A DNA stretch of 64,000 nt from Halalkalicoccus tibetensis. Its GTDB lineage: Archaea; Halobacteriota; Halobacteria; Halobacteriales; Halalkalicoccaceae. The notes under the pieces were generated by a model that worked only from the letters and a program-made list of their open reading frames with translations, was not told the DNA's origin and made no database searches. Where the stretch lies: the NCBI RefSeq assembly GCF_037996645.1, contig NZ_JBBMXV010000007.1, forward strand, positions 32,973 through 96,972. The letters run 5' to 3'. Both the position numbers and the translations under genes were made by a program. Shown here one piece after another: positions 1 through 64,000 of this stretch (within the stretch, counting starts at the first letter, position 1; every line of letters begins with the position of its first letter).

Positions 1-1
1 G

Positions 2-172
2 ATAGTGATGGTTGGATGCGGTCTCGCACCGTCTGCACTGCTGGCTATGGCCTCGCAACTCCCTTTCACTACACTGGCAGTCGATAATCACTTCAACTGT
101 CGTGATTTCGCCACTACCCGTGTTGCTCCTACCATCTCTAAAAGAGACGGTGCGAGCAGCGATCTCATTTAA
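2..172 (+). other. Open frame at window edge, unrecognised
   Basis: A frame open from the window edge ends with TAA at 170-172 and gives 56 residues without a recognisable domain. It could be the tail of a gene starting outside the window or chance. It carries a 23-bp sequence at 12-34 that recurs exactly at 51032-51054, and a 12-bp inverted copy of part of it at 145-156. Nothing else is seen up to 270. Confidence 0.2.
12..34 (+). repeat. 23-bp exact repeat, copy 1
   Basis: Identical to 51032-51054. A 12-bp inverted match (AGACGGTGCGAG) lies at 145-156. Confidence 0.6.
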
Positions 173-270
173 GTGCTTCTCGCGATAAGTAATGAAGTAA
201 GCGGGATTCTGCGGATACTTTCTAATCCGGTAGTGGCACCACTCTGACCACCACGACGGTAGAACGCTTC

Positions 271-690
271 CTACTCGTGGTCCTCGTAGCGTTCAACGAC
301 GTCAGCGAAGGCGACGGTGTCTGTGACACTTGTAATTTCGATCTCGACGCGTTCGTGAGGATCGGTATCGGGAACGATGACCACGTAGCCTCGCTCGACT
401 CGTGCGATCCCGTCGCCCTGCTCGCCGATCGTCTCGATCTCAACAGTTCGATGGTCACCCTCAGCAACAGGCGGACTGGACTTGGCTGTCGCTTGGGCTG
501 ATTCTTCATTACCATCAGTATCCGAGTCAGGATGGGTCCGAGCCTGCGGAACCAGAGCGATGCGATACGACCGGTCCGGCTCGAGGTCTCCAAGTTCGAC
601 CTCGCGTTCGGGAATCTCGATCGTATAAGACCCATTACGGTGATTGATCTCACTACTAAACAGACACAGAAGGGTATCTGAGAGTTCCAT
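271..690 (-). CDS. TRAM domain protein
   Basis: A 139-residue protein starting MELSDTLLCLF, the usual start of small haloarchaeal TRAM proteins; a Met two codons upstream is less likely. The N-terminus is followed by an acidic linker (about residues 50-70) and a C-terminal TRAM beta-barrel (about 72-135) with the typical segment EQGDGIARVERGYVVIVPDT. TRAM domains bind RNA, and stand-alone archaeal versions are thought to act as RNA chaperones or tRNA/mRNA-associated proteins. It is a single gene with no operon partner visible. Substrate RNA is unknown. Confidence 0.85.
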   Translation of the reverse strand: MELSDTLLCLFSSEINHRNGSYTIEIPEREVELGDLEPDRSYRIALVPQARTHPDSDTDGNEESAQATAKSSPPVAEGDHRTVEIETIGEQGDGIARVERGYVVIVPDTDPHERVEIEITSVTDTVAFADVVERYEDHE

Positions 691-1051
691 ATACAATGCT
701 CAATTAATAAGACCGTCTTCAATAGGTATGAGAGTACTGGTAGCAGTTGCTATACCTGTGTTTTAACTAACAACGGATGCCAAATGAAGGAGTGTGAGCG
801 GTGTGGGAAAGCGTTTTTAACGTATCAATTGTAGAATATGTGAGGAACCCTCGTTCATCACACCTCTTCAACTATTTCAGTATCAAACAGGGTGGCGGAT
901 TAGCGATTAGACAACATGATAATGATTTGACCAAATGTTTATATCTGATAGAAGAAAATAGATATAACGATCCTGGTATCTGTTACCGGGTGGCGCGACG
1001 GTTATGCTCGATCGGTACGAAGAGTGTAATCATTCGGCAGAAAAATAACAT
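691..1051. other. Intergenic region upstream of rhamnosidase
   Basis: No convincing gene. A 16-codon frame at 784-834 with two CxxC cysteines (MKECERCGKAF) may be a zinc-finger relic. AT-rich stretches around 930-970 could hold the promoter of the GH78 gene, and a palindrome lies at 972-990. Confidence 0.4.
972..990. promoter_or_regulatory. Palindrome upstream of exported rhamnosidase
   Basis: CCTGGTATCTGTTACCGGG is an imperfect inverted repeat 62 bp before the GH78 start. Its half-site CCGGTA is shared with the stronger 15-bp palindromes at 14322, 14442 and 20841, so it may be a weak site for the same regulator. This is inference from sequence similarity only. Confidence 0.3.
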
Positions 1052-4000
1052 ATGAGAGACATCAATGTCGATCCCATGACGGGACACTCGCACAGCAAGA
1101 AAGAACAACACGACGGACTAATTGACCGACGAGATTACCTGCGATATACAGGTGCGCTTGCGGGCTCCTCGATAGCTGCCGGAGCTGGTATAGAGACGGC
1201 TGCGGCTAACAGAGATGAGGAAACTGATGAGGGATCGATAACCCCGACAAACCTACGGGTCGAGTACGCTCGAGAGCCGAATAACGTGCTTCCAACAGTC
1301 GATAACTCCGATAGCACGCTTGAGGTGCCGCGGTTCTCTTGGGAAGTAGCCGGCCCGCGAGGTACCGTCCAGTCGGCGTACCGAATCTTGGTGGCAGAGA
1401 GCAGAGACACAGTTGAGAACGGCGATAGCGACGTTTGGGACAGCGGTGTTATAGATTCATCACAATCAATTCACGTTCCTTACGATGGCGAAGCGCTCGA
1501 GGCGGACACAACGTATTACTGGACCGTCCGGCTTTGGGACGGCGATGAGGCGAGCGATTGGTGTGATTCGACACAATTCGTGACGGCCCTGCCAGCAGGC
1601 GACGAATACTGGGAGGGCGAGTGGATCGGTCCCGATTATGGCGAGTGGGGACCGAACGATCGCATCGACTACGATTTCCTAGAAGAAGATGAGTACGACC
1701 ATCGCCCCGAACCGCTGCTTCGCACTGGGTTTGACCTCAATGAGGATGTTGAGGAGGCCCGATTGCACGTTAGCGGTATCGGCTGTCATAAGCTCTACTG
1801 CAATGGCGAGCGTATCGGCAATCGCGTGCTCGAGCCCGCTCAAACTCAGTACGATGAGACTGTGCTCTACTCGACGTACGATGTCACGACATATCTGAAT
1901 GGTGGCATGAACGCGATCGGAATCGCACTTGGCCGGCTCCGGTTCGGTGAAATGGTCGCAGATAATGACTGGGGTTGGGCGCTGACAGCTCCGTGGTGGA
2001 GTGACCCACAAGCGATCGTTCAGCTGAACATCAAATTCGCCGACGGAACGAGTACGTCACTTGTCAGTGGCGACGATTGGCTGTTAACCGACGGCCCAAC
2101 TCGGTTCGACTCGCTGTTCTCGGGCGAAGTGTACGATGCTCGAGAAGAGAAACCAAGATGGACGGAGCCGGAGTACGACGATAGTGACTGGAACGTTCCA
2201 ACGATTGTCGACGATCCAGGTGGTGACCGAATCCCCCAACACATCCAACCAATGCGAGTACGGGACACCCTTGACCCCGTTGAAATTACTGAGCCGGAAG
2301 ATGGCGTTTACGTCGTCGATTTCGGACAGGTCATGACCGGTTGGGCTGAATTGACTGTCGAAGGCGATGAGGGAATCGGAGTCACGATGACTTACGGCGA
2401 AAAGCTCCACGACGACGGAACGGTGGATAATGATAATTCGCTCATTCACGCCCCCATGCAGCGGAATCACTACATCCTCAGAGGGGAGGGGACTGAACGA
2501 TGGGAGCCGAGCTATAGCTACAACGGTTTTCGGTATGTACAACTCGAGGGGTATCCCGGCGAGCCGAGCTCTGGGTCCCTTGCGGCGAAATATGTCTATA
2601 CTGCATTCGACGAAAGCGTTGAAAGCAGCTTCGAGTCCTCGAACGACCTGTTAAATCAGATTCACGAAAACACGTTATGGGCCTATCGAAACAATATGCA
2701 GGGTCTGCCGACGGATACCCCGAAACTGGAAAAAAACGGGTGGACGGGTGACGCCCAGCTGACCGCGGAAACGGGGATCTATAACTACGATATGGCCCGG
2801 TTCTGGACGAAGTGGATTCGGGACTTTGCTGACGCCCAACGCGAGGACGGCGAGACCTCGACGATTGTCCCGACACCGGGGTATAGCTTCCTCGATGAAC
2901 CCGATCTAAGCCCCGACTGGGCACTGGGTCCCACGCCGGGTTGGGACGCTGCGTTCATCCTCATCCCCTGGTGGGTCTACCAGTACTACGGTGATAAGCG
3001 GATTCTCGAAACGCACTACGAGAGCTGGAAACAGTATATCGACTGGATCCAATTGTGGTCCGAAGGAGATATCGTTGACGACCTCCCTGAACGAATCTCG
3101 GATCAGGAGGACGTTATTCGGACCTTCGATGACAGCCACGTACTCCCGGTTGGACTCGGCGACTGGGGTGGTGCACCACTGACTGATACAGATGACGGAT
3201 ACGGCGGCGGGGGAGACGAGGTACCGATTACCTCGACGGCCTACTACTATCGCTTCACGCAGGTGCTCGCCGAAACCGCCTCGCTCATTGGCGAAGACGA
3301 GGAGGCCGCCGAATGGGAGGAACTTGCTAAGGAGATCCGTGAGGATTTCAACGACGAATTCCTCGACACAAACCTAGGTTACTACCGGACCGGTCAGCAC
3401 GAGGCATACCTTCAGACGTCGAACCTTCTCCCGCTTGCCTTCGAGATGGTTCCTGATGAATACGAGAATATTGTCGTAGAGAGCCTTGTCGAAGATGTCA
3501 TGGAAACTCACGACGGCCACCTCAATACTGCAACGCTCGGGACGAAGTATCTGCTCCCGGTTCTCACCGAGTATGGCTACCATGACGTCGCCTACACTGT
3601 CGCCACGCAGACCGACTATCCGAGCTGGGGACTATGGATTGAAAACGATCGGACATCGCTGCTTGAGTTCTGGGAACTGGACTCGCGGTCGTGGAACCAC
3701 CACTTTCTGGGCGTCACCGACGAGTGGTTCTACAAGCATCTCGCAGGTATTCAAGTCGACGAGCCTGGCTTCAAGCACGTCCGGATCGCCCCCAAGCCAG
3801 TCGACGATCTTGAGTGGACCAGTGCAACGACCGAAACTATTAGAGGAGTCGTTGAGTCGAGCTGGGAACTTACCGAGACATCGGGCGCTGGCCGTGACAG
3901 GCAAGGAATTGAACTCGAAGTGACGATTCCCGGAAACGCGACAGCTACGGTTGAAATACCGACGTTCGGTGGTGAACAGGTCCGCGTCCGTGAGAGCGGA

Positions 4001-4138
4001 ACGAACATCTGGAACAACGGCAATCGGACGAACCGAGATCATCCAGGGATCAAGGCAATTGATCGAACCGACGAGGCCGTTATTGCCGAGGTGACGTCAG
4101 GCAAGTACGTGTTCGCACTCGAGCAGATCGGAAACTGA
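1052..4138 (+). CDS. Exported alpha-L-rhamnosidase (GH78)
   Basis: A 1028-residue glycoside hydrolase that should release terminal L-rhamnose from rhamnosides outside the cell. A Tat signal is visible at about residues 25-50 (RRDYLRYTGALAG, then a hydrophobic stretch). Domain order follows GH78: N-terminal beta-sandwich (about 65-190), rhamnosidase N domain (about 205-380), carbohydrate-binding-like domain (about 385-490), (alpha/alpha)6 barrel (about 500-890) and C-terminal beta domain. The catalytic-acid segment reads LPTDTPKLEKNGWTGDAQ and the second conserved glutamate lies in LLEFWELD. Met9 is an alternative start. It is convergent with the reductoisomerase-like gene and is the only GH78 of the two with an export signal. 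Confidence 0.9.
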   Translation: MRDINVDPMTGHSHSKKEQHDGLIDRRDYLRYTGALAGSSIAAGAGIETAAANRDEETDEGSITPTNLRVEYAREPNNVLPTVDNSDSTLEVPRFSWEVAGPRGTVQSAYRILVAESRDTVENGDSDVWDSGVIDSSQSIHVPYDGEALEADTTYYWTVRLWDGDEASDWCDSTQFVTALPAGDEYWEGEWIGPDYGEWGPNDRIDYDFLEEDEYDHRPEPLLRTGFDLNEDVEEARLHVSGIGCHKLYCNGERIGNRVLEPAQTQYDETVLYSTYDVTTYLNGGMNAIGIALGRLRFGEMVADNDWGWALTAPWWSDPQAIVQLNIKFADGTSTSLVSGDDWLLTDGPTRFDSLFSGEVYDAREEKPRWTEPEYDDSDWNVPTIVDDPGGDRIPQHIQPMRVRDTLDPVEITEPEDGVYVVDFGQVMTGWAELTVEGDEGIGVTMTYGEKLHDDGTVDNDNSLIHAPMQRNHYILRGEGTERWEPSYSYNGFRYVQLEGYPGEPSSGSLAAKYVYTAFDESVESSFESSNDLLNQIHENTLWAYRNNMQGLPTDTPKLEKNGWTGDAQLTAETGIYNYDMARFWTKWIRDFADAQREDGETSTIVPTPGYSFLDEPDLSPDWALGPTPGWDAAFILIPWWVYQYYGDKRILETHYESWKQYIDWIQLWSEGDIVDDLPERISDQEDVIRTFDDSHVLPVGLGDWGGAPLTDTDDGYGGGGDEVPITSTAYYYRFTQVLAETASLIGEDEEAAEWEELAKEIREDFNDEFLDTNLGYYRTGQHEAYLQTSNLLPLAFEMVPDEYENIVVESLVEDVMETHDGHLNTATLGTKYLLPVLTEYGYHDVAYTVATQTDYPSWGLWIENDRTSLLEFWELDSRSWNHHFLGVTDEWFYKHLAGIQVDEPGFKHVRIAPKPVDDLEWTSATTETIRGVVESSWELTETSGAGRDRQGIELEVTIPGNATATVEIPTFGGEQVRVRESGTNIWNNGNRTNRDHPGIKAIDRTDEAVIAEVTSGKYVFALEQIGN

Positions 4139-4221
4139 ACGTCGCGTCCTCTTTCTTCTTTAACTTGTCTCCTCAGGGTCCAGTGAACGCCAACTGCAAT
4201 AATCCTCTCTCGAGGAATGAT

Positions 4222-5238
4222 TCATTCATCACCTAGTCCAAGCTTTTCAATAGTCTCCTGTTCCTTCTGGATCATTTCAGTATCACCGAATTCTTTGTAT
4301 AATCGGTTGAGCATTGGGTAACCTGCCTGTTGCTCATTAGTCCACTCACGAGCGAATGACCCCGTTTCGATCTCGCGTAGTCGCTCTCGCATGTAGGACT
4401 TCATCTCTTCGCGATTATATGCCTCTGCTCGAGACATCTGCCCATATTGGCTAGTTTGAGAATGAAGCGGAAGCTGACCGATGAAGCCATCAGTTCCCAT
4501 TACTTCAAAGATATGTGCCATCTCTTGGGATAGATACTGCTCTAGCAGGATAACCTCACCAGGAATTCCTGCCTCACGTTCGATTTCGTATTTTGCTGCA
4601 ATTGCATTGAAGAAAAGCGGTATCAGTGCTTGTTCGGTTAGAAGATCAATTTTCGTTTCCATCTCAAAAGTACCTTCAATCACACCGGATCGGGTCGAGC
4701 CGATAGCTTTTGATAGTGCAAGTGCTGTTTCCTGTGCGTTTCCAGAGTAGTCCTGATTAACAGCGATCATGCTTGGGGCACCGTCACCCTCTTCATAGAG
4801 TTCGCGGACTAGGTCTCCGATCATCCGCGGTGCGACCATGATAGTATCAAGGTCAGCAGTAGGCTCGATAAAATCGTAAGTGATGTTGTATCCTGATGCA
4901 AAATTAACTGTGTTACCGGCTTCGAGTCCAGGTTCGATTTCTTCTTGATAGATTCCTGGGGCAACTTCATCAGGAATCAGCAGAAAGATGATATCAGCAC
5001 GTTCAGCGGCTTCTGCTATGTCGTAGTCCTCAAAGCCATCCTCTCTAGCTTGTTTCCTTGAGTCGTCGCTTCGGTTTCCGACAATGATGTCTTCAACACC
5101 GGAGTCCTGCATGTTCAGCGCCTGCGCACGGCCTTGATTCCCGTACCCAATGATGGCTATTGTCTTTTCATTGAGGATAGACATATCAGCATCATCCTCA
5201 TAGAATATCGTTGCCTCTTCTGTGGTACTATCTTGCAT
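4222..5238 (-). CDS. Ketol-acid reductoisomerase-like oxidoreductase
   Basis: A 338-residue protein with an N-terminal Rossmann fold (GYGNQG at 31-36) and the all-alpha reductoisomerase C-domain. It resembles IlvC, but the segment that reads AHGFNI in IlvC is ASGYNI here (Ser115 for the catalytic His), APKGPGHTVR is APRMIGDLVR, and one of the metal-binding glutamates appears to be Ser237; Asp198, Glu202 and Glu233 remain. It is the last gene of the minus-strand sugar operon, 54 bp after GntP, with no branched-chain amino acid genes nearby. I infer an NAD(P)-dependent reductase, dehydrogenase or isomerase of a sugar-acid intermediate rather than valine synthesis. Its reaction is unknown. Confidence 0.75.
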   Translation of the reverse strand: MQDSTTEEATIFYEDDADMSILNEKTIAIIGYGNQGRAQALNMQDSGVEDIIVGNRSDDSRKQAREDGFEDYDIAEAAERADIIFLLIPDEVAPGIYQEEIEPGLEAGNTVNFASGYNITYDFIEPTADLDTIMVAPRMIGDLVRELYEEGDGAPSMIAVNQDYSGNAQETALALSKAIGSTRSGVIEGTFEMETKIDLLTEQALIPLFFNAIAAKYEIEREAGIPGEVILLEQYLSQEMAHIFEVMGTDGFIGQLPLHSQTSQYGQMSRAEAYNREEMKSYMRERLREIETGSFAREWTNEQQAGYPMLNRLYKEFGDTEMIQKEQETIEKLGLGDE

Positions 5239-5291
5239 GGCATGGTATTCATCTCAATGCTATCTCTTAAATATTCCTTTAGCTATAAAAT

Positions 5292-6617
5292 TTATAATAT
5301 GAGTGCTATGACAATCGAGAAGAAGAATGCGAATATTGAGACAATTGCACCACCAAGAGTGTACGTTTTCAAGCCACCAGTCACCTCCAGACCAGCCAAT
5401 TCAGTCACAACCCAGAAACCACTATCATTAATATGACCAATACTCATACCACCTGCGAGTGCCGAAAGAGCTAGGGCTACAGGTGCAACAGTCGTTTCAA
5501 CACCAGCTATGATAGTCATCGCCGTGATCCCTGCAACTGTCCCTGAACCTTGTGCGACGCGCATGACCAGACCAAGCACATAGGCGATTACAACGATCAT
5601 TATTCCATCACCACTTGCACCAACAAGACTGAGCATTGCGTCAGCAGCCTCTGTCTCCTGAATAACAAATCCAAATGCGCCCCCAGCGCCCGTTATTGCC
5701 AAGACGATCCCTGCAGGGCGCAAGGCTTCCGAGAATTCATCTGAAAGATTCTCATGCCCCATCGTAATCACATATATGATGATAGCGACAATCAGTCCTG
5801 CAAGAAGTGCAATGATTTGACTACTGAGAAATTCGAAAAAGACGTTTAGCTCGCCTAAGAGAGCCTCAGAAGTAGTCCCGATCATAATAAAGATGATAGG
5901 CACAGCGATTGGAAGAAGAGAAACAAGAAACGAAGGGGGATTCTCCACTGTTTCTTCCTCTTCATCTACAAACGGTATTTCACTAATATCATCACCAGTC
6001 CAAATATGATCAATAACAGCAACAAAAACACCAATTGATAATGTAATCGATAGTATTCCACCAATCAAACCAACAATCATCATTGTTCCAAGTTCGAAAT
6101 CAAGTAAAGCGGGTGCAGCAAGTGGATTGGGGGTCGGGGGGATAAACGTGTGTGCACCGGCCGCCCCAATCGCGAGTGGTCCGATCACTAGCGGGTATGA
6201 GAGTTCAGTTTCTCGCCAGAGAGCAATGACCATTGGAATCATCACGAGAAATGCAACGTCGAAAAAGACAGGAATTGCGATAATAGCACCTGAAATGCCG
6301 ATTGCGTATGGAATATATTTTGTTGGAACCGCATCTGTCATTCCCAATGCAATTGTTCTAGCACCACCACATCGAGCGAGTAGCATCCCGATCATAATCC
6401 CAAAAATGATTGGCAAGCCAATTGACGCCATTAAGTCACCGAATCCCTCACCGATTGCATCAACTGTCTCTGTTAAACCAAGCCCCGATGCGATACCCAT
6501 ATAGAGTGAACCACTTACTAATGACACCGCTGGATCAATGTCAAGCACTATGATCAATCCAAGAACAATGCCAATTGCGATTACGAGGTTTATAGCTAGT
6601 ATGGTTGTTCCTACCAT
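5292..6617 (-). CDS. GntP family sugar-acid permease
   Basis: A 441-residue membrane protein with about 12-14 hydrophobic segments; the start MVGTTILAINLVIAIG is chosen because the upstream in-frame codons are charged and unlike the family. Features such as GPLAIGAAGAHTFIPPTPNPLAAP and VAQGSGTVAGITAMTIIAG match GntP/gluconate:H+ symporters, which import aldonic acids. Its place between an ABC permease and the reductoisomerase-like gene suggests uptake of rhamnonate or a related acid. The gene is markedly AT-rich compared with genes past 23 kb. Confidence 0.85.
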   Translation of the reverse strand: MVGTTILAINLVIAIGIVLGLIIVLDIDPAVSLVSGSLYMGIASGLGLTETVDAIGEGFGDLMASIGLPIIFGIMIGMLLARCGGARTIALGMTDAVPTKYIPYAIGISGAIIAIPVFFDVAFLVMIPMVIALWRETELSYPLVIGPLAIGAAGAHTFIPPTPNPLAAPALLDFELGTMMIVGLIGGILSITLSIGVFVAVIDHIWTGDDISEIPFVDEEEETVENPPSFLVSLLPIAVPIIFIMIGTTSEALLGELNVFFEFLSSQIIALLAGLIVAIIIYVITMGHENLSDEFSEALRPAGIVLAITGAGGAFGFVIQETEAADAMLSLVGASGDGIMIVVIAYVLGLVMRVAQGSGTVAGITAMTIIAGVETTVAPVALALSALAGGMSIGHINDSGFWVVTELAGLEVTGGLKTYTLGGAIVSIFAFFFSIVIALIL

Positions 6618-6718
6618 ATACCCTTCTCGTAAACAAGAGTAATAATAATTTGTATTTATCACTAATCTTTTTATATCTTGGTGAGGTATATATTGCTGCC
6701 TCACACTGACTCAGGAGC

Positions 6719-7735
6719 CTAACTCGGAGTGAGGAGATCGTCTCGAATATTTTGCCGGTATCTGTTGATGATGATCGCGGCGATTACGAGAACGCCAAAG
6801 AAGATATTCACTTGATTACCGCCTAGTCCAGTTTGTATAAGACCAGCATCAAACACGCCGATAAGCAGTGCACCACCAATCATATTAACAATTGACCCCC
6901 GGCCACCTGTTAAACTGGCACCTCCAATAACAGCACCGGCAAATGCCATGAAGACGGCACCATCGGCCATTCCTGGGGTTGCCGAGCCAAGAAATCCTGT
7001 AAATAGGAGTCCCGAGAAAGCACTCAAGACACCAGAGATCACAAATACCCAAAATACAGTATTAGTGACGCTAATTCCGACTCGGTTTGATGCTTCTGAA
7101 TCGCCACCGACTGAGTAGACGTTACTACCAAATTGGGTCTGCCTCATGAGAATATGAATCAGGACAGCAGCAATGACCAGGACGAAGATCGCGATCGGGA
7201 TTCCAGCGATTGTATCACCACCAATAGCGAGATAAGTTGCTGGGAATCCTTCACTAATCGGATTGAGGCTAAGTTCGAGTGTTGCATACTGGAGGATGAA
7301 GAAGGTGCCAAGAGTGACAAGAAATGGATTGAGATCCAGAAAGGCAATAAAGAAACCGTTGAACGCACCGATCAATGCTCCAATGAAGAGGATCGTAATA
7401 ACGCCTAACCACCAAGGCATCCACGGTGCCCAGGAAGTGAGGAGGAGTGCATTTAACATTCCTGCAAACCCTGCCGCCTGACCAACAGAAAGATCGAAAT
7501 TGCCGCTCAAGAGGCAGATCCCTTCAGCCATAACCAGAAAGCTGAGCATAACACTTGAGAATACGATGAACTGGAGATTAGAATAGTTGAAGAACTGTGG
7601 TCCATTGATGATTCCAAAAGCAAGAACTGTCGCAACTAATAGTACCCATATAAAATTGTCAACTAAAAATAGTTTTGTTTGGGTTGATTTTTCACCTGAC
7701 AGCGCTTCCTTTGCGTTGGCTAAGTCTAACTCCAT
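6719..7735 (-). CDS. Sugar ABC transporter permease (RbsC-like)
   Basis: A 338-residue protein with 8-10 predicted membrane segments and the BPD_transp_2 family signature; the segments GLLFTGFLGSATPGMADGAVF and AFAGAVIGGASLTGGRGSI are typical of ribose/rhamnose-type permeases. It forms the channel of an ABC importer together with the ATPase at 9069-9863 and the binding lipoprotein at 7843-8967. All three are on the minus strand with gaps of about 100 bp, so they are probably cotranscribed. The single permease gene fits a homodimeric channel. Confidence 0.9.
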   Translation of the reverse strand: MELDLANAKEALSGEKSTQTKLFLVDNFIWVLLVATVLAFGIINGPQFFNYSNLQFIVFSSVMLSFLVMAEGICLLSGNFDLSVGQAAGFAGMLNALLLTSWAPWMPWWLGVITILFIGALIGAFNGFFIAFLDLNPFLVTLGTFFILQYATLELSLNPISEGFPATYLAIGGDTIAGIPIAIFVLVIAAVLIHILMRQTQFGSNVYSVGGDSEASNRVGISVTNTVFWVFVISGVLSAFSGLLFTGFLGSATPGMADGAVFMAFAGAVIGGASLTGGRGSIVNMIGGALLIGVFDAGLIQTGLGGNQVNIFFGVLVIAAIIINRYRQNIRDDLLTPS

Positions 7736-7842
7736 ACAGAGCTCTGACTTACTGGTTCACAATAATAAGTGATAAACGTTCTGCAACAGACAACAGTTCT
7801 TCTACGCCAAAAGAACGGTATGATTTCGTCCAGTTGACTAAG

Positions 7843-8967
7843 TCAATCGTCTTGGCCGAAGATAACACCCCAGTTTGAGGATTCATCGTAATTATCGGGT
7901 GTCAGGAGTCGACCGCTCGTCTGGAACCATGGATGATCGTGTTGCTCCTGGACAGTTGCCGGTGCCCAATCCTGTCCTTCCCAGATATCTACACCCATAT
8001 GTTCCTCGCCTGTTATCTCTAAGTCATCAGTATCAATTTCGTCACCAACATCAGGCAACGCATCTTCTCCTTCTGTCCGGGCTACTTCTAGATAATGCAT
8101 TGCAATCGGTAGATAATACTGCGTAGGCTGGGTGAAGGCCCGCTGCAACCATTCGCTATCGAATAGGTCGACTACAGTTGGGCTACCATCCATACATGCC
8201 ATGAACACTTCTCCAGGTTCCATGCCATACGTATCAAGTGCACCTGCAGCTCCGGCTGCCATCTCTCCATTTGCTGCAAAGATCGCATCGACCTCACCAT
8301 CAACCGACTGTAAAACGGAATAGAGACCCTCTTGAGCCGGTTCTCGGTTGAAATCAGCACTTATCTCAAGGATTTCGATTTCATCATGTTCATCGACGGC
8401 ATTTCTGAATCCTTGTTCCCTTTCGGTTCCAATGGCCATCCCAAGGTCTCCCTGCAAGTTCACAACAGTTCCTTCAGCTTCTCCATCCGATTCGAGATAG
8501 GTGACGATCTCTTCCCCAAGTTCCTCACAAGCAGGCTCGTTTCCGATATAGACACTCATAGTGAGGTCAGGTGTATCGATATCAGAGTTAGCTGCGATGA
8601 CTGGAATATCCTGACTAACGGCCTGCTCAACTTGATTTGCAGGAGCGGTTTCAGAGACCGGACCAACTAAGATACCGTCAGCGTCCTGTTGGGCGAAGTT
8701 TTGAATATGAGAGATCTGTTCTTCTTCTTCGCCCCGTGAATTGTTATTCTCAAAGTCAAACCCATGGTCTTCGGCATAGTATTCTCCACCTTGTACGTAC
8801 GCCTCCTCCCACGATCCGTACATCCCCCAAATCGTGTGAGGATAAAAAGGACCACCATTGTCTTCATCGTCTCCGCCGAGACAACCTGCGATACTGGCGA
8901 TTCCTGCTACCCCCGCTGTTTTGAGGATATTTCTCCTATTCATAGGAGTGTTGCTACCATCTGCCAT
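7843..8967 (-). CDS. Sugar ABC substrate-binding lipoprotein
   Basis: A 374-residue periplasmic-binding-protein family 1 member. The N-terminus has a Tat motif (Arg11-Arg12, NRRNILKTAG) and a lipobox ending in Cys29 (SIAGC), so it is likely exported folded and lipid-anchored. The mature part shows the two-lobe fold seen in ribose- and rhamnose-binding proteins, with segments such as DGILVGPVSETAP and DAIFAANGEMAAGA. Specificity cannot be read from sequence; neighbours suggest L-rhamnose, a rhamnoside or a lactone. Confidence 0.9.
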   Translation of the reverse strand: MADGSNTPMNRRNILKTAGVAGIASIAGCLGGDDEDNGGPFYPHTIWGMYGSWEEAYVQGGEYYAEDHGFDFENNNSRGEEEEQISHIQNFAQQDADGILVGPVSETAPANQVEQAVSQDIPVIAANSDIDTPDLTMSVYIGNEPACEELGEEIVTYLESDGEAEGTVVNLQGDLGMAIGTEREQGFRNAVDEHDEIEILEISADFNREPAQEGLYSVLQSVDGEVDAIFAANGEMAAGAAGALDTYGMEPGEVFMACMDGSPTVVDLFDSEWLQRAFTQPTQYYLPIAMHYLEVARTEGEDALPDVGDEIDTDDLEITGEEHMGVDIWEGQDWAPATVQEQHDHPWFQTSGRLLTPDNYDESSNWGVIFGQDD

Positions 8968-9068
8968 GTTATTCTATCTCTTGTTTTGATTGCTGGGTAA
9001 AAAGTCTTTCCTATTTTATCACACACTTTCGCGAAGTGAACTCTCAAAAACGAATCAAGGCTATATGT

Positions 9069-9863
9069 CTACGGCGTTGCCGTGGTTTCAGTATCTCGTT
9101 CTGGTACCCCAGCCTGCATCTCTTCCAGTTCATCGGTGTTCGTCTCCTCCTTCAGGAGATCTCCGACTTTGTCTCCTCGGGAAAACACTACGAACCGATC
9201 ACAGATACGATAGGCATGAGGAAGATTGTGAGTGATAAATATCACTGACGTTCCGGACTCCTTGAGCTGCTCGACGAAATCGAGAACCTTCCGTACACCC
9301 GATATGGCTAACGCCGTCGTCGGTTCGTCCAAAATAACGAGATCAGCATCAAAGTACATCGCTCTTGCAATCGCGACTCCTTGTTTTTCACCACCAGAAC
9401 AGAATCGCACTTCTTGATCTGGTGACGAAATGTCTAGCCCGAGTTCACGGGTTATCTTTTCGGCCTCTGTTCGCATAGTCTCCTTATCTAAGACTTTAAT
9501 CGGCCCGACACCGGTCGTCAACTCTCTCCCGAGGAAGAGATTCTGTGCCACACTCCGATCTTCAACTACAGCTTGATCTTGAAATACGGTTTCGATATTC
9601 AGTTTTCGGGCTTCATTGACGGATGAGATGTCGACGCGCTCTCCCTTCCAGAAGACATCACCAGATGTCTGTGAGTGGACACCAGTGATAATCTCAACTA
9701 ATGTTGATTTTCCAGCACCATTATCTCCAACGAGACCAACGATCTCACCAGGATAGACACTGAAATCAACGTTCTTGAGTGCATGAACGGACCCATACCA
9801 TTTATTTATATTCTCCATGCGTAGAAGAGGCTCTGTCTGCTCGCGGTCTATTGTTGGTGCCAT
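9069..9863 (-). CDS. Sugar ABC transporter ATP-binding protein
   Basis: A 264-residue single-cassette ATPase. Walker A is GDNGAGKST (46-54), the signature is CSGGEKQG, and Walker B is ADLVILDEPT followed by an H-loop ITHN. Bacterial RbsA-type ATPases usually carry two fused cassettes, while this one has a single cassette like FrcA, so it should act as a homodimer with the adjacent permease. It lies between the amidohydrolase and binding-protein genes in the minus-strand operon. Confidence 0.9.
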   Translation of the reverse strand: MAPTIDREQTEPLLRMENINKWYGSVHALKNVDFSVYPGEIVGLVGDNGAGKSTLVEIITGVHSQTSGDVFWKGERVDISSVNEARKLNIETVFQDQAVVEDRSVAQNLFLGRELTTGVGPIKVLDKETMRTEAEKITRELGLDISSPDQEVRFCSGGEKQGVAIARAMYFDADLVILDEPTTALAISGVRKVLDFVEQLKESGTSVIFITHNLPHAYRICDRFVVFSRGDKVGDLLKEETNTDELEEMQAGVPERDTETTATP

Positions 9864-9954
9864 TCTGTTCTACGACTTCGTCAATAATCGATAATAAAGG
9901 TTATGCTAGTGATTCTTCCAGACGAGTATCATTTTCCATGGATTGTTTCGAAAG

Positions 9955-10830
9955 TCACCGAAGCAACCCGAGATGGTGGTAAGCTGCTTCGTCGGTTATC
10001 CAGGAAATGTCGCTTTCAGATAGGGAATCTACCTTTCGAAGCCAGTTACGAGCTTCAGCGTAGCTAGCGACGTCACTGACATTCGGATAATCTGAGCCCC
10101 AAATAACACGTTCCCGTCCGAAAACATCAATCAACCATCGAACGTGGCTATGCATATCTTGGTACGGGAATCCTTCATTCGACATATGAGGTACCTCGGA
10201 AATCTTGACCGCTACAGAATCGAATTCGGCGAGATCAGTAAGCCGGCTAAAGGTTCCAGTATCTAGGGGTGTATCTGGGTCAGCATGGCAGAAATGGTCG
10301 AACAGATAGGTCAACTCGGGATATGTCTCAACTAGTTCTATGGCTTGATCGAGTTGCTTGTGATCACAGAGGATCTGAACTATCGCATTATTCTCGACAG
10401 CGGCTTCCCAAAACTCCGTCTCCTTAATCGCATCTCGAAGCCATGTTACACTCGGGTCAAATGTTTCCCACATCTGCTCGTATGGACAGGCCACGCCAAG
10501 TCGAAATCCGAGGACTCCATCGACAGCCATGCACGTTTGAAGTTGCTCAGAAGCATCCTCAGCAAACGGATCGAGCATAACGATCCCATACAATCGGTCA
10601 TGGTCTTTTACTATTTGGAGGGTATACTCGTTGTCGGTCCATTCGCAAATGGGATACCCGACAACGACAGCTTCATCGATACCGTTACGATCCATATCCG
10701 CCAGCAGTCTATCAGCCGTATACACCGTATGGACGTCAAAAGCATCGACAAGGTCGAGGATCGGGCCATTGACCCAGGGATGCTCAACTGTTGCAGGTCC
10801 CCATGCATGCGTGTGTGAGTCTAGTACCAT
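9955..10830 (-). CDS. Amidohydrolase_2 family hydrolase, likely sugar lactonase
   Basis: A 291-residue TIM-barrel metal hydrolase (COG3618/amidohydrolase 2). Metal-binding signatures are HTH at residues 6-8, FDHFCHAD in the middle and WGSDYPNVS near the end. Family members include fucono- and rhamnono-1,4-lactonases, which open aldonolactones to acids. Position ahead of the sugar importer and behind the cytoplasmic rhamnosidase supports a lactonase role. The family also holds decarboxylases and hydratases, so the substrate is inference. Confidence 0.75.
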   Translation of the reverse strand: MVLDSHTHAWGPATVEHPWVNGPILDLVDAFDVHTVYTADRLLADMDRNGIDEAVVVGYPICEWTDNEYTLQIVKDHDRLYGIVMLDPFAEDASEQLQTCMAVDGVLGFRLGVACPYEQMWETFDPSVTWLRDAIKETEFWEAAVENNAIVQILCDHKQLDQAIELVETYPELTYLFDHFCHADPDTPLDTGTFSRLTDLAEFDSVAVKISEVPHMSNEGFPYQDMHSHVRWLIDVFGRERVIWGSDYPNVSDVASYAEARNWLRKVDSLSESDISWITDEAAYHHLGLLR

Positions 10831-10880
10831 ATGATTGGATTGAGAGATACTGTACTAAAGCTTATCCATAGGTCTTCTGA

Positions 10881-13800
10881 CTACTCGACTGAGAACACAA
10901 AGCGCCCTGAACCGACCTCAGCTACGAGATCATCCCCGTCTGATTCCACCGCTTCGATACCAGCAATGGTGTCCTCAGATAGTTGTACATCCGATTCAGC
11001 GACCGTAGCATTAGCCGCGTTCGGAAGCCGAACCGTCGCATGCGAATTCCATGGAACAGTCACAGTTAGTTCGTAGTGACCGCTGTTGTCCTGCTCCCAA
11101 GCAACAGCGAGTTCGCCGTTCCAAGTTTCTACACTAGCAGACGCCCACTCTAGATCATCAACGAGGGATGGCGCAATCGTTACGTGGTCAGTGATCGGCC
11201 GATCATCTAGTTGGATTCCGCCGAGTATTTCATAGAAGAATTCCGAAACGTGCGTATAGGGCGAATGGTTCAATGAGTTCATTCCGGAACCAACACTCTC
11301 ATCGGAATTCCAACGCTCCCACATTGTCGTCGCACCGTTGTGGACCATGTACACCCATCCAGGCTGTTCAGGCTGGCTAACGACCTTGTAGGCTAGGTCA
11401 GCATAACCGTGATCAGCAAGCGTATGAATCAGTGGACGCGTCCCAAGGAAACCTGTTTGAAGCTTCTCGCCATCAGCTCGGACCTTCTCTGCAAGATTCC
11501 CGGCAACTATGTCAACAGACTCCTCTGGCACCATTCCAAAGAACAGCGGAACCGCATAAGAAGACTGAGTGCCTGGACCATACATCCCCTTTGCAGAATC
11601 GAAATAGCGGTCGTTGAATGCATCGTTCACGTACTCTGCACGCTCTCGGTATGCCTTCGCGTCGGTAGTGTTGCCGAGAACATCTGCTATCTTCGCAAAA
11701 GTATCTATAACCTGGTATAGGAACGCTGTATTATACAAATCATGAGGCAGGCCGCGTCGTCCATCAGCGTTTTCGAAAGTCAGCCAGTCTCCAAACTTCC
11801 CGTAGCTATCGGGAAGAATCCCATCTTCCGTGTTGTTGTACCAGTAATCGACGTACTTACGCATACCTTCGTACTGCTCACGGAGGATTCCTTTGTCACC
11901 ATCATGCAAATAGAGGTACCACGGTATCATAACACGGGTAATTGACCAGGTAGGGTCAGCGGGATCCTCAAATGCTTTATTCGGGATGACGTCGGGAACG
12001 TATCCCATCTCCGAGGCAACATCATCGTGATCACGGGCCCATTTTTCATCGAAGCGAACGGCATCGTAGTTGAAGAGGAGCGCCCGCGTAGAGATATGGG
12101 CATCACCGGTCCAGCCGAATCGTTCATCACGCTGAGGGCAATCTTCAGGGATCGAATGGGTGTTGCTTCGAAGTCCCCAAACGGAGTTATGCTGGAGTTG
12201 GTTGAGATCCCCGTTTGCACACTCAAAAGTCCCGCGTCGGTCCATCGCAGTATGTACAACCTTTGCGGTCACTTTCTCTGTATCAAACTCGCCGGGATAT
12301 GCGGTGACCTGTGCATAACGAAAACCATGGTAGGTAAATCGCGGTTCGTACGTCTCTGTTTCCTCACCGCGAGCGAAATACGTATCCGTTGCATCAGCCG
12401 TTCGAAGGTCCGTTATCGAAAGGTCTCCGTCTTCAGTAAGCGCCTCAGCGTGGCGTACTGTAACCTTTTCACCGGGATCAGGGTCGTCGATATCTATTTC
12501 AAGCCAGCCAGTAAGGTTTTGCCCGAAATCAAGAATTGGGCCATCGGGATGGTCGTGGACTTTTTCAACATCAAAGGTATCGACGACTCTCATCGGCTCG
12601 ATTCGCTCAGGTCGTAGTGTGCCACCGGGTGCGTCAACGACGGTTGTACTATCCCAAGACGAGTTATCTGCAGAAGCAGCGCTCCAATTGTCTATCTTCT
12701 GTCGGGCGTCGAAGGTCTCACCGTCGTAGATATCATTTTCCAATAGGGGGCTGTCTGTGGATTCCCAGTTGCTATTGGTTACAACACGCTGTATCGTCCC
12801 ATCATTGAATTCAATTGTAAGTACAGCTCGTGCCCGCGGTGATCCATCGCTCACCCAGTAAGAGCTGCTCTTAGCAAACCAGCCGCGACCGAGCCAGAGG
12901 CCCACAGTGTTGGGACCATCCTGAAGTTGGTCAGTTAGATCATGAGTTGTATAGAAGACACGCTGTTCATAATCCGTCCAAGCGGGATCAAGCTGTCGAT
13001 CACCGACTCGGTCCCCATTGACATACAATTCACCATACCCAACAGCAGCAACGTGTATCCGTGCGGACTGAATTGGCTTATCGAGGTCGAATTGAGTTCG
13101 CAGTAGGGGAGAACTCGACCCAAGTTGGGACTCAGTACATCCGTTTACTAACTGATTGTGGCTCCACGTGTTAGTCTCACAGGAAGAAGATGCCTCAACG
13201 GAACAATCAGCTGCGAGGTCTGTTCCATTCACATCGCTTACAGTGAGGGAAGCAAGTGCGAAACACTGCCATGCACTGACTTGTTCTACACGTCGATCCG
13301 CGCTACGAATGTGTGATTCATCTTGCGTGGAAGGTCTAACTTCAAAGAGATCTGTCGCCGTAACCCGAATATAGCGACCACTTGCACTGATATCATCATG
13401 GGTGTGAACTGGAACTGGTGCACTAGTTGGCACACCATCGTGGTCATCTTTTTTCTCACTCTCGGACTCAACGCGAGCAACAATCGTGCTATTACTGAAC
13501 TCAGGATCGTTAGCTATCTCCACTCGATAGGCATCAGGAAAGCCAAACCCTTTGAGAGGATTTTCTGACCAAGAAATTGTAACGGCAGTATCGTCTGGCG
13601 TCCGAACAATGTCGACTGGCTCTGCACCATGGAGACTGACACTGGATATATCATAGGAGTCTCCGAGATCTATTTGTACCCATTCTTCAGAGTTTGCGTC
13701 TGGATCACACCATTGACTTCGCCATCCGTTCGTGTCACCTTCTTCCGGTTGATAAGAAATCCAGTCACCGCTCCATCGCTCTGGCCTAAGTGCTGTAGTG

Positions 13801-14150
13801 AAATTTGCTGGTTCAGCCCATTCCGTCTCTCCGTAATTGGTCCAAATCTTTACCGACCAGTAATAGGTGGTATCTGTAGCAAGATTTGTACCATTATATT
13901 CGATATTGGTTGCCTGATTTGACTCAACACGGCCTGAGTCCCAAACCTCCCCCTGCCCTCGAGAGACGTCGTTATAACTGCGACCGATAATGAGACGGTA
14001 GGAGGTCTGAATGGCACCACGCTGGCTGGTCGTGATTCGCCAAGAGAACCGTGGTGAGGAGTCGGGATCGATGTTCCCAGGTGTATTTTCGTATTCCGTG
14101 CGGAGATCTATTGGTTGACTAGAAATCTCCTCCTTGGGGGGTGTAGTCAT
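10881..14150 (-). CDS. Cytoplasmic alpha-L-rhamnosidase (GH78)
   Basis: A 1089-residue GH78 enzyme; start MTTPPKEE is chosen over a Met eight codons upstream because it begins just before the conserved N-terminal domain. There is no signal peptide. After the first beta-sandwich (about 12-105) there is an insertion of roughly 200 residues (about 125-335) resembling a discoidin/F5-8C module (WVQIDLGDSYDISSVSLHG, later GRYIRVTATDL). The usual rhamnosidase N, middle, barrel and C-terminal domains follow. The acid segment DCPQRDERFGWTGDAH is canonical, and the second glutamate is in TTMWERWN. It probably hydrolyses imported rhamnosides. Two copies of a candidate operator lie upstream. Confidence 0.9.
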   Translation of the reverse strand: MTTPPKEEISSQPIDLRTEYENTPGNIDPDSSPRFSWRITTSQRGAIQTSYRLIIGRSYNDVSRGQGEVWDSGRVESNQATNIEYNGTNLATDTTYYWSVKIWTNYGETEWAEPANFTTALRPERWSGDWISYQPEEGDTNGWRSQWCDPDANSEEWVQIDLGDSYDISSVSLHGAEPVDIVRTPDDTAVTISWSENPLKGFGFPDAYRVEIANDPEFSNSTIVARVESESEKKDDHDGVPTSAPVPVHTHDDISASGRYIRVTATDLFEVRPSTQDESHIRSADRRVEQVSAWQCFALASLTVSDVNGTDLAADCSVEASSSCETNTWSHNQLVNGCTESQLGSSSPLLRTQFDLDKPIQSARIHVAAVGYGELYVNGDRVGDRQLDPAWTDYEQRVFYTTHDLTDQLQDGPNTVGLWLGRGWFAKSSSYWVSDGSPRARAVLTIEFNDGTIQRVVTNSNWESTDSPLLENDIYDGETFDARQKIDNWSAASADNSSWDSTTVVDAPGGTLRPERIEPMRVVDTFDVEKVHDHPDGPILDFGQNLTGWLEIDIDDPDPGEKVTVRHAEALTEDGDLSITDLRTADATDTYFARGEETETYEPRFTYHGFRYAQVTAYPGEFDTEKVTAKVVHTAMDRRGTFECANGDLNQLQHNSVWGLRSNTHSIPEDCPQRDERFGWTGDAHISTRALLFNYDAVRFDEKWARDHDDVASEMGYVPDVIPNKAFEDPADPTWSITRVMIPWYLYLHDGDKGILREQYEGMRKYVDYWYNNTEDGILPDSYGKFGDWLTFENADGRRGLPHDLYNTAFLYQVIDTFAKIADVLGNTTDAKAYRERAEYVNDAFNDRYFDSAKGMYGPGTQSSYAVPLFFGMVPEESVDIVAGNLAEKVRADGEKLQTGFLGTRPLIHTLADHGYADLAYKVVSQPEQPGWVYMVHNGATTMWERWNSDESVGSGMNSLNHSPYTHVSEFFYEILGGIQLDDRPITDHVTIAPSLVDDLEWASASVETWNGELAVAWEQDNSGHYELTVTVPWNSHATVRLPNAANATVAESDVQLSEDTIAGIEAVESDGDDLVAEVGSGRFVFSVE

Positions 14151-14206
14151 GGATGTGAGATGGAGAGGCCACACGTTGTAAACCTTTGGACCAACAGTAT
14201 TGGTTG

Positions 14207-14241
14207 CATAAATACTATTATAAATTTATATTATAAGTATC
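14207..14241 (-). promoter_or_regulatory. AT-rich promoter region of rhamnosidase 2
   Basis: Several overlapping TATA-like sequences on the minus strand (for example TTATAATATAAATTTATAA) lie 57-91 bp upstream of the GH78 start. The exact box and start site cannot be fixed by eye. Confidence 0.4.
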
Positions 14242-14320
14242 AGTAGTATTACTTATGGTAGATTGAGTGATTTTGCGATAGCGGTTAACACAGGTAGAAC
14301 ACTAAATGAATTATATCCTC

Positions 14321-14338
14321 TGTCCGGTAATGACGGAA
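14321..14338. promoter_or_regulatory. Candidate IclR operator, copy 1
   Basis: TCCGGTAATGACGGA at 14323-14337 differs at one base from the site at 20841 upstream of the IclR gene. It lies about 175 bp upstream of the cytoplasmic rhamnosidase. Confidence 0.45.
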
Positions 14339-14440
14339 GGTTATTTTACAAGTGTATGCATGTCACTAGAGACGGAGAGAAGGAGAGCAGCTCTCTGGTG
14401 ATGGTTCCCAATATAATAATCACGGTCAGAACTCAGCTGG

Positions 14441-14457
14441 TTCCGGTATCACCGGAT
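14441..14457. promoter_or_regulatory. Candidate IclR operator, copy 2
   Basis: TCCGGTATCACCGGA at 14442-14456 keeps both palindromic arms (TCCGG / CCGGA) with a changed centre. It lies about 120 bp further upstream than copy 1. Confidence 0.45.
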
Positions 14458-14687
14458 ACAAAAACGGAAGAGAAAGGCAATCTTAAGTGGATCTCAGTAA
14501 TAGTTTTAGAGCCATTAGCAGTAATAGAATGTCAATACAGGGTATTAGAGAAGATGTTGGTAGACAAGAGACTATTTTTGCAGAAATATTGTTGCTCTTC
14601 AGTCACTATAGTGATGAGATGGTCATTGCGTCCAGTCACTCTCTGCGATAACAATTCGCAAAGCAGTCCATGGTTGCGGCGATCCAG

Positions 14688-15584
14688 TTAATCCATTAAC
14701 ATACCTTGGGCGTGATCAACAGCGTCGTGAATTTCTGATTTCTCTTCACTACTGAGAGGAACTAAAGGAGTCTTGACATCGTCTGTTGGGATTACATCTT
14801 GATGAACTAACGCCGTTTTCATCGCAGGTGCGATACCATATTCGAGACAGAGTTCAAGAAGAGGTGCTACCGCTTCTTGTTGTAAGTACATGCCTCGTTC
14901 AGTATGGGCACACTCGACTATTTCCGAAAACACCTCAGGAATTACGTTTGCTAATGCATGTATGCCCCCATTTGAACCAGTTCGAAGTGACGGTACTAAC
15001 AGTGAATCGAATCCCTGAAACAGCAAGAATTCATCTGGGGTGAGTTTGTCTACTCTGAGAAAGTATAAAAAGTCACCACTTGTGTCTTTCATCCCTTGAA
15101 TCGAATCATGTTCTGCAAGTGTCTTGACGGTCTGGGCACTGATGCCGGTTCCAACGTGCATAGGGATATTGTACAAAAACAGAGGGAGCGATGTCTGATC
15201 AGCAATTATTTCGAAGAACTGCAGTGTCCCCTCCGCTTGATTTGCCGAATGAAAGTAGGGAGCGACAACTGCTGCTGCATCAGCACCAGCTCTATTTGCG
15301 TCTTCAACTCGGGACAGTGTCTCCTCGGTGCTTGTACCGGCTGCCGCCGCAATCACAGGTGCATCACCAGCATGTTGTGAGACAGTTTGGATTACCTGCT
15401 GACGCTGATCAGGCGTAAGACTCGCGAATTCACCTGTAGAGCCGCAAGGATACATTCCATCGACACCTCCATCAAGAATGAACTCTGTTGTCCTTGCAAG
15501 CGCCTCCTGATCGATTTCGCCATCGTTGAGTGGACTTACTACAGGGCACAGTACACTTTCGCTAGCCGCGTCAAGTAGTGGCAT
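14688..15584 (-). CDS. DHDPS/KDG-aldolase family lyase
   Basis: A 298-residue class I aldolase of the DapA/NAL superfamily. It has GSTGE at 48-52, the catalytic Tyr138 (LFLYNIP) and the Schiff-base Lys166 (GMKDTSGD). Family members cleave 2-keto-3-deoxy sugar acids to pyruvate and an aldehyde, or make dihydrodipicolinate. Divergent pairing with the rhamnonate dehydratase-like gene (145 bp between starts) points to cleavage of 2-keto-3-deoxy-L-rhamnonate to pyruvate and lactaldehyde. It differs from the diketo-hydrolase route described for rhamnose in Haloferax volcanii. Confidence 0.85.
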   Translation of the reverse strand: MPLLDAASESVLCPVVSPLNDGEIDQEALARTTEFILDGGVDGMYPCGSTGEFASLTPDQRQQVIQTVSQHAGDAPVIAAAAGTSTEETLSRVEDANRAGADAAAVVAPYFHSANQAEGTLQFFEIIADQTSLPLFLYNIPMHVGTGISAQTVKTLAEHDSIQGMKDTSGDFLYFLRVDKLTPDEFLLFQGFDSLLVPSLRTGSNGGIHALANVIPEVFSEIVECAHTERGMYLQQEAVAPLLELCLEYGIAPAMKTALVHQDVIPTDDVKTPLVPLSSEEKSEIHDAVDHAQGMLMD

Positions 15585-15729
15585 TGATCCTTATTGGAGA
15601 GAGCTAGTATTAAGAACTATCCATACATAGGATAATCTATAGTAATTATCCGTCTGAGATGTGCCGAACCTTTATTGCCTCGTTTTCGCTTTATAGAGGT
15701 GAGGACTGAAACACCGTCCGTTAACATCT

Positions 15730-16932
15730 ATGGAGATTACAGGCGTTACAACAACTAAGGTCAGCAATGAATCGTGGGGCGAATTCGTTGAATTCCCCTT
15801 GCTCACAATCATGAATAAGTACGACGAATACCGCAACGTAGACGGGAGCAATCCAGAGGCTCGTCGGAAATGGATGGGGCCCGTGGGCGATGTCGTCGTT
15901 GAGATCGAAACAGACACAGATATTACAGGAGTTGGTATCGCTAACTGGGCGACTGGTGCAATTGCTACGGTTATTGATGAAACACTTTCGAAGCTTGTTA
16001 TCGGTGAGGATCCACTTCAGCGCGAGAAACTCTGGGAGCTCATGTACCGGGCGACGCTTCCCTTCGGGCGCAAGGGGATAGCCATTGATGCGATTAGCGC
16101 AGTCGATACCGCGCTATGGGACATCGCCGGAAAAGAAGCTAACAAACCCGTCTACGAACTTCTGGGTGGACCAGTCAAAGATGAAATCCCATGTTATGCG
16201 AGTAATCTCCACCCAGTTGACTTCGACACACTCGAGCAAGAGGCGCTCGAATACGTCGAAAAAGGGTTCGACACAATGAAAATGCGATTCCGGCATGGAC
16301 CGGAAGCTGGCCGCGCTGGGATGAAAGAAAACGAGAAAATTGTTGCAACAGTCCGCGATGCAGTTGGTGATGATATTGATATCGCTGCTGACGCCTACAT
16401 GGGTTGGACAGTACGTTATGCGAAGAAGATGACGAAGCGTCTAGAACGGTATGAAATGGCGTGGATCGAGGAGCCAGTAATGGCCGACAATATCGAAGGA
16501 TATGCAGAAGTGCGCGAAGCTGCTCCGATGCCGATCTCCGGCGGTGAGCATGAGTTCACTCGGTGGGGCCACAAGGATCTATTGGAGAAGGAAGCAGTCG
16601 ATATTCTTCAACCCGACGTCGGTCGGGTCGGTGGCATTAGTGAAATGAAGAAAATCGCAGACATGGCAGAAACCTACGATATCCCAGTTATTCCGCACGC
16701 AGGAACGAATCCAACGCTGCATCTCATTGCCGCCTCAACGAATGCACCGATGGCAGAATACTTCCCCATTCCTGAGTGGTACAAAGAACAACAAGATGGC
16801 GACTCAACGTACGCTGACGCTATCTTCGAGAATCCTCCGTCACCAGACGACGGCATGATTCCACTACCGGATTCACCAGGTGTCGGCGCTGAACTAAATC
16901 GGGAGGCACTCGAGCATTTCGCTCTTGAGTAA
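15730..16932 (+). CDS. L-rhamnonate dehydratase-like enolase-superfamily enzyme
   Basis: A 400-residue mandelate racemase-type enzyme. Metal ligands are visible as Asp221 (ADAYMGW), Glu247 (WIEEPV) and Glu273 (GGEHEF), with the catalytic His323 in IPHAGTNP. Segments TLPFGRKGIAIDAISAVDTALWD and PGVGAELNRE resemble bacterial RhmD. It should dehydrate L-rhamnonate, or a related aldonate, to the 2-keto-3-deoxy acid. The flavin/F420 oxidoreductase gene starts two bases after its stop, so the two are almost certainly translated from one mRNA. Confidence 0.85.
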   Translation: MEITGVTTTKVSNESWGEFVEFPLLTIMNKYDEYRNVDGSNPEARRKWMGPVGDVVVEIETDTDITGVGIANWATGAIATVIDETLSKLVIGEDPLQREKLWELMYRATLPFGRKGIAIDAISAVDTALWDIAGKEANKPVYELLGGPVKDEIPCYASNLHPVDFDTLEQEALEYVEKGFDTMKMRFRHGPEAGRAGMKENEKIVATVRDAVGDDIDIAADAYMGWTVRYAKKMTKRLERYEMAWIEEPVMADNIEGYAEVREAAPMPISGGEHEFTRWGHKDLLEKEAVDILQPDVGRVGGISEMKKIADMAETYDIPVIPHAGTNPTLHLIAASTNAPMAEYFPIPEWYKEQQDGDSTYADAIFENPPSPDDGMIPLPDSPGVGAELNREALEHFALE

Positions 16933-16934
16933 TA

Positions 16935-17960
16935 ATGAGTGAAGACATCTCACTCGAGTATAACATCCCCGTATTTGCAGGCGCCCCCGAAAACGGAAAT
17001 GAACCTGTCCACCGAGATACACCTCAATACGAATCGTTAGATTGGGACACAACAAAAGAAGGCATTCTTAGAGCCGAAGAACTAGGTTTCGATGCTGTCT
17101 GGGCACCAGATCACTTAATGCTCGGCCGAAACCACGCTGAATACGAGTGTTGGACACTTCTTAGCGCAATTGCGGGGTTCACTGATAATGTAAACATTGG
17201 CTCTCTTGTTCTGAGCAATGACTATCGGAACCCAGCTCTCGTGGCTAAAATGGCTGCGACGCTAGACGTCATCTCAGATGGAAGGCTCGAGCTTGGACTC
17301 GGTGCTGGTTGGCACGAACCTGAGTACGACGCATACGGATGGGAGTATCGTGATGGGTTTGAGCGGTTGATGCGACTCGATGAATCGATTCGGCTTATGA
17401 AAACGATGTGGACCGAAAATGAATCCTCATTTGAGGGTGACCGATACAAGATAGATGGGGCATACTGTGAACCAGGCCCTGTCCAAGACCCACATCCACC
17501 AATTCTTGTTGGCGGAACTGGAGAAGAAGTGACGCTCAAACTTGTTGCCAAACATGCGGACGTATGGAATACGGATGTCTTCAACGGTGATACGGAGACG
17601 CTAAAACAGAAGATCAGTGTGATTGAGGAGCACTGTGAAACTGTCGGGCGTGATCCTGATGAAATTGAGTACTCCTGGGATGGCCACGTAATCTGCACTC
17701 GTGACCAAAAAGAGCTCGATGAGTTGCTTGATCTTATGCTTCCGATACAATTTGAAGACGAATATGTAGATCAGTCTGATATCGAATCTGAGGCAGACGC
17801 CCGTGATTACTTTATTATAGGGACACCGGAGGAATGTATCGAAGCTATCGAACGGCGTATTGATATCGGTGTCACAAAGTTCCAATTCTGGTTTGTTGAT
17901 TTTCCATCCACGAGTGGAATTGAATTGTTTGCTGAGGAGGTTATGCCGACTTTTCAGTAA
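16935..17960 (+). CDS. Luciferase-like flavin/F420-dependent oxidoreductase
   Basis: A 341-residue LLM-class TIM-barrel protein with DHLMLGRN near residue 60 and the family hallmark ISDGRLELGLGAGWHEPEYDAYG. The class uses FMN or coenzyme F420; haloarchaea make F420. It is tightly coupled to the dehydratase gene. F420-dependent sugar dehydrogenases belong to this class, so oxidation of the sugar or of a deoxy-acid intermediate is plausible, but FMN monooxygenase activity is equally possible. Cofactor and substrate are not shown by the sequence. Confidence 0.8.
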   Translation: MSEDISLEYNIPVFAGAPENGNEPVHRDTPQYESLDWDTTKEGILRAEELGFDAVWAPDHLMLGRNHAEYECWTLLSAIAGFTDNVNIGSLVLSNDYRNPALVAKMAATLDVISDGRLELGLGAGWHEPEYDAYGWEYRDGFERLMRLDESIRLMKTMWTENESSFEGDRYKIDGAYCEPGPVQDPHPPILVGGTGEEVTLKLVAKHADVWNTDVFNGDTETLKQKISVIEEHCETVGRDPDEIEYSWDGHVICTRDQKELDELLDLMLPIQFEDEYVDQSDIESEADARDYFIIGTPEECIEAIERRIDIGVTKFQFWFVDFPSTSGIELFAEEVMPTFQ

Positions 17961-18087
17961 TCTATTTCTCTTCTCATCGGTTTTTATAGAGGTCTTATAT
18001 CTGTCAGATCGGCATAAGGAGTAGATCTATTACATCTAATATTATCATAAACTATAAAACGATCGCCTGATTCTGTGGGTCTGTGCC

Positions 18088-19689
18088 ATGCAAGCAGTAG
18101 GCTCGCCAACGTTAGTTGCAACAGAGTGGTTAGCATTAGCAGTGTTTGTCTCATCACTCATTGTATTTGGTGTATACATGCGGCAAAACACAGTTGACTC
18201 AGCGAGTACATTCTTAGCTGACCGTTCCCTTCCACCATGGATACAAGCATTCTCTACGGTCGCAACAAACCTGAACGCCAACGACTTCATTGGTTTGGCC
18301 GGCTTTGCTTATGCATTCGGTATTATCGCACTTATGACTCCGATCTCAACTGCGATCGGGATCGTGGTTGTGACTATTGCAGTTATTCCCTTTATCCGCG
18401 AAATTGAGGCGTTCTCGTTAGGAGAATGGCTTAATACACGGTTTGCGAGCCCAGTTGGAGAAGCGTATGACTTTATTTGGACATTTGTCTGGATGTTTAT
18501 CAATATGGGGTTGTATATCTATGCAGGGTCGTTAGTACTGAACACACTACTAGGGTGGGATCTCTGGTTCTCAGTTGGTGTTGTAGTGTTCATTGGAACT
18601 GCTTACACATTGCTAGGCGGATTCGGTGCAGTAGCTGGATCCGACACGATCCAATTCGTACTCATGTTTGTGCCGCTTGCTCTCCTCCTTCCGATGTCGC
18701 TGGATTTGGTTGGAGGGATTTCTGGATTGGTTGAGGGGGTTCAAGCAAACCAAGCTACAATGACCCCCTCTGAACATCCACTCTTAGCAGACTTCCCATT
18801 CGGAGGGACGGTCGCTGTCGTCCTTCTCTATCTTGGATTCATTACTCAATCAATCTCGTACTGGGGTGCAGAATCGCAAATTCTGCAGCGGCCACTCTCT
18901 GCAGAGAGTTCTGAATCTGCGCAAGTCGGATTCCTGTATACCGGTATCTGGTATGCAATTCTCGTTCCACTCTTTATATTGATTCCTGGAGTTATCGCAG
19001 CCGCACTGTATCCAGATCTCGGAGTATCTGACGAAGCAATGCCAATGCTAATCCGCGATACAATGCCACCTGGTCTCTATGGAGTGATAATTGTCGGATT
19101 GATAGCGGGCGTCCTGTCAAGCGTTGACTCTCAGCTCAATAACTTCCAAACGCTACTAACGGAACGTGTATACCGGCGATTCGTTGCTCCGGATCGAGAA
19201 CCTCAGCATTACGTGACTGTCAGCCGTATAGCAGGTATTATTTTTGTGGTACTGTCCGTTGGTATGGCGTATTATTTCTCGCTACAGGATTCCATGTATT
19301 TGGTTGCTCAGTCGCTTCTGGTGACCATTATGCCGACATTTGCTGCCGTTGCTATCGTCGGAGGTCTCTGGGATAGAGCCACAACAACTGGTGCGATAGT
19401 TGCAATCATCTTCGGATTCATATTTAGTATCTATCTTGGATTTACTTTGGGACACGAGGCAACCTATGTGAGGTCCCTCTACTCGCTACTTTCGATTATG
19501 TTAGTGGCTGTCGTTGTGAGTATTATTACAACCCCGCGAGAAGAGGAGATTCCCACTGAATTTGGCTCTACAATTAGCGATAAGAGCAAACCCACTATTT
19601 CACGAAAAGTCAAGCGTGCTGCCTTAGCAACGACAGCACTAGCACTGCTGACGTTTGTTGGGGGAGTCATCATTTTTGGAGGGATCTAA
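18088..19689 (+). CDS. Sodium:solute symporter (SSS family)
   Basis: A 533-residue membrane protein with about 13-14 hydrophobic segments. The N-terminal region has ADRSLPPWIQAFSTVATNLNANDFIG and the middle has GLIAGVLSSVDSQLNNFQTLLTERVYRRF, both typical of SGLT-like sugar symporters. It follows the dehydratase/oxidoreductase pair on the same strand and is followed one base later by a small membrane protein gene. Sodium-driven uptake of a sugar or sugar acid is likely. Confidence 0.9.
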   Translation: MQAVGSPTLVATEWLALAVFVSSLIVFGVYMRQNTVDSASTFLADRSLPPWIQAFSTVATNLNANDFIGLAGFAYAFGIIALMTPISTAIGIVVVTIAVIPFIREIEAFSLGEWLNTRFASPVGEAYDFIWTFVWMFINMGLYIYAGSLVLNTLLGWDLWFSVGVVVFIGTAYTLLGGFGAVAGSDTIQFVLMFVPLALLLPMSLDLVGGISGLVEGVQANQATMTPSEHPLLADFPFGGTVAVVLLYLGFITQSISYWGAESQILQRPLSAESSESAQVGFLYTGIWYAILVPLFILIPGVIAAALYPDLGVSDEAMPMLIRDTMPPGLYGVIIVGLIAGVLSSVDSQLNNFQTLLTERVYRRFVAPDREPQHYVTVSRIAGIIFVVLSVGMAYYFSLQDSMYLVAQSLLVTIMPTFAAVAIVGGLWDRATTTGAIVAIIFGFIFSIYLGFTLGHEATYVRSLYSLLSIMLVAVVVSIITTPREEEIPTEFGSTISDKSKPTISRKVKRAALATTALALLTFVGGVIIFGGI

Positions 19690-19690
19690 C

Positions 19691-19966
19691 ATGGACAGTA
19701 AATCAACGACATCAACAGAAGAGACGACAACGAGAGAACAGGCCGCAACTGAATCAGCTGACGAGTATAACCTACCAGTTGAACTCTTTGCCGGTATCGT
19801 TATCCTCATAATGGGTTGCCTTGTTTTGGTTACACCCCTAATTTACGACATGCCTACTGATTTAGTGTGGAATCCACTTATTATTAATCTATTTAGTGGA
19901 AGTATTTATTTAGTAGTTGGAGTCATATTCATATATAGGTCGGATTATATCCAGAATATGATTTAG
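19691..19966 (+). CDS. Small two-helix membrane protein
   Basis: A 91-residue protein beginning one base after the symporter stop. The first 35 residues are hydrophilic and Ser/Thr/Glu-rich; then come two hydrophobic segments (about 38-60 and 67-87). I do not recognise the family. Its coupling with the symporter suggests an accessory subunit, comparable in position to the small partners known for some other transporters. Confidence 0.65.
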   Translation: MDSKSTTSTEETTTREQAATESADEYNLPVELFAGIVILIMGCLVLVTPLIYDMPTDLVWNPLIINLFSGSIYLVVGVIFIYRSDYIQNMI

Positions 19967-20046
19967 ACAGATATCCACTCATGTTTGTCGCAGGTTTTGA
20001 AACTTTACACAAATAGAGACTCTTTGTGACATATATGATTGAGATG

Positions 20047-20808
20047 TTATGTGTATGTAAGATTTACTTCTATGACGTTAGAACTCTCCAGGACTAGGTT
20101 CGGAACCGTTGTTTCAAGATATTCGCCTTGGAATCGATTTTTTGGCCCGGAGACACTTACAGCTGCAACAGCTTCGCCCTCCTCATCTATAATCGGTGCA
20201 GCAATGCAACGCATCCCTTGTACTCGCTCCTCATCATCAATCGCATACCCACGCTCTTTGATCTGAGCTAGCTCCGCAAATAACTGATCTCGATCTGTAA
20301 TCGTGTTCTCGGTGATCGCTGGGAGACCATGGCGCTCAACAATATTTTCGACTTCCTCTGTTGGACGATGAGCTAAGATAGTTTTGCCGAGGGCTGTAGT
20401 TTGGAGGTATACACGCATACCAACACGTGTGTCAAGACGTACTGCGTTCTCGCCTTTCGCTTTATACATAAAGATACCACGGCCATGTTCCTCAATCATA
20501 AAATTCGAGTGATTACCGGTTTCTTCAGCAAGGTTATCGACTTCTGGGCGAGCTAAATGATAGACCTTCATGCGCGATCGGGCCTGTTCACCTAACTCAA
20601 GAAATCTAGCACCGATTCGATAGACACCGTTGTCATTAATGAGGTATTCTTCCGATTCAAGTGTTTGCAAATGATCATGTACTGTACTAGTGGGCTTCTC
20701 AAGATAATTGGCGATCTCCGATACACCAGCACCATCCCATTGGCGCAGCAGATCAATGATTTCGAATGTGATCTTGGTCGCTTTCACAGGTGTGTCATCT
20801 CTTTCCAT
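20047..20808 (-). CDS. IclR family transcriptional regulator
   Basis: A 253-residue protein with an N-terminal winged helix (about 10-70, GVSEIANYLEKPTSTVHDHLQTLE) and the IclR effector domain (about 80-250, with GMRCIAAPIIDEEGEAVAAVSVSGP). Such proteins bind small catabolic intermediates and control sugar-acid genes in haloarchaea. It is the terminal gene of the island. A perfect palindrome lies 31-49 bp upstream of its start, so it may autoregulate and control the rhamnosidase promoter. Confidence 0.9.
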   Translation of the reverse strand: MERDDTPVKATKITFEIIDLLRQWDGAGVSEIANYLEKPTSTVHDHLQTLESEEYLINDNGVYRIGARFLELGEQARSRMKVYHLARPEVDNLAEETGNHSNFMIEEHGRGIFMYKAKGENAVRLDTRVGMRVYLQTTALGKTILAHRPTEEVENIVERHGLPAITENTITDRDQLFAELAQIKERGYAIDDEERVQGMRCIAAPIIDEEGEAVAAVSVSGPKNRFQGEYLETTVPNLVLESSNVIEVNLTYT

Positions 20809-20838
20809 GGAACAAGCAGAGCAGTATCCATCAAAGAG

Positions 20839-20857
20839 TTTCCGGTAATGCCGGAAA
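20839..20857. promoter_or_regulatory. Palindromic operator upstream of IclR gene
   Basis: TTTCCGGTAATGCCGGAAA has 7-bp perfect arms around a 5-bp centre. Its 15-bp core recurs with one change at 14323 and with identical arms at 14442. The spacing before the iclR-type gene suits autoregulation. Confidence 0.5.
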
Positions 20858-20930
20858 ATACGTTCGTCGAGGCAGCTTCTTCAAGCACCCTTGCCGACAA
20901 GAAGCAACATCAATTACCCCTGGATTCGTA

Positions 20931-21507
20931 AAGGCAGTAAGTACCGCGACTGATGTTAAGTTAGCAAATATAGTTGGGATCCTACATTTCTATAGAGAAT
21001 TAAACTTAGTCGCAGTTGACGATCTATTAAAATCATCTAATGTAGTGTCTGATGTAGATTACTCTCCGAGAAAAGCTCTTAGCTTCAAGCTAGATTTAAA
21101 TTTAATGAAGGATAAAAATACGTTGCTTTCTATTGATCTGGATCTTGCGCATTAGTTGGTTATAGTCCATTTGAGCAATTGAATCAGCTTGTTGAACGGG
21201 TTGAGAATGCTCTGGAACCAGTAATACGGGAACCACCCGCACTAGAGATTAATAATATATTATATATTAATAATTAAAATATGTATCCATTCTAACACAA
21301 TTAGCGCTTGTTGCAGGTCTTGAACAGGCGGAATACGAGCCGGAGCAGTTTCCAGGATTGATCTACCGAGGAAATGAGTCTGAATCGGTATTCCTTGTCT
21401 TCGCTAGTGGGAAAGTAGTTATTACAGGAGTTACTACAAATGAAGCAGTATATCAGTCATTTCAGAATTTTACTGAGAAATTAGCAGATTGGAGGCTTCG
21501 GGACTAA
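20931..21507 (+). pseudogene. TATA-binding protein relic, frameshifted
   Basis: Three frames in succession encode the two direct repeats of an archaeal TBP. The first (about 20931-21140) reads VKLANIVGILHFYRELNLVAVDD; after a shift near 21140 the sequence GYSPFEQLNQLVERVENALEP follows; after another shift near 21270-21295 the C-terminal repeat LALVAGLEQAEYEPEQFPG and VFASGKVVITGVTTNE ends at 21507. Haloarchaea carry several divergent tbp genes, and this looks like a degraded, AT-rich extra copy. No intact start codon is visible. Confidence 0.75.
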
Positions 21508-21585
21508 CCTAGCACAACCATTTTGTCGCACTTGGCCATCTGACAATGTAATGGCCACTCGTCTCAACCCCTCGTCGACGAGGCC

Positions 21586-22038
21586 GTGGGGGCGCTTCGC
21601 GACCACGGTGTCGGCAAGGCCTTTTTCGGGCGCCGGGTAACAATGGGGACCAACGGAACGGTCTCGCTGTCTCGGCCCGTCTCTAACAAGCCCGCGGCGG
21701 CGCTGTTCCGGCCCGACGATCTCGATGAGTACCCCTCGATCATCAAGCGGGGTCCGTCGCCACTCTCTCAGGCGGAACTCGGCGAGCTGCTCCGGACGTC
21801 AGCAACCGAGTACCGCTCGCTTGCTCGTCCGCCCGAGGCGCTCAACCGCGAGCTGATCATGCTACTTGCGAACGAACCCGAGTGCCTCTATCAGGATCAC
21901 ACCCAGTCATACGGGAAGCTCTATCTGAAGAGCCGACTGGCCGATATGGAGGGGACGGTCCTGGCGCAAGTGCTCAAAGAAAAGTCAGTGAACGAAAAGA
22001 CGAACGGCACTAAGAAAGTAGTCAATGACAGCGACTGA
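21586..22038 (+). CDS. Hypothetical protein, possibly N-terminally truncated
   Basis: A GTG-initiated frame of 150 residues whose in-frame upstream extension (to 21544) is also coding-like, so the N-terminus may be lost. I do not recognise it. It has a basic, proline-containing centre (SRPVSNKPAAALFRPDDLDEY) and a lysine-rich C-terminus. The next gene overlaps its last 14 bases in another frame, which suggests translational coupling. Composition is GC-richer than the island to its left. Confidence 0.45.
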   Translation: MGALRDHGVGKAFFGRRVTMGTNGTVSLSRPVSNKPAAALFRPDDLDEYPSIIKRGPSPLSQAELGELLRTSATEYRSLARPPEALNRELIMLLANEPECLYQDHTQSYGKLYLKSRLADMEGTVLAQVLKEKSVNEKTNGTKKVVNDSD

Positions 22039-22354
22039 AATAACCAAAGAAGCAATGACTGAGATGACCGGTATAATACCGGTTCATGGCTATTCAACGA
22101 GCGACGCTGCACTGAATTCAGTGATACGAATGATTGTCGATCGTATCGAATGGGTCTACTCTCTTTCCCCAGAGGATGCTCGGCGTCCTGATCGACCGAT
22201 CTATTTCGAGGACTCGTGGGAGGTCCCGATCCGAATCCGGGTTGCTCATCCGGAGCTTCGATATGGACCGCTCTGGGAGACCCTTGAGGCGATCCTGTCG
22301 GCCTCGTCGCTCACCGTGGTCTCTTGGGGCAGTGATCATACGCCTGGAATATAG
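22025..22354 (+). CDS. Hypothetical protein overlapping its neighbour
   Basis: A 109-residue frame starting 14 bases before the upstream stop. It has no motif I recognise; the C-terminal half is mixed alpha/beta in character (VPIRIRVAHPELRYGPLWETLEAIL). A near-palindrome (ACCGGTATAATACCGGT) lies within its early codons. It could be a real small gene or a remnant. Confidence 0.4.
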   Translation: MTATEITKEAMTEMTGIIPVHGYSTSDAALNSVIRMIVDRIEWVYSLSPEDARRPDRPIYFEDSWEVPIRIRVAHPELRYGPLWETLEAILSASSLTVVSWGSDHTPGI

Positions 22355-22485
22355 GGCTGTTCTAGAGACAAGACAGTATAGTTCTCTCTGTGAGTTATCC
22401 TCGGTCGTGTCTCATAGCTGTATTCAGTCGCTTCTCGTGTGAGTACATCCAGTACCTTGACAATATATCCTACCTGAGAGGAGAC

Positions 22486-22788
22486 GTGCACGATCTGACT
22501 GGGTTCCAGCGCGATCTTCTGTGGGCAATTGGGGGACTCAACGAACCGCATGGGCTTGCACTCAAGGACGTTCTCGAGGAGTACTACGGGACCGAGATCC
22601 ATCATGGGCGTCTGTATCCAAACCTCGATACACTCGTCGAGAAGGGAGTAGTGAAAAAGGGCGAGCTCGACCAGCGAACGAACAAGTATACGCTTACCGA
22701 TCGGGGTCGTCGCGAGCTTCGAGCACGCCGTGACTGGGAGGATCAGTATGTTGCTGGGCTGGAGGGTGTTGAGTCTGAGGCCAACTGA
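22486..22788 (+). CDS. PadR-like transcriptional regulator
   Basis: A 100-residue winged-helix protein. The GTG at 22486, preceded by the purine-rich GAGAGGAGAC, is chosen because haloarchaeal homologues begin (M/V)HDLTGFQRDLL. The HTH reads LKDVLEEYYGTEIHHGRLYPNLDTLVEKGVV with wing TNKYTLTDRGRRELRARRDWED. Such regulators usually repress a nearby membrane or drug-efflux gene. A decayed copy of its C-terminal coding sequence lies at about 26160-26300. Confidence 0.85.
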   Translation: MHDLTGFQRDLLWAIGGLNEPHGLALKDVLEEYYGTEIHHGRLYPNLDTLVEKGVVKKGELDQRTNKYTLTDRGRRELRARRDWEDQYVAGLEGVESEAN

Positions 22789-23188
22789 TGGAGCTGCGTG
22801 TTATACTAGTCAGTCGTGGTTAGTTTCGAGAACCCTACGAAAAACTGGACGTGACAACGAGGAAAGTAGCGACTGGGTGTTGTACTGCGGCTGATTTGAG
22901 GCGTTGGGTAAGGGTTCAAGCGTCGTATGTGACCAGATCTGTCTGACAGTGCTTTCGTCATCGTGGATGAAACGGATGTCGAACGTTGGCGTTTTCGGGT
23001 ATCATCTTGATGAGTCGACACAATCGAGTAGTACGATTCTTGCAGACCGCTCTGGAAACGAGCGGCTGTCTCCAGTATGATCAGCATGGTTCTGATCGGG
23101 TCGAGAATCCTCCCATACCTCGTCAACGGGTCCGTGCGCCGGCAAACAGTGGAGGTGGGTGGTGCATCCTGGTTGAGGTCGTGAAGAA
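22789..23188. other. Gap with decayed duplicate
   Basis: No intact gene. The minus-strand frame ending near 22806 has a weakly similar tail (TLE, then ETNHD) to the gene at 26285-26629, and the bases just after the PadR stop resemble 26246-26300. This supports an old duplication of a PadR-plus-neighbour block. Confidence 0.35.
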
Positions 23189-23881
23189 TCATCGTTGTTC
23201 ATCGATCTGCAGGGACAGGAGTATCGCGAGGACACCTACGAGTTCGGTGAACAACACGAGACTGAGCCCACGGGCATCCGAAATCGCCAGAGTGGACCTA
23301 AACAGTGTGAGTAGTTCGAGCACGAGAAACGGGACGAAAGTCAGTAACGCGATCCCGATTGCGAGCCACCGCATCGAACGATTTCCGTATCGGGAATACC
23401 CTCTGAGGGCCTGAATTGTGATGAACGCGCCGAGAACGGCGGTAGGACCGTTCGCTCCGGTTGTCCCAGCGGATAGAGTCATCCCAAAGACTTCGACGAG
23501 AACGAACGGCACGAGGGCAAGGAGACCTGCTCCGATGAACGTCCCTCCGAGCACGTATCGAGTGCGCCGTTCCGGACGTCCATACACCGCATAGAGAACC
23601 AACACCAATCCTGCGAACTGGACCGCGCTGGCGACCGCATCCGTCAGCAGTGACGACCCTCCTGTAGTCGGGACAAGTATTCTCGTGCCAGTATAGCCGG
23701 CTGACGTGAGTGCGATCCCTGCCGCGAGAAACAGCGCCGAGGGGTTCTCGGACCGTTTGTAGCCGTGATACGCTACCATCGCAACCCACGTACCGACGAT
23801 GATAGTCCCGATCGCCAGTACGAATCCGACCAGCCCTTCGATAAGTGAGCCGCCCTCGACGGTAAAGCCTGACCAGGTCAT
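23189..23881 (-). CDS. DUF7521-like multi-pass membrane protein
   Basis: A 230-residue protein with seven hydrophobic segments spread over its length and short charged loops, matching the haloarchaeal membrane family that is usually encoded beside a winged-helix regulator. Its start codon overlaps the stop of the upstream HTH gene (ATGA), so the two form an operon. Function is unknown; sensing or transport at the membrane is only a guess. Confidence 0.75.
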   Translation of the reverse strand: MTWSGFTVEGGSLIEGLVGFVLAIGTIIVGTWVAMVAYHGYKRSENPSALFLAAGIALTSAGYTGTRILVPTTGGSSLLTDAVASAVQFAGLVLVLYAVYGRPERRTRYVLGGTFIGAGLLALVPFVLVEVFGMTLSAGTTGANGPTAVLGAFITIQALRGYSRYGNRSMRWLAIGIALLTFVPFLVLELLTLFRSTLAISDARGLSLVLFTELVGVLAILLSLQIDEQR

Positions 23882-24234
23882 CTGAGATCCTCGTAGAGTT
23901 TGGTCAATCGATCGACTGCATCACTATCGGTTCGATCGACGGATATCGTGTAGTTCCCGTCTTGGAGTTCTATCGTTACGCGCTCCAGACGAGCCGAAAA
24001 GCGTCGATAGTGGTGGCCATCCGTACTCAGGGTTTGTTGTTCACGGAGCATGTCGAACTCTTGTAGCCGATTGATTCGGCGGTAGATCGTCGGCGACGAT
24101 GCATCACATCGCTCGGCAAGCTCATCCGCTGACAGCGGCTCCCGGCTCGTCTCGGCGAGGATCGCCCGAGCGTACTCGTCTTCGAGCAACTCACCGACGG
24201 TTTCGACGGTCAGTCGGTCGGGAGGCTCCCCCAT
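23878..24234 (-). CDS. Winged-helix (ArsR-like) regulator
   Basis: A 118-residue protein with HTH segment LSADELAERCDASSPTIYRRINRLQEFDML and a basic, Tyr-rich wing (GHHYRRFSARLERVTI). It overlaps the membrane protein gene by four bases. Haloarchaea repeat this HTH plus DUF7521 pairing often, which suggests the regulator controls its own operon and works with the membrane protein. Confidence 0.85.
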   Translation of the reverse strand: MGEPPDRLTVETVGELLEDEYARAILAETSREPLSADELAERCDASSPTIYRRINRLQEFDMLREQQTLSTDGHHYRRFSARLERVTIELQDGNYTISVDRTDSDAVDRLTKLYEDLR

Positions 24235-24340
24235 CTAACAGCCACACTTCGTCTCTCTACTGGAAAATACCCCTGCACGGAGTTTCTCACTCAGAAGCTG
24301 TGACTTCCGAACTATGACGTTCATTCCCGTCGATACGTTC

Positions 24341-25081
24341 ATGGCAGCGATCAGGCTGGACGGGCTCACTAAACGCTACGGCGATCACGTCGCTATCGAT
24401 GACCTCGACCTCACCGTACCAGAGGGAGACGCGTTCGGCTTTCTCGGCCCGAACGGCGCTGGAAAATCGACCACGATCGATATCCTCCTCGATTACGTTC
24501 GTCCTTCCGAGGGAACGGCAACTGTTCTTGGCTGTGACGCCCAGCGCGACGCTCGTGAGATTCACGAACGGATCGGCGTACTGCCCGAAGGATACGATCT
24601 CTACGATCGGCTGACCGGGTACGAACACCTTCGTCTTCCAGCCGACCTCAAAGGGATCAACGTCGATGCGGACCGGGTCCTCGATCGGATCGGTCTCTCC
24701 GATGTGGATGCCGACCGCCCAGTCGGGACATACTCGACGGGAATGTGCCAGCGATTGGCACTGGGAATGGCAACGGTCGGGGACCCGGAGTTGCTCGTGC
24801 TTGACGAGCCGACGAGTGGGCTGGATCCACACGGCATCTCGCTGCTGAAACAGCTCATCACCGAAGAGGTCACGCGCGGAACGACGGTGTTTCTCTCGAG
24901 TCACGGCCTCGAACACGTCGCAGCGACCTGTGATCGCGTCGGGATCATCGAGGACGGACAGCTGATGACCGTCGCTGTGATCGATGACCACGACGTATCA
25001 CTCGCTGCCCTGTTCGACCGGCATACGTCTACCTCGCTCCCCGAGCGAGAGAACCCACAGTCGGTGTCGGGAGGTCTCTGA
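24341..25081 (+). CDS. ABC transporter ATP-binding protein (exporter type)
   Basis: A 246-residue ATPase starting MAAIRLDGLTKRYGDH; a Met at 24314 would add nine residues. Walker A is GPNGAGKST, the signature reads YSTGMCQRL (usual LSGGMxQR, so slightly degenerate), and Walker B is LLVLDEPTSGLDP. The fold is that of NatA/CcmA-like ATPases for drug or peptide efflux. The permease gene follows after three bases, so both are cotranscribed. Confidence 0.9.
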   Translation: MAAIRLDGLTKRYGDHVAIDDLDLTVPEGDAFGFLGPNGAGKSTTIDILLDYVRPSEGTATVLGCDAQRDAREIHERIGVLPEGYDLYDRLTGYEHLRLPADLKGINVDADRVLDRIGLSDVDADRPVGTYSTGMCQRLALGMATVGDPELLVLDEPTSGLDPHGISLLKQLITEEVTRGTTVFLSSHGLEHVAATCDRVGIIEDGQLMTVAVIDDHDVSLAALFDRHTSTSLPERENPQSVSGGL

Positions 25082-25084
25082 GCC

Positions 25085-26035
25085 GTGACGGCTCCTCGAC
25101 AGGCGGATCCCTCTGAGCCCGGGGACACGACCACGACATCTCAATCTGGGGAGACACCATCGCTCGAGCGTGTGCTCGTCGTCGCACGGAAGGAACTCCG
25201 GCACATCTCTCGATCGCGAGCAGCACGGACGGTTCTCGTTGCGCTCCTCGTCAGCGTGATTGTCGTCTTTCAGGTGGTAGCACGGGATGGCGGACCTTCA
25301 TCGGCCACAGCCGCGGTCGACAACCTCGGACTTCCGTTTCAACTGCTCGTTCCTCTCGCGGCCATCCTCGTCGGCTGTTTTACCGTCTCCGGTGAACGCG
25401 CGTCCGGGAGCCTCAGAGTGCTTCTCGGCCTGCCACTGTCTCGCACTGAGGTCGTACTGGGCAAACTTTTCGGAGGACTGAGTGCGCTCGCGATCGGCAT
25501 CATCGTGACGATCGGGTTCACAGTCCCGGTAAGCCTCGTAACGTTTGGATCCGTTCCAGTGACATCGCTCGCGGGACTCGGCGCCACCACGGTTCTGTTC
25601 GCATTCGCGTTCGGTGGTCTCTCGATCGGCATCTCGGCGGCGGCTGCTACTCGAAAGATATCGATCGCCGCCATCGTCGGTGGATACATGACGATGACGT
25701 TCCTCTGGGAACCCATCGTCGCCGGGATATACCACGTGGCGACGCAAGCGCTCCCGAGCAGTACCGTCACACCGTGGATTCCACTCCTCGAACGTCTGAA
25801 TCCGATCGAGGCGTACGCTGACGTCGCAACCACGCTGGGTGGCACTTCGGTGTATCCGTTACGTATCACGTACGGGCTGCTCGAACGCGACCCTGGCACG
25901 CCGCTCAGCGATCATGTCGATGGAACTGTTGCTGGATATCTCGTTGAGCCGTTCTTGGTCGCCGTTCTGTGTGCGTGGATGCTAGTCCCGGTTCTGTTCG
26001 GCGTACTCCGACTTCGGGACGCTGATTTGAACTGA
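25085..26035 (+). CDS. ABC-2 type transporter permease
   Basis: A 316-residue protein with a GTG start. A hydrophilic N-terminus (about 40 residues) leads to an amphipathic region (VVARKELRHISRSRAART) and six membrane segments. Sequences GCFTVSGERASGSLRVLLGLPLSRTEVVLGK are typical of NosY/ABC-2 permeases. With the adjacent ATPase it forms an efflux pump of unknown substrate. Confidence 0.9.
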   Translation: MTAPRQADPSEPGDTTTTSQSGETPSLERVLVVARKELRHISRSRAARTVLVALLVSVIVVFQVVARDGGPSSATAAVDNLGLPFQLLVPLAAILVGCFTVSGERASGSLRVLLGLPLSRTEVVLGKLFGGLSALAIGIIVTIGFTVPVSLVTFGSVPVTSLAGLGATTVLFAFAFGGLSIGISAAAATRKISIAAIVGGYMTMTFLWEPIVAGIYHVATQALPSSTVTPWIPLLERLNPIEAYADVATTLGGTSVYPLRITYGLLERDPGTPLSDHVDGTVAGYLVEPFLVAVLCAWMLVPVLFGVLRLRDADLN

Positions 26036-26159
26036 AACGGTATCTATCCTCACGGAGACGATTCGGGTGAGGATGGCTTTTCAGGTCGGTTTCGTCGCCT
26101 TACTGAGCGAGATATTCTCCGAACAATAGCGCGATACGAGACCTCAGCCATCGACGATC

Positions 26160-26284
26160 GAGACTTCGCTCACCGAACGGGGCCGTCACGAGCGTCGAGC
26201 ACGCCACAAATGGGAAGATGAGTAGCTCGATGAACTGTAGAGTGTCGATCTAAGGCTGACTGACAGCGTTCTGTGTTCGACCAG
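26160..26284 (+). pseudogene. PadR C-terminal relic
   Basis: Bases 26164-26222 encode a decayed wing and tail (LTERGRHERRARHKWEDE then stop) parallel to LTDRGRRELRARRDWED of the PadR gene at 22486-22788. The following bases to about 26300 also resemble those after that gene. The rest of the copy is gone; 26036-26160 shows nothing else. Confidence 0.55.
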
Positions 26285-26629
26285 TTAGTCGTGGGTAGCT
26301 TCGAGAAGTGAAGCAAGCTGTTTCAGACGTGTCTGATCATACGCCGTTAGATCGTATCGATTGCGATTACTCCGGTGAGTGTGTACGTGGAGGATCTCGA
26401 GGGTGGCGGCCGTACTGAGCAGCTGGCCAGTGATCTGCGGTCGAAACGGTGGGTCCTCCCAACGCGAGTGAAGCTGTTTCGCCGAGGCGTAGTTGCGGTC
26501 CGCGTTTTCCAGTAGCTCCTCGAGTTTGTCGACATGGCGTTTGAGGAGGGCGTATCGTCGTGGATCTTCAGACTGGAGAGTCGTAAGTTGATCGCCAAGA
26601 GATGGTGAAGACGAGCTATCCGTAGCCAT
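26285..26629 (-). CDS. Hypothetical alpha-helical protein
   Basis: A 114-residue protein; start MATDSSSSPSLGDQ is chosen because the upstream extension is Arg/His/Cys-rich and not coding-like. It is mostly helical with many charged residues (YALLKRHVDKLEELLENADRNYASAK). I do not recognise the family. A weak decayed counterpart lies at about 22806-22990 next to the PadR gene, so the two may derive from one duplicated block. Confidence 0.6.
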   Translation of the reverse strand: MATDSSSSPSLGDQLTTLQSEDPRRYALLKRHVDKLEELLENADRNYASAKQLHSRWEDPPFRPQITGQLLSTAATLEILHVHTHRSNRNRYDLTAYDQTRLKQLASLLEATHD

Positions 26630-26819
26630 TGATTTTCTATAGGTCGCTCTATTACTAAATGGATCGGATCTAGTTGTTCGATCGTGCTGTAGATATCTCC
26701 AAGAACTATACGCACGTCTGTGTCCACACTCGTGGGTTCCGATGGTCGGTTTCGAGTAATGCCTCACTAGGCGCGCGGGAGGAGGTCACGAGGTCGCTTC
26801 TGATAGTATAGAATCTGGA

Positions 26820-27239
26820 TTAGTTGAAATCTGGACGGGAAGCTGATTCAGCCTCCCGAATCTGGTCAGTCTTCTCGGTCTGTTCGATGAGGTTCTTGTA
26901 TGCGGCCTCCTCAAAGAGATCATTTCGGTCGAATAATTTGCGAGCGGCATCGGTGAGTCGGAAGAATCGATATGGTTCTCCCCTCTCTAAGTCTATTCGT
27001 TCGTGAGATGCAGATGCGATAATACCTGCGTCTTCAAGGACGCTCAGGTTCGATGAAATCGTCGAGTCCGGGATCTCAGGGAGATAGTACGTGAGTTCTT
27101 TCTTTGAGGGCATACTCGTGGGATGGCCGACGATCACACCAATGATGTTTTTCCGTGTCGTGGTATTGAGCACACTCATCGCCTCGATGGGATCAAGTTC
27201 GTCGTTGTTTCGGTCGTGACGGTGTTCAAGTGTGCTCAT
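26820..27239 (-). CDS. Winged-helix transcriptional regulator
   Basis: A 139-residue protein starting MSTLEHRHDRNNDE. The HTH region (about 20-75) reads MSVLNTTTRKNIIGVIVGH then LPEIPDSTISSNLSVLEDAGII, with a wing rich in Arg and Glu (HERIDLERGEPYRFFRLT). It is divergent from the gene at 27349 with 109 bp between starts, which is the usual layout for a regulator and its target. Confidence 0.8.
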   Translation of the reverse strand: MSTLEHRHDRNNDELDPIEAMSVLNTTTRKNIIGVIVGHPTSMPSKKELTYYLPEIPDSTISSNLSVLEDAGIIASASHERIDLERGEPYRFFRLTDAARKLFDRNDLFEEAAYKNLIEQTEKTDQIREAESASRPDFN

Positions 27240-27348
27240 CTTGAATGGTACTACAGTGACCACTTCCTTAACCATTTCGGCCCCTTTCGAAGTGGTCCAG
27301 ATTGGTTGTATTCCAAAGAACTAACCCCTAAAAACACGATATAGAACT

Positions 27349-27894
27349 ATGTCAGGCCCCTCTGGGGAAGATCTATCTACGCGATTCAAAGCAGTCAACA
27401 ACCGACCGCTCACACCCTCCGAAACACAAGGTATCCTCACTACAGTTCACGAGAACAAGGACTTCTTTGACCCCGACATTCAGACCGTGTTCGTCCTTGG
27501 CCACTACGGAGAAAGCGAAAAACCACACCTCAAAGCAGTTCAGGAAAACCTGGACGAACCGGGAGTACATCCTCGCCTGATGGAAGATATCTTTGATTTC
27601 ACCGAGGATTGGACAGCGAAATTCAAACTCCTACTTTCGTATGCTGACACCATTGTGGGTGTCTACGAACACTCTCATGGCGGGCATTGCTGGGAGGCTG
27701 GCTTCATCGACCAATATGAGTACAGAACACGGACGCAAGCTTTCTACCGAGTCTACGAAGACGACGACGAACAGTACGAGGCTTACAACGGGATGTTCTG
27801 GACCCATATGCTATCGCTCGAAAATATCGAGCGAGCACATCCGTGGACGGATCGAGCTGACCTCCTTCACAAAGTCGAGCAACTTGATCTTTGA
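27349..27894 (+). CDS. Hypothetical alpha/beta protein, nucleotide-fold-like
   Basis: A 181-residue protein of no family I can name. It has a beta-strand/loop VFVLGHYGES near residue 45, a central helix and strand with LLLSYADTIVGVYEHSHGGHCWEAGFI (about 91-118) and a His/Trp-containing tail. The pattern, with a strand, a Gly-rich loop and a conserved Glu in an HxGG(x)nExG segment, resembles nucleoside deoxyribosyltransferase/TIR/LOG-like folds that act on nucleotides. That reading is inference. It is divergent from a regulator gene. Confidence 0.6.
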   Translation: MSGPSGEDLSTRFKAVNNRPLTPSETQGILTTVHENKDFFDPDIQTVFVLGHYGESEKPHLKAVQENLDEPGVHPRLMEDIFDFTEDWTAKFKLLLSYADTIVGVYEHSHGGHCWEAGFIDQYEYRTRTQAFYRVYEDDDEQYEAYNGMFWTHMLSLENIERAHPWTDRADLLHKVEQLDL

Positions 27895-27964
27895 GGTCTC
27901 GTTGTGATTTGCTAGATAGGGCGGACAATCGCTGATGTCAGCCGTAATCACAACTCCGGAGGTA

Positions 27965-28333
27965 TCACTCCTCAGGCTGACTGAGTTCATCGTGCCGCAC
28001 GCGAGCAGCCCACTGAGCGAGTAGGGGCTGATCGAGACAGCGTATGAGTTCATGCCGAGGATCACAATCAACGGTTCCGACGTCACTGAGGACCGGGAGA
28101 TGCCACTGATAGAGGTCCGCTGCAACGTTCTGGTAGAGTTCTCGAGTGAGTGACTCTCGGAGTATGGCGGCTTCGAGAGTTGCGACATCCTCGACTAGCG
28201 TCTCGAACTCGATGGGATTCTCTGAGGAGTCAAGCAGCGAATACAGCGCAAACCGTCGTCGCTTGTTGGCTAAGAGTTCGAATACCGTGTCGAGTGAGAG
28301 AGATGAGTGTTGTTTCGTTGATCCATGTGCCAT
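27965..28333 (-). CDS. DUF7344-like HTH protein
   Basis: A 122-residue protein with the haloarchaeal signature LSLDTVFELLANKRRRFALYSLLD (residues 11-34), followed by a second helical pair and ADLYQWHLPVLSDVGTVDCDPRHELIRC, which form a winged helix. These small DNA-binding proteins are abundant in haloarchaea; targets are unknown. It is convergent with the gene at 27349. Confidence 0.8.
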   Translation of the reverse strand: MAHGSTKQHSSLSLDTVFELLANKRRRFALYSLLDSSENPIEFETLVEDVATLEAAILRESLTRELYQNVAADLYQWHLPVLSDVGTVDCDPRHELIRCLDQPLLAQWAARVRHDELSQPEE

Positions 28334-28391
28334 TGGCAGGCCTACGATAATTCGCGGATATAACTCTGTTGTATCATGATTATGAGTAGAA

Positions 28392-28478
28392 TCAGTATCG
28401 TCGCTCCTCGAAGAGGTCGACTGTCCGTTCTGCAGTCATCCGGCAGAGTTCTTCGGCCTGTGCGGGATCTAAACGGAC
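28392..28478 (-). pseudogene. Truncated copy of the 29909 gene tail
   Basis: Codes for 28 residues (VRLDPAQAEELCRMTAERTV, then DLFEERRY) that match the end of the protein at 29909-30118 with two changes. Everything upstream is lost. The two copies flank the ABC relic and PAP2 gene as direct repeats. Confidence 0.7.
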
Positions 28479-28719
28479 GGGACTTGTGATCTGCTTCTTT
28501 TCTCCAATAGGAGTGATTCTCTTCAAGGAATTCGTCCCACCTCAGCTGTGAGCATTTCATCTCGCACACGGGGTGGGTGGGTCAAGAAAATCAGGTAGTG
28601 TTTTCCGGTTGACCGTCCCCCCACTGTGAATACGGTCAAGAGCTATCATAGTGTCCATTTCATCCGCTTGCTCTCTACCTTCCATAGATTCATCTTGCAC
28701 ACAGGGTGTGACGGTAGTA

Positions 28720-28818
28720 ATGGAACAGGTCGAAGCAGTCTGTGACAGTGTAACAATCAGTAATCGGGGAACTCTCGTCGCTGTTGATACCATCGATGGG
28801 CTTCGCGATGCAACTTAA
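28720..28818 (+). pseudogene. ABC ATPase C-terminal relic
   Basis: A 32-codon frame, MEQVEAVCDSVTISNRG then TLVAVDTIDGLRDAT, matches the region after the H-loop of drug-efflux ABC ATPases. The nucleotide-binding part is missing, so this is a fragment. Bases 28479-28719 show nothing else. Confidence 0.65.
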
Positions 28819-28871
28819 TACGAAACCATTACTGTGTAGCTGTCGTAGCTGGAGCCGGACTCAAACTAATT

Positions 28872-29735
28872 ATGAGCCGTGGCATCGGTGAAGTCGAGGC
28901 AGTTCGGGATGCGGTCCCCGAGCACCTTTTTCCGATCGCCGAGCTCGTCACTCGATTCGGGGACGTCTCGACGCTCGTAGCCGTGACGATCGCCGCGGCC
29001 CTCGTGCTTGACCGGGACCGGGGATTGTCCTTGTTCGGTACCGTGATCGGTGGGTTCGCGCTACTAACGGGCCTCAAGGCGGCTTTCGGACTCCCGCGAC
29101 CGCCGACTGAGCTACACCTAATTGCCACCGAGACGACTGGTTTTCCGAGCGGGCATGCCCTCGGCGCGACACTCGTCTATGGTGGGTTGGTATGTCTCGT
29201 CCGGCTCGGGACCAAACGGACGCGGTTCGCGGCAGCCGGCGTCAGTATCGTGCTGATCTCGCTTTCGCGTCTCGTTCTCGGTGTCCACTACCTCATCGAC
29301 TCGATCGCCGGAGTGCTGATCGCAGGCGGATATCTGTGGATACTGAAACGGTACATGAAGTACGATCCACGATCGACCCTCCGTATCGGGGCCGGGCTTG
29401 GAATCATCGCACTTTTGACCGGAGTCGTCTTTGGACCGACCCTACAGACTGCCTGCACCGGAGCGATCTGTTTCGATACGCATACCGCTCAGGTGGCGAT
29501 GGCGGGAGTCGGTGCCGCTGGGGCTTGGGCGCTCGGGCAAACGTATGGGCTCCAACCGGTCGGGTTCGGGATTCTTGCACTCGGGGGTCTCTTCGGCGGG
29601 ATTGTGATCCCGATCGACCTGGGACTACTCTCCAACCTCGTTGCGACAGCGCTGGGCGCAGGCGCGGTCGTGATCGCTATCGAGTACGGTAGTATCCACC
29701 GAGGAATGGTGTCCTTACACCGATGGCTGACGTAG
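28872..29735 (+). CDS. PAP2 family membrane phosphatase
   Basis: A 287-residue membrane protein. The three phosphatase motifs are present: K69 to R76-P77 (KAAFGLPRP), PSGH at 92-95 and S132-R133 with GVH and D143 (SRLVLGVHYLID). About eight hydrophobic segments follow the family layout, including a C-terminal extension of four segments. It probably dephosphorylates polyprenyl or lipid diphosphates at the membrane. It starts 53 bp after an ABC ATPase fragment. Confidence 0.9.
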   Translation: MSRGIGEVEAVRDAVPEHLFPIAELVTRFGDVSTLVAVTIAAALVLDRDRGLSLFGTVIGGFALLTGLKAAFGLPRPPTELHLIATETTGFPSGHALGATLVYGGLVCLVRLGTKRTRFAAAGVSIVLISLSRLVLGVHYLIDSIAGVLIAGGYLWILKRYMKYDPRSTLRIGAGLGIIALLTGVVFGPTLQTACTGAICFDTHTAQVAMAGVGAAGAWALGQTYGLQPVGFGILALGGLFGGIVIPIDLGLLSNLVATALGAGAVVIAIEYGSIHRGMVSLHRWLT

Positions 29736-29908
29736 CCCTCTTATCCAACCTTGTCTTCCCGTTGAAGACCTATCCGAAGTGGATAGGTGAAACGACAGCA
29801 CTAACCAGTAGCGATCGGTTGGAATGGATCGCCAGTACGTGTTATCGTTTCACACGACTTAATCCCTCTGCAGGATCGGGCCTCTCAGCTCGTACTAGAA
29901 TTTGGAAT

Positions 29909-30118
29909 TCAGTATCGTCGCTCCTCAAAGAGGTCGACTGTCCGTTCTGCGATCATCCGGGAGAGTTCTTCGGCCTGTGCGGGATCTAAACGGACGGACT
30001 CCTGGTCGTTCTCTTCAAGCAATCCGACGAGATATGCGCCCCATGGGACAGCGCCTCGTTCTTCGTCAAGACGCTCCTTGTCGGCACGATCGAGCGTAAT
30101 GGTAGTCTGGTCGCCCAT
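29909..30118 (-). CDS. Antitoxin-like small protein
   Basis: A 69-residue protein, MGDQTTITLDRADKERLDEE at the N-terminus resembling ribbon-helix-helix or VapB-like DNA-binding proteins, with an acidic helical tail. A PIN-domain relic lies next to it on the opposite strand, so it may be the antitoxin of a broken pair. Its tail is duplicated at 28392-28478. Bases 29736-29908 hold nothing recognisable. Confidence 0.65.
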   Translation of the reverse strand: MGDQTTITLDRADKERLDEERGAVPWGAYLVGLLEENDQESVRLDPAQAEELSRMIAERTVDLFEERRY

Positions 30119-30199
30119 ACAATTGTTCTCAATTGTAGCGATATAACGTTGTCTGTTCGATAGGATGAAGACCTCACACATCGCTTCCCGGGTAATAAG

Positions 30200-30635
30200 A
30201 TGGTACTAATTGCAGATGAGAGCGCTACTCAGACCGGAACAATTCTTGCAGCTGCTAGCGATGCAACTATCTTGGTTACTTGACACACACGACATCGTCC
30301 TCCCCGAGCAGGTTGCCAACGAACTCACTGACACGGCCTCCTACGACGATGCCTCGGGGAAAGCGGCATAGACCGTCCTTGACCGGCAGGCTGCGTTCAA
30401 CGTTCACAGTGTTGAATTCGACGAAACGTTTCCGCTCGATGATGGCAAGAACGCAGCAGTCACGCTGGCGAACACGATAGCGGCAGTCCAACTGTTCTGT
30501 GACGAGTTCAATCGACTAGCGTTGGTGCATGCATCCTTAGTAGATACGCGCTTGGTAACGACACCGATCGTTCTCACGACACTTGTGCGAAACGACGTGC
30601 TTGCGGTACTCTATAATTTCTCGTTTTTATGTTGA
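30200..30635 (+). pseudogene. PIN-domain protein relic
   Basis: The start MVLIADESA is followed by a frame change near 30280, then LLDTHDIVLPEQVANELTDT, an in-frame stop at about 30369 and DGKNAAVTLANTIAAVQLF and FNRLALVHASLVDTRLVTTP. This is a PIN-type protein with Asp and Glu ligands, broken by a stop and a frameshift. Its end runs straight into an unrelated fragment at about 30615. Confidence 0.65.
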
Positions 30636-30837
30636 GTACACGGGGAAATTTGGAGGTACAGCTGCTGTAAACGCAACGGCGACAGTTCTCGATGAGACGC
30701 ACTTGCTATATGATGGGATCGATTCGACGCAGAAAGCGAATACCGTTCCCGATTCGGGTACTGACGCAATCGTTGTCGGCGATTGCTTTCACAAGGATCG
30801 CGAAGCGTACTGTCTGACGACTCGTATCGATCTGTGA
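30613..30837 (+). pseudogene. Fragment resembling GGGP synthase (PcrB family)
   Basis: About 72 residues, RFYVEYTGKFGG to IVVGDCFHKDRE, parallel the C-terminal part of archaeal geranylgeranylglyceryl phosphate synthases (YVEYSGTFGD ... GGGI ... IVVGD). One glycine of the GGGI loop is missing (LLYDGIDS). The N-terminal two thirds are absent, so it is a relic fused behind the PIN pseudogene. Confidence 0.5.
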
Positions 30838-30850
30838 GTAGAGAACGTCG

Positions 30851-31132
30851 TCATTCCACCTGCACGCCGAGTTCGTCGGCTATCGCTTGCAATTCGTCTT
30901 TGACAAACGACCCACCGCTGGCGGCCTCTTGAGACTCACTCAGTCCAGTCTTCCACCGAATGCCCGCTCGCATCGTCGTCGTTGATGGTCGTGGCCCCTC
31001 GTCGACAGCATATCCCACCTCGTTCGCGATGGCAACGAGTTCCTCTTTGGTGAACGACGCACTCACCTCACGCTCGAAGCGACCGACGGCTGTACGAATC
31101 GCGTTCTGTAGTTCGAGGACAGTTGGACTCAT
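30851..31132 (-). CDS. Hypothetical protein with internal repeat
   Basis: A 93-residue protein; start MSPTVLELQNAIRTAV is chosen over an upstream Met because the extension is hydrophobic and atypical. Two similar segments, ASFTKEELVAIANEVGYAV (about 25-43) and GSFVKDELQAIADELGVQV (about 74-92), suggest an internal duplication of a short helical motif. I do not recognise the family. Confidence 0.6.
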   Translation of the reverse strand: MSPTVLELQNAIRTAVGRFEREVSASFTKEELVAIANEVGYAVDEGPRPSTTTMRAGIRWKTGLSESQEAASGGSFVKDELQAIADELGVQVE

Positions 31133-31509
31133 ATCGAAGTCGACGGCGAATGCATCCGTATAGATTGGGATCACGTTCGATAACTGGTGGCTCACAACCC
31201 GCTAGTTGAGGCTGGTATCAGGCTAGTGAGGGTAACCAGCCTCGGCCATTGGGAGGGTTCTGTATCGGGACCACCAGCTGTGGTACTGATGAAGGAACCG
31301 ATATATCAATTCTTGTGCAACAGTCTCTACTTGGATGGCCACGATCTTGCACAAGGTAGTGTCCGACTGATCATGCCGTGGTGTGAGGTACAATTACGAA
31401 TGGTACCTAGCTCCGAAAGGCTGTTGGGCTGGTTTTCAACAGGGAATCTACGAAAACGGAGCTACAGTGGGAGTTCGCCTACACTACTTAGTTGGAGAAG
31501 CTGTCCGTC
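31133..31509. other. Gap with palindromic repeat copy A
   Basis: No gene recognised. It contains the dispersed element at 31311-31356. Confidence 0.4.
31311..31356. repeat. Dispersed palindromic element, copy A
   Basis: Left arm CTTGTGCAACA and right arm TCTTGCACAAGG face each other across about 22 variable bases. Copies B-G at 35493, 41529, 43185, 46688, 46793 and 60042 have the same arms. This copy has one changed base in each arm. Confidence 0.7.
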
Positions 31510-31677
31510 TCAGAGGTCGCGGGACTGAGCAGTCTTGCGGTCGTTATCTTCAGCGCGTTGAGCTGCATCCTCGAGTAATTCCTCGACTTCCTCGTCGAGT
31601 GTCTCGTAGAAACCCGACGAAACATTGTGGTCATCGAGCGCCTCCTTGACCGCCGACTGAACGATGAGGTCTGCCAT
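31510..31677 (-). CDS. DUF1931/histone-fold-like small protein
   Basis: A 55-residue protein, MADLIVQSAVKEALDDHNVS to QSRDL, matching the small haloarchaeal DUF1931 family. The pattern of one amphipathic helix, a Glu-rich helix (YETLDEEVEELLEDAAQRAE) and a terminal R-x-(T)-x-x-x-RDL resembles a histone fold. It stands alone. A DNA-binding or structural role is inferred from the fold only. Confidence 0.75.
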   Translation of the reverse strand: MADLIVQSAVKEALDDHNVSSGFYETLDEEVEELLEDAAQRAEDNDRKTAQSRDL

Positions 31678-32058
31678 CGGCTGCCTTTATAGAGGATACT
31701 ACTGTAGGATTTCTGCTTGTTATAAAATGAAGAGAGGTCAGTAGAACAGTCTCGGGGGAATATGGAATGAGTGGAGCTGCCCACTCAACACTGGCAGTAC
31801 GCGTCCCCCACCATCGACATCGAGAGTATCTAGTGATTGGATTGCCCGATGCCGGAGGTGTGAAGCGGATCAGTATCAAGATGAATTACAAGCTGATGCG
31901 CGCGATCATAAACTACTTCTCGACACGGATAACTCCTGCATAGAAAATCAAAGCTGCACGGATATGTCTATTACCTTATCATCGTAATACCGATCAGCGT
32001 CAGATAGCCAGACTTGTCTACAAATTCGCTTCCAAAACCGTTTGACTGTGATCATCAC
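31678..32058. other. Gap without recognisable gene
   Basis: 381 bp in which I see no gene, RNA or repeat. Confidence 0.4.
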
Positions 32059-32310
32059 TCATCTCTCGACTAACTCTGTATTCGTTGATCCACAGGAGGG
32101 ACACGGCTGTGTTTGTCGGTCCGTTCCCGTTACTCCACAGTGACGACACCGGTCCGTCTCCAAGCCTGTGAACCGCGCCGCGCATAGCGGACAGATCTTC
32201 TGTTGAGCTTTGAAAGATCGTCCGCAGGCTGGGCAGTAGTACGTACCGTGTCTCGGCCGTCGTTGGGACCGGTGCGTCATGAGCCTTTTTACCGTGTTAA
32301 CTACACCCAT
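32059..32310 (-). CDS. Zinc-ribbon protein
   Basis: An 83-residue protein; start MGVVNTVKRLMTHRSQ is chosen over a Met 11 codons upstream. It has four CxxC pairs (CPAC, CPLC, CRHC, CPSC), so it can form two zinc ribbons, after a basic N-terminus. Such proteins in haloarchaea are of unknown function; nucleic-acid or protein binding is likely. Confidence 0.7.
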   Translation of the reverse strand: MGVVNTVKRLMTHRSQRRPRHGTYYCPACGRSFKAQQKICPLCAARFTGLETDRCRHCGVTGTDRQTQPCPSCGSTNTELVER

Positions 32311-32429
32311 GTCTGAGAGTAGATTCCGAGGACTGATAAGCACTCTGTGCGCCCGTCAGAATGGGGAAAGCCGCTTCTTTCCCTGCGAAAGACGTCTACT
32401 TAGACAAAAATAGCTGGAGAAGAGCCGGG

Positions 32430-32860
32430 AAGTTGCTGATCGTCTGACCCTCTCGATCGGAGGAATGCTCACAAAGAACGAAGTTACGGTCAGGCTGGCG
32501 TGAAGGGGATAATGCTTGAGTCTCTTTCCAGACGCGGTTCCAATACCGGCGAAGCTGTCGGCGGGTTTCATCAACGAGGCGAGATAGGAGGCCCCCGGAT
32601 TGGCTTTCTGGATCTCACTCGGCAAGTAGAGCTCGCCGAGGTCGGCATCCAAGTTGAGATATTCCCAGTTGAGCGCGACGAGTTCACTAACGTGGAGCCC
32701 AATGTCTGCGAGGAGAACGATGAGTGTCTCATTCCGATCTTGGAGGTAGGTTGCGAATGATTCAGAGGAGCAGGCATCGCGGATGTGTTCGATCTGTTTT
32801 GGAGGAAGCCAGGTTTTGGCTTGTTTCTGAGTTGCCGAATTTTGCGAGCCGATTTCGATG
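32430..32860 (-). pseudogene. Tyrosine recombinase/integrase relic
   Basis: The frame to about 32583 encodes KTWLPPKQIEHIRDACSSES and NETLIVLLADIGLHVSELVAL, then ELYLPSEIQKANPG, which is the N-terminal half of the catalytic domain of a phage-type integrase. The catalytic Arg of GLRVSEL is His here. After a frameshift the sequence continues as LVDETRRQLRRYWNRVWKET and then stops. The remaining catalytic motifs are absent. Confidence 0.7.
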
Positions 32861-33225
32861 ATAGCGATGGTATATAAGCACGACCTTGGAGGAATGTGAT
32901 ATAGCATGTTGAGTTTCCGAGTTTCCGCCAAAGCCGGAAGCTCGGTTGAATGGAACGTACACTCGGTACACAAAATGGAGTTCGATTACGCCAGGCTATA
33001 TTCTTATTCACTACACCTGTCGCCAACTGGTCATCTGGGGGCCATAAGCCCCTCATGATTCTGCTTCAGAACAGCTGCGCACAGGTGTCGACTTCGCTTC
33101 ATCGAGATCAAGAGTACTGCCCGTCTCGATCTTGATCATAAGTACAAGTAGACCGAAACGGGCACAGGCAGGTACGCTGGGGTGAGTCGGGCAGAAGCCA
33201 TGAGAGTCGCCGTTCCAGCGGGAGT
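32861..33225. other. Gap without recognisable gene
   Basis: 365 bp between the integrase relic and a membrane protein gene. No gene or repeat recognised. Confidence 0.35.
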
Positions 33226-34230
33226 TCACTCCTCCCAGTGAATGTCCTCCGACCCACCCGTTTTCCGAAGGGTGAACGGTCCCACCGCAAGCGTCCGCTT
33301 CGCCACAGTCGCGATGCGAAGGATATACGCTAACAGCACGATGAACGGGACGGTCCCAATCGTCACCGAAACACACACTACCAGCACGGCGGTGTTCATG
33401 CCGAATATCATCCCAGGAATGAATCCCGGATCGAAGAACAGAATCATCGTGAAGGAAGCGATGAGCGCTGGGACCGCTGTATAGAGGATCGCATGCGAGA
33501 GATTGATCAACTCCCACTGGAAGTAGAACGTCTTGAAGTGTTCCCGAGCCGGGCCCAGAAACTTCAGGATCTCCAGGAGATCGCCGAACTCGTTCAGAAC
33601 CTCCTCAGAAAGGACGGATCGGTATTCGTTCTGGATGCGGCGACCGGTGTGTATCTTCCGCGAATAGTCATAGTCCAACGCCGCATTGAGCACCTGAAAC
33701 GTCCCGAATTCCGTCCCCTTCAGTTGATTGCTGACCTCAGATGCGTTGTCGGTGATATCATCGAGATACTTCTCAATCTCTTCACAGGCGTCCCCAGCGG
33801 TATCGTCGTCTAGCGTGCTCCGAACCGTCTCCGCCTGCTTCTGGCTCGCTTCGACGAGCGCCCGGAAGAACGTGGCTGGTTCGGTGGGGCTCACGGTCAG
33901 TCCCGCGGCATCTTCGACGTCCTGGCGAAAGTCCATCGCGCCTTTCATCCGATTGCGTTGTTTCCCAAGCGGACCAAGTTCCTGGGCAATCACGAGCTGA
34001 TTGATCCCCAGAATCAGCGTGACGGCGGTGATAACACCGGTGACGAGCGACGAGAACACGAAGTTCACCGACGACTCGGTTTGAAGGATGGTGACCGGAG
34101 CCGGACTGGCGGCGGTGAGCGCGAGGAGCATGGCAAAGAGACCGATCGTCAGGAGTCCAACGATGCTCCAGCGGTTCGCATCGAGGAGGATCCATCTCTT
34201 GAAACGAGTATCGCTTGCTCGCTCCTGCAT
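33226..34230 (-). CDS. Hypothetical four-helix membrane protein
   Basis: A 334-residue protein; start MQERASDTRFKRWILLDANR is chosen because the upstream extension is Arg/Pro-rich. Two hydrophobic segments lie near residues 22-45 and 55-80, a long soluble helical region (about 85-255) follows, and two more segments lie near 262-315. This layout of membrane pairs around a helical domain recurs in haloarchaeal proteins of unknown role. Its neighbour is a UspA gene, 273 bp away. Confidence 0.7.
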   Translation of the reverse strand: MQERASDTRFKRWILLDANRWSIVGLLTIGLFAMLLALTAASPAPVTILQTESSVNFVFSSLVTGVITAVTLILGINQLVIAQELGPLGKQRNRMKGAMDFRQDVEDAAGLTVSPTEPATFFRALVEASQKQAETVRSTLDDDTAGDACEEIEKYLDDITDNASEVSNQLKGTEFGTFQVLNAALDYDYSRKIHTGRRIQNEYRSVLSEEVLNEFGDLLEILKFLGPAREHFKTFYFQWELINLSHAILYTAVPALIASFTMILFFDPGFIPGMIFGMNTAVLVVCVSVTIGTVPFIVLLAYILRIATVAKRTLAVGPFTLRKTGGSEDIHWEE

Positions 34231-34503
34231 CGTATCACCTGGGCCCGGATCATCGTCGGACTGGTCCAGAACAGACACTCTCTCCCGGTCCGGTGGCAGG
34301 ATGCATAGGAGATTCGATTCGCCAAGTGAGAAGCGTTTCGTCGGTTGAGAGTCGAGATTTGGTATCCGACGTACTGGAACCTGTATCACGATATGAGTCT
34401 GGCTCTTGAAGGCTCGGTCGCTGTGAGCAGCAAGGAAGACAAGAACCTGGTCCGGGATTAAGACTTCTCGCAGTTCGTCCCCAGTCGTGCATTCGAACGT
34501 CTC

Positions 34504-35013
34504 TTAATTTATCCCACGTGAGAGTGTGAGCGGTCGATCCTGATCAGTGTCATTAGGTTTTCGAGAGGATTCATCCGTCGGGGTCTGAATCGTTGTTACT
34601 GGAACCGATGACCGCTTCATGATCCCGTCCGGGAGGCTCCCGCGCAAAATGCGTGAGAGAAGCGACTGTTCTTGCGTTCCGATGACGATGCGAGTGATAT
34701 CGTTGGCATCGGCATATGCGCTGATTCGTTCAGCAGGGTGGCCTGAATCGATCGCTGTCTTGAGTATCACGTCGTGGTCAGCGGCATAGTCCGTGGCTTT
34801 TGAGAAGACTCGTTCTGCGGTCTGTCTGCTGGCCTCTCGTTGCTCCTCGATTGCGTCCGGAATGACTGTCTGGCGAATGCTATCGTCTCGTTCAACGATC
34901 GGGCAGACCTGGAGGACCGTGATTTCATGCGAGCCTTCAAGCGTGAGTACGTGATTGAGAGCTGCAATCGTGGGTGGGATACCGTTGATCGGAACGAGAA
35001 TAGAGTTGGCCAT
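34504..35013 (-). CDS. Universal stress protein (UspA family)
   Basis: A 169-residue protein with SILVPINGIPPTIAALNHVL at the N-terminus and the nucleotide-binding segment IVIGTQEQSLLSRILRGSLPDGIM, a version of Gx2Gx9G(S/T). The second glycine of the usual pattern is replaced, so ATP binding is uncertain. A 25-residue polar tail extends beyond the usual length of about 145. Confidence 0.85.
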   Translation of the reverse strand: MANSILVPINGIPPTIAALNHVLTLEGSHEITVLQVCPIVERDDSIRQTVIPDAIEEQREASRQTAERVFSKATDYAADHDVILKTAIDSGHPAERISAYADANDITRIVIGTQEQSLLSRILRGSLPDGIMKRSSVPVTTIQTPTDESSRKPNDTDQDRPLTLSRGIN

Positions 35014-35978
35014 GGTTTGTTATCGGTATCTACTCCAATAATAAGAGGGGGTTGCGATGGCATGGCATGCATACCGGCGAAGACTCAACAGATGAACTGG
35101 GAAAGATCTACGAGGGGCGTCAAGGATCATCCGCAACAACCCGCTCGATCCCGATGACCGTCTCCGAACAGTCTGGTAGCGTGTACTGTGAGCCGAAAAG
35201 AGATGCCCGAAATATCCATCTCACGACTCTCTGTTCTGGTCTCGGGACGTTGCAAGCTCGATCGCCATTACTTCTAGATCTGGCCGGTCGGTGTACCCAC
35301 AGACTCACGTGGGCCCGATTGATACGTCATTTCTGTAGGCTGATTGAAAAAGGTTCGATAGCTCCCGTTGCAGTTCCCGCCCACTCCGAATCTCATATGA
35401 TTGGGTCAAATGAGATGATTCAGTCACATGCGGTATAGCGTCTACAGTTGGCCTACAACCCCCGATACCGAACGAATTCGCCGAGATGCCGCCCTTGTGC
35501 AACATCTCCGTCTAATAATGGCGATCGTTGCACAAGGCAACTGCCAGCGACGAGGAGACGTTCATCATCGGCTCGCGCCTCGAGCTGTCGAGCAGGATGG
35601 CGTGACATACTACAGGTGCGAGAACACCCGTCTGAGCAAGGACCTCGGCTGTTCTTTGAGAATGCTATGCTCCGTGCCAGAACGCATCCCGATCCACCTC
35701 GATCTTACCAGTAGGGATCGTAAGCTGAAGGTGAGCGTTTGACCGAGTTCGGAGCAACTGTCGTCGAGACGAAGACAGAGATCACTTCTCTATACCGAAA
35801 CATGGACCCTCATGTACGATCCCGCAGGAAACGACTTCTGTGCGCAGCCCCCACATCGAGAGGTAGTTTTCACCGAGTAGAGACCATGTTCCGTCTGATC
35901 TGGCTGATCGATGGATCTACGAGGAACGGACCGATGAACGGCCACAGGGTTATCCCGCTCGCGCATCTAAATCAGAAG
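35014..35978. other. Long gap with palindromic repeat copy B
   Basis: 965 bp without an intact gene that I can recognise. A short frame near 35201 reads MPEISISRLSVLVSG and may be a relic of a small DNA-binding protein. Dispersed element copy B lies at 35493-35537. Confidence 0.35.
35493..35537. repeat. Dispersed palindromic element, copy B
   Basis: Arms CCTTGTGCAACA and CGTTGCACAAGG, 45 bp in all, with a centre unlike other copies. Confidence 0.75.
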
Positions 35979-36311
35979 ATGGCAGACAATAAAAACTCGA
36001 GAGACAAGCAAGCGGATGACGAAGAACGACGCCAGCGAGAGCAGGAACTGCAGGAGGCACGTGACCGCGGCGATGAACCCGAACCGATAAACGACGAGTC
36101 CACCGAACAGCTCGGCGACCTCGATGAAGCGCTCGAAACCCACACCTATCCGATGACCACCGACGAGCTCATCAGCGCCCACGGCGACCGTGAGGTCGAA
36201 ACACAGGAGGGGTCGAAATCCGTTGAAGAAGTCCTTGCTCCGGTCAGTAACGAATCGTACGAATCCGCTGACGATGTTCGCAATCGAATACAGGGACTAC
36301 TACATCGCTAA
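35979..36311 (+). CDS. DUF5789 family protein
   Basis: A 110-residue acidic haloarchaeal protein. Start MADNKNSRDKQADDEERRQR opens a charged helix that probably coils (about 1-40). The conserved core reads LETHTYPMTTDELISAHGDREVE and is followed by SVEEVLAPVSNESYESADDVRNRI. Function is unknown. The family usually stands alone, as here. Confidence 0.85.
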   Translation: MADNKNSRDKQADDEERRQREQELQEARDRGDEPEPINDESTEQLGDLDEALETHTYPMTTDELISAHGDREVETQEGSKSVEEVLAPVSNESYESADDVRNRIQGLLHR

Positions 36312-36392
36312 TTGGGTTGCCTTCTCATGCTCTGAGAGACTCCACAGAGAGTACTAGCCACGGTCTGTGATATCGATACAGTATACTGGGTA

Positions 36393-36560
36393 TTAGTGCC
36401 GCCAATCGATGGCGGGCTGAATCGCCGTATTAGGCACGAACGACGTTGGTCGCTCGGGGGCCCTGGAGGCCTGTTCGATGTCTGCACCTTCTTCGAGACC
36501 CGGGCCGCCAACGCCCTCCATGTGGAAGAAAACGTCATCGTCCGCATCCTCAGTGGTGCG
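36393..36560 (-). pseudogene. Cold-shock protein relic
   Basis: The minus strand reads TTEDADDDVFFHMEGVGGPG then LEEGADIEQASRAPERP, the RNP2 region and following loop of the haloarchaeal CspA family. The first beta-strands are out of frame or lost, the EFDI part is deleted, and the end is non-homologous before the stop at 36393. Confidence 0.65.
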
Positions 36561-36688
36561 CCTTCGTATTGGTCTGTTTGTAGGACTTCACGCTTTCAGC
36601 ACGGCTGGACCACCGAGCGAGTCACCTCAACGGCAGGGCAGAGGAAGCTCGAACGGAACGGCTTCAACCGTACTCCACCGCGCGGTCG

Positions 36689-36808
36689 ATGGAAGGGGAA
36701 ATCGAGGAGAGCGAGAAAGGGATGGTGATCAATCCTGACGACGTTGCCGCCGCCAGGATTGAGTCACGTGGCGCGAGCGAGGACGAAATCAACTGTGCGC
36801 TCCGATAG
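36689..36808 (+). CDS. Small ORF, possible gene tail
   Basis: A 39-residue frame, MEGEIEESEKGMVINPDDVA to INCALR, whose in-frame upstream sequence (from about 36650) is also coding-like. It looks like the C-terminus of a larger acidic protein whose start is decayed. I do not recognise the family. Confidence 0.3.
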   Translation: MEGEIEESEKGMVINPDDVAAARIESRGASEDEINCALR

Positions 36809-36940
36809 AACGAATTGAGACCGGGACTGGGATCGACGGCACGGCGAACACGAACATGACCGTCAATCTGAGCACGAGCGAGAATGCCCGATCTGGCGAC
36901 CGTGCGAACCCTTTTCGCAGTGCCTCCCTAAATGTAGGAT

Positions 36941-38059
36941 ATGATTCCCCTCGTCCCGCTGCAGGCGACACTCACGCTGACGTTCGTCGCGTTGTTACTC
37001 CTGTTTCTCGCCATCGTCACCGTCTGGCAGATGGTCGAGATCGTCGACGCGACCGAGAAACGTGCCCTGACCGTCTTCGGCGAGTACCGCAAACTCCTCG
37101 AACCGGGCATCCACTTCATCCCGCCGTTCGTTTCGGCGACCCACCGCTTCGACATGCGGACCCAGACCCTCGACGTGCCGAGCCAGGAGGCGATCACGAT
37201 CGACAACTCGCCGGTGACCGCGGACGCCGTCGTCTACATCCGCGTGATGGACGCCAAACGCGCGTTCCTCGAGGTAGACGACTACAAGAAAGCCGTCTCG
37301 AACCTCGCTCAGACGACGCTACGGGCCGTCATTGGGGGTATGGAACTCGATGACACGCTCAGTCGACGCGAACAGATCAACGCACGGATCCGCGAGGAAC
37401 TCGACGAGCCGACCGACGAGTGGGGGATCCGCGTCGAGTCCGTCGAAGTCCGCGAGGTCACGCCGTCCCAGGGTGTGAAGGGTGCCATGGAGCAGCAGAC
37501 CTCCGCGGAGCGCAAGCGACGGGCGATGATCCTCGAGGCACAGGGCGAACGCCGTTCGGCCGTCGAGAAGGCGGAGGGTGATAAGCAGTCGAACATCATC
37601 CGCGCGCAGGGTGAAAAACAGAGCCAGATCCTCGAGGCTCAGGGTGATGCGGTCTCGACCGTTCTGAGAGCGAGATCCGCCGAATCGATGGGCGAGCGCG
37701 CCATCATCGAGAAGGGGATGGAGACCCTCGAATCGATCGGCCAGGGTGAGTCGAGCACGTTCATCATGCCCCAGGAGCTGACCTCGCTGGTCGGGCGCTA
37801 CGGCAAACACCTCACCGGCAGCGACACCAAACTCGACGAGGGCCAGCTCGATAGCCGTGACTTCGATGAGGAAACCCGTAAACTGCTTGGACTCGACGAC
37901 ATCGCCGACATGATCGCTGGGATCGAGGAGGAAGCACAACCGGACCTCGAGGCAATGGAACGGGAGGCAGACGCGATCAAGCAGGGCGAGGATGTCGACC
38001 CCGGATCCAATGCCGACGTCGAGGTGTCGGAAACCGAAGCCGAATACGAGATGGAGTAG
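36941..38059 (+). CDS. SPFH/band 7 membrane protein (stomatin-like)
   Basis: A 372-residue protein. One N-terminal membrane segment (about 6-30) precedes the SPFH domain (about 38-210, with EKRALTVFGEYRKLLEPGIHF and AVIGGMELDDTLSRREQINA). A long Glu/Ala/Gln-rich coiled coil (about 190-260, with AQGERRSAVEKAEGDKQSN) and an acidic C-terminal tail follow. Such proteins form oligomeric membrane scaffolds and often associate with proteases; no NfeD partner is seen here. It is strongly GC-rich, unlike the 4-20 kb island. Confidence 0.9.
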   Translation: MIPLVPLQATLTLTFVALLLLFLAIVTVWQMVEIVDATEKRALTVFGEYRKLLEPGIHFIPPFVSATHRFDMRTQTLDVPSQEAITIDNSPVTADAVVYIRVMDAKRAFLEVDDYKKAVSNLAQTTLRAVIGGMELDDTLSRREQINARIREELDEPTDEWGIRVESVEVREVTPSQGVKGAMEQQTSAERKRRAMILEAQGERRSAVEKAEGDKQSNIIRAQGEKQSQILEAQGDAVSTVLRARSAESMGERAIIEKGMETLESIGQGESSTFIMPQELTSLVGRYGKHLTGSDTKLDEGQLDSRDFDEETRKLLGLDDIADMIAGIEEEAQPDLEAMEREADAIKQGEDVDPGSNADVEVSETEAEYEME

Positions 38060-38254
38060 TGAGCGAGCGCCAGCGAGTGAGTATGCAAAGTCTTTGACTC
38101 TATGAATAGCTTTTTCGCATCTGCATTCGATCCTGAAGACGTCGAGTAGCCGGATTGCAGGATGCTCTTTTCACCGTTGAATATGAAGTTAGCAAAGATC
38201 CAGAAATACCCCGATTATTCGGTCGTGCCTGTGAGTAACGCACCCTACCCCTCC
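38060..38254. other. Short intergenic gap
   Basis: No gene recognised. Confidence 0.3.
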
Positions 38255-38650
38255 TCAGTATCGTTTAACGTCGAGACCGTCGACGTTCTGAAAGTGGCTA
38301 TCTCGAGTAACGAGCATCCCGCTTGCCTCGCGAACGGTCCCCGCGATTAAGACGTCCCCGAGGTTGATCTTCTGGCCGGACTGTTCGAGCTCGCCGTCGA
38401 TAAGTGCGGCTTCGCGAGCGGCGGACGGGGTGAGTGGAAGGTGATCAGCCCAATTTAGTTGCTCGATTAGATCGGCGACACCAGCCGCGCCGCGAAGACG
38501 AGCGCCAGCGCGGAGGACCTCAAAAAAGGCGACCGAGGGGATTCGATACTCTCGATCTGTATTCGCTTCGAGGAGCGCTTTCGCGTCCTCAGACGCCTCG
38601 TGCTCTTTGTCGAGATAATCGATCAGAAAGTTCGTGTCAGGACAGTACAC
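38255..38650 (-). CDS. vapC: PIN-domain toxin (VapC type)
   Basis: A 131-residue PIN ribonuclease. Acidic residues fit the active site: Asp4 in YCPDTNFLIDYLD, a Glu in FFEVLRAG, Asp near INLGDVLIAG and the terminal VTRDSHF. It probably cleaves tRNA or rRNA. Its first codons overlap by 14 bases with the end of the upstream winged-helix gene, so the two form one operon. Confidence 0.85.
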   Translation of the reverse strand: MYCPDTNFLIDYLDKEHEASEDAKALLEANTDREYRIPSVAFFEVLRAGARLRGAAGVADLIEQLNWADHLPLTPSAAREAALIDGELEQSGQKINLGDVLIAGTVREASGMLVTRDSHFQNVDGLDVKRY

Positions 38651-38987
38651 GTTCGTCCTCTCGCAGGTTCTCGTCTAGCTGCTCGCGCGTTTCGTCAACA
38701 GCTTCGCCAAGGCTGGTTCCCGTCCATGATCCATAGCCTTTCAGCAAGTCGCGGTCGGACTCGGTCGATGGGAGCCACCAAACCCGCGAGCGGCCACCGA
38801 CTTTCTTCGAGGCGACGTCGCCTCTCTCGGCGAGCTCGCGAAGTCTCTTGAGTGCGGTCGTTCGCGAACAGCCGAGCCGGTCGGCGATCTCGGGAGCGGT
38901 GAGCGGTTCGTTAGGATCGTTTCGCGAACGGAACTCCTCGAGAACGTCCTCGGGCGTTACCGTCGGTGATGGACCCGGCTTTGCCAT
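38637..38987 (-). CDS. Winged-helix antitoxin/regulator of VapC
   Basis: A 116-residue protein with HTH segment LTAPEIADRLGCSRTTALKRLRELAERGDV and wing SKKVGGRSRVWWLP. The helical tail (SDRDLLKGYGSWTGTSLGEA) may bind the toxin. Haloarchaeal PIN toxins often pair with such HTH proteins instead of RHH or AbrB antitoxins. Pairing is inferred from the overlap. Confidence 0.8.
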   Translation of the reverse strand: MAKPGPSPTVTPEDVLEEFRSRNDPNEPLTAPEIADRLGCSRTTALKRLRELAERGDVASKKVGGRSRVWWLPSTESDRDLLKGYGSWTGTSLGEAVDETREQLDENLREDERVLS

Positions 38988-39489
38988 ACGTATCTATACT
39001 ACCGAGAACACTATAACCCTTTGTACGTACGTCGGGATATGGTACCTACCGACCTGTTATGGCAGTAGACGTCGTTATTATCGTTTCTACGTAGATGTAG
39101 ATAGGAGTTAGGCCGTTTTTTGGGTGTATCGGAAACGGCGGGTGGGCTAAGGACACGTGAGACGATCTGTCTTGTCTAAGAGACCATTCCGGCGAACCTA
39201 CCAAAGTGGATAACAAAGCCGTCGTAACACTCACCGACCCCCTCAAAGCCAATTCTGATCGTGCTCCCTTCGAGGGGGTACCCAAGTGCGACAGCCGCTA
39301 TGAGGAGGCTATGCACTCCCCGCTCGAAACCGATCGGCAGCGACGTCAACTGAGAGCTCGTTAACGCGATCGGTGGTCGCGTGGTCGCCGTCACGATCGG
39401 TCTGCTCGGCGGCATCGGTCGGATTACGGAGTAGTGTGCTGGCACACTAGACCTTTTAAGCACTGTTTCGTATCGACCGAGACGAGTAG
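38988..39489. other. Gap upstream of decayed antitoxin
   Basis: About 500 bp. No gene recognised. A TATA-like CCTTTTAAGC lies at about 39452, upstream of the AbrB relic. Confidence 0.35.
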
Positions 39490-39732
39490 TGACCGAATCG
39501 ACGCCGAAAGTAAGGTATCGGGGAATCAGGCGAACATCCCCGCCCACATTCGATGCAAGCTTGGGATTGACGATGGTGACCAGCTTCGCTGGCGCCTTGG
39601 GATGACGGAAGTATCCGCGTTGAGGTTATCCAACAATAGACGGGTACGTTCGTCGAGTTCGAAGGTTACGACGGGACGAAGACGACCGATGTGAGCGCCG
39701 ATCACGATATCTGGGGTGTCGACCCCGAGTAA
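39490..39732 (+). pseudogene. AbrB-type antitoxin relic
   Basis: ESKVSGNQANIPAHIRCKLG and DDGDQLRWRL form the swapped-hairpin AbrB fold. A frameshift near 39600 leads to DDGSIRVEVIQQ, an in-frame TAG at about 39646 and TGTFVEFEGYDGTKTTDVSA ending DPE. It was an antitoxin; the toxin relic follows at once. Confidence 0.65.
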
Positions 39733-39882
39733 ATGCCCCGCGCACTCGTCGATACGACGGTTCTCTTTGCGGCAGCATACCGGCGAGATAGTTTGCAGGA
39801 TAATGCACTCCCAATCCTGCAGGGCATTGACGATGGAGCCCTTCCGGAGGCGGTCATCCTCGATTACATATATTTGCAATAG
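39733..39882 (+). pseudogene. Truncated PIN-domain toxin
   Basis: The start codon directly follows the antitoxin stop. MPRALVDTTVLFAAAYRRDS and LPEAVILDYI match the first 45 residues of a PIN protein, then the frame is lost. With the AbrB relic it is a dead toxin-antitoxin pair. Confidence 0.65.
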
Positions 39883-40042
39883 AGTGACTGTTCTCTGTGT
39901 TGGGATCTCGCCGATCACTTGTAGCCAACTAGAGCAAGAATCCCAGGTTTTGTGTAACAAGTACCGCTGTGAATGATACGAGATCAGTCTTGACGTTCTG
40001 AGCCAAAAAGCGAAGTAGCGTCAACGCTAACGTCAACGCAAT

Positions 40043-40291
40043 ATGGGTATTGCGGACAAGCAGATTCGAGTGAGTGAGACAGTGAAGCGAAAGATCGAAC
40101 GCCGACGACAGGAAGGTGAAAGTTACAACGACGTTCTTGAACGCATTCTCACCGAGGAGAACACTGGTGACTTCGAGGATGGATTCGGGCGGTGGTCCGA
40201 TGAGGAAGCTAAGAAGGTACGTGAACGACGTCAGAAAGCAAAGGAACGACGAAAGAGTCGAATGCGCGAACGGACTGGAGACACCGTATGA
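40043..40291 (+). CDS. vapB: VapB-type antitoxin
   Basis: An 82-residue protein: an N-terminal DNA-binding segment (KQIRVSETVKRKIERRRQEG, with ESYNDVLERIL) and a very basic tail that can wrap the toxin. It overlaps the toxin gene by four bases (ATGA). Two copies of GTCAACGC, 11 bp apart, lie just before its start (40020-40040) and may be an operator. Confidence 0.85.
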   Translation: MGIADKQIRVSETVKRKIERRRQEGESYNDVLERILTEENTGDFEDGFGRWSDEEAKKVRERRQKAKERRKSRMRERTGDTV

Positions 40292-40683
40292 AGGTTCTCG
40301 ATGCGACCTTTCTGATCGATTATCTCGACGGCTTTGAGGCGACTCGCCGCTTCTACGAGGAACACGGTGGTAATCAGACCCGCTGGATCGTCCCGGTCCC
40401 TGCGCTTGCAGAGGTCCTCGTCGGTGAGGGAAATCTTCTGAACGGAGATGTCAATGGTGCCCGTATGGATCTCGCCTGGGCCGACGTTCAGTCCATCGAT
40501 GAACAGACAGCCGTTACAGCAGGGCAGATCGCTGACGAGATCGCACCGGGCGGTCCATACTTAGACGGTCCCGACGCACTGATCACTGCGGTGGGACGCG
40601 AGCTCGATGCACCGGTGGTCTCCGGAGACGGCGATCTCACACACGCAGCGACGAAGCAAGTCATCGCGGTCGAAGAGTACTGA
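40288..40683 (+). CDS. vapC: VapC-type PIN toxin
   Basis: A 131-residue PIN protein with Asp4 (MKVLDATFLIDYL), Glu in ALAEVLVGEG, Asp in YLDGPDALITAVG and VSGDGDL. It is intact and coupled to the antitoxin, so an active toxin-antitoxin module is likely. The RNA target cannot be inferred. Confidence 0.9.
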   Translation: MKVLDATFLIDYLDGFEATRRFYEEHGGNQTRWIVPVPALAEVLVGEGNLLNGDVNGARMDLAWADVQSIDEQTAVTAGQIADEIAPGGPYLDGPDALITAVGRELDAPVVSGDGDLTHAATKQVIAVEEY

Positions 40684-40877
40684 CCATACACACTGCTATC
40701 CGGTATCTGCCTCCGAACACTGATCATACCGTGGTGTGATATGGTTCCGAAGGCAGAACCGACGAACCCGTTCCACTACTACTAAATCAGGAAGAAGCTG
40801 CTCGGAGTTGTAACTAGGACGGGACGGCTTACCCGGGGTGATTCTTGTGAGCTATGCGCCTTCCTGTTGTTCCGTTG

Positions 40878-41366
40878 TTAGGACATCACGCTCTCTGTAG
40901 GGGCCTGATCGTTTGCCCGATCACAACGATCGTGATACCGGTCGGGTGCCTCCTCGTCGACGACTACGAGCTTCTTGCCCCGACGTTTCGTCTGTTCGAC
41001 GTCGTCTTTCCCCAGCTTCTCGAGGAAATCCATGACACGGGCCACAGTTTGGGTGTGAGGCTTCGTTCCCTCGGCAGCAGTGATGACCTTCGCGATCGTC
41101 TGGCTATCGAGCACGAGCCCAGCAGGTGCCTTCTCGGCGTGGTCCTGCACGTCCCGAGCAATGAAGCGCGCTCGTTTCTGGTTGGTCGTGAGCTCGCGAT
41201 CGGCGACGTGCTCGGGGAGCGTACAGATCCGCTCAAGCGGAGTTGTGACGTCGTGTGACTCTGTCTTGTCCGTCTCCACTCCTGAAGCGCCGTTCTTGGA
41301 CGCGAGGTTCTCCACTTCGTCGAGTTGATTGTGGTTGGACGGTGTATTCTCTGTGCAAAGCATCAT
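40878..41366 (-). CDS. Haloarchaeal hypothetical protein
   Basis: A 162-residue protein with helical segments. The core LERICTLPEHVADRELTTNQ, AGLVLDSQTIAKVITAAEGT and TQTVARVMDFLEKLGKDDVEQ is well defined, and TVARVMDFL may be a winged-helix recognition helix. A basic KRRGKKLVVV strand follows. I recognise it as haloarchaea-like but cannot name the family. The start is uncertain. Confidence 0.6.
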   Translation of the reverse strand: MMLCTENTPSNHNQLDEVENLASKNGASGVETDKTESHDVTTPLERICTLPEHVADRELTTNQKRARFIARDVQDHAEKAPAGLVLDSQTIAKVITAAEGTKPHTQTVARVMDFLEKLGKDDVEQTKRRGKKLVVVDEEAPDRYHDRCDRANDQAPTESVMS

Positions 41367-41624
41367 CTACCCGATGCCGATGGTCCACCGATTGATCCCT
41401 ACTGACGGCAAGCTCGCCGATGAGGATCTCGCAGATTTTGTCTTCAACCAGATTTATCTCTCTCCAGTAACGGACTGCTAACTCTTCTCAGACTCCGCCC
41501 GCAGTAAACCGCCTACAAATTGCGTCTACCTTGTTCAACAATCCCTGCCGATTAGCCGTCTCGTTGCACAAGGCGTAGTTCGATTAATAGATGCTGGCCG
41601 ATACACCGTCACCTTCAGGTCGAC
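41367..41624. other. Gap with palindromic repeat copy C
   Basis: No gene recognised. Copy C of the dispersed element lies at 41529-41573. Confidence 0.35.
41529..41573. repeat. Dispersed palindromic element, copy C
   Basis: Arms CCTTGTTCAACA and CGTTGCACAAGG, 45 bp. One base in the left arm differs from the consensus. Confidence 0.7.
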
Positions 41625-42434
41625 TTACAGCGTACGACCACGATCCGGAGGTACCCCCTTTGGCGACTGGTGGCCCAAGAACATCTGAATCAGGTCCCGG
41701 ATAGAATCCCCATGCCCGAGCTCAGAGAACAGTGACCGATTCGAATCATAGCGAAGAAGCTCAGTCCTGATCCCCTCCTGCTCCGGTGGGTCCCACGGAT
41801 GCGGTCGATCAGCCGGGAGCTTCTCTCGGTAGTCCTCTTCCAAAAACGTCGTGACTGTTCGGGTTGCTATCTGACGAAGGTAGCTGAAATCAGTGTAGCG
41901 GGCACTATCTGCCTTCATCGTAGCGAGAACCAGGTCCTTTGTATCGAACCGTGTTGCGTCGAGTATCTGTGCGATTACCCATGGCCGGGCCCACTCATTC
42001 CCGTAGACGAGAGACAGGTTCGAAGGGTCCGACACAGGGATCTTGTTGAGAATGATACGTGGCGTTCCGTTCTGAAAGCCGATGATGAATGGATAACCAC
42101 GTAGATAGACGTCCTCGCGTTCTCGGTACATCTGGATCGGAGGAGCGCCGATCCACTGCTCATCAGTTGCAATGCCGCTCCATGCGTCTTGTGTGGTCAG
42201 AGAAGTTGAGACCTCCCCTCGAGCTTCAGTGAGTCGTCGCGAGGACTGTACTACCGCCTGGGGAAGAGTCTCGGGGATGGACTGATCGCTGGTGTACTCA
42301 TCAAACGCCTTTCGTTGGTGAAACTTTGCTTTGTGTAGCTGCACGGCCAGAATCGTTTGCACGTCATGGCTATCGATCTCATCAGCAGTCTTGATTTGGT
42401 TCCGGTACTGTTCTCGGAGTGGTTTATCTCCCAT
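41625..42434 (-). CDS. Hypothetical protein
   Basis: A 269-residue soluble protein; start MGDKPLREQYRNQIKTADEID is chosen over a Met three codons upstream. No domain recognised. It has a helical N-terminal half and a mixed C-terminal half (LRGYPFIIGFQNGTPRIILNK and later YLRQIATRTVTTFLEEDY). It could be a plasmid or phage gene, as its neighbours are toxin-antitoxin genes and relics. This is inference. Confidence 0.5.
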   Translation of the reverse strand: MGDKPLREQYRNQIKTADEIDSHDVQTILAVQLHKAKFHQRKAFDEYTSDQSIPETLPQAVVQSSRRLTEARGEVSTSLTTQDAWSGIATDEQWIGAPPIQMYREREDVYLRGYPFIIGFQNGTPRIILNKIPVSDPSNLSLVYGNEWARPWVIAQILDATRFDTKDLVLATMKADSARYTDFSYLRQIATRTVTTFLEEDYREKLPADRPHPWDPPEQEGIRTELLRYDSNRSLFSELGHGDSIRDLIQMFLGHQSPKGVPPDRGRTL

Positions 42435-42593
42435 AGTCCACACTTCTATTTGGAGTGGAATCAGATAGCGATTGCCGGAATCAACAACTCGATGCCGTCT
42501 GTTGAATTCGTTTTCTCATTTAAGTCCTGTTTATATAGTCGTGAACCGAGAATATCTATGCCCGTGGTACACGATTCTGTTTCTCTGGCGATT

Positions 42594-43127
42594 ATGATGA
42601 GAAATGACGAAATCAAACAATGGAGTGAGCAGTACGACGCAAACTACGACCCGGCCCTCAAAGAGATTGAGGAGACACTTACTACGACCCTCGGAGAACA
42701 GCACTACATAACACAGGAACAGCTCGAGAAGGTAATATAGTGGAAGCTAAATGCCCAACGCGGACGGCGAGATCGATACATCGAGGGGATGTACGAGGTT
42801 CCTGCAGAGTTCGTCCAGCGAATAAGCGAAGCAGCCTTTTTAGTCGACGACCCGAAGCTCCAGCTGAACACCCTCACATCGATCCCCGGTATCGGACCTG
42901 CGACCGCAACAGTCGTTCTCGCATTTCACGATCCGATGAACTACGCAGTCGGTGATCGATACATGATTGCAGCTCTCTTTGATGACGACCGAGCACTGCG
43001 GCTCTCTGACTACCCGCAACTCCTCACTGAGCTCCGTAAACGGAATCCAGGAGGGTTAGATCTTCGGACTGTCGAGAAGGCCTACTACCAGCAGTATCGA
43101 GAGAGACACGATATCGGCCGCTGGTGA
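42594..43127 (+). pseudogene. Helix-hairpin-helix protein split by a TAG codon
   Basis: Reading in one frame, residues 1-48 (MMRNDEIKQWSEQYDAN to EQLEKVI) and 50-177 (WKLNAQRGRRDRYIEGMYEV to RHDIGRW) form a continuous protein broken only by TAG at 42738-42740. The second part has the helix-hairpin-helix LTSIPGIGPATATVVLAF, as in DNA glycosylase-like and other DNA-binding folds. The likely ancestral codon was CAG. It is either a recent pseudogene or two separate products, the second from the Met at 42789. Confidence 0.6.
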
Positions 43128-43448
43128 GGAGCGTATCCATTGACTAGAACCAATAGAGGGTAGTCACTCCTCAAAGAGAGTCTACCTTGTGCAACACCTC
43201 GCATTCAAGGACGTGTTGTTGCACAAGGCCGACCAAGCCAAGAGATAGGAGTCCGTGCGCACAGCCATAGATGAAACAATCAGTAGCTCTGCTGAATTTT
43301 CAGAATGTGATATAAACGAGGTGCTGAATACAAGGATCCATTCATCGCAGAAGAGGTTCTTTCATCCCTGTCCGATAAAATACACATCAGAGAAACCACA
43401 GGCAAACAGCTATAATTGGTGTTTCCGTAGGACCAGTTCTAACGGGAC
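43128..43448. other. Gap with palindromic repeat copy D
   Basis: No gene recognised. Copy D of the dispersed element lies at 43185-43228. Confidence 0.35.
43185..43228. repeat. Dispersed palindromic element, copy D
   Basis: Arms CCTTGTGCAACA and TGTTGCACAAGG are a perfect 12-bp inverted repeat. The element is 44 bp long. Confidence 0.8.
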
Positions 43449-43593
43449 ATGACCAAAACGTGCGCGAACTGTGGAGACGATCTCCCGACCCATACCATAT
43501 TCATCTCTCAACAGAGGAGGTCGTGGAGATCGTGCTCTGTGAAGGATGTCGCCACAGATTCGACACCGCGAACTGGGTCGATACACTGATTTA
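43449..43593 (+). pseudogene. Zinc-ribbon protein relic
   Basis: MTKTCANCGDDLPTH is followed, after a frameshift near 43500, by HLSTEEVVEIVLCEGCRHRF and DTANWVDTLI. The two CxxC pairs suggest a small zinc ribbon. A more damaged copy of the same type may lie near 56319-56395. Confidence 0.5.
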
Positions 43594-43714
43594 ATCCCGG
43601 TTGACTGATCACGATAGCGTTCGTCGCTCAGAGTCGGAAGAGACGATTCGAAATACTACGTGGACGGCACTCCTGTTGCAACCCAGTCTGGTGACTTCCA
43701 GTAGCAACATGCTA

Positions 43715-44326
43715 TTAGTCGATCGCGTCCTCGTCGGTGAGGCGCTCAGAGATCACGCTTTTCAGATCGTCATCATTCACATTGATCTCAAAGATGAACT
43801 CCTCCTCATCACCGGTCGTGACTTGTTCGAGGTTGGCACTCACCAATTCATTGTCGAAATAATACGGTGAGATTTGGGTCATCACTTGGTCATAGACGGT
43901 CTCTTCGACTTTCCGGAGGGCTTTTCGTCCTGCCGTGTCGGCTGCCCGGGCGGCGTGTTCCATGGATTCGCCTGCTTTATCGGCTGGACTCTCGTCATCG
44001 TCTTCTTCCAATTCTTCCGAGGACTCGGTAAGCTTCTCCCCGGCAGTCTGAATGTCTTCGGTAGGTGATTCGTCGGCCTTCTCGCCTGTTCCCTCATCGA
44101 CGCTGGCCTGCTCAGCGGTTTTCTCGCTGATGGCGTCTTCAAGTTGATCGTGGGGCTTGGGACGCCACTCGTCCCACTCCGCAAACGCGTCGGGGTAGCT
44201 TGAATTCGGTTTGCCCGATGCCGTATGAGTCCCTGCATCCCGGAGCAAGCGCGTGATACACTCGCCGTGTTCGATGATGTCGGCCCATGTGCCGCGGACC
44301 TTGAATCCTGAGATACTCTCTTCCAT
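43715..44326 (-). CDS. DUF5828 family protein
   Basis: A 203-residue acidic haloarchaeal protein. The start MEESISGFKVRGTWADIIEH is the family hallmark. The middle (about 75-135) is an acidic, Ser/Glu-rich linker and the C-terminal part (about 140-203) reads VYDQVMTQISPYYFDNELVS and EEFIFEINVNDDDLKS. Function is unknown. The gene stands alone. Confidence 0.85.
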   Translation of the reverse strand: MEESISGFKVRGTWADIIEHGECITRLLRDAGTHTASGKPNSSYPDAFAEWDEWRPKPHDQLEDAISEKTAEQASVDEGTGEKADESPTEDIQTAGEKLTESSEELEEDDDESPADKAGESMEHAARAADTAGRKALRKVEETVYDQVMTQISPYYFDNELVSANLEQVTTGDEEEFIFEINVNDDDLKSVISERLTDEDAID

Positions 44327-45119
44327 CTCTCCGTCTGCGTATGTCTCCCAGAGGTTAATTTGTTACCACTTATCACACTGGTGTTCTATATTCTGAGAGG
44401 ATGTGAGTAGGGAGCGACCACACCATTATAAGCCTGCGAGCTGGAGTGAAAGGCTACGTTTTAGCCAATCCCATTGTCTGCATCGTAAGCATCCTGTTGT
44501 GTGCCATGAAGGCCAACTCGGCACCGCGTTGTTACTTGCACACCCTCTCGCTCGCCAGTACGATCTCTGTTCTGCGTGCAACATACATAACGGCCCCAAC
44601 AGGACCGGTAATATCCATCCCAGCATACTCCGGATTTTGCCCACAGGAACGAACCCCCAGTCAGTGTTTGCCTTGAGAAATGGAATGCCGTCCTTTCAGG
44701 GCGGGAAGATTGCAACCGGTGGGTCAGCAACTCCCGGGAAGTCCCGTCGAGAGATCTCACCGATCACAGCGTTGCGCTAGCATTTGGTGTCCACTCGTCT
44801 AAGTCTTGTTCTTCCCCTGACTAAACTCCCAGCTGTGGCTTACGGACTCTACTACGTCCTGAACTAAGCCAACAAGCGATCGTATCAAGTTCCAATAGCG
44901 GAGTGAGAATTTACTCGTTCAAACGGTTCTAGATCGGATTTCGATGGTACACCGTTGCTTTTGCAAGGGCCGATGTTCATGTAGGACGTGAGAATACTGG
45001 CTAAGAGAAACAATGGCATGTGACTGGAGAAATACGTATCGAGATAATTACTCTCACAGCCACAACTGCTCGCTATTATCAATTTTGGGCCAAAAAAGAA
45101 GACGCGAGATGAGAGCGAG
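44327..45119. other. Long gap with a possible solo hairpin
   Basis: 793 bp with no gene I can support. An imperfect hairpin at 44688-44708 (CCTTTCAGGGCGGG) resembles the end hairpins of the TnpB element at 52.3-53.8 kb and may be a leftover of a similar element. Confidence 0.3.
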
Positions 45120-46532
45120 ATGAATGTAATCGATACTGCTCTCAACGCTGACCGCGAGCATGGGACCTTTGTATACGTCGTTGCCTTCATCGCTGCACTC
45201 AATGGGTTACTGTTTGGCTTCGACATCGGCGTTATTTCCGGGGCATTGTTATACATCAACGAAACGTTCACTCTGACGCCGTTTCTCGAAGGCGTAGTCA
45301 CCAGCAGTATGCTCATCGGTGCGATGATCGGCGCGGCGATCGGGGGCCGATTATCCGACAGATACGGCCGGCGTTGGGTGACGTTTGGAGGCGCTGTTGT
45401 GTTCTTTGTCGGTTCGTTCGGTATGGCTCTCGCGCCGACGCTTGAGTGGCTTATCGCGTGGCGCGTGATCGAAGGTGTCGCCGTGGGCGTCGCGTCCATG
45501 GTCGGGCCTCTCTTGATCGCTGAGATGGCCCCTCCGGACATCCGAGGGGCACTCGGATTCCTTCAACAACTAATGATCACGCTCGGTATTCTACTGGCAT
45601 ATGTCACTAATTATCTGTTTGCTCCCGCATTCTTGGGGATCATCGGGTGGCGCTGGATGCTGCTATTCGGAGCTGTACCAGCGGCCGTTTTAGCAGCCGG
45701 AACATACTTTCTGCCCGAAACACCACGATGGCTTATCGAGAAGGGGCAAACTGAGGAGGCTCGTCGCGTCTTATCACGCATCCGGGCGAAGTCTGACGTC
45801 GATGATGAGCTCGATGAGATTCGCGAGATCAGCGAGATCGAATCGGAGGGGGGCTTGTCCGACCTCTTAGAACCATGGGTTCGCCCGGCGCTCATCGTCG
45901 GGGTCGGGCTGGCAATCATTCAGCAGTTCGCTGGGATCAATACGATCCTCTATTACGCACCGACGATCCTCACGAACATCGGATTTGGCGATATTGCGTC
46001 ACTTGTTGGAACAGTCGGAATCGGCATCGTCAACGTCCTCTTGACGTTTGTCGCTCTCCTATTAGTGGATCGTGTCGGACGACGACCGCTGTTGCTCGTC
46101 GGAACCGGTGGAATGGCCGTTATGTTGGGTATTCTCGGTCTCGGGTTCTTCCTACCCGGTCTCTCGGGGATCATCGGCTACATTACACTGGGAAGTATGG
46201 TCCTATACGTTGGGTTCTTCGCGATCAGCCTTGGGCCGGTGTTCTGGCTCATGATTTCGGAAATTTACCCGCTCCACATCCGTGGCACGGCGGAGGGCAC
46301 TGCTAGTGTCTTCAACTGGGGTGCGAACTTCACCGTCGCACTGACATTCCTCCCATTGGTCGACCGAATCGGCGAAGGCTACTCGTTCTGGATCCTCGGT
46401 GGCTTTTGTGTCCTGTCGTTCGTCTTCATCTACACGCGCGTCCCAGAGACGATGGATCGTTCGCTCGAGGAGATCGAAAACGATCTCCGCTCGAGCACTA
46501 TTGTTGGCGCTGACACGGATCCGTCTGATTGA
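45120..46532 (+). CDS. MFS sugar porter
   Basis: A 470-residue transporter with 12 hydrophobic segments. Sugar-porter motifs are clear: GGRLSDRYGRRW after segment 2, PETPRWLIEKG after segment 6, DRVGRRPLLL after segment 8 and PETMDRSLEEIE at the end. QQLMITLG and QQFAGINTILYYAP fit sugar binding. It probably imports a mono- or disaccharide by H+ symport. It is not adjacent to the GH9 gene, so any link is weak. Confidence 0.95.
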   Translation: MNVIDTALNADREHGTFVYVVAFIAALNGLLFGFDIGVISGALLYINETFTLTPFLEGVVTSSMLIGAMIGAAIGGRLSDRYGRRWVTFGGAVVFFVGSFGMALAPTLEWLIAWRVIEGVAVGVASMVGPLLIAEMAPPDIRGALGFLQQLMITLGILLAYVTNYLFAPAFLGIIGWRWMLLFGAVPAAVLAAGTYFLPETPRWLIEKGQTEEARRVLSRIRAKSDVDDELDEIREISEIESEGGLSDLLEPWVRPALIVGVGLAIIQQFAGINTILYYAPTILTNIGFGDIASLVGTVGIGIVNVLLTFVALLLVDRVGRRPLLLVGTGGMAVMLGILGLGFFLPGLSGIIGYITLGSMVLYVGFFAISLGPVFWLMISEIYPLHIRGTAEGTASVFNWGANFTVALTFLPLVDRIGEGYSFWILGGFCVLSFVFIYTRVPETMDRSLEEIENDLRSSTIVGADTDPSD

Positions 46533-46687
46533 ACATATTACGTCGGTGGAAAATGTAGGTCAGCACCTCTACAAAGATCTCGAGACCGACGAGACACTCT
46601 CGCTTGCTTTCGACATCAAGACCTTATTCCATCGAAAACACTCGGTAGACGTTGTTCCTGCTCCATACAGAATTATCTCCCAGCGTA

Positions 46688-46732
46688 CCTTGTGTAACAC
46701 GTCCCAATACTCAGCCAGCTCGTTGCACAAGG
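46688..46732. repeat. Dispersed palindromic element, copy E
   Basis: Arms CCTTGTGTAACA and CGTTGCACAAGG, 45 bp. Confidence 0.75.
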
Positions 46733-46792
46733 CATGAAACTGAAGAAGTCCTTCCGAGAGCACTAGCAACCACATTTAAGCAGTGGCATCTG

Positions 46793-46838
46793 CCTTGTGC
46801 AACAGCAAGCGATCCATAGCAGCGGTTGTTGCACAAGG
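46793..46838. repeat. Dispersed palindromic element, copy F
   Basis: Arms CCTTGTGCAACA and TGTTGCACAAGG, a perfect 12-bp inverted repeat; 46 bp. Confidence 0.8.
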
Positions 46839-46983
46839 GCAAGAAGAACACCAATGCGTCTAAAGACTACCCACTGGTTAGTTAGGTCGGAAAAGTTGGA
46901 TCAATTCGTAACACGATCACTGCTAAAGTAGAACTCGTAGCCGACTCGTAACCGAAGAGAGCTCGAATGGGGGACTTACCATT

Positions 46984-47187
46984 CTATCTGAATATGGACT
47001 CTGCTCGGAGGACGTGATGGCAGTTCGAAGACTGGCAATGACGGCAATAAGAGCCCGTAGTATCAATCTCCACAACGACGCGGGTAAAGCGACCTCTGAT
47101 GACGACTGTATCGACATCGTCTCGGGTCGTAATCTCATCTGTAGCGAGTCGTCTACCGCTCTCGTCGAAATGGGATATCATACTCAT
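46984..47187 (-). CDS. Small hypothetical protein with Cys/His motif
   Basis: A 67-residue frame with charged, coding-like composition and YCRHCQSSNCHHVLRA near the end, which could bind a metal ion. No family recognised. It may be a small real gene or a remnant. Confidence 0.35.
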   Translation of the reverse strand: MSMISHFDESGRRLATDEITTRDDVDTVVIRGRFTRVVVEIDTTGSYCRHCQSSNCHHVLRAESIFR

Positions 47188-48224
47188 GAGTGGTCAGCTC
47201 ACAGTCGAGCACCCGATCCAAGAGTGCCGACAGGATGTCTGCAAGGGTTCATTGAGACGTACACACTTACTCTGTCGGCTTCCAGCAAGTATACAGAACA
47301 CTAGCATGACTTTCACAGATGGTTCACTCTCGATGAGTTATTCTCGTGGGTTGTCTGGGGTTTGAAGACATAGGTGTGTATATTGATACCAAGAGGCACT
47401 ACTATGGTCAATCCGGATAGACAGCTAGTAGAGTGAGAATGCCACCTCCACCCGAGGAGAAATAATAGCTGTTCGGGTCTTTCGTTGGATCAGGGACAAA
47501 TCCTCATTCGCGGAGAAAGCTATCAATAGCCCTGCCAGTTCCCGTCTTTACGGGGTTCAGTCGCACCCGAAAGGACGCCCTGCTTGTTTCGGGCGATCTG
47601 CACGTCGCCGAAATATTGGGCGGGAGGGCAAGGAACAAACTCGTGCTCAGAATGACTCAGACAGGGATCGTACCGTATAAACAAGAGAAATCGACGACTT
47701 AGAGCGGCTGCTTAGATGATCTTTCCTTATATCGTATTATACCGATATTTCTTCCCCAATCAGGAATTTATTATCTGTAACATGGTTTAATAGGAGATAT
47801 TATCGCCCCTATTGTACCCATACGTAGATTTATTATCCTACAATGCGCTTCCAAGAGTAGGTGATGCGAACACGTTACAGGCATATTGCATAATAAGACC
47901 ACCCCGACTGTCCACCACGAGTAACTATGTGAGGTCACCAAGTGGATGGATATACTGCTGTAGGTTCAGTGAGAGATGCCATGCTCTCAGTGGTTCTTGA
48001 CTACTGACATTTGTAGCCCAACTATGCGTGAGCAGAGAGATGGGTACAGAACAAAGACTATTCTTTAGACAGATCACCAGGAGAATCGTGTTAGAGAGTT
48101 ACTGCTAATCGTTCTATTCGCAATCAGAGGAGTTTACTTCGCGTCATTTATCCTCGTGGTACGATCTTGGTCCCGCTCTATACGAATACTGCTGCCGGTG
48201 TTACAGCTCACTGTCAACAAGCTC
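47188..48224. other. Long gap with uncertain relics
   Basis: About 1 kb without an intact gene. A minus-strand frame ending at 47523 (EFVPCPPAQYFGDVQIARNK) looks like the tail of an unknown protein, and CCCGTCTTTACGGG at 47539-47552 is a short hairpin. Confidence 0.3.
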
Positions 48225-48881
48225 TTAGGCGTCAATTTCTTCCTCTGCTGCAAGCGATTCGAACAGGACCTCTACTTCCTCATCCGAGAGACTTTCTTGC
48301 TCTTCGGACTCCTCTTGTGTTTCCTCGGATTCATCTTCATCAGCCCCACTGGTGTCAGTCTCCTCAACGTCTTCTTCATCAACGCTCGCTGCACTATCAT
48401 CAGCTTGCTCAGTCTCACCGGCATCAACGTGCTCTGTTTCGTCAGTAGCTGCGTCCTCAGTGTCCTCTGGTGCCACTGGCACTGCTTCAAGGGTTAGAGT
48501 GACATCTTCGTCTTGAGAGATCGTGAGACTGGCATCCGCTTCTTCGTATCCACTGGCCTCAGCCGTAATCTCTACATTACTATTAGATTCAGTTTCAAAG
48601 GTAGCGATCCCGTCAGAATCAGTCTCAACGTTCTCTCGAGTGTTGAAAATGATCGCATCATCGTGCACGAACTCGACATCAGCGCTTTCGATTGCTTCCC
48701 CATCACTATCAGCGACAGAGACGGTTACAGTATACATCTGATTGACGTCAGTCTTATCCGTACTATCGGTTTCTTCATCGTCGGCTTCAGCTTCGTCTGC
48801 TTCCTCGTTCTTAGAAGAATCAACTTCGATAGTAGTATCGGAAAATGAGAAGATTCTAATTATACAAGGTGTGAATATCAC
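48225..48881 (-). CDS. Acidic protein with beta-sandwich repeat domain
   Basis: 218 residues from the first Met, but the start is uncertain; an internal Met at 48737 would give 170. The core YTVTVSVADSDGEAIESADV and DGIATFETESNSNVEITAEA resembles carboxypeptidase-regulatory or PEGA-like sandwiches often found in cell-surface proteins. The C-terminal third is almost wholly Glu, Asp, Ser and Thr. No signal peptide is clear, so its location is uncertain. It is divergent from the GH9 gene. Confidence 0.55.
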   Translation of the reverse strand: MIFTPCIIRIFSFSDTTIEVDSSKNEEADEAEADDEETDSTDKTDVNQMYTVTVSVADSDGEAIESADVEFVHDDAIIFNTRENVETDSDGIATFETESNSNVEITAEASGYEEADASLTISQDEDVTLTLEAVPVAPEDTEDAATDETEHVDAGETEQADDSAASVDEEDVEETDTSGADEDESEETQEESEEQESLSDEEVEVLFESLAAEEEIDA

Positions 48882-48888
48882 CTGGTTT

Positions 48889-48899
48889 TTCTTATATTA
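48889..48899 (+). promoter_or_regulatory. TATA element of GH9 gene
   Basis: TTCTTATATTA lies 23-33 bp before the start codon, which fits a leaderless or near-leaderless haloarchaeal transcript. Confidence 0.5.
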
Positions 48900-48921
48900 G
48901 AACAACAATTGTTAGTGAAGC

Positions 48922-50769
48922 ATGGACGAAAAACTCGAACTCTTCCGAAGCGAATTCATGCGGATGATAGCTGGAGCCACAGTAGTAGGTAGTACAGGGA
49001 TCGCTGCATCGAGTACACAGGCAGCTGCAGAGGACTCATCCGATCCGGACGATCTGGATGTCGATCCGATCTATCCACTTGAAGAAGATACGAAGATCGA
49101 TCAAGTTGGGTATCTACCCAAGGAGCCCAAGATCGGTATGGTTACGATCGACGCAACCACGTTCCATGTTCGAGATGCGGTCAGCGACGAGAGCGTGTAC
49201 ACTGGCGAGTTATCGGACCCGATCTCGGACGCTAACTCGGGGGATACAGTCCGTCATGCGGATTTCTCATCGGTAACTATTCCTGGAGAGTATGTGTTAG
49301 ATGTCGAAGATACGACTCTTTCCTATGATTTCACCATTAGCGACGGTGTGTTCGATACCGCTCTAATGCAAGCAGGACGAGTCTACACTCTCATGCGGTC
49401 GGGAATGCACCTCGATGATCCGCTTACGGGCGCACAGTACGCAGCGGGACATGAAGATGATGCGGAAGCAGAGCTGTTCTTCTCGGATGACTACTACGAT
49501 GAGGGCGATTCGATCGATGTTAGCGGTGGGTGGTACGATGCAGGTGACTATGGGAAATATATCCCCCCTGCATCAGTTACTGTCGGACAGTTGTTGTTGA
49601 CCTACGAACAGTACTCCGAAAAGTTCGGTGCTGATCAGTTCTGTCTTCCCCATGAGACATCCGACTCCGACGAGGATCTGCCCGACCTCCTTCGAGAGGT
49701 GAAGTTCAATCTCGAGTGGATGGAACGGATGCAGCGGCCAGATGGAGGGATCTACCACAAGGTTGCGGGTGATGAATTCCCCGACCTTGACGTCACGCCG
49801 AGCGAAGACACACAGCAGCGCTATGTGTTCGGATTCTCGACGTTCGGCACAGGATTCTATGCGGGAGCGATGGCAATGGCTTCTCGAATCTATGAGGAAT
49901 ACGACGAAGCATTCGCTGAGCGACTCCTCTCGAACGCACAGGGCGCCTATCAGTATCTCCAAGACAATCCTGATCCAGAGTTCCGGTTCGACGAAGGTCA
50001 GGATAGTGGCTCAGGTCCTTATCGGAAGGATACCGACGACGAGGAACGTCTCTGGGCAGCGGCCGAGCTACTGAAGACGACGAACGATCCGGAGTACGAT
50101 GAGTATCTCACAAGCTCACTAACTGACCAACTCGAAGCACAGCCAACGACGATCACCTGGTCCGATGCACGGACGCTGGGGCTGTGGGCCTACTATACGA
50201 GCGATGAGAACACCACTGAGTTTGCAGAGACGATACAGCAGAACTTCCGTGAGTACGCTGATGACCTCGTTGAGCACATCAACGAGGACGGATATCGAGT
50301 TGCACTCGAAACTGACGAGTATGTGTGGTCTTCGACAAAAATAGCCGTCGCGAAGGGTATGAACCTCTTGCTAGCAAACGAAATAACAGCTGATCAAGCG
50401 TACGTGAACGGGGCATTAGACCAGCTTCACTATGCCTTTGGTCGCAACACCAACAGCACTAGTTACATGACCGGGGCAGGTAACACACCTGCAAGAAACG
50501 TTCATGATCGGATCATGGTTAGTACCGGCTATTACCTGCCAGGACACGTCGTCGGGGGACCAAATGCACAGACGGATAACCAGGATCCGATCCTGCAGCG
50601 CCGTCTTGCCGAGGAGTCGCCTGCTCCAGCAGAAGCTTACTACGATGATGTCCAGTCATATGCAACTAATGAATTCGCGATCGATTACACCGCTCCAGTG
50701 GTCTTCGTACTGGCGCACTTCGCCTCATCTGATCCCGAACTCGATGAGCTCGACTATCTCCGATCCTGA
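48922..50769 (+). CDS. GH9 endoglucanase with CelD-N domain
   Basis: A 615-residue cellulase-type enzyme that should cleave beta-1,4-glucans. The order is a signal-like N-terminus (about 1-35), an Ig-like CelD-N domain (about 55-140) and the (alpha/alpha)6 catalytic domain (about 150-610). Catalytic residues visible are Asp206 and Asp209 in GGWYDAGDYGKY, the H528-D529-R530 motif and Glu584 in YATNEFAIDYTAP. The N-terminus has RSEFMRMIAGA where Tat substrates have RRxFLR, so the second Arg appears to be Ser. The next gene is far off, so it is probably monocistronic. Confidence 0.9.
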   Translation: MDEKLELFRSEFMRMIAGATVVGSTGIAASSTQAAAEDSSDPDDLDVDPIYPLEEDTKIDQVGYLPKEPKIGMVTIDATTFHVRDAVSDESVYTGELSDPISDANSGDTVRHADFSSVTIPGEYVLDVEDTTLSYDFTISDGVFDTALMQAGRVYTLMRSGMHLDDPLTGAQYAAGHEDDAEAELFFSDDYYDEGDSIDVSGGWYDAGDYGKYIPPASVTVGQLLLTYEQYSEKFGADQFCLPHETSDSDEDLPDLLREVKFNLEWMERMQRPDGGIYHKVAGDEFPDLDVTPSEDTQQRYVFGFSTFGTGFYAGAMAMASRIYEEYDEAFAERLLSNAQGAYQYLQDNPDPEFRFDEGQDSGSGPYRKDTDDEERLWAAAELLKTTNDPEYDEYLTSSLTDQLEAQPTTITWSDARTLGLWAYYTSDENTTEFAETIQQNFREYADDLVEHINEDGYRVALETDEYVWSSTKIAVAKGMNLLLANEITADQAYVNGALDQLHYAFGRNTNSTSYMTGAGNTPARNVHDRIMVSTGYYLPGHVVGGPNAQTDNQDPILQRRLAEESPAPAEAYYDDVQSYATNEFAIDYTAPVVFVLAHFASSDPELDELDYLRS

Positions 50770-50995
50770 TCAGAGGAGTCTATAGCGGCAGTGGCCGCTG
50801 TTCTAACTATTCTATTCGTTTCTATCTTGATTGCCAACTAATCTCTTTACTGCAAATTCGAGTACAGTGTCTCGGCGTTGCGGTAGGCTCGGTATTATGG
50901 GGAAAACGTTTTGGTTTCTTTAGAACCCGCTGAAAGGTTCGTCACAAAGACTGCTGTTCCGTCTCCCCTACGCCGAAGGATCGTACAGACGTTAC

Positions 50996-51341
50996 TGAAG
51001 AGAGAGGTCCATAAGGACTCGAAAGTGACGATTGGATGCGGTCTCGCACCGTCTCGCAGACGGAGAAAATGACTGCTACCATCACCAGATTGGAACCACC
51101 GCGAGCGCTCCAATGGGTCGCTACGATCCCCTTCTCGTGGGTGTTCAAGATCTGTCATACTTTCGAACTGCATTCAATCGATAACGATCGTACGCAGTTT
51201 ATCAACTACGAACAGCTCTCGAGTTTTCTCGTCCCGTTCGTTATTTCTGCCGATGCTCAACAGGGCTACGAAGCGATGAATAATGCACTCGCGGAACGCG
51301 CTGAACAGCGCTTCGGTGCCGTCTCCGAATCGGACACGTGA
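50996..51341 (+). pseudogene. SRPBCC family protein relic
   Basis: The C-terminal two thirds of a SRPBCC/polyketide-cyclase-like barrel are intact from about 51070: TATITRLEPPRALQWVA, then FELHSIDNDRTQFINYEQLS and GYEAMNNALAERAEQRF. Upstream, VHKDSKVTIGCGLAPS is in another frame and the first part is missing, so the gene has a frameshift and a lost start. A 23-bp part at 51032-51054 recurs at 12-34. Confidence 0.6.
51032..51054 (+). repeat. 23-bp exact repeat, copy 2
   Basis: Identical to 12-34; lies inside the SRPBCC relic. Confidence 0.6.
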
Positions 51342-51768
51342 GGCAACGAGTGTGTCTCATCCAGAGACGGATGATTAGCACTGGCTGGCTAAACGATTCT
51401 GAAAACGACGGATAGTATAGCCGATCTCCGATCAGGATAGGCACAACGTCCCTTTGGGCTCATGTACAGTGCTTAGTGAAATCATAGCCAAGCATTTCGC
51501 TTGCGCGTTTAGTTCCCTCAGTTGCGTCGATATGTGAATAATGCTTGCAGTAGTGGAGGAGACCGCTGCAGACCGTCCCCATTTGATTGAGTGGCAAGAG
51601 AAAATTGAGTATTTGCTCGTGCTATAGCCCAGTGTGTACCCCCATTGATCAACTGTGGTACTGTACCAGAACACTCCCGATCGGGCAAGATCGCCATATT
51701 CTCACTCTTTGCAGACAGACAGGAACGGAGAGATGACAACAGGGCAGTCGTCAGCAAAGGAGAGGAAG
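51342..51768. other. Gap without recognisable gene
   Basis: 427 bp. No gene or repeat that I can support. Confidence 0.35.
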
Positions 51769-52170
51769 TTAATCCGCTTGAGAGGTGAACGACGGTGTTG
51801 TATCGGCTGAAACATACGAATCAGCCTGAACAGAATTCTGGTGGCGCTTGTGGTCGTACCAGAGATACGCATCGGTACAAAAGAGGTCAATCCGTTCACC
51901 AACACTGCCAGTTGCGTGCGATTGGTTGTATGGTGATTTCGGAGCTCGGAAGAAACTGATCAACGTCCACATAACACAAGTTGCGAGTGCTCCTGCAGCG
52001 GAGAAGGTCATACCGAGTGTTGCAAACGTAAACGCGTAGACACCGCCGATAATCATCGAGGGAGCGCTCGTTGCAAGTGGGACTCGTGCAGCCGTATCTC
52101 GAAGTGTCGGCGCAAGGAATACAATCGAGAGGCTGCTACCGATCATGAAGATGAAATCTTGCCACATCAT
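51769..52170 (-). CDS. Small three-helix membrane protein
   Basis: A 133-residue protein; start MMWQDFIFMIGSSLSIVFLA is chosen because three hydrophobic segments (about 4-22, 34-54, 58-78) follow and the upstream extension is hydrophilic. The pattern LAPTLRDTAARVPLATSAPS and GGVYAFTFATLGMTFSAAGA is shared by conserved haloarchaeal membrane proteins of unknown role. The C-terminal 50 residues are soluble and unrelated-looking. Confidence 0.7.
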   Translation of the reverse strand: MMWQDFIFMIGSSLSIVFLAPTLRDTAARVPLATSAPSMIIGGVYAFTFATLGMTFSAAGALATCVMWTLISFFRAPKSPYNQSHATGSVGERIDLFCTDAYLWYDHKRHQNSVQADSYVSADTTPSFTSQAD

Positions 52171-52344
52171 AGTCGTACTTTTCTGTGGGTGGGAGGGTGC
52201 TTTCGAACTCGCATCAAGATTTACTCGATCAGTAGTAAATAAATGTCTTATGATCCAGTAGTTCATTAATTTGTACACAGAAGACCTAAGGCGTCTGAAC
52301 AGTGATGATACCACGGCACAAACTATCTACTAGTACGGATATTG

Positions 52345-52636
52345 ACATCCTCCCCGCCCTAAAGGGCGAGGATTCCCCGAAGGGGATATTGAGGTTGCGC
52401 GTTTCCTTGGGACTCAAAGACGCTTTCGCGTGGTCCGTCAAAGGTTGCCGCCCAGTTGTGACCAAGGGCGTGCGTTACAGCGCATAGAGCCGTGTCAAAG
52501 CGGCCTTCCTCCCCGTATACAACGGGCGTCAATGACGGCGGGTTCTTCAGCCCGCGAGGGAGCACGGTTCGCCTCACCCGAAGTCTAGCGGAATCGAAGA
52601 TTCCGCTGACCTCGCGGAACAGGGTTCCGCTTAGTG
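52345..52636 (-). ncRNA. Predicted guide (omega) RNA of TnpB element
   Basis: Directly downstream of tnpB there are three short stems: 52614-52630 (GCGGAAC..GGTTCCGC), 52587-52607 (AGCGGAATC..GATTCCGCT) and 52538-52555 (GCGGG..CCCGC), followed by the right-end hairpin. This is where the omega RNA of IS200/IS605 elements lies. The RNA itself and its ends are inference. Confidence 0.5.
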
Positions 52637-53686
52637 TTAGGCCGTGCATGGTTCCCCCTCTCGTTTCCCGATGTTCGCGGCGGCGTTCAAGTCCGCGTGA
52701 CGTTCGTAGCCGCACGAATCACATCGGAAGTGGTCGCCGTTCCGCGAACCGCGTTCACCACATGAAGAACAGTCTTGGCTCGTATACGCCGGGTCAACCG
52801 TTTCGACGCGGATACCGGCTTGTTCGGCCTTGTAGGTGATGAACGTCTGAAGCTGGTGGAAGTGCCACGAATGGACACCTGACCACTCCGTTCGGTCGCG
52901 GATGCCTTCGAGCGTTTCAATCCGTACCACCGGATTCTCGAATTGGTCGGCGAAATCGACCAGCCGACGCGAGAGGGTATGATTGAGGTCGCGGATACGA
53001 CGGTGTTCTTTGTTACCCACGCGGTTGCGAGCACGAAGTGCCCCCGCTTCTTGAAGCGAATCGCGTAGGGAACGATATTTCCGTCTGACGTATCGCGCCT
53101 CTTTACCCGAAACCAGCATTGATCCGTCCGCTCCGAGGGCGTGCGCGGCGAGGATGTGACGCTCGCCAATGTCTACACCGATGGGCGTCTCGCCTTCGGG
53201 AACGGTGTCGTATTCGACGGTGAACGAACAGAACCATTCGTCTCCCCGGCGGTAGACCTGAAGGCGGGACTTCTTCGCCTCGCCTTCGAGCACCCGTTCG
53301 ACGGGTTCGCGTATCTCGTCATGGACGTGAATCGGCGTATACCACCACTGCGAGATACACGGGAAGCCGACGACGACTGAACCGTTATCGGTTGTTTCGA
53401 GTTTCCAATTCTGGTTGTTCGTAGCGAACGGTTGGGCAGCGGTGTAGTCCATCCACCCGTCGCGTTTGTACTCGGCTTTCGCCTCTCGAATGGCTTGGTT
53501 CTGAACCGCCGAGTAGAGGTCGTTATCGATGCTGGCAGTGGTCACGGACATACCGAGTTCGCCGGAAGCCCACCCATCGACCAATCCCTGTTTGGTATCG
53601 CGGTAGACGTGCATGGCGTCTTGCCATTCCCGTCGGCGCGAGCGGGTTGGTTGATGGAACTTCGCGGTTACAGTGACCGTGACCAT
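52637..53686 (-). CDS. tnpB: TnpB RNA-guided nuclease
   Basis: A 349-residue TnpB; start [18 protein letters not shown] is chosen over a Met 14 codons upstream. The RuvC residues are present: Asp172 (GVDIGERHI), Glu257 ([10 protein letters not shown]) and Asp332 ([11 protein letters not shown]), with a zinc ribbon at Cys306, Cys309, Cys322 and Cys325. No frameshift or stop interrupts it. TnpB proteins are guided by the omega RNA to cut DNA beside a short target motif, which helps to keep the element in place. Activity here is plausible but untested. Confidence 0.9.
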
Positions 53687-53922
53687 TACATGTGTAACGA
53701 GGAGTCCGATGTACCTAAACCTAACCAATATCAGGCCATGCTGTATCGTGCGGAAGATTGGCGGGAATTACGGCGCGTATCCCCGCCCTGAAGGGCGAGG
53801 CTTTGCGCCTGTTTCCACGTAATAACCGATCTCGCTGTTGCTGAGTGGTTTCTTGCTTGTTGGGAACAATGATTGCCGCAATGACACGGCATACAACCGG
53901 TCTCAATGATTCACCAAGGTAG

Positions 53923-54123
53923 ATGAAGGACCCCGAGAAGGATATTGATACTAACGTTTCAACCACACAGGCAAAGCCAGCGGAGCCACCAACAAACGAC
54001 TCCGGTGAATACATTTGTGGACGAAGAACAGAAGAAGAGACAACATGCTACGCGGTCGTCTCACTGCCGTATGTGGCCTGCCATCAACATGATGGAGTAC
54101 CGTTTGCCACTCAGCAGGAATAA
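53923..54123 (+). CDS. Small Cys/His protein, hypothetical
   Basis: A 66-residue protein with an N-terminal polar tail and ICGRRTEEETTCYAVVSLPY then VACHQHDG, which could bind zinc through Cys and His. A small haloarchaeal family with this motif seems familiar, but I cannot name it. It stands alone after the TnpB element. Confidence 0.5.
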   Translation: MKDPEKDIDTNVSTTQAKPAEPPTNDSGEYICGRRTEEETTCYAVVSLPYVACHQHDGVPFATQQE

Positions 54124-54590
54124 TACAGGCACTCCTCTAGATTCGGGTCTGAACGAATACGATTGGGATGTCATGACAGTTGTGACAGTCATCAACTCAA
54201 GAGCCTCAGAATAGGAGAGTGGGATGTCCGTAATTCCCGTCGAGGGACCTATCTTTAGAGCTGCTACAGCATAGCACAATTGCTGGCGGAGTACCTGCCG
54301 CCAATCAAGGCTGTTATCGATCTCAGGCCGATTCGCCGTTTTACAAACTGAGTACATGAGATCGCATCAACGGGACCTGCGGTCCGCCGATTGGACGAGT
54401 GGGATAGTACTTCTGTCTGCCTAAGAGTTTATCCCAGAAGACGGGTCCACCCAAGCATATGCCCGCCGGAACCCCCGACGAATGGCTGTTCGAAGACTGG
54501 CAGCTGATTGCCCACGCACTCACCGCCACAACACACGAGAACTGTCGGTGCTACGAGTGTGATACGATCGATACCGAACCAAGTGCGAGA
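54124..54590. other. Gap with a possible short gene
   Basis: A plus-strand frame from 54459 (MPAGTPDEWLFEDWQLIAHA, then CRCYECDT) is coding-like for about 45 residues and then runs into the antisense of the PIN gene, so it may be a truncated gene. Nothing else recognised. Confidence 0.35.
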
Positions 54591-54983
54591 TCAGTATGTT
54601 CGTACGTCGAGACCATCAATACGCTCGAAGTGGTCAACGTTCCGGGTCACGATGGGCTCGTCGTGGAGAAGAGCAGTAGCGGCAATGATACAATCTTCAC
54701 GGTCGATTTCTTGTCCAGATGAGATAAGTTCACCTGAGAGTTTCCCGGCCTTTCGCATTATCTTCGCGTCAGCAGGTACAGCATGGCGGGAGTCGAGGAC
54801 AGCTAGTATTTTCTGGCGGCGCTCTTCCGGGACATCCAACTGCGGGACGGCCTCGTAAAGCTCGAGGACGGTAATGCTGGCAAGGCGTTCTGGCCGCTGT
54901 TCGGATTCGATGATGTCGAGAGAGCGTACAGCATCGGACTCATCCTGGAGGATGTCGATGATAAACGAGGTGTCCTCGATCAT
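54591..54983 (-). CDS. vapC: VapC-type PIN toxin
   Basis: A 130-residue PIN ribonuclease with Asp4 (MIEDTSFIIDIL), Glu in VLELYEAVP, Asp in IDREDCIIAATA and VTRNVDHF (Asn at the usual last Asp position). It overlaps the antitoxin gene by four bases. It is intact. Confidence 0.9.
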   Translation of the reverse strand: MIEDTSFIIDILQDESDAVRSLDIIESEQRPERLASITVLELYEAVPQLDVPEERRQKILAVLDSRHAVPADAKIMRKAGKLSGELISSGQEIDREDCIIAATALLHDEPIVTRNVDHFERIDGLDVRTY

Positions 54984-55222
54984 TCCGTGCCTCGAAGGTC
55001 ATCAGCGAGACGGTCGCGGCGGTTACGAGAGCGTTCCCGTCCATCCTCGATGATCGCTTCGAGGTCGTCCGCCTCGTCCTCAGAGAGGATACCTGTGACC
55101 TCGGACCAGGACCGTTCGCCTGCGATTCGTTTGACGACCTCCGAAAATGACTCCCCCTCCCGTTTGCGGGCTTTGAGCCGTTCGTAGGCTTCTTCGTCAA
55201 GCGAGATCGTTTTGGTCGCCAT
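54980..55222 (-). CDS. vapB: VapB-type antitoxin
   Basis: An 80-residue protein; start MATKTISLDEEAYERLKARK is typical of haloarchaeal VapB/DUF7557-like antitoxins. The DNA-binding part is followed by a helical, charged tail (LEAIIEDGRERSRNRRDRLA). Upstream in-frame codons to 55366 are not family-like. Confidence 0.85.
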   Translation of the reverse strand: MATKTISLDEEAYERLKARKREGESFSEVVKRIAGERSWSEVTGILSEDEADDLEAIIEDGRERSRNRRDRLADDLRGTE

Positions 55223-55559
55223 TCCAATACACAGTTGTGTGTGTATACTAATAAAATTCAGGGGAGATATCGCCATAGAAGGTTTAATCATCAGACCATT
55301 ATCCAGTGAAGCTGGTAGAACAGTTCTTGGTCGTTTCGCGAGTTCCCTACAAGGTTTTTGCGTCAACTGATCGTTCCAGTTTCACCGTGGTTGGCGGTTC
55401 TATAATTCGGTAGAGCGTCATTAATCAAATACCGATGACACCCTTTCAAACTCGAACTCGAACTCAAACAGCCGAGAGAAGACAGAGAAGGGGAACCACC
55501 AGACAGAGGCATGCTATCGTCATCTCTTCTCGAACGGCATTCGGATCCGAATCCAGCCA
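55223..55559. other. Gap without recognisable gene
   Basis: 337 bp between the antitoxin and the photolyase relic. No gene or repeat supported. Confidence 0.35.
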
Positions 55560-56063
55560 ATGACAGTTCTGTTCTGGCATCGTACTGATCTTCGTCTTCG
55601 GGATAATCGAGCGCTCGAGAAAGCACTGCAGACTGCCCACAAAAGGGGGACGGTCGTCCAACCAGTCTTCGTCCTCAATCCACAGTTCTACTCTAAGGAC
55701 ACGTTAGCCTGCGATGCTCGGATTCGATTCCTCCACCAGTGTCTCGAGAGTCTTAGAGACCAGTATCGTACCCATGGCTCGGAACTAACCTTCCTCCATG
55801 GAGAGTCAATCGAACAATTGCTTTCAATTCCAGCACAGGACTCTAACCCCGACTCCACTGCTACTGAGCAATCGGAGTCGATTTTCTATACTCGCCATCC
55901 GACCGCTCGCTATGGTGAGCGACGTGATAGAAGACTCCACGAACAAGCCACTGGTTCAGAACTAACCCATGCTGTCTCTCCCCACGCAGTCTATGAAATC
56001 GTTGTCGAGGGGCAACGTGCGGTCTACAAATGTTCTACGGGCCCAACCGGAAGGGAGAGATGA
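55560..56063 (+). pseudogene. Photolyase N-terminal fragment
   Basis: The first 135 residues, MTVLFWHRTDLRLRDNRALE to ARYGERRDRRLHEQA, form the antenna-binding alpha/beta domain of a class I DNA photolyase/cryptochrome. The reading continues only to residue 167 in unrelated sequence. The FAD-binding domain (about 300 residues) is absent, so this is a truncated gene. Confidence 0.75.
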
Positions 56064-56376
56064 GAGCCACATTACTGCACTCATCGATGATCGAGCTTCC
56101 ATCCCAGTACCAGAGATTCTCTCGATAGGAGCGCAATGGAGTTTGACGAATTCAAGGACGCCTTCGACGAGTGCCCAGAGGGACATTCAGAATAAAAATC
56201 AGCACTCTGTTGGAATTCTCAGAGCATAATAGGAATGGAGTGCTGAATACAGAGAATGAGTGCAGCACAGTAATAGAATTTATTTCACAATGAATCTACC
56301 GAATCAGACGTTCAGGAGGTGCGCGAACTGTACAGATGATGAGTCCGATAACCGTCGAGACACGTTGTATCGACTG
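56064..56376. other. Gap with gene fragments
   Basis: A short frame at about 56140-56198 (MEFDEFKDAFDECPEGHSE) looks like a gene tail. At 56319-56395 the bases encode RCANCTDD and RCIDCYIDSL, resembling the zinc ribbon at 43449. Both are relics. Confidence 0.35.
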
Positions 56377-56616
56377 CTACATTGACTCACTCGGGCCGAC
56401 TGCATCACGTACAAAATAATAGAGAATCCAAACGATGGGGCCGCCCAAGAACGCGCCAAAGCCCCACGCAAGTTCGTGAGAACTCCTGCGACTGTTCGCA
56501 TCTCGGTGGATGGAAAACGCTACGATAAGAGCAAAAGCGATCGTGACGAGACTTATCAATAGATCGGTGGTACCAACAGAGTCGATAACTGCGAGTGTCG
56601 TTACAAAATGGTCCAC
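56377..56616 (-). CDS. Small two-helix membrane protein
   Basis: A 79-residue protein with a GTG start. Segments near residues 17-36 (TDLLISLVTIAFALIVAFSI) and 51-69 (GFGAFLGGPIVWILYYFVR) are hydrophobic, joined by a polar loop. It resembles a common haloarchaeal small membrane protein. Function unknown. Confidence 0.55.
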   Translation of the reverse strand: MDHFVTTLAVIDSVGTTDLLISLVTIAFALIVAFSIHRDANSRRSSHELAWGFGAFLGGPIVWILYYFVRDAVGPSESM

Positions 56617-56681
56617 AATAAGATGGGATATAGATGGTGGTAACTGTATACTCTGTACTTGCCAATATCTGTAGCAGGCAA

Positions 56682-57182
56682 CTACGACAACCCGAGAACG
56701 GAGAGGCCGGCCACCGAGCCAGCGACAAGCGCGACCGTCCAGGCGCCGAGTCCGACCGTCAGCCAGATGACGACGCGGTGTGGACGGCCATCGACCGTGA
56801 TCGCGATCAGCGCCGCGAGGTGGATCCCCGCCAGTATCGGACCGACGAAGGAAAATCCGACGAGTCCGTACCGCTCCCACACGCGACGCGCGCGGCCGGC
56901 TCGACCGCTTGAGTGTGTCCCGTCGTTTCCAGACCGCTGACGCCACCAGCCGACGAGCCGGTGCTGAAAGCCGACGATCAACCCGACAGCGGTGACGCTG
57001 CCAGCGAACGCGGCGAATCCCGTCGCGATGGGATCCAGTCCGAGTCCGATCCCGACCGGGATCACGACGAATGGTTCGACCGCCGGAACCATCGCGAGCA
57101 GGAAAACGAGGACGTACCGGAAGACGCCCCCCGTCTCCTCAAGTACGCCTGCGGCGTCGACGAACGCTATTACCTGTGACAT
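56682..57182 (-). CDS. Small multidrug-export-like protein (COG2426)
   Basis: A 166-residue membrane protein with four to five segments. The family pattern AMVPAVEPFVVIPVGIGLGL then GPILAGIHLAALIAI is present, with a basic loop (HSSGRAGRARRVWERYG) in the middle. The family is annotated as small multidrug export, but the substrate is not known. Confidence 0.8.
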   Translation of the reverse strand: MSQVIAFVDAAGVLEETGGVFRYVLVFLLAMVPAVEPFVVIPVGIGLGLDPIATGFAAFAGSVTAVGLIVGFQHRLVGWWRQRSGNDGTHSSGRAGRARRVWERYGLVGFSFVGPILAGIHLAALIAITVDGRPHRVVIWLTVGLGAWTVALVAGSVAGLSVLGLS

Positions 57183-58031
57183 AGTGATCCCCTCGAGCGC
57201 AACCGATCGATAGCGGACCGAAATCGTGGGCCTCGATACAGACGGGATATACGTAACCGGGGAAAATGTCGATTCCGGTTCGGATCTGAGCAGGTCGAGA
57301 ACCCGCCGTCAACGGTCAAGCCATGACTGCCGACCAACGAGATCTCGTTGTTCCCAAACATTTTGACTCATCTCCCGTGATCTCTCCACCAACGTTAGCT
57401 ACAATCGCACCCATATCGCTGTAAAATCATCCACTGTTCAAACAATCACCTATTATGTACATAAAGTTGGCAATAGAGACTACTCGTTCTATATCTAATA
57501 TACAAGTGCCGGTAGGTGGATTACCTATACTGACCGATCACTACCATTCGTAGATCGGCTCTTAGCTAGTACCACACTCGGGCTCTGTATTCAGCACGAT
57601 TTCTGAAACCCTATCAGCGTTTAAGGATTTCTAACACGTTCAAATTATTTTATGACCCTAACCCAACCAACCCGCTGGACGAAAGAGCAGCCAGCTCAAA
57701 GAATATCGTCAGTCGTCTCGGCTGTTCGGAACGATTCTAGGTCCGTATACCGAAGTCCATACGGAACACGCGTTGCCAGCAAAATTGGGTCGGACAACTC
57801 ATACAACGACTCGGATTCGAACACGACCTAAGCAAATAGAATTCTAATACAGACTTAGTGCAATACCTATTAGGTAGGTGTACGAATTGAGTAGGGAGAT
57901 CAGAGGGAATCCACGAGAATCCGGACGAGACGCGCTTAAACACGCTCTCCAAGCAGCCCACTGACATCAACAATGTGATTCGAAAAACGAAATTATTATT
58001 TATGGTCTAATCGACTGTGTTACTTACTACC
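57183..58031. other. Long AT-rich gap upstream of SBP56 gene
   Basis: 849 bp without a credible gene. The last 40 bp hold the promoter of the next gene. Confidence 0.4.
57981..58004 (+). promoter_or_regulatory. Promoter of selenium-binding protein gene
   Basis: A purine-rich BRE-like CGAAAAACGA at 57981-57990 is followed by the TATA-like TTATTTATGG at about 57996-58004, 28-36 bp before the start codon. This fits a leaderless transcript. Confidence 0.5.
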
Positions 58032-59435
58032 ATGAATACCGACGAGCCCAATCAATCGACCGAGACACACGGGCATGAACACCACGAGGTAGAGGGGCCA
58101 GGCTATCCGACACCTGCGGCGATGCGGACGGAATCTGAACGCGAGAAGACTGCCTTTGTCATGTCGCCCCGGGTCGGGATGGACGTCGACGGTCCAGACT
58201 TCGTCGGTGTCGTCGATGTGGACCCCAATTCCGACACCTATGCCGAGTTGATCGACACCGTTGAGATGCCGAACAAAGGTGACGAACTCCACCACTTCGG
58301 CTGGAACACCTGTTCGTCGTCGTGCCACGCCGAAGGATTGACCCGCGACCACCTGATCGTCCCCGGCCAACGCTCCTCGCGAATTCACATCGTCGACGCC
58401 TCCGATCCCCGACAGCCGGCAATCGAGAAGGTAATCGAACCCGAGGAAGTGTTCGAGTACGACCTCTCGGCACCCCACACCGTCCACTGCGTTCCGGGAG
58501 GAAAAATCGTCATCAGTATGCTGGGCAATTCCGACGGCGAGCTCCCCGGCGGTTTCCTCCAGCTCGACCAGGACGACTTCTCCATCGATGGCCACTGGGA
58601 GGGCGACCGCGGTGCCATGGAAATGAACTATGACTACTGGTACCAGCCTCGGCACGGCGTTATGCTTTCGACGGAGTGGGCGGCGCCACAGACCTACTAC
58701 CCTGGTTTCGATCTGGAGGACGTAGAGGCCGGCAAGTACGGCGACAGCATCCACATCTGGGACTGGGAAACCAAGGAACACCGCCAGACGCTCACCTTTG
58801 GCGAGGAGGGGCTGATCCCACTGGAGATCCGGATGCCTCACAATCCAGAGGAGACGGAGGGATACGTGGGTGCCGCGCTCTCCTCGAACGTCATCCGGTT
58901 CTGGGAAGGGGATAACGGAAACTGGGAGTGGGAGAAGGTGATCGACATCGAGGACCGTGAGCATCCGGACTGGAACATGCCTGTCCCCGGTCTCGTGACC
59001 GACATCCTCCTGTCGCTCGACGACCAATACATGTTCTTCTCGAACTGGCTGCACGGTGACGTGCGGATGTACGACATCAGTGATACGGGCAATCCCCGAC
59101 TGGTGGATCAGGTGTGGGCCGGCGGCAATTTCGGCGACCGACAGGAGGTTGCGGGTCACGACATCCGGGGCGCCCCCCAGATGCTCCAACTGTCTCGTGA
59201 CGGACGGCGGCTCTACTGGACCACCTCCCTGTTCTCCTCGTGGGACAACCAGTTCTACCCCGAAATTGGCGAGGAGGGATCGTTGATGCTGAAGGCGGAC
59301 GTCTACCCCGAGAAGGGGCGGATGGAACTCGACGAGGGGTTCGTCGTCGACTTCGGCGACGCGCCCGGCGGTCCGGCCCGTGCCCACGAGATTCGCTGGC
59401 CTGGCGGCGACTGTACCAGCGACGTCTGGCAATAG
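58032..59435 (+). CDS. Selenium-binding protein (SBP56/methanethiol oxidase)
   Basis: A 467-residue beta-propeller protein of the SBP56 family. Segments GYPTPAAMRTESEREKTAFV, LHHFGWNTCSSSCHAEGL, HIVDASDPRQPAI and PGGKIVISMLGNSDGELPGG are characteristic. The active-site cysteine loop reads CSSSC where many homologues have CSSC. Bacterial and human members oxidise methanethiol to formaldehyde, sulfide and peroxide and need copper. A 2Fe-2S ferredoxin gene starts 6 bp after its stop. GC-rich composition contrasts with the flanking gap. Confidence 0.9.
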   Translation: MNTDEPNQSTETHGHEHHEVEGPGYPTPAAMRTESEREKTAFVMSPRVGMDVDGPDFVGVVDVDPNSDTYAELIDTVEMPNKGDELHHFGWNTCSSSCHAEGLTRDHLIVPGQRSSRIHIVDASDPRQPAIEKVIEPEEVFEYDLSAPHTVHCVPGGKIVISMLGNSDGELPGGFLQLDQDDFSIDGHWEGDRGAMEMNYDYWYQPRHGVMLSTEWAAPQTYYPGFDLEDVEAGKYGDSIHIWDWETKEHRQTLTFGEEGLIPLEIRMPHNPEETEGYVGAALSSNVIRFWEGDNGNWEWEKVIDIEDREHPDWNMPVPGLVTDILLSLDDQYMFFSNWLHGDVRMYDISDTGNPRLVDQVWAGGNFGDRQEVAGHDIRGAPQMLQLSRDGRRLYWTTSLFSSWDNQFYPEIGEEGSLMLKADVYPEKGRMELDEGFVVDFGDAPGGPARAHEIRWPGGDCTSDVWQ

Positions 59436-59441
59436 CCGCCG

Positions 59442-59756
59442 ATGCATCGGGTCACCCTGGAGTGGCGCGACGGCCGGGAAGCGACCGTCGACGTCGCCGA
59501 GTCGGAGACGGTCGTCGACGCCACCGAGCGCGAAGGTCTCGGCATCCCCTATGGCTGTCTGTATGGCGCCTGCGGCACCTGTACTGGGCGTCTACTGGAG
59601 GGTGACCTCGTCCACGTCGAACGGCCACGGGGGCTGAAACCCCGGCACCGGCAGGACGGGTACGTCCTACTCTGTGTGGCCGAACTGCGCTCAGACTGTC
59701 GGATCGAGGTCGGCACCCGGATACAGGCCGACCTCGTGCCGAACCCGTGGAAATGA
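59442..59756 (+). CDS. 2Fe-2S ferredoxin
   Basis: A 104-residue plant/halophile-type ferredoxin fold protein. The cluster ligands are in CLYGACGTCTGRLLEG (Cys39, Cys44, Cys47) and in LLCVAEL near residue 77. It lacks the acidic insertion of the main haloarchaeal ferredoxin. It is cotranscribed with the SBP56 gene, and a ferredoxin-dependent oxidoreductase relic follows, so it may have served those enzymes. Confidence 0.85.
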   Translation: MHRVTLEWRDGREATVDVAESETVVDATEREGLGIPYGCLYGACGTCTGRLLEGDLVHVERPRGLKPRHRQDGYVLLCVAELRSDCRIEVGTRIQADLVPNPWK

Positions 59757-59769
59757 GAGCGACCGTCCG

Positions 59770-59912
59770 GTCTTCTCGGTGTACGAAGTCGACCTTGGTC
59801 TCCAAAAGAGCGAACGCGAATCATTCGACGAGATGTTCGAGGAGTACTACGAGTTCCGCGGATGGAACGAGGACGGGGCACCGACACCCTCGACGCTCTC
59901 ACGATTCTATCC
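59770..59912 (+). pseudogene. Aldehyde:ferredoxin oxidoreductase C-terminal relic
   Basis: About 45 residues, SERESFDEMFEEYYEFRGWN followed by EDGAPTPSTLSR, match the very C-terminus of AOR-family tungsten enzymes (DEYYxxRGW(N/D)xxGxPTxxTLxRL). All catalytic domains are gone. Confidence 0.55.
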
Positions 59913-60117
59913 CACATGCTACGAGAGCTCGAAACCGGCGAAAGGCTCCTGCTTGCCTTTCGCCACCAAGACCCGTACCCGCAGAAACCACTCACTAGAT
60001 CCACTCCTGGTCCACCCAGAACTATCCATAATCCAGATCTACCTTGTGCAACACGCTCCAATAATTAGCTAATTCGTTGCATAAGGCAGGAAACTCGACT
60101 ACCACGACAGCCGACCA
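59913..60117. other. Gap with palindromic repeat copy G
   Basis: No gene recognised. Copy G lies at 60042-60086. Confidence 0.35.
60042..60086. repeat. Dispersed palindromic element, copy G
   Basis: Arms CCTTGTGCAACA and CGTTGCATAAGG, 45 bp. Confidence 0.7.
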
Positions 60118-60252
60118 CTACTCCTCGCCGTCAGCCTCGAGTACTGCCAGCTGAACCTCTTTGTTCGCGTACTCGCTACCGAGCGTCACTCGCCCCCGAC
60201 TATCGATCTGCTTCTCGAGGATCTGGTCTTTTAGCTCAATGGAGACCGTCAT
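60118..60252 (-). CDS. Small AbrB-like protein
   Basis: A 44-residue protein, MTVSIELKDQILEKQIDSRG then RVTLGSEYANKEVQLAVLEA. The order (short helix, basic RGRVTLGSEY loop, strand) resembles half of an AbrB or MazE DNA-binding hairpin. Its ATG overlaps the stop of an upstream partial frame (ATGA), so a coupled pair existed. Confidence 0.5.
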   Translation of the reverse strand: MTVSIELKDQILEKQIDSRGRVTLGSEYANKEVQLAVLEADGEE

Positions 60253-60390
60253 CCTCCAACCTCCTCTTCGAGCTCCTCGCCGGCCATATCGGTCGTTGTG
60301 GGATCATAGCCGATATCGGCCACCCAGGCTTCGTAGGCGGTTCCAACCGTCTCAACAGCCGCCTGATCGTTGGAATCGGCCGCCAGACCG
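60249..60390 (-). pseudogene. Partial gene upstream of AbrB-like protein
   Basis: The frame AADSNDQAAVETVGTAYEAW to TDMAGEELEEEVGG is coding-like but has no start codon and is preceded by a stop, so only a C-terminal part remains. It overlaps the next gene by four bases. Family not recognised. Confidence 0.4.
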
Positions 60391-60406
60391 ATTCAACGAG
60401 ACAGGC

Positions 60407-61318
60407 TTATCCAACGTATCCCAGCGCTTGAAGTCGTGCTTCGACTTCTGCGCTGTTTTCGGTCGACGTGAGCTCAGGATCATACGTCCCATGATCCGTG
60501 GCGGTAGTCTGTGTCCACGGGACAGTTCGAATCGCGGGATGGAGACAACCGACCGGATGATCATAGATCCCCCATTCACCCAACCCATCGCCGTGATCAG
60601 CGGTGATCGCGACCCGTTCGGCATCGATGTTTGAGAGGAGGAGATCGACGTCATCCAGTACACATCGGAGGTTGTCCTGATAGGCCGCCCAGAACGTCTC
60701 GAAGTCGATCTTGTTTTTCCGGAGTGCATCAACGACGGTATCAGAGAGTGCGGGACCAAACGGCTCGGCGTCGAACGATCGGTCGAGACCAATGAAGGGG
60801 TGATGGGGCTGAACGTAGTGGATGATCATCCGATCAGGATCCGTTTCCCGAGCGGTCTGTATCGCACGATCTGTAACCGGTCGCGGGAGGACTGTACCAT
60901 GCGTCTCATCCCACCCATATCGCCACACTTCATCGAGCTGCTGGAACTGGTCGGACGACAGCAGTCGCTCTGAAAAGACATTGCTTGTAATATAGGCCGT
61001 GTTAGCTACTTCTGGAGCATACTCATCGGTGAACGTCTTCGCCATCCACTCTTTGGACATACTACCGACGGATTCCATCCGGTCTACGGTATCGAGAAAC
61101 TCGTACTCGTTGGAGACAGACCGCAGGAGATCCACGCGACAGGCGTCGAGTATGACGAGGACGTCCCACTCTCGCTCGTAGACGTTCGTCCCTCGTGGAA
61201 TCGGCCACCCGAGCCACCAGAGACCAGTATACAGGTCATACGCTACATCCCGAACCCCTTCAACCCCCTTCCGGCGAATCTTTTCCGCGGAGACACGGAC
61301 CCAGTCGCCGAGACTCAT
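60407..61318 (-). CDS. Sulfatase-like hydrolase
   Basis: A 303-residue alkaline-phosphatase-superfamily protein. The metal-binding segment DVLVILDACRVDLL lies near residue 52, ITADHGDGLGEWGIYDHP near 245 and IIHYVQPHHPFIG in the middle. Similar haloarchaeal proteins lie in cell-surface glycan clusters. Here it is divergent from a glycosyltransferase and a flippase-like gene. The Cys in DACR may be the formylglycine or a plain nucleophile. Substrate unknown. Confidence 0.8.
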   Translation of the reverse strand: MSLGDWVRVSAEKIRRKGVEGVRDVAYDLYTGLWWLGWPIPRGTNVYEREWDVLVILDACRVDLLRSVSNEYEFLDTVDRMESVGSMSKEWMAKTFTDEYAPEVANTAYITSNVFSERLLSSDQFQQLDEVWRYGWDETHGTVLPRPVTDRAIQTARETDPDRMIIHYVQPHHPFIGLDRSFDAEPFGPALSDTVVDALRKNKIDFETFWAAYQDNLRCVLDDVDLLLSNIDAERVAITADHGDGLGEWGIYDHPVGCLHPAIRTVPWTQTTATDHGTYDPELTSTENSAEVEARLQALGYVG

Positions 61319-61406
61319 TCTGCAGAGTTTCGTCCTCTACGTACAATTATGTGGCGAAGCCAGCCAGTCATAATCTTGAAATGCCAACCAACGCAAGCGA
61401 CTATCA

Positions 61407-62684
61407 ATGTCGGCAGACGTCAACCACATAGCCGAGAAGGTCGGCACGATTCTCGGCATCGGTGGCTTGTTGAGTCTTGGATTCTATACGGATGCCGACA
61501 TCTGGACGATAGAAATCGGTTCGACCGTCTTCTGGATATTCGAGGGATTGGTGTCCGTTGGTCTATTTAGCGTTATCGTCGGTGTTGCCGGAATCCTTCT
61601 CACGTATGAGGTATGGCTGGGCAAATCATCCTCAGACGAGATACGGAACGGGCCACCAGTACAGGCGATCGTTCCGGCGTATCACGACGCGGATGTCGTC
61701 CACGAGAGCGTCACCAGTCTCCTGGATAGTGAGTACGCTCCGCTTTGCATCGCGATCGTTGTCGAACCCGATGACGAACGAACCCGTGATCGTGCGGCGG
61801 AATTGACCGACCAGTACGAAACGGTTTCCTGGATCATCAACGATACGCCGGGCTCTAAAGCGACAGCGATCAATACGGCAGTTGAACACAGCACAGCCGA
61901 TCATTTCGTCGTATTCGACGCCGACGAGCGAGCCTCACCCCGATTCGTTCCCATCGCGATGAGGAGTCTCCTGAACGGAACCGACGTCTTCCAAGGTCGA
62001 CGAATGCCACGCCCCACAGGACCGATCGAGACAGTGGCATACTGCGAGCGGGTCGTGGTCCAAGCAGGTTATTTGCTCGGTGAACTAGTCGGATTTACCC
62101 ACTGTCAGAGTTCAGCAACGGGCTTTACTCGCGAAGCCTTCAACAGAGTCGGCGGGTACAGAGACATGCTGACCGAGGACATTTACTTCTCTCATCAGTG
62201 CTACCGAGCGGGTCTAACCGTTACACGAAACAGCCGCTGTACGAGTACGATGGAAGCTCCACATACGTTTTGTGATCTCTGGGGACAGCGAAAACGATGG
62301 CGAATCGGTCACGTACAGGTAGCCCACAGACGTATCTCCGAGGCCATGAGCGGAAACCGTAACGCCAGTGATCTCCTTACGGTCGGTCGATCGATCGGAG
62401 CAGTCCTCGCGGGCGGCGTCTTGCTCGTTCTCACGGCTCATGTGTTGTTCCTATTCGTGGTTAGTACCGAGTCGGCGCTACTCCCGTTTGCCAGCATCTT
62501 CGGGATGATTGCCGCTGTCTGGAGCCACGACGCCGCCGAAGGCCGGATCGGACGTCCGTCATGGTCGATCGTATTCGCACCCCTCGTCTATCTCGGACAC
62601 GGTGTCTTGACGGTGAAGGCACTTTTCGAGTACACCTTGACGTGGAATGGTGAATGGTATCGTGTGGTAAAAGTCGGCACCTGA
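61407..62684 (+). CDS. Membrane glycosyltransferase (GT2 family)
   Basis: A 425-residue protein with two N-terminal segments (about 10-70), a GT-A domain (about 80-315) and two or three C-terminal segments. Substrate motifs are IVPAYHDADVV, FDADERASP (DxD), a TED in MLTEDIYFSHQ and QRKRW, the signature of processive or polyprenyl-linked glycan synthases. It is likely to extend a surface or secreted polysaccharide or lipid glycan. A flippase-like gene follows after 36 bp. Confidence 0.85.
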   Translation: MSADVNHIAEKVGTILGIGGLLSLGFYTDADIWTIEIGSTVFWIFEGLVSVGLFSVIVGVAGILLTYEVWLGKSSSDEIRNGPPVQAIVPAYHDADVVHESVTSLLDSEYAPLCIAIVVEPDDERTRDRAAELTDQYETVSWIINDTPGSKATAINTAVEHSTADHFVVFDADERASPRFVPIAMRSLLNGTDVFQGRRMPRPTGPIETVAYCERVVVQAGYLLGELVGFTHCQSSATGFTREAFNRVGGYRDMLTEDIYFSHQCYRAGLTVTRNSRCTSTMEAPHTFCDLWGQRKRWRIGHVQVAHRRISEAMSGNRNASDLLTVGRSIGAVLAGGVLLVLTAHVLFLFVVSTESALLPFASIFGMIAAVWSHDAAEGRIGRPSWSIVFAPLVYLGHGVLTVKALFEYTLTWNGEWYRVVKVGT

Positions 62685-62720
62685 ACATAGTGTCTCCTAG
62701 CAACGTCGGTTTTTATTGAG

Positions 62721-63779
62721 GTGCTTATCGAAGAGCCGAAGCGAGAAATGCCCGAGCTCACGGGAGACAGTAGTGCGGGCTGGATCGATCGAAGAACGAT
62801 AGCGAAGACCGCCGTTGGTTTCGCCATCGCGGTGGTGCTCGTCTACCTTCTTGGTGTCGGCATCGGATGGGATCGAACGATCGATCAGCTCCAGACATCA
62901 CAGCTCGAATGGGTGCTCGCTGCTTGCGGGTCGACGGTGCTATGTCTCATTGTTTGGGGGAAAACGTGGCACGTCGTTTTAGAGCGAATCGGCATCTCGG
63001 TTCCATACCGGAAGCTCAGTGTGACGTTTTTCGCAGCAACGTTTGCAAATTACGTGACACCAATGGGACAAGCAGGTGGTGAACCATTTATCGCGTACAT
63101 ACTAGCCCGGGATACGGAGGCAACCTACGAGCAAGCCCTCGCAAGCGTTGCCACAACTGATCTCGTTCGGCTTCTCCCGTTTTTTACGATCGGTGGACTG
63201 GGGCTTGGATATTTACTGACCACGACACAGATCACCGGATCGATCGAGCTGTTCGCAATTGTGCTCATGGCACTCGCGGTGGTTCTGCCCTTCATCGCTG
63301 TCGTTGGATGGCAGTTTCGAGACAGGCTTCAGCGGACAGTACTTCGATGTATAGCCCCAATTGCTAAGCGGACGGACCGAATTACGCTCGACTCGATTCG
63401 TGACCGAATCGATCGTCTCTATTCGTCGATCGAGGTGATCGCAAGTTCTCCCCGTGCGCTACTCACAGCAGTCGCCTTCGCCTATATCGGCTGGATTCTG
63501 TTCGCCCTACCGCTGTATTTCGCGAGTCTGGCTCTAGGGACTCCGATTTCGCTTCTGCTCGTTTGCTTTATTGTCCCTATAAGTGTGATTGCCGGCTCAG
63601 TCCCCCTTCCTGGTGGGTTGGGAGCTATCGAAGGAGCACTGATCGTTCTTCTCACGACGCTTACACCATCGACGACAGCTATTGCACTCGCGATCGCAAC
63701 GATCTATCGATTGGCGAGCTACTGGCTCGTGATCAGTGTCGGTGGAATAGCGATGTTGTGGGTTGTCAAACGAGTGTGA
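62721..63779 (+). CDS. Flippase-like membrane protein (LPG synthase TM/UPF0104)
   Basis: A 352-residue protein with eight hydrophobic segments; GTG at 62721 or ATG at 62748 may be the start. The segment FFAATFANYVTPMGQAGGEPFIAYIL is the family hallmark, with PLPGGLGAIEGALIVLL near the end. Archaeal members act in dolichol-linked glycan translocation or membrane lipid processes. Coupling with GT2 fits glycan assembly. Confidence 0.85.
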   Translation: MLIEEPKREMPELTGDSSAGWIDRRTIAKTAVGFAIAVVLVYLLGVGIGWDRTIDQLQTSQLEWVLAACGSTVLCLIVWGKTWHVVLERIGISVPYRKLSVTFFAATFANYVTPMGQAGGEPFIAYILARDTEATYEQALASVATTDLVRLLPFFTIGGLGLGYLLTTTQITGSIELFAIVLMALAVVLPFIAVVGWQFRDRLQRTVLRCIAPIAKRTDRITLDSIRDRIDRLYSSIEVIASSPRALLTAVAFAYIGWILFALPLYFASLALGTPISLLLVCFIVPISVIAGSVPLPGGLGAIEGALIVLLTTLTPSTTAIALAIATIYRLASYWLVISVGGIAMLWVVKRV

Positions 63780-63809
63780 ATAGAGTGGGAACGTACGGTC
63801 TTCCGGGGT

Positions 63810-64000
63810 TTAGATGACGAGGACAGGTAGTTCTGTAAGACGAACGACTCGGTCGGTAACGCTACCGAGCAAGGTCTCCGTGAGGCGATTACGATCGTGT
63901 TTTCGCATGACTAGCAAATCGATATCGTGTTCGTTCGCATAGGAAACGATCTCTTCGTGGGGAACACCCTGTACGACCGTCGTCTCGATCCCAACCGAGT
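63810..64000 (-). CDS. Universal stress protein, cut by window edge
   Basis: The minus strand from the edge encodes GIETTVVQGVPHEEIVSYAN, IDLLVMRKHDRNRLTETLLG and SVTDRVVRLTELPVLVI, the C-terminal half of a UspA domain with a version of the ATP-binding GxxG loop. The N-terminus lies outside the window. Confidence 0.85.
   Translation of the reverse strand, partial: SVGIETTVVQGVPHEEIVSYANEHDIDLLVMRKHDRNRLTETLLGSVTDRVVRLTELPVLVI

Follow-up and report, generated by a model that had tools for sequence, protein, structure and literature searches.

The window, a stretch of 64,000 nucleotides from the haloarchaeon Halalkalicoccus tibetensis, contains an intact open reading frame of 338 codons at 4222-5238 on the minus strand, with many stop codons on the plus strand. 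Its product resembles ketol-acid reductoisomerase (KARI, IlvC), and the gene closes a row of seven closely spaced genes on one strand, which encode in order a rhamnosidase-like protein, a lactonase-like amidohydrolase, an ABC transporter ATPase, a probable binding protein, an ABC permease, a GntP permease and the KARI-like protein (Table 1). The original prediction had placed the gene in a sugar operon, and the rhamnosidase-like, lactonase-like, sugar ABC transporter and GntP genes, all on the minus strand, bear this out. The gene lies in a sugar operon and not with ilvB/ilvN, leu or gonydiol biosynthesis genes. Next to the dehydratase-like gene listed last among the neighbours, a luciferase-fold (PF00296) oxidoreductase is encoded at 16935-17960, which may serve the same pathway as a sugar dehydrogenase or a lactone-forming one. 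Further along the window, two look-alikes were recognized by eye, a secreted GH9-type glycosidase (48922-50769), which would be a further plant-polysaccharide gene, and an IS200/IS605-type TnpB with zinc-finger CxxC motifs (52637-53728).

Table 1. Genes around the KARI-like gene and the active-site segments within it, in window coordinates
Feature	Position	Strand	Basis
KARI-like protein, 338 aa	4222..5238	-	ORF and translation; KARI_N, KARI_C; AF2 pLDDT 94.9
Codons 55-58 (N55..D58), cofactor-loop positions, loop shortened	5065..5076	-	D58 clade-invariant
Codons 113-118 FASGYN, Ser115 at canonical His position	4885..4902	-	alignment
Codons 136-141 APRMIG, Arg138 at canonical Lys position	4816..4833	-	alignment
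Codons 233-239 EQYLSQE, ligands E233 and E239 flanking a two-residue insertion with invariant Ser237	4522..4542	-	alignment
Codons 259-266 HSQTSQYG, new invariant His259, E to Q264, substrate-binding Ser260 kept	4441..4464	-	alignment
GntP-family permease, adjoining the KARI-like gene, co-directional	5292..6704	-	TIGR00791 7e-67, below cut-off
Sugar ABC transporter permease, same operon	6719..7735	-	profile search
Probable ABC substrate-binding lipoprotein, same operon	7843..8967	-	position and signal-peptide-like start
ABC transporter ATPase, same operon	9069..9863	-	ORF sequence with Walker A motif
Amidohydrolase-2, lactonase-like, same operon	9955..10830	-	PF04909; weak L-fuconolactonase match, below cut-off
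Alpha-L-rhamnosidase-like protein, first operon gene	10881..14174	-	NF041573 1e-170, below cut-off
Second alpha-L-rhamnosidase-like protein, convergent with the KARI-like gene	1052..4138	+	profile search
DapA-family aldolase/dehydratase	14688..15584	-	PF00701
Rhamnonate/galactonate-dehydratase-like MR/enolase-superfamily protein	15730..16932	+	PRK15440 3e-77, below cut-off

In regard to the identity of the protein, both KARI domains were detected with Pfam (KARI_N at 6e-62 and KARI_C at 1e-25), and its length fits class I KARI (IlvC, EC 1.1.1.86; about 330 aa). The AlphaFold model, built from 36 clade sequences, reached a pLDDT of 94.9, and a PDB search with it returned KARIs as the top matches at a TM-score of about 0.9, led by the enzyme of Saccharolobus solfataricus (Sso-KARI), whose entry 6jcv, 'putative ketol-acid reductoisomerase 2', is also the nearest PDB sequence. 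The expectation that the Rossmann/KARI fold had been kept is thus confirmed. Among the curated ilvC profiles, TIGR00465 gave 274 bits against a cut-off of 226 and NF004017 gave 303 bits against a cut-off of 336; since the former cut-off is passed, automated pipelines would name the protein ilvC, just as had been anticipated.

In the KARI reaction, which uses two Mg2+ ions and NAD(P)H, an alkyl group of a 2-hydroxy-3-oxo acid migrates between C2 and C3, and C2 is reduced. Together with the Rossmann and knot domains, the window protein shares with class I KARIs the Asp/Glu set that binds the metals (PMC5940873) and the substrate-binding Ser, while it differs from them in the replacement of His by Ser and of Lys by Arg, a shortened cofactor loop with Asp, a two-residue insertion between metal-binding Glu residues, a new His259 and a non-ilv operon. 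These positions were compared among 100 members of the clade to which the protein belongs and 29 canonical KARIs, close relatives included, and the dereplicated rows (61 and 18, respectively) gave the same pattern. Every clade member (100/100) has D58, R138, M139, S237 and H259, and none of the 29 canonical KARIs has R138, S237 or H259: position 138 is always Lys there, position 237 is a gap and position 259 is Ile or Val. Asp at position 58 occurs in 4/29 canonical KARIs as well, and N55 is present in about half of the clade members. The window protein carries the full marker set of D58, R138-M139, the S237 insertion, H259 and T262. At position 115, the clade has Ser in 81 members, His in 17 and Thr in 2, against His in every one of the 29 canonical KARIs. 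The exchange of the catalytic His for Ser, correctly read from the sequence at the outset, is thus frequent in the clade but, with 17 members that keep His, not one of its defining marks. The substrate loop differs as well, as had been noticed, with APRMIG in place of the canonical APK-x-PG, whereas the change of Lys to Arg138, the cofactor loop N55..D58, His259 and the change of Glu to Gln264 had been overlooked. On the other hand, Ser237 does not take the place of an acidic ligand. Once the two-residue insertion is allowed for, the metal-binding acids D198, E202, E233 and E239 all align, being invariant in 100/100 clade members and 29/29 canonical KARIs, and the model shows a helix break at 237-238, the site of the insertion. 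The alignment and the helix break rule out that a ligand was lost: to read E233-S237 without a gap is a register error due to the insertion. An alignment with both His and Glu retained had been named as the result that would speak against an altered active site; the alignment made here shows Glu retained, with all four acids, and His replaced by Ser115.

In a tree of 79 dereplicated sequences (quick search, no bootstrap), canonical and KARI-like rows were split by one branch with SH-aLRT support of 100 and a length of 0.73. The KARI-like proteins are thus a separate, well-defined sister clade of canonical KARIs with a consistently altered active site, and Sso-KARI falls within it on a long branch of uncertain placement. 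The distribution of the clade is sparse and spans bacteria and archaea. Among haloarchaea, 16 of 391 genomes gave a match above threshold, one of which (L035) proved, from its motifs and its context, to be a canonical KARI. A wide scan of public genomes with the family alignment as the query recovered 533 stretches encoding relatives (the same contig scan with the single protein gave no matches), and the best 80 of these, all of them clade members on inspection, come from Firmicutes, Spirochaetes, Acidobacteria, Chloroflexi and several archaeal groups. A class-level scan around one Clostridia genome returned known members only and none that was new. In the family of the window organism, 3/10 genomes have a clade member, with 55% identity to the window copy, which was therefore probably acquired separately. 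One archaeal contig (genome G419, C7:36116-41368, L109) carries both types of gene, canonical KARI and KARI-like, in the same orientation and at a distance of about 4 kb.

The genome of H. tibetensis also has a second KARI, 42% identical to the window protein, on another contig (C4, locus L004). It lies downstream of the large and small subunits of acetolactate synthase and upstream of two aconitase-family genes and an isopropylmalate-dehydrogenase-like gene, in an ilvBN-C-leuCDB operon, and a clear canonical KARI is likewise present in 26/32 other genomes bearing a clade member. Together with the gene neighbourhoods and the Murdochiella genome described below, these observations support the view that the window protein is not the housekeeping ilvC copy and probably has a catabolic role; to that extent the proposal of a new catabolic activity stands, without the half of its active-site argument that was built on Ser237. 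Alternatively, the protein could be an IlvC isozyme, an additional working acetohydroxyacid isomeroreductase that serves valine and isoleucine synthesis under other conditions or with NADH and in which the altered residues are tolerated. The fold and domains, the four metal-binding acids, the substrate-binding Ser and the passed TIGR00465 cut-off all agree with such an isozyme, and so does Sso-KARI (PDB 6jcv, 6jcz and 6jd2), the only clade member with a solved structure and the closest one to the window protein (43% identity). It shares FASGYN, APRM, the E-5-E spacing with Ser, HSxTSQYG and every clade-defining residue, yet it was studied as an acetolactate enzyme and appears, in print and in its PDB deposits, as a KARI, one described as bispecific in cofactor use. 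Acetolactate activity, named at the outset as evidence against a new function, may therefore in part already exist for this distant member, and in vitro activity of that kind is conceivable for the window protein, because an enzyme with all of the clade residues is treated as a KARI. Nevertheless, we consider an isozyme unlikely in view of the separate canonical KARI here and in the 26/32 genomes, the position of the gene in a sugar operon away from ilvBN, and the exchange of Lys for Arg that is invariant across the clade. The strongest argument against an amino-acid role, strong but not final, comes from Murdochiella massiliensis, where the sole KARI match is a clade member, encoded between a MOFRL-type glycerate kinase (glycerate-2-kinase) and GntP. 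Model searches of this genome, whose record may be incomplete, gave no match for acetolactate synthase (AHAS) or dihydroxyacid dehydratase (DHAD), and the same models detected the enzymes in all 14 control genomes.

Further indications come from the gene neighbourhoods, which were counted within about 10 kb of the KARI-like gene in 60 dereplicated loci and checked by tblastn, because gene calls are noisy in GC-rich loci (antisense ORFs, e.g. L085:8948-9958). GntP was found in 9 loci, a LarA-type protein in 9, a DUF1537 kinase in 8 and PdxA in 7, against roughly 0.3-1 expected per partner in a rough Poisson estimate, which took loci of 20 kb and genomes of 3.5 Mb with one to three copies each. 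The neighbourhoods are nevertheless heterogeneous: even the commonest partner is missing from the majority of loci, and in many of them all of the tested partners are absent. A set of three neighbouring genes keeps reappearing in Clostridia and spirochaetes: the KARI-like gene, one for a GntP permease and one for a GntR regulator of the FadR type. In halophiles, the KARI-like gene is found near DUF1537 kinases, whose nearest curated name is D-threonate kinase (below cut-off), near PdxA, which passes the cut-off of the curated PdxA model, and near a LarA-type protein, which passes the curated model 'nickel pincer cofactor-dependent isomerase, group 22'. The association with DUF1537 kinase and PdxA is also present in Halanaerobium, where a TRAP transporter was recognized by eye as well, in Alicyclobacillus and in an actinobacterial MAG. 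In the congeners of H. tibetensis, DUF1537 kinase, PdxA, LarA, DapA, GntP and the KARI-like gene occur together in one cluster. In H. tibetensis itself the kinase and PdxA are not on the contig of the KARI-like gene; a series of GH97, DUF1537 kinase, PdxA, LarA, DapA, GntP and GHMP kinase genes, lacking the KARI-like gene, lies on another contig (L150, C1:200500-220400). Taken together, the neighbours point to 2,3-dihydroxy acids of the tetronate, glycerate or apionate type. The substrates suggested originally, 2-keto-3-deoxy acids and lactaldehyde, found no specific support. Two other settings were seen in MAGs. In those of Jordarchaeia/Sigynarchaeota (L098, L106, L093, L089), the KARI-like gene adjoins selenocysteine genes for an aSelB-type elongation factor and SepSecS, with a neighbouring kinase that resembles PSTK by eye. 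In those of Clostridiales (L066, L071, L075), a molybdopterin oxidoreductase gene directly follows it, with a ferredoxin-type gene nearby and, in L075, a radical activating-enzyme-like gene.

The KARI product has hydroxylated or desmethyl counterparts in tetronates, glycerate and apionate. The best reading, in our opinion, is that of an NAD(H)-dependent KARI-fold oxidoreductase or reductoisomerase of acid sugars, with the class of substrate suggested by the neighbouring genes, and we give a probability of roughly 0.55 to the KARI-like clade having left branched-chain amino acid synthesis for the catabolism of acid sugars, with the following mechanism. With two Mg2+ ions and NAD(H), the enzyme would run the KARI reaction, forwards or backwards, on a hydroxylated substrate, interconverting a short 2,3-dihydroxy acid (a tetronate, a branched pentonate or a glycerate type of compound) with the corresponding 2- or 3-oxo form. 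The product would then pass to DUF1537 kinase and PdxA, or to glycerate kinase, and finally yield triose phosphate. That the KARI fold can be adapted to a 2,3-dihydroxy acid without a branch is shown by BurG (PDB 7pcc etc.), an NAD+-dependent relative that oxidises such an acid, reduces hydroxypyruvate to glycerate, and excludes NADP through Asn48 and Asp51 (PMC9359912). BurG is only about 31% identical to the window model and makes a cyclopropanol in secondary metabolism; however, its Asn48/Asp51 have the same Asn-x-x-Asp spacing as N55 and D58 of the window protein, on which the predicted use of NAD(H) is based. The bacterial L-threonate route (LtnD, OtnI, OtnK, OtnC) places a dehydrogenase and then a 2-oxo/3-oxo isomerase before a DUF1537 kinase (PMC12540250). 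There, LtnD and OtnI are two separate enzymes, whereas one KARI-type enzyme could perform both steps, and the KARI-like loci usually have PdxA and not OtnC. Relatives of LarA are known to racemise glycerate and to epimerise deoxy-tetronates at C2 (PMC11770544), and those encoded beside the KARI-like gene would match the stereochemistry between the steps.

Two simpler or narrower activities should be weighed against this. The enzyme could be a hydroxypyruvate or tartronate-semialdehyde (glycerate) oxidoreductase that acts ahead of glycerate kinase with no alkyl migration. The reduction of hydroxypyruvate by BurG fits such an activity, as do the glycerate kinases of two unrelated families adjacent to the KARI-like gene in Murdochiella and in a Clostridia MAG. 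Since only two dereplicated loci have a glycerate kinase, and the haloarchaeal partners suggest C4 acids, this seems distinctly improbable. Improbable to an even slightly greater degree is a narrow form of our preferred reading, in which the enzyme is an oxidoisomerase of D-apionate, or a similar branched acid, converting apionate to 3-oxo-isoapionate by a reverse KARI reaction and serving apiose freed from plant glycans along with rhamnose. Apionate is dihydroxyisovalerate with both methyl groups hydroxylated, which makes it a chemical match to the reverse KARI reaction, and the known D-apionate oxidoisomerase, ApnO, catalyses a reaction of this type on an acid sugar, although it is not known to be a KARI-family protein. 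The rhamnosidase-like and lactonase-like genes of the operon would suit this substrate, and DUF1537 kinases act downstream of ApnO in known apiose routes. Against it, the PdxA partner fits a C3-hydroxy phosphate and not a beta-keto acid, and no apiosidase was identified among the genes examined. In one version of the apiose route, a RuBisCO-like step acts on 3-oxo-isoapionate-4-phosphate (PMC6302742); the H. tibetensis genome has no RuBisCO-like protein (no PF00016 match), so this version is ruled out there.

As for the clade as a whole, no functional description of it, as catabolic or otherwise, was found in the papers searched, with most subscription journals outside the search. It is possible, and we propose it only tentatively, that this widespread but patchy group of several hundred proteins, likely annotated as ilvC, consists of catabolic NAD-dependent oxido-isomerases of acid sugars in an undescribed route. 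If so, a single KARI-fold enzyme would do the work of two, a dehydrogenase and an isomerase. In halophiles its partners would be LarA-type epimerases, DUF1537 kinases and PdxA, and in bacteria they would be GntP or glycerate kinase. A few invariant residues are enough to separate the KARI-like clade from canonical KARIs, and if other members also pass as ilvC, metabolic models may wrongly credit their hosts with valine and isoleucine synthesis, Murdochiella being a likely case. Should the acid-sugar role prove true, a core anabolic fold would have been reused in catabolism, a sparse gene family of gut Firmicutes, spirochaetes and archaea would gain a function, and its members would probably be natural NAD-dependent KARI scaffolds.
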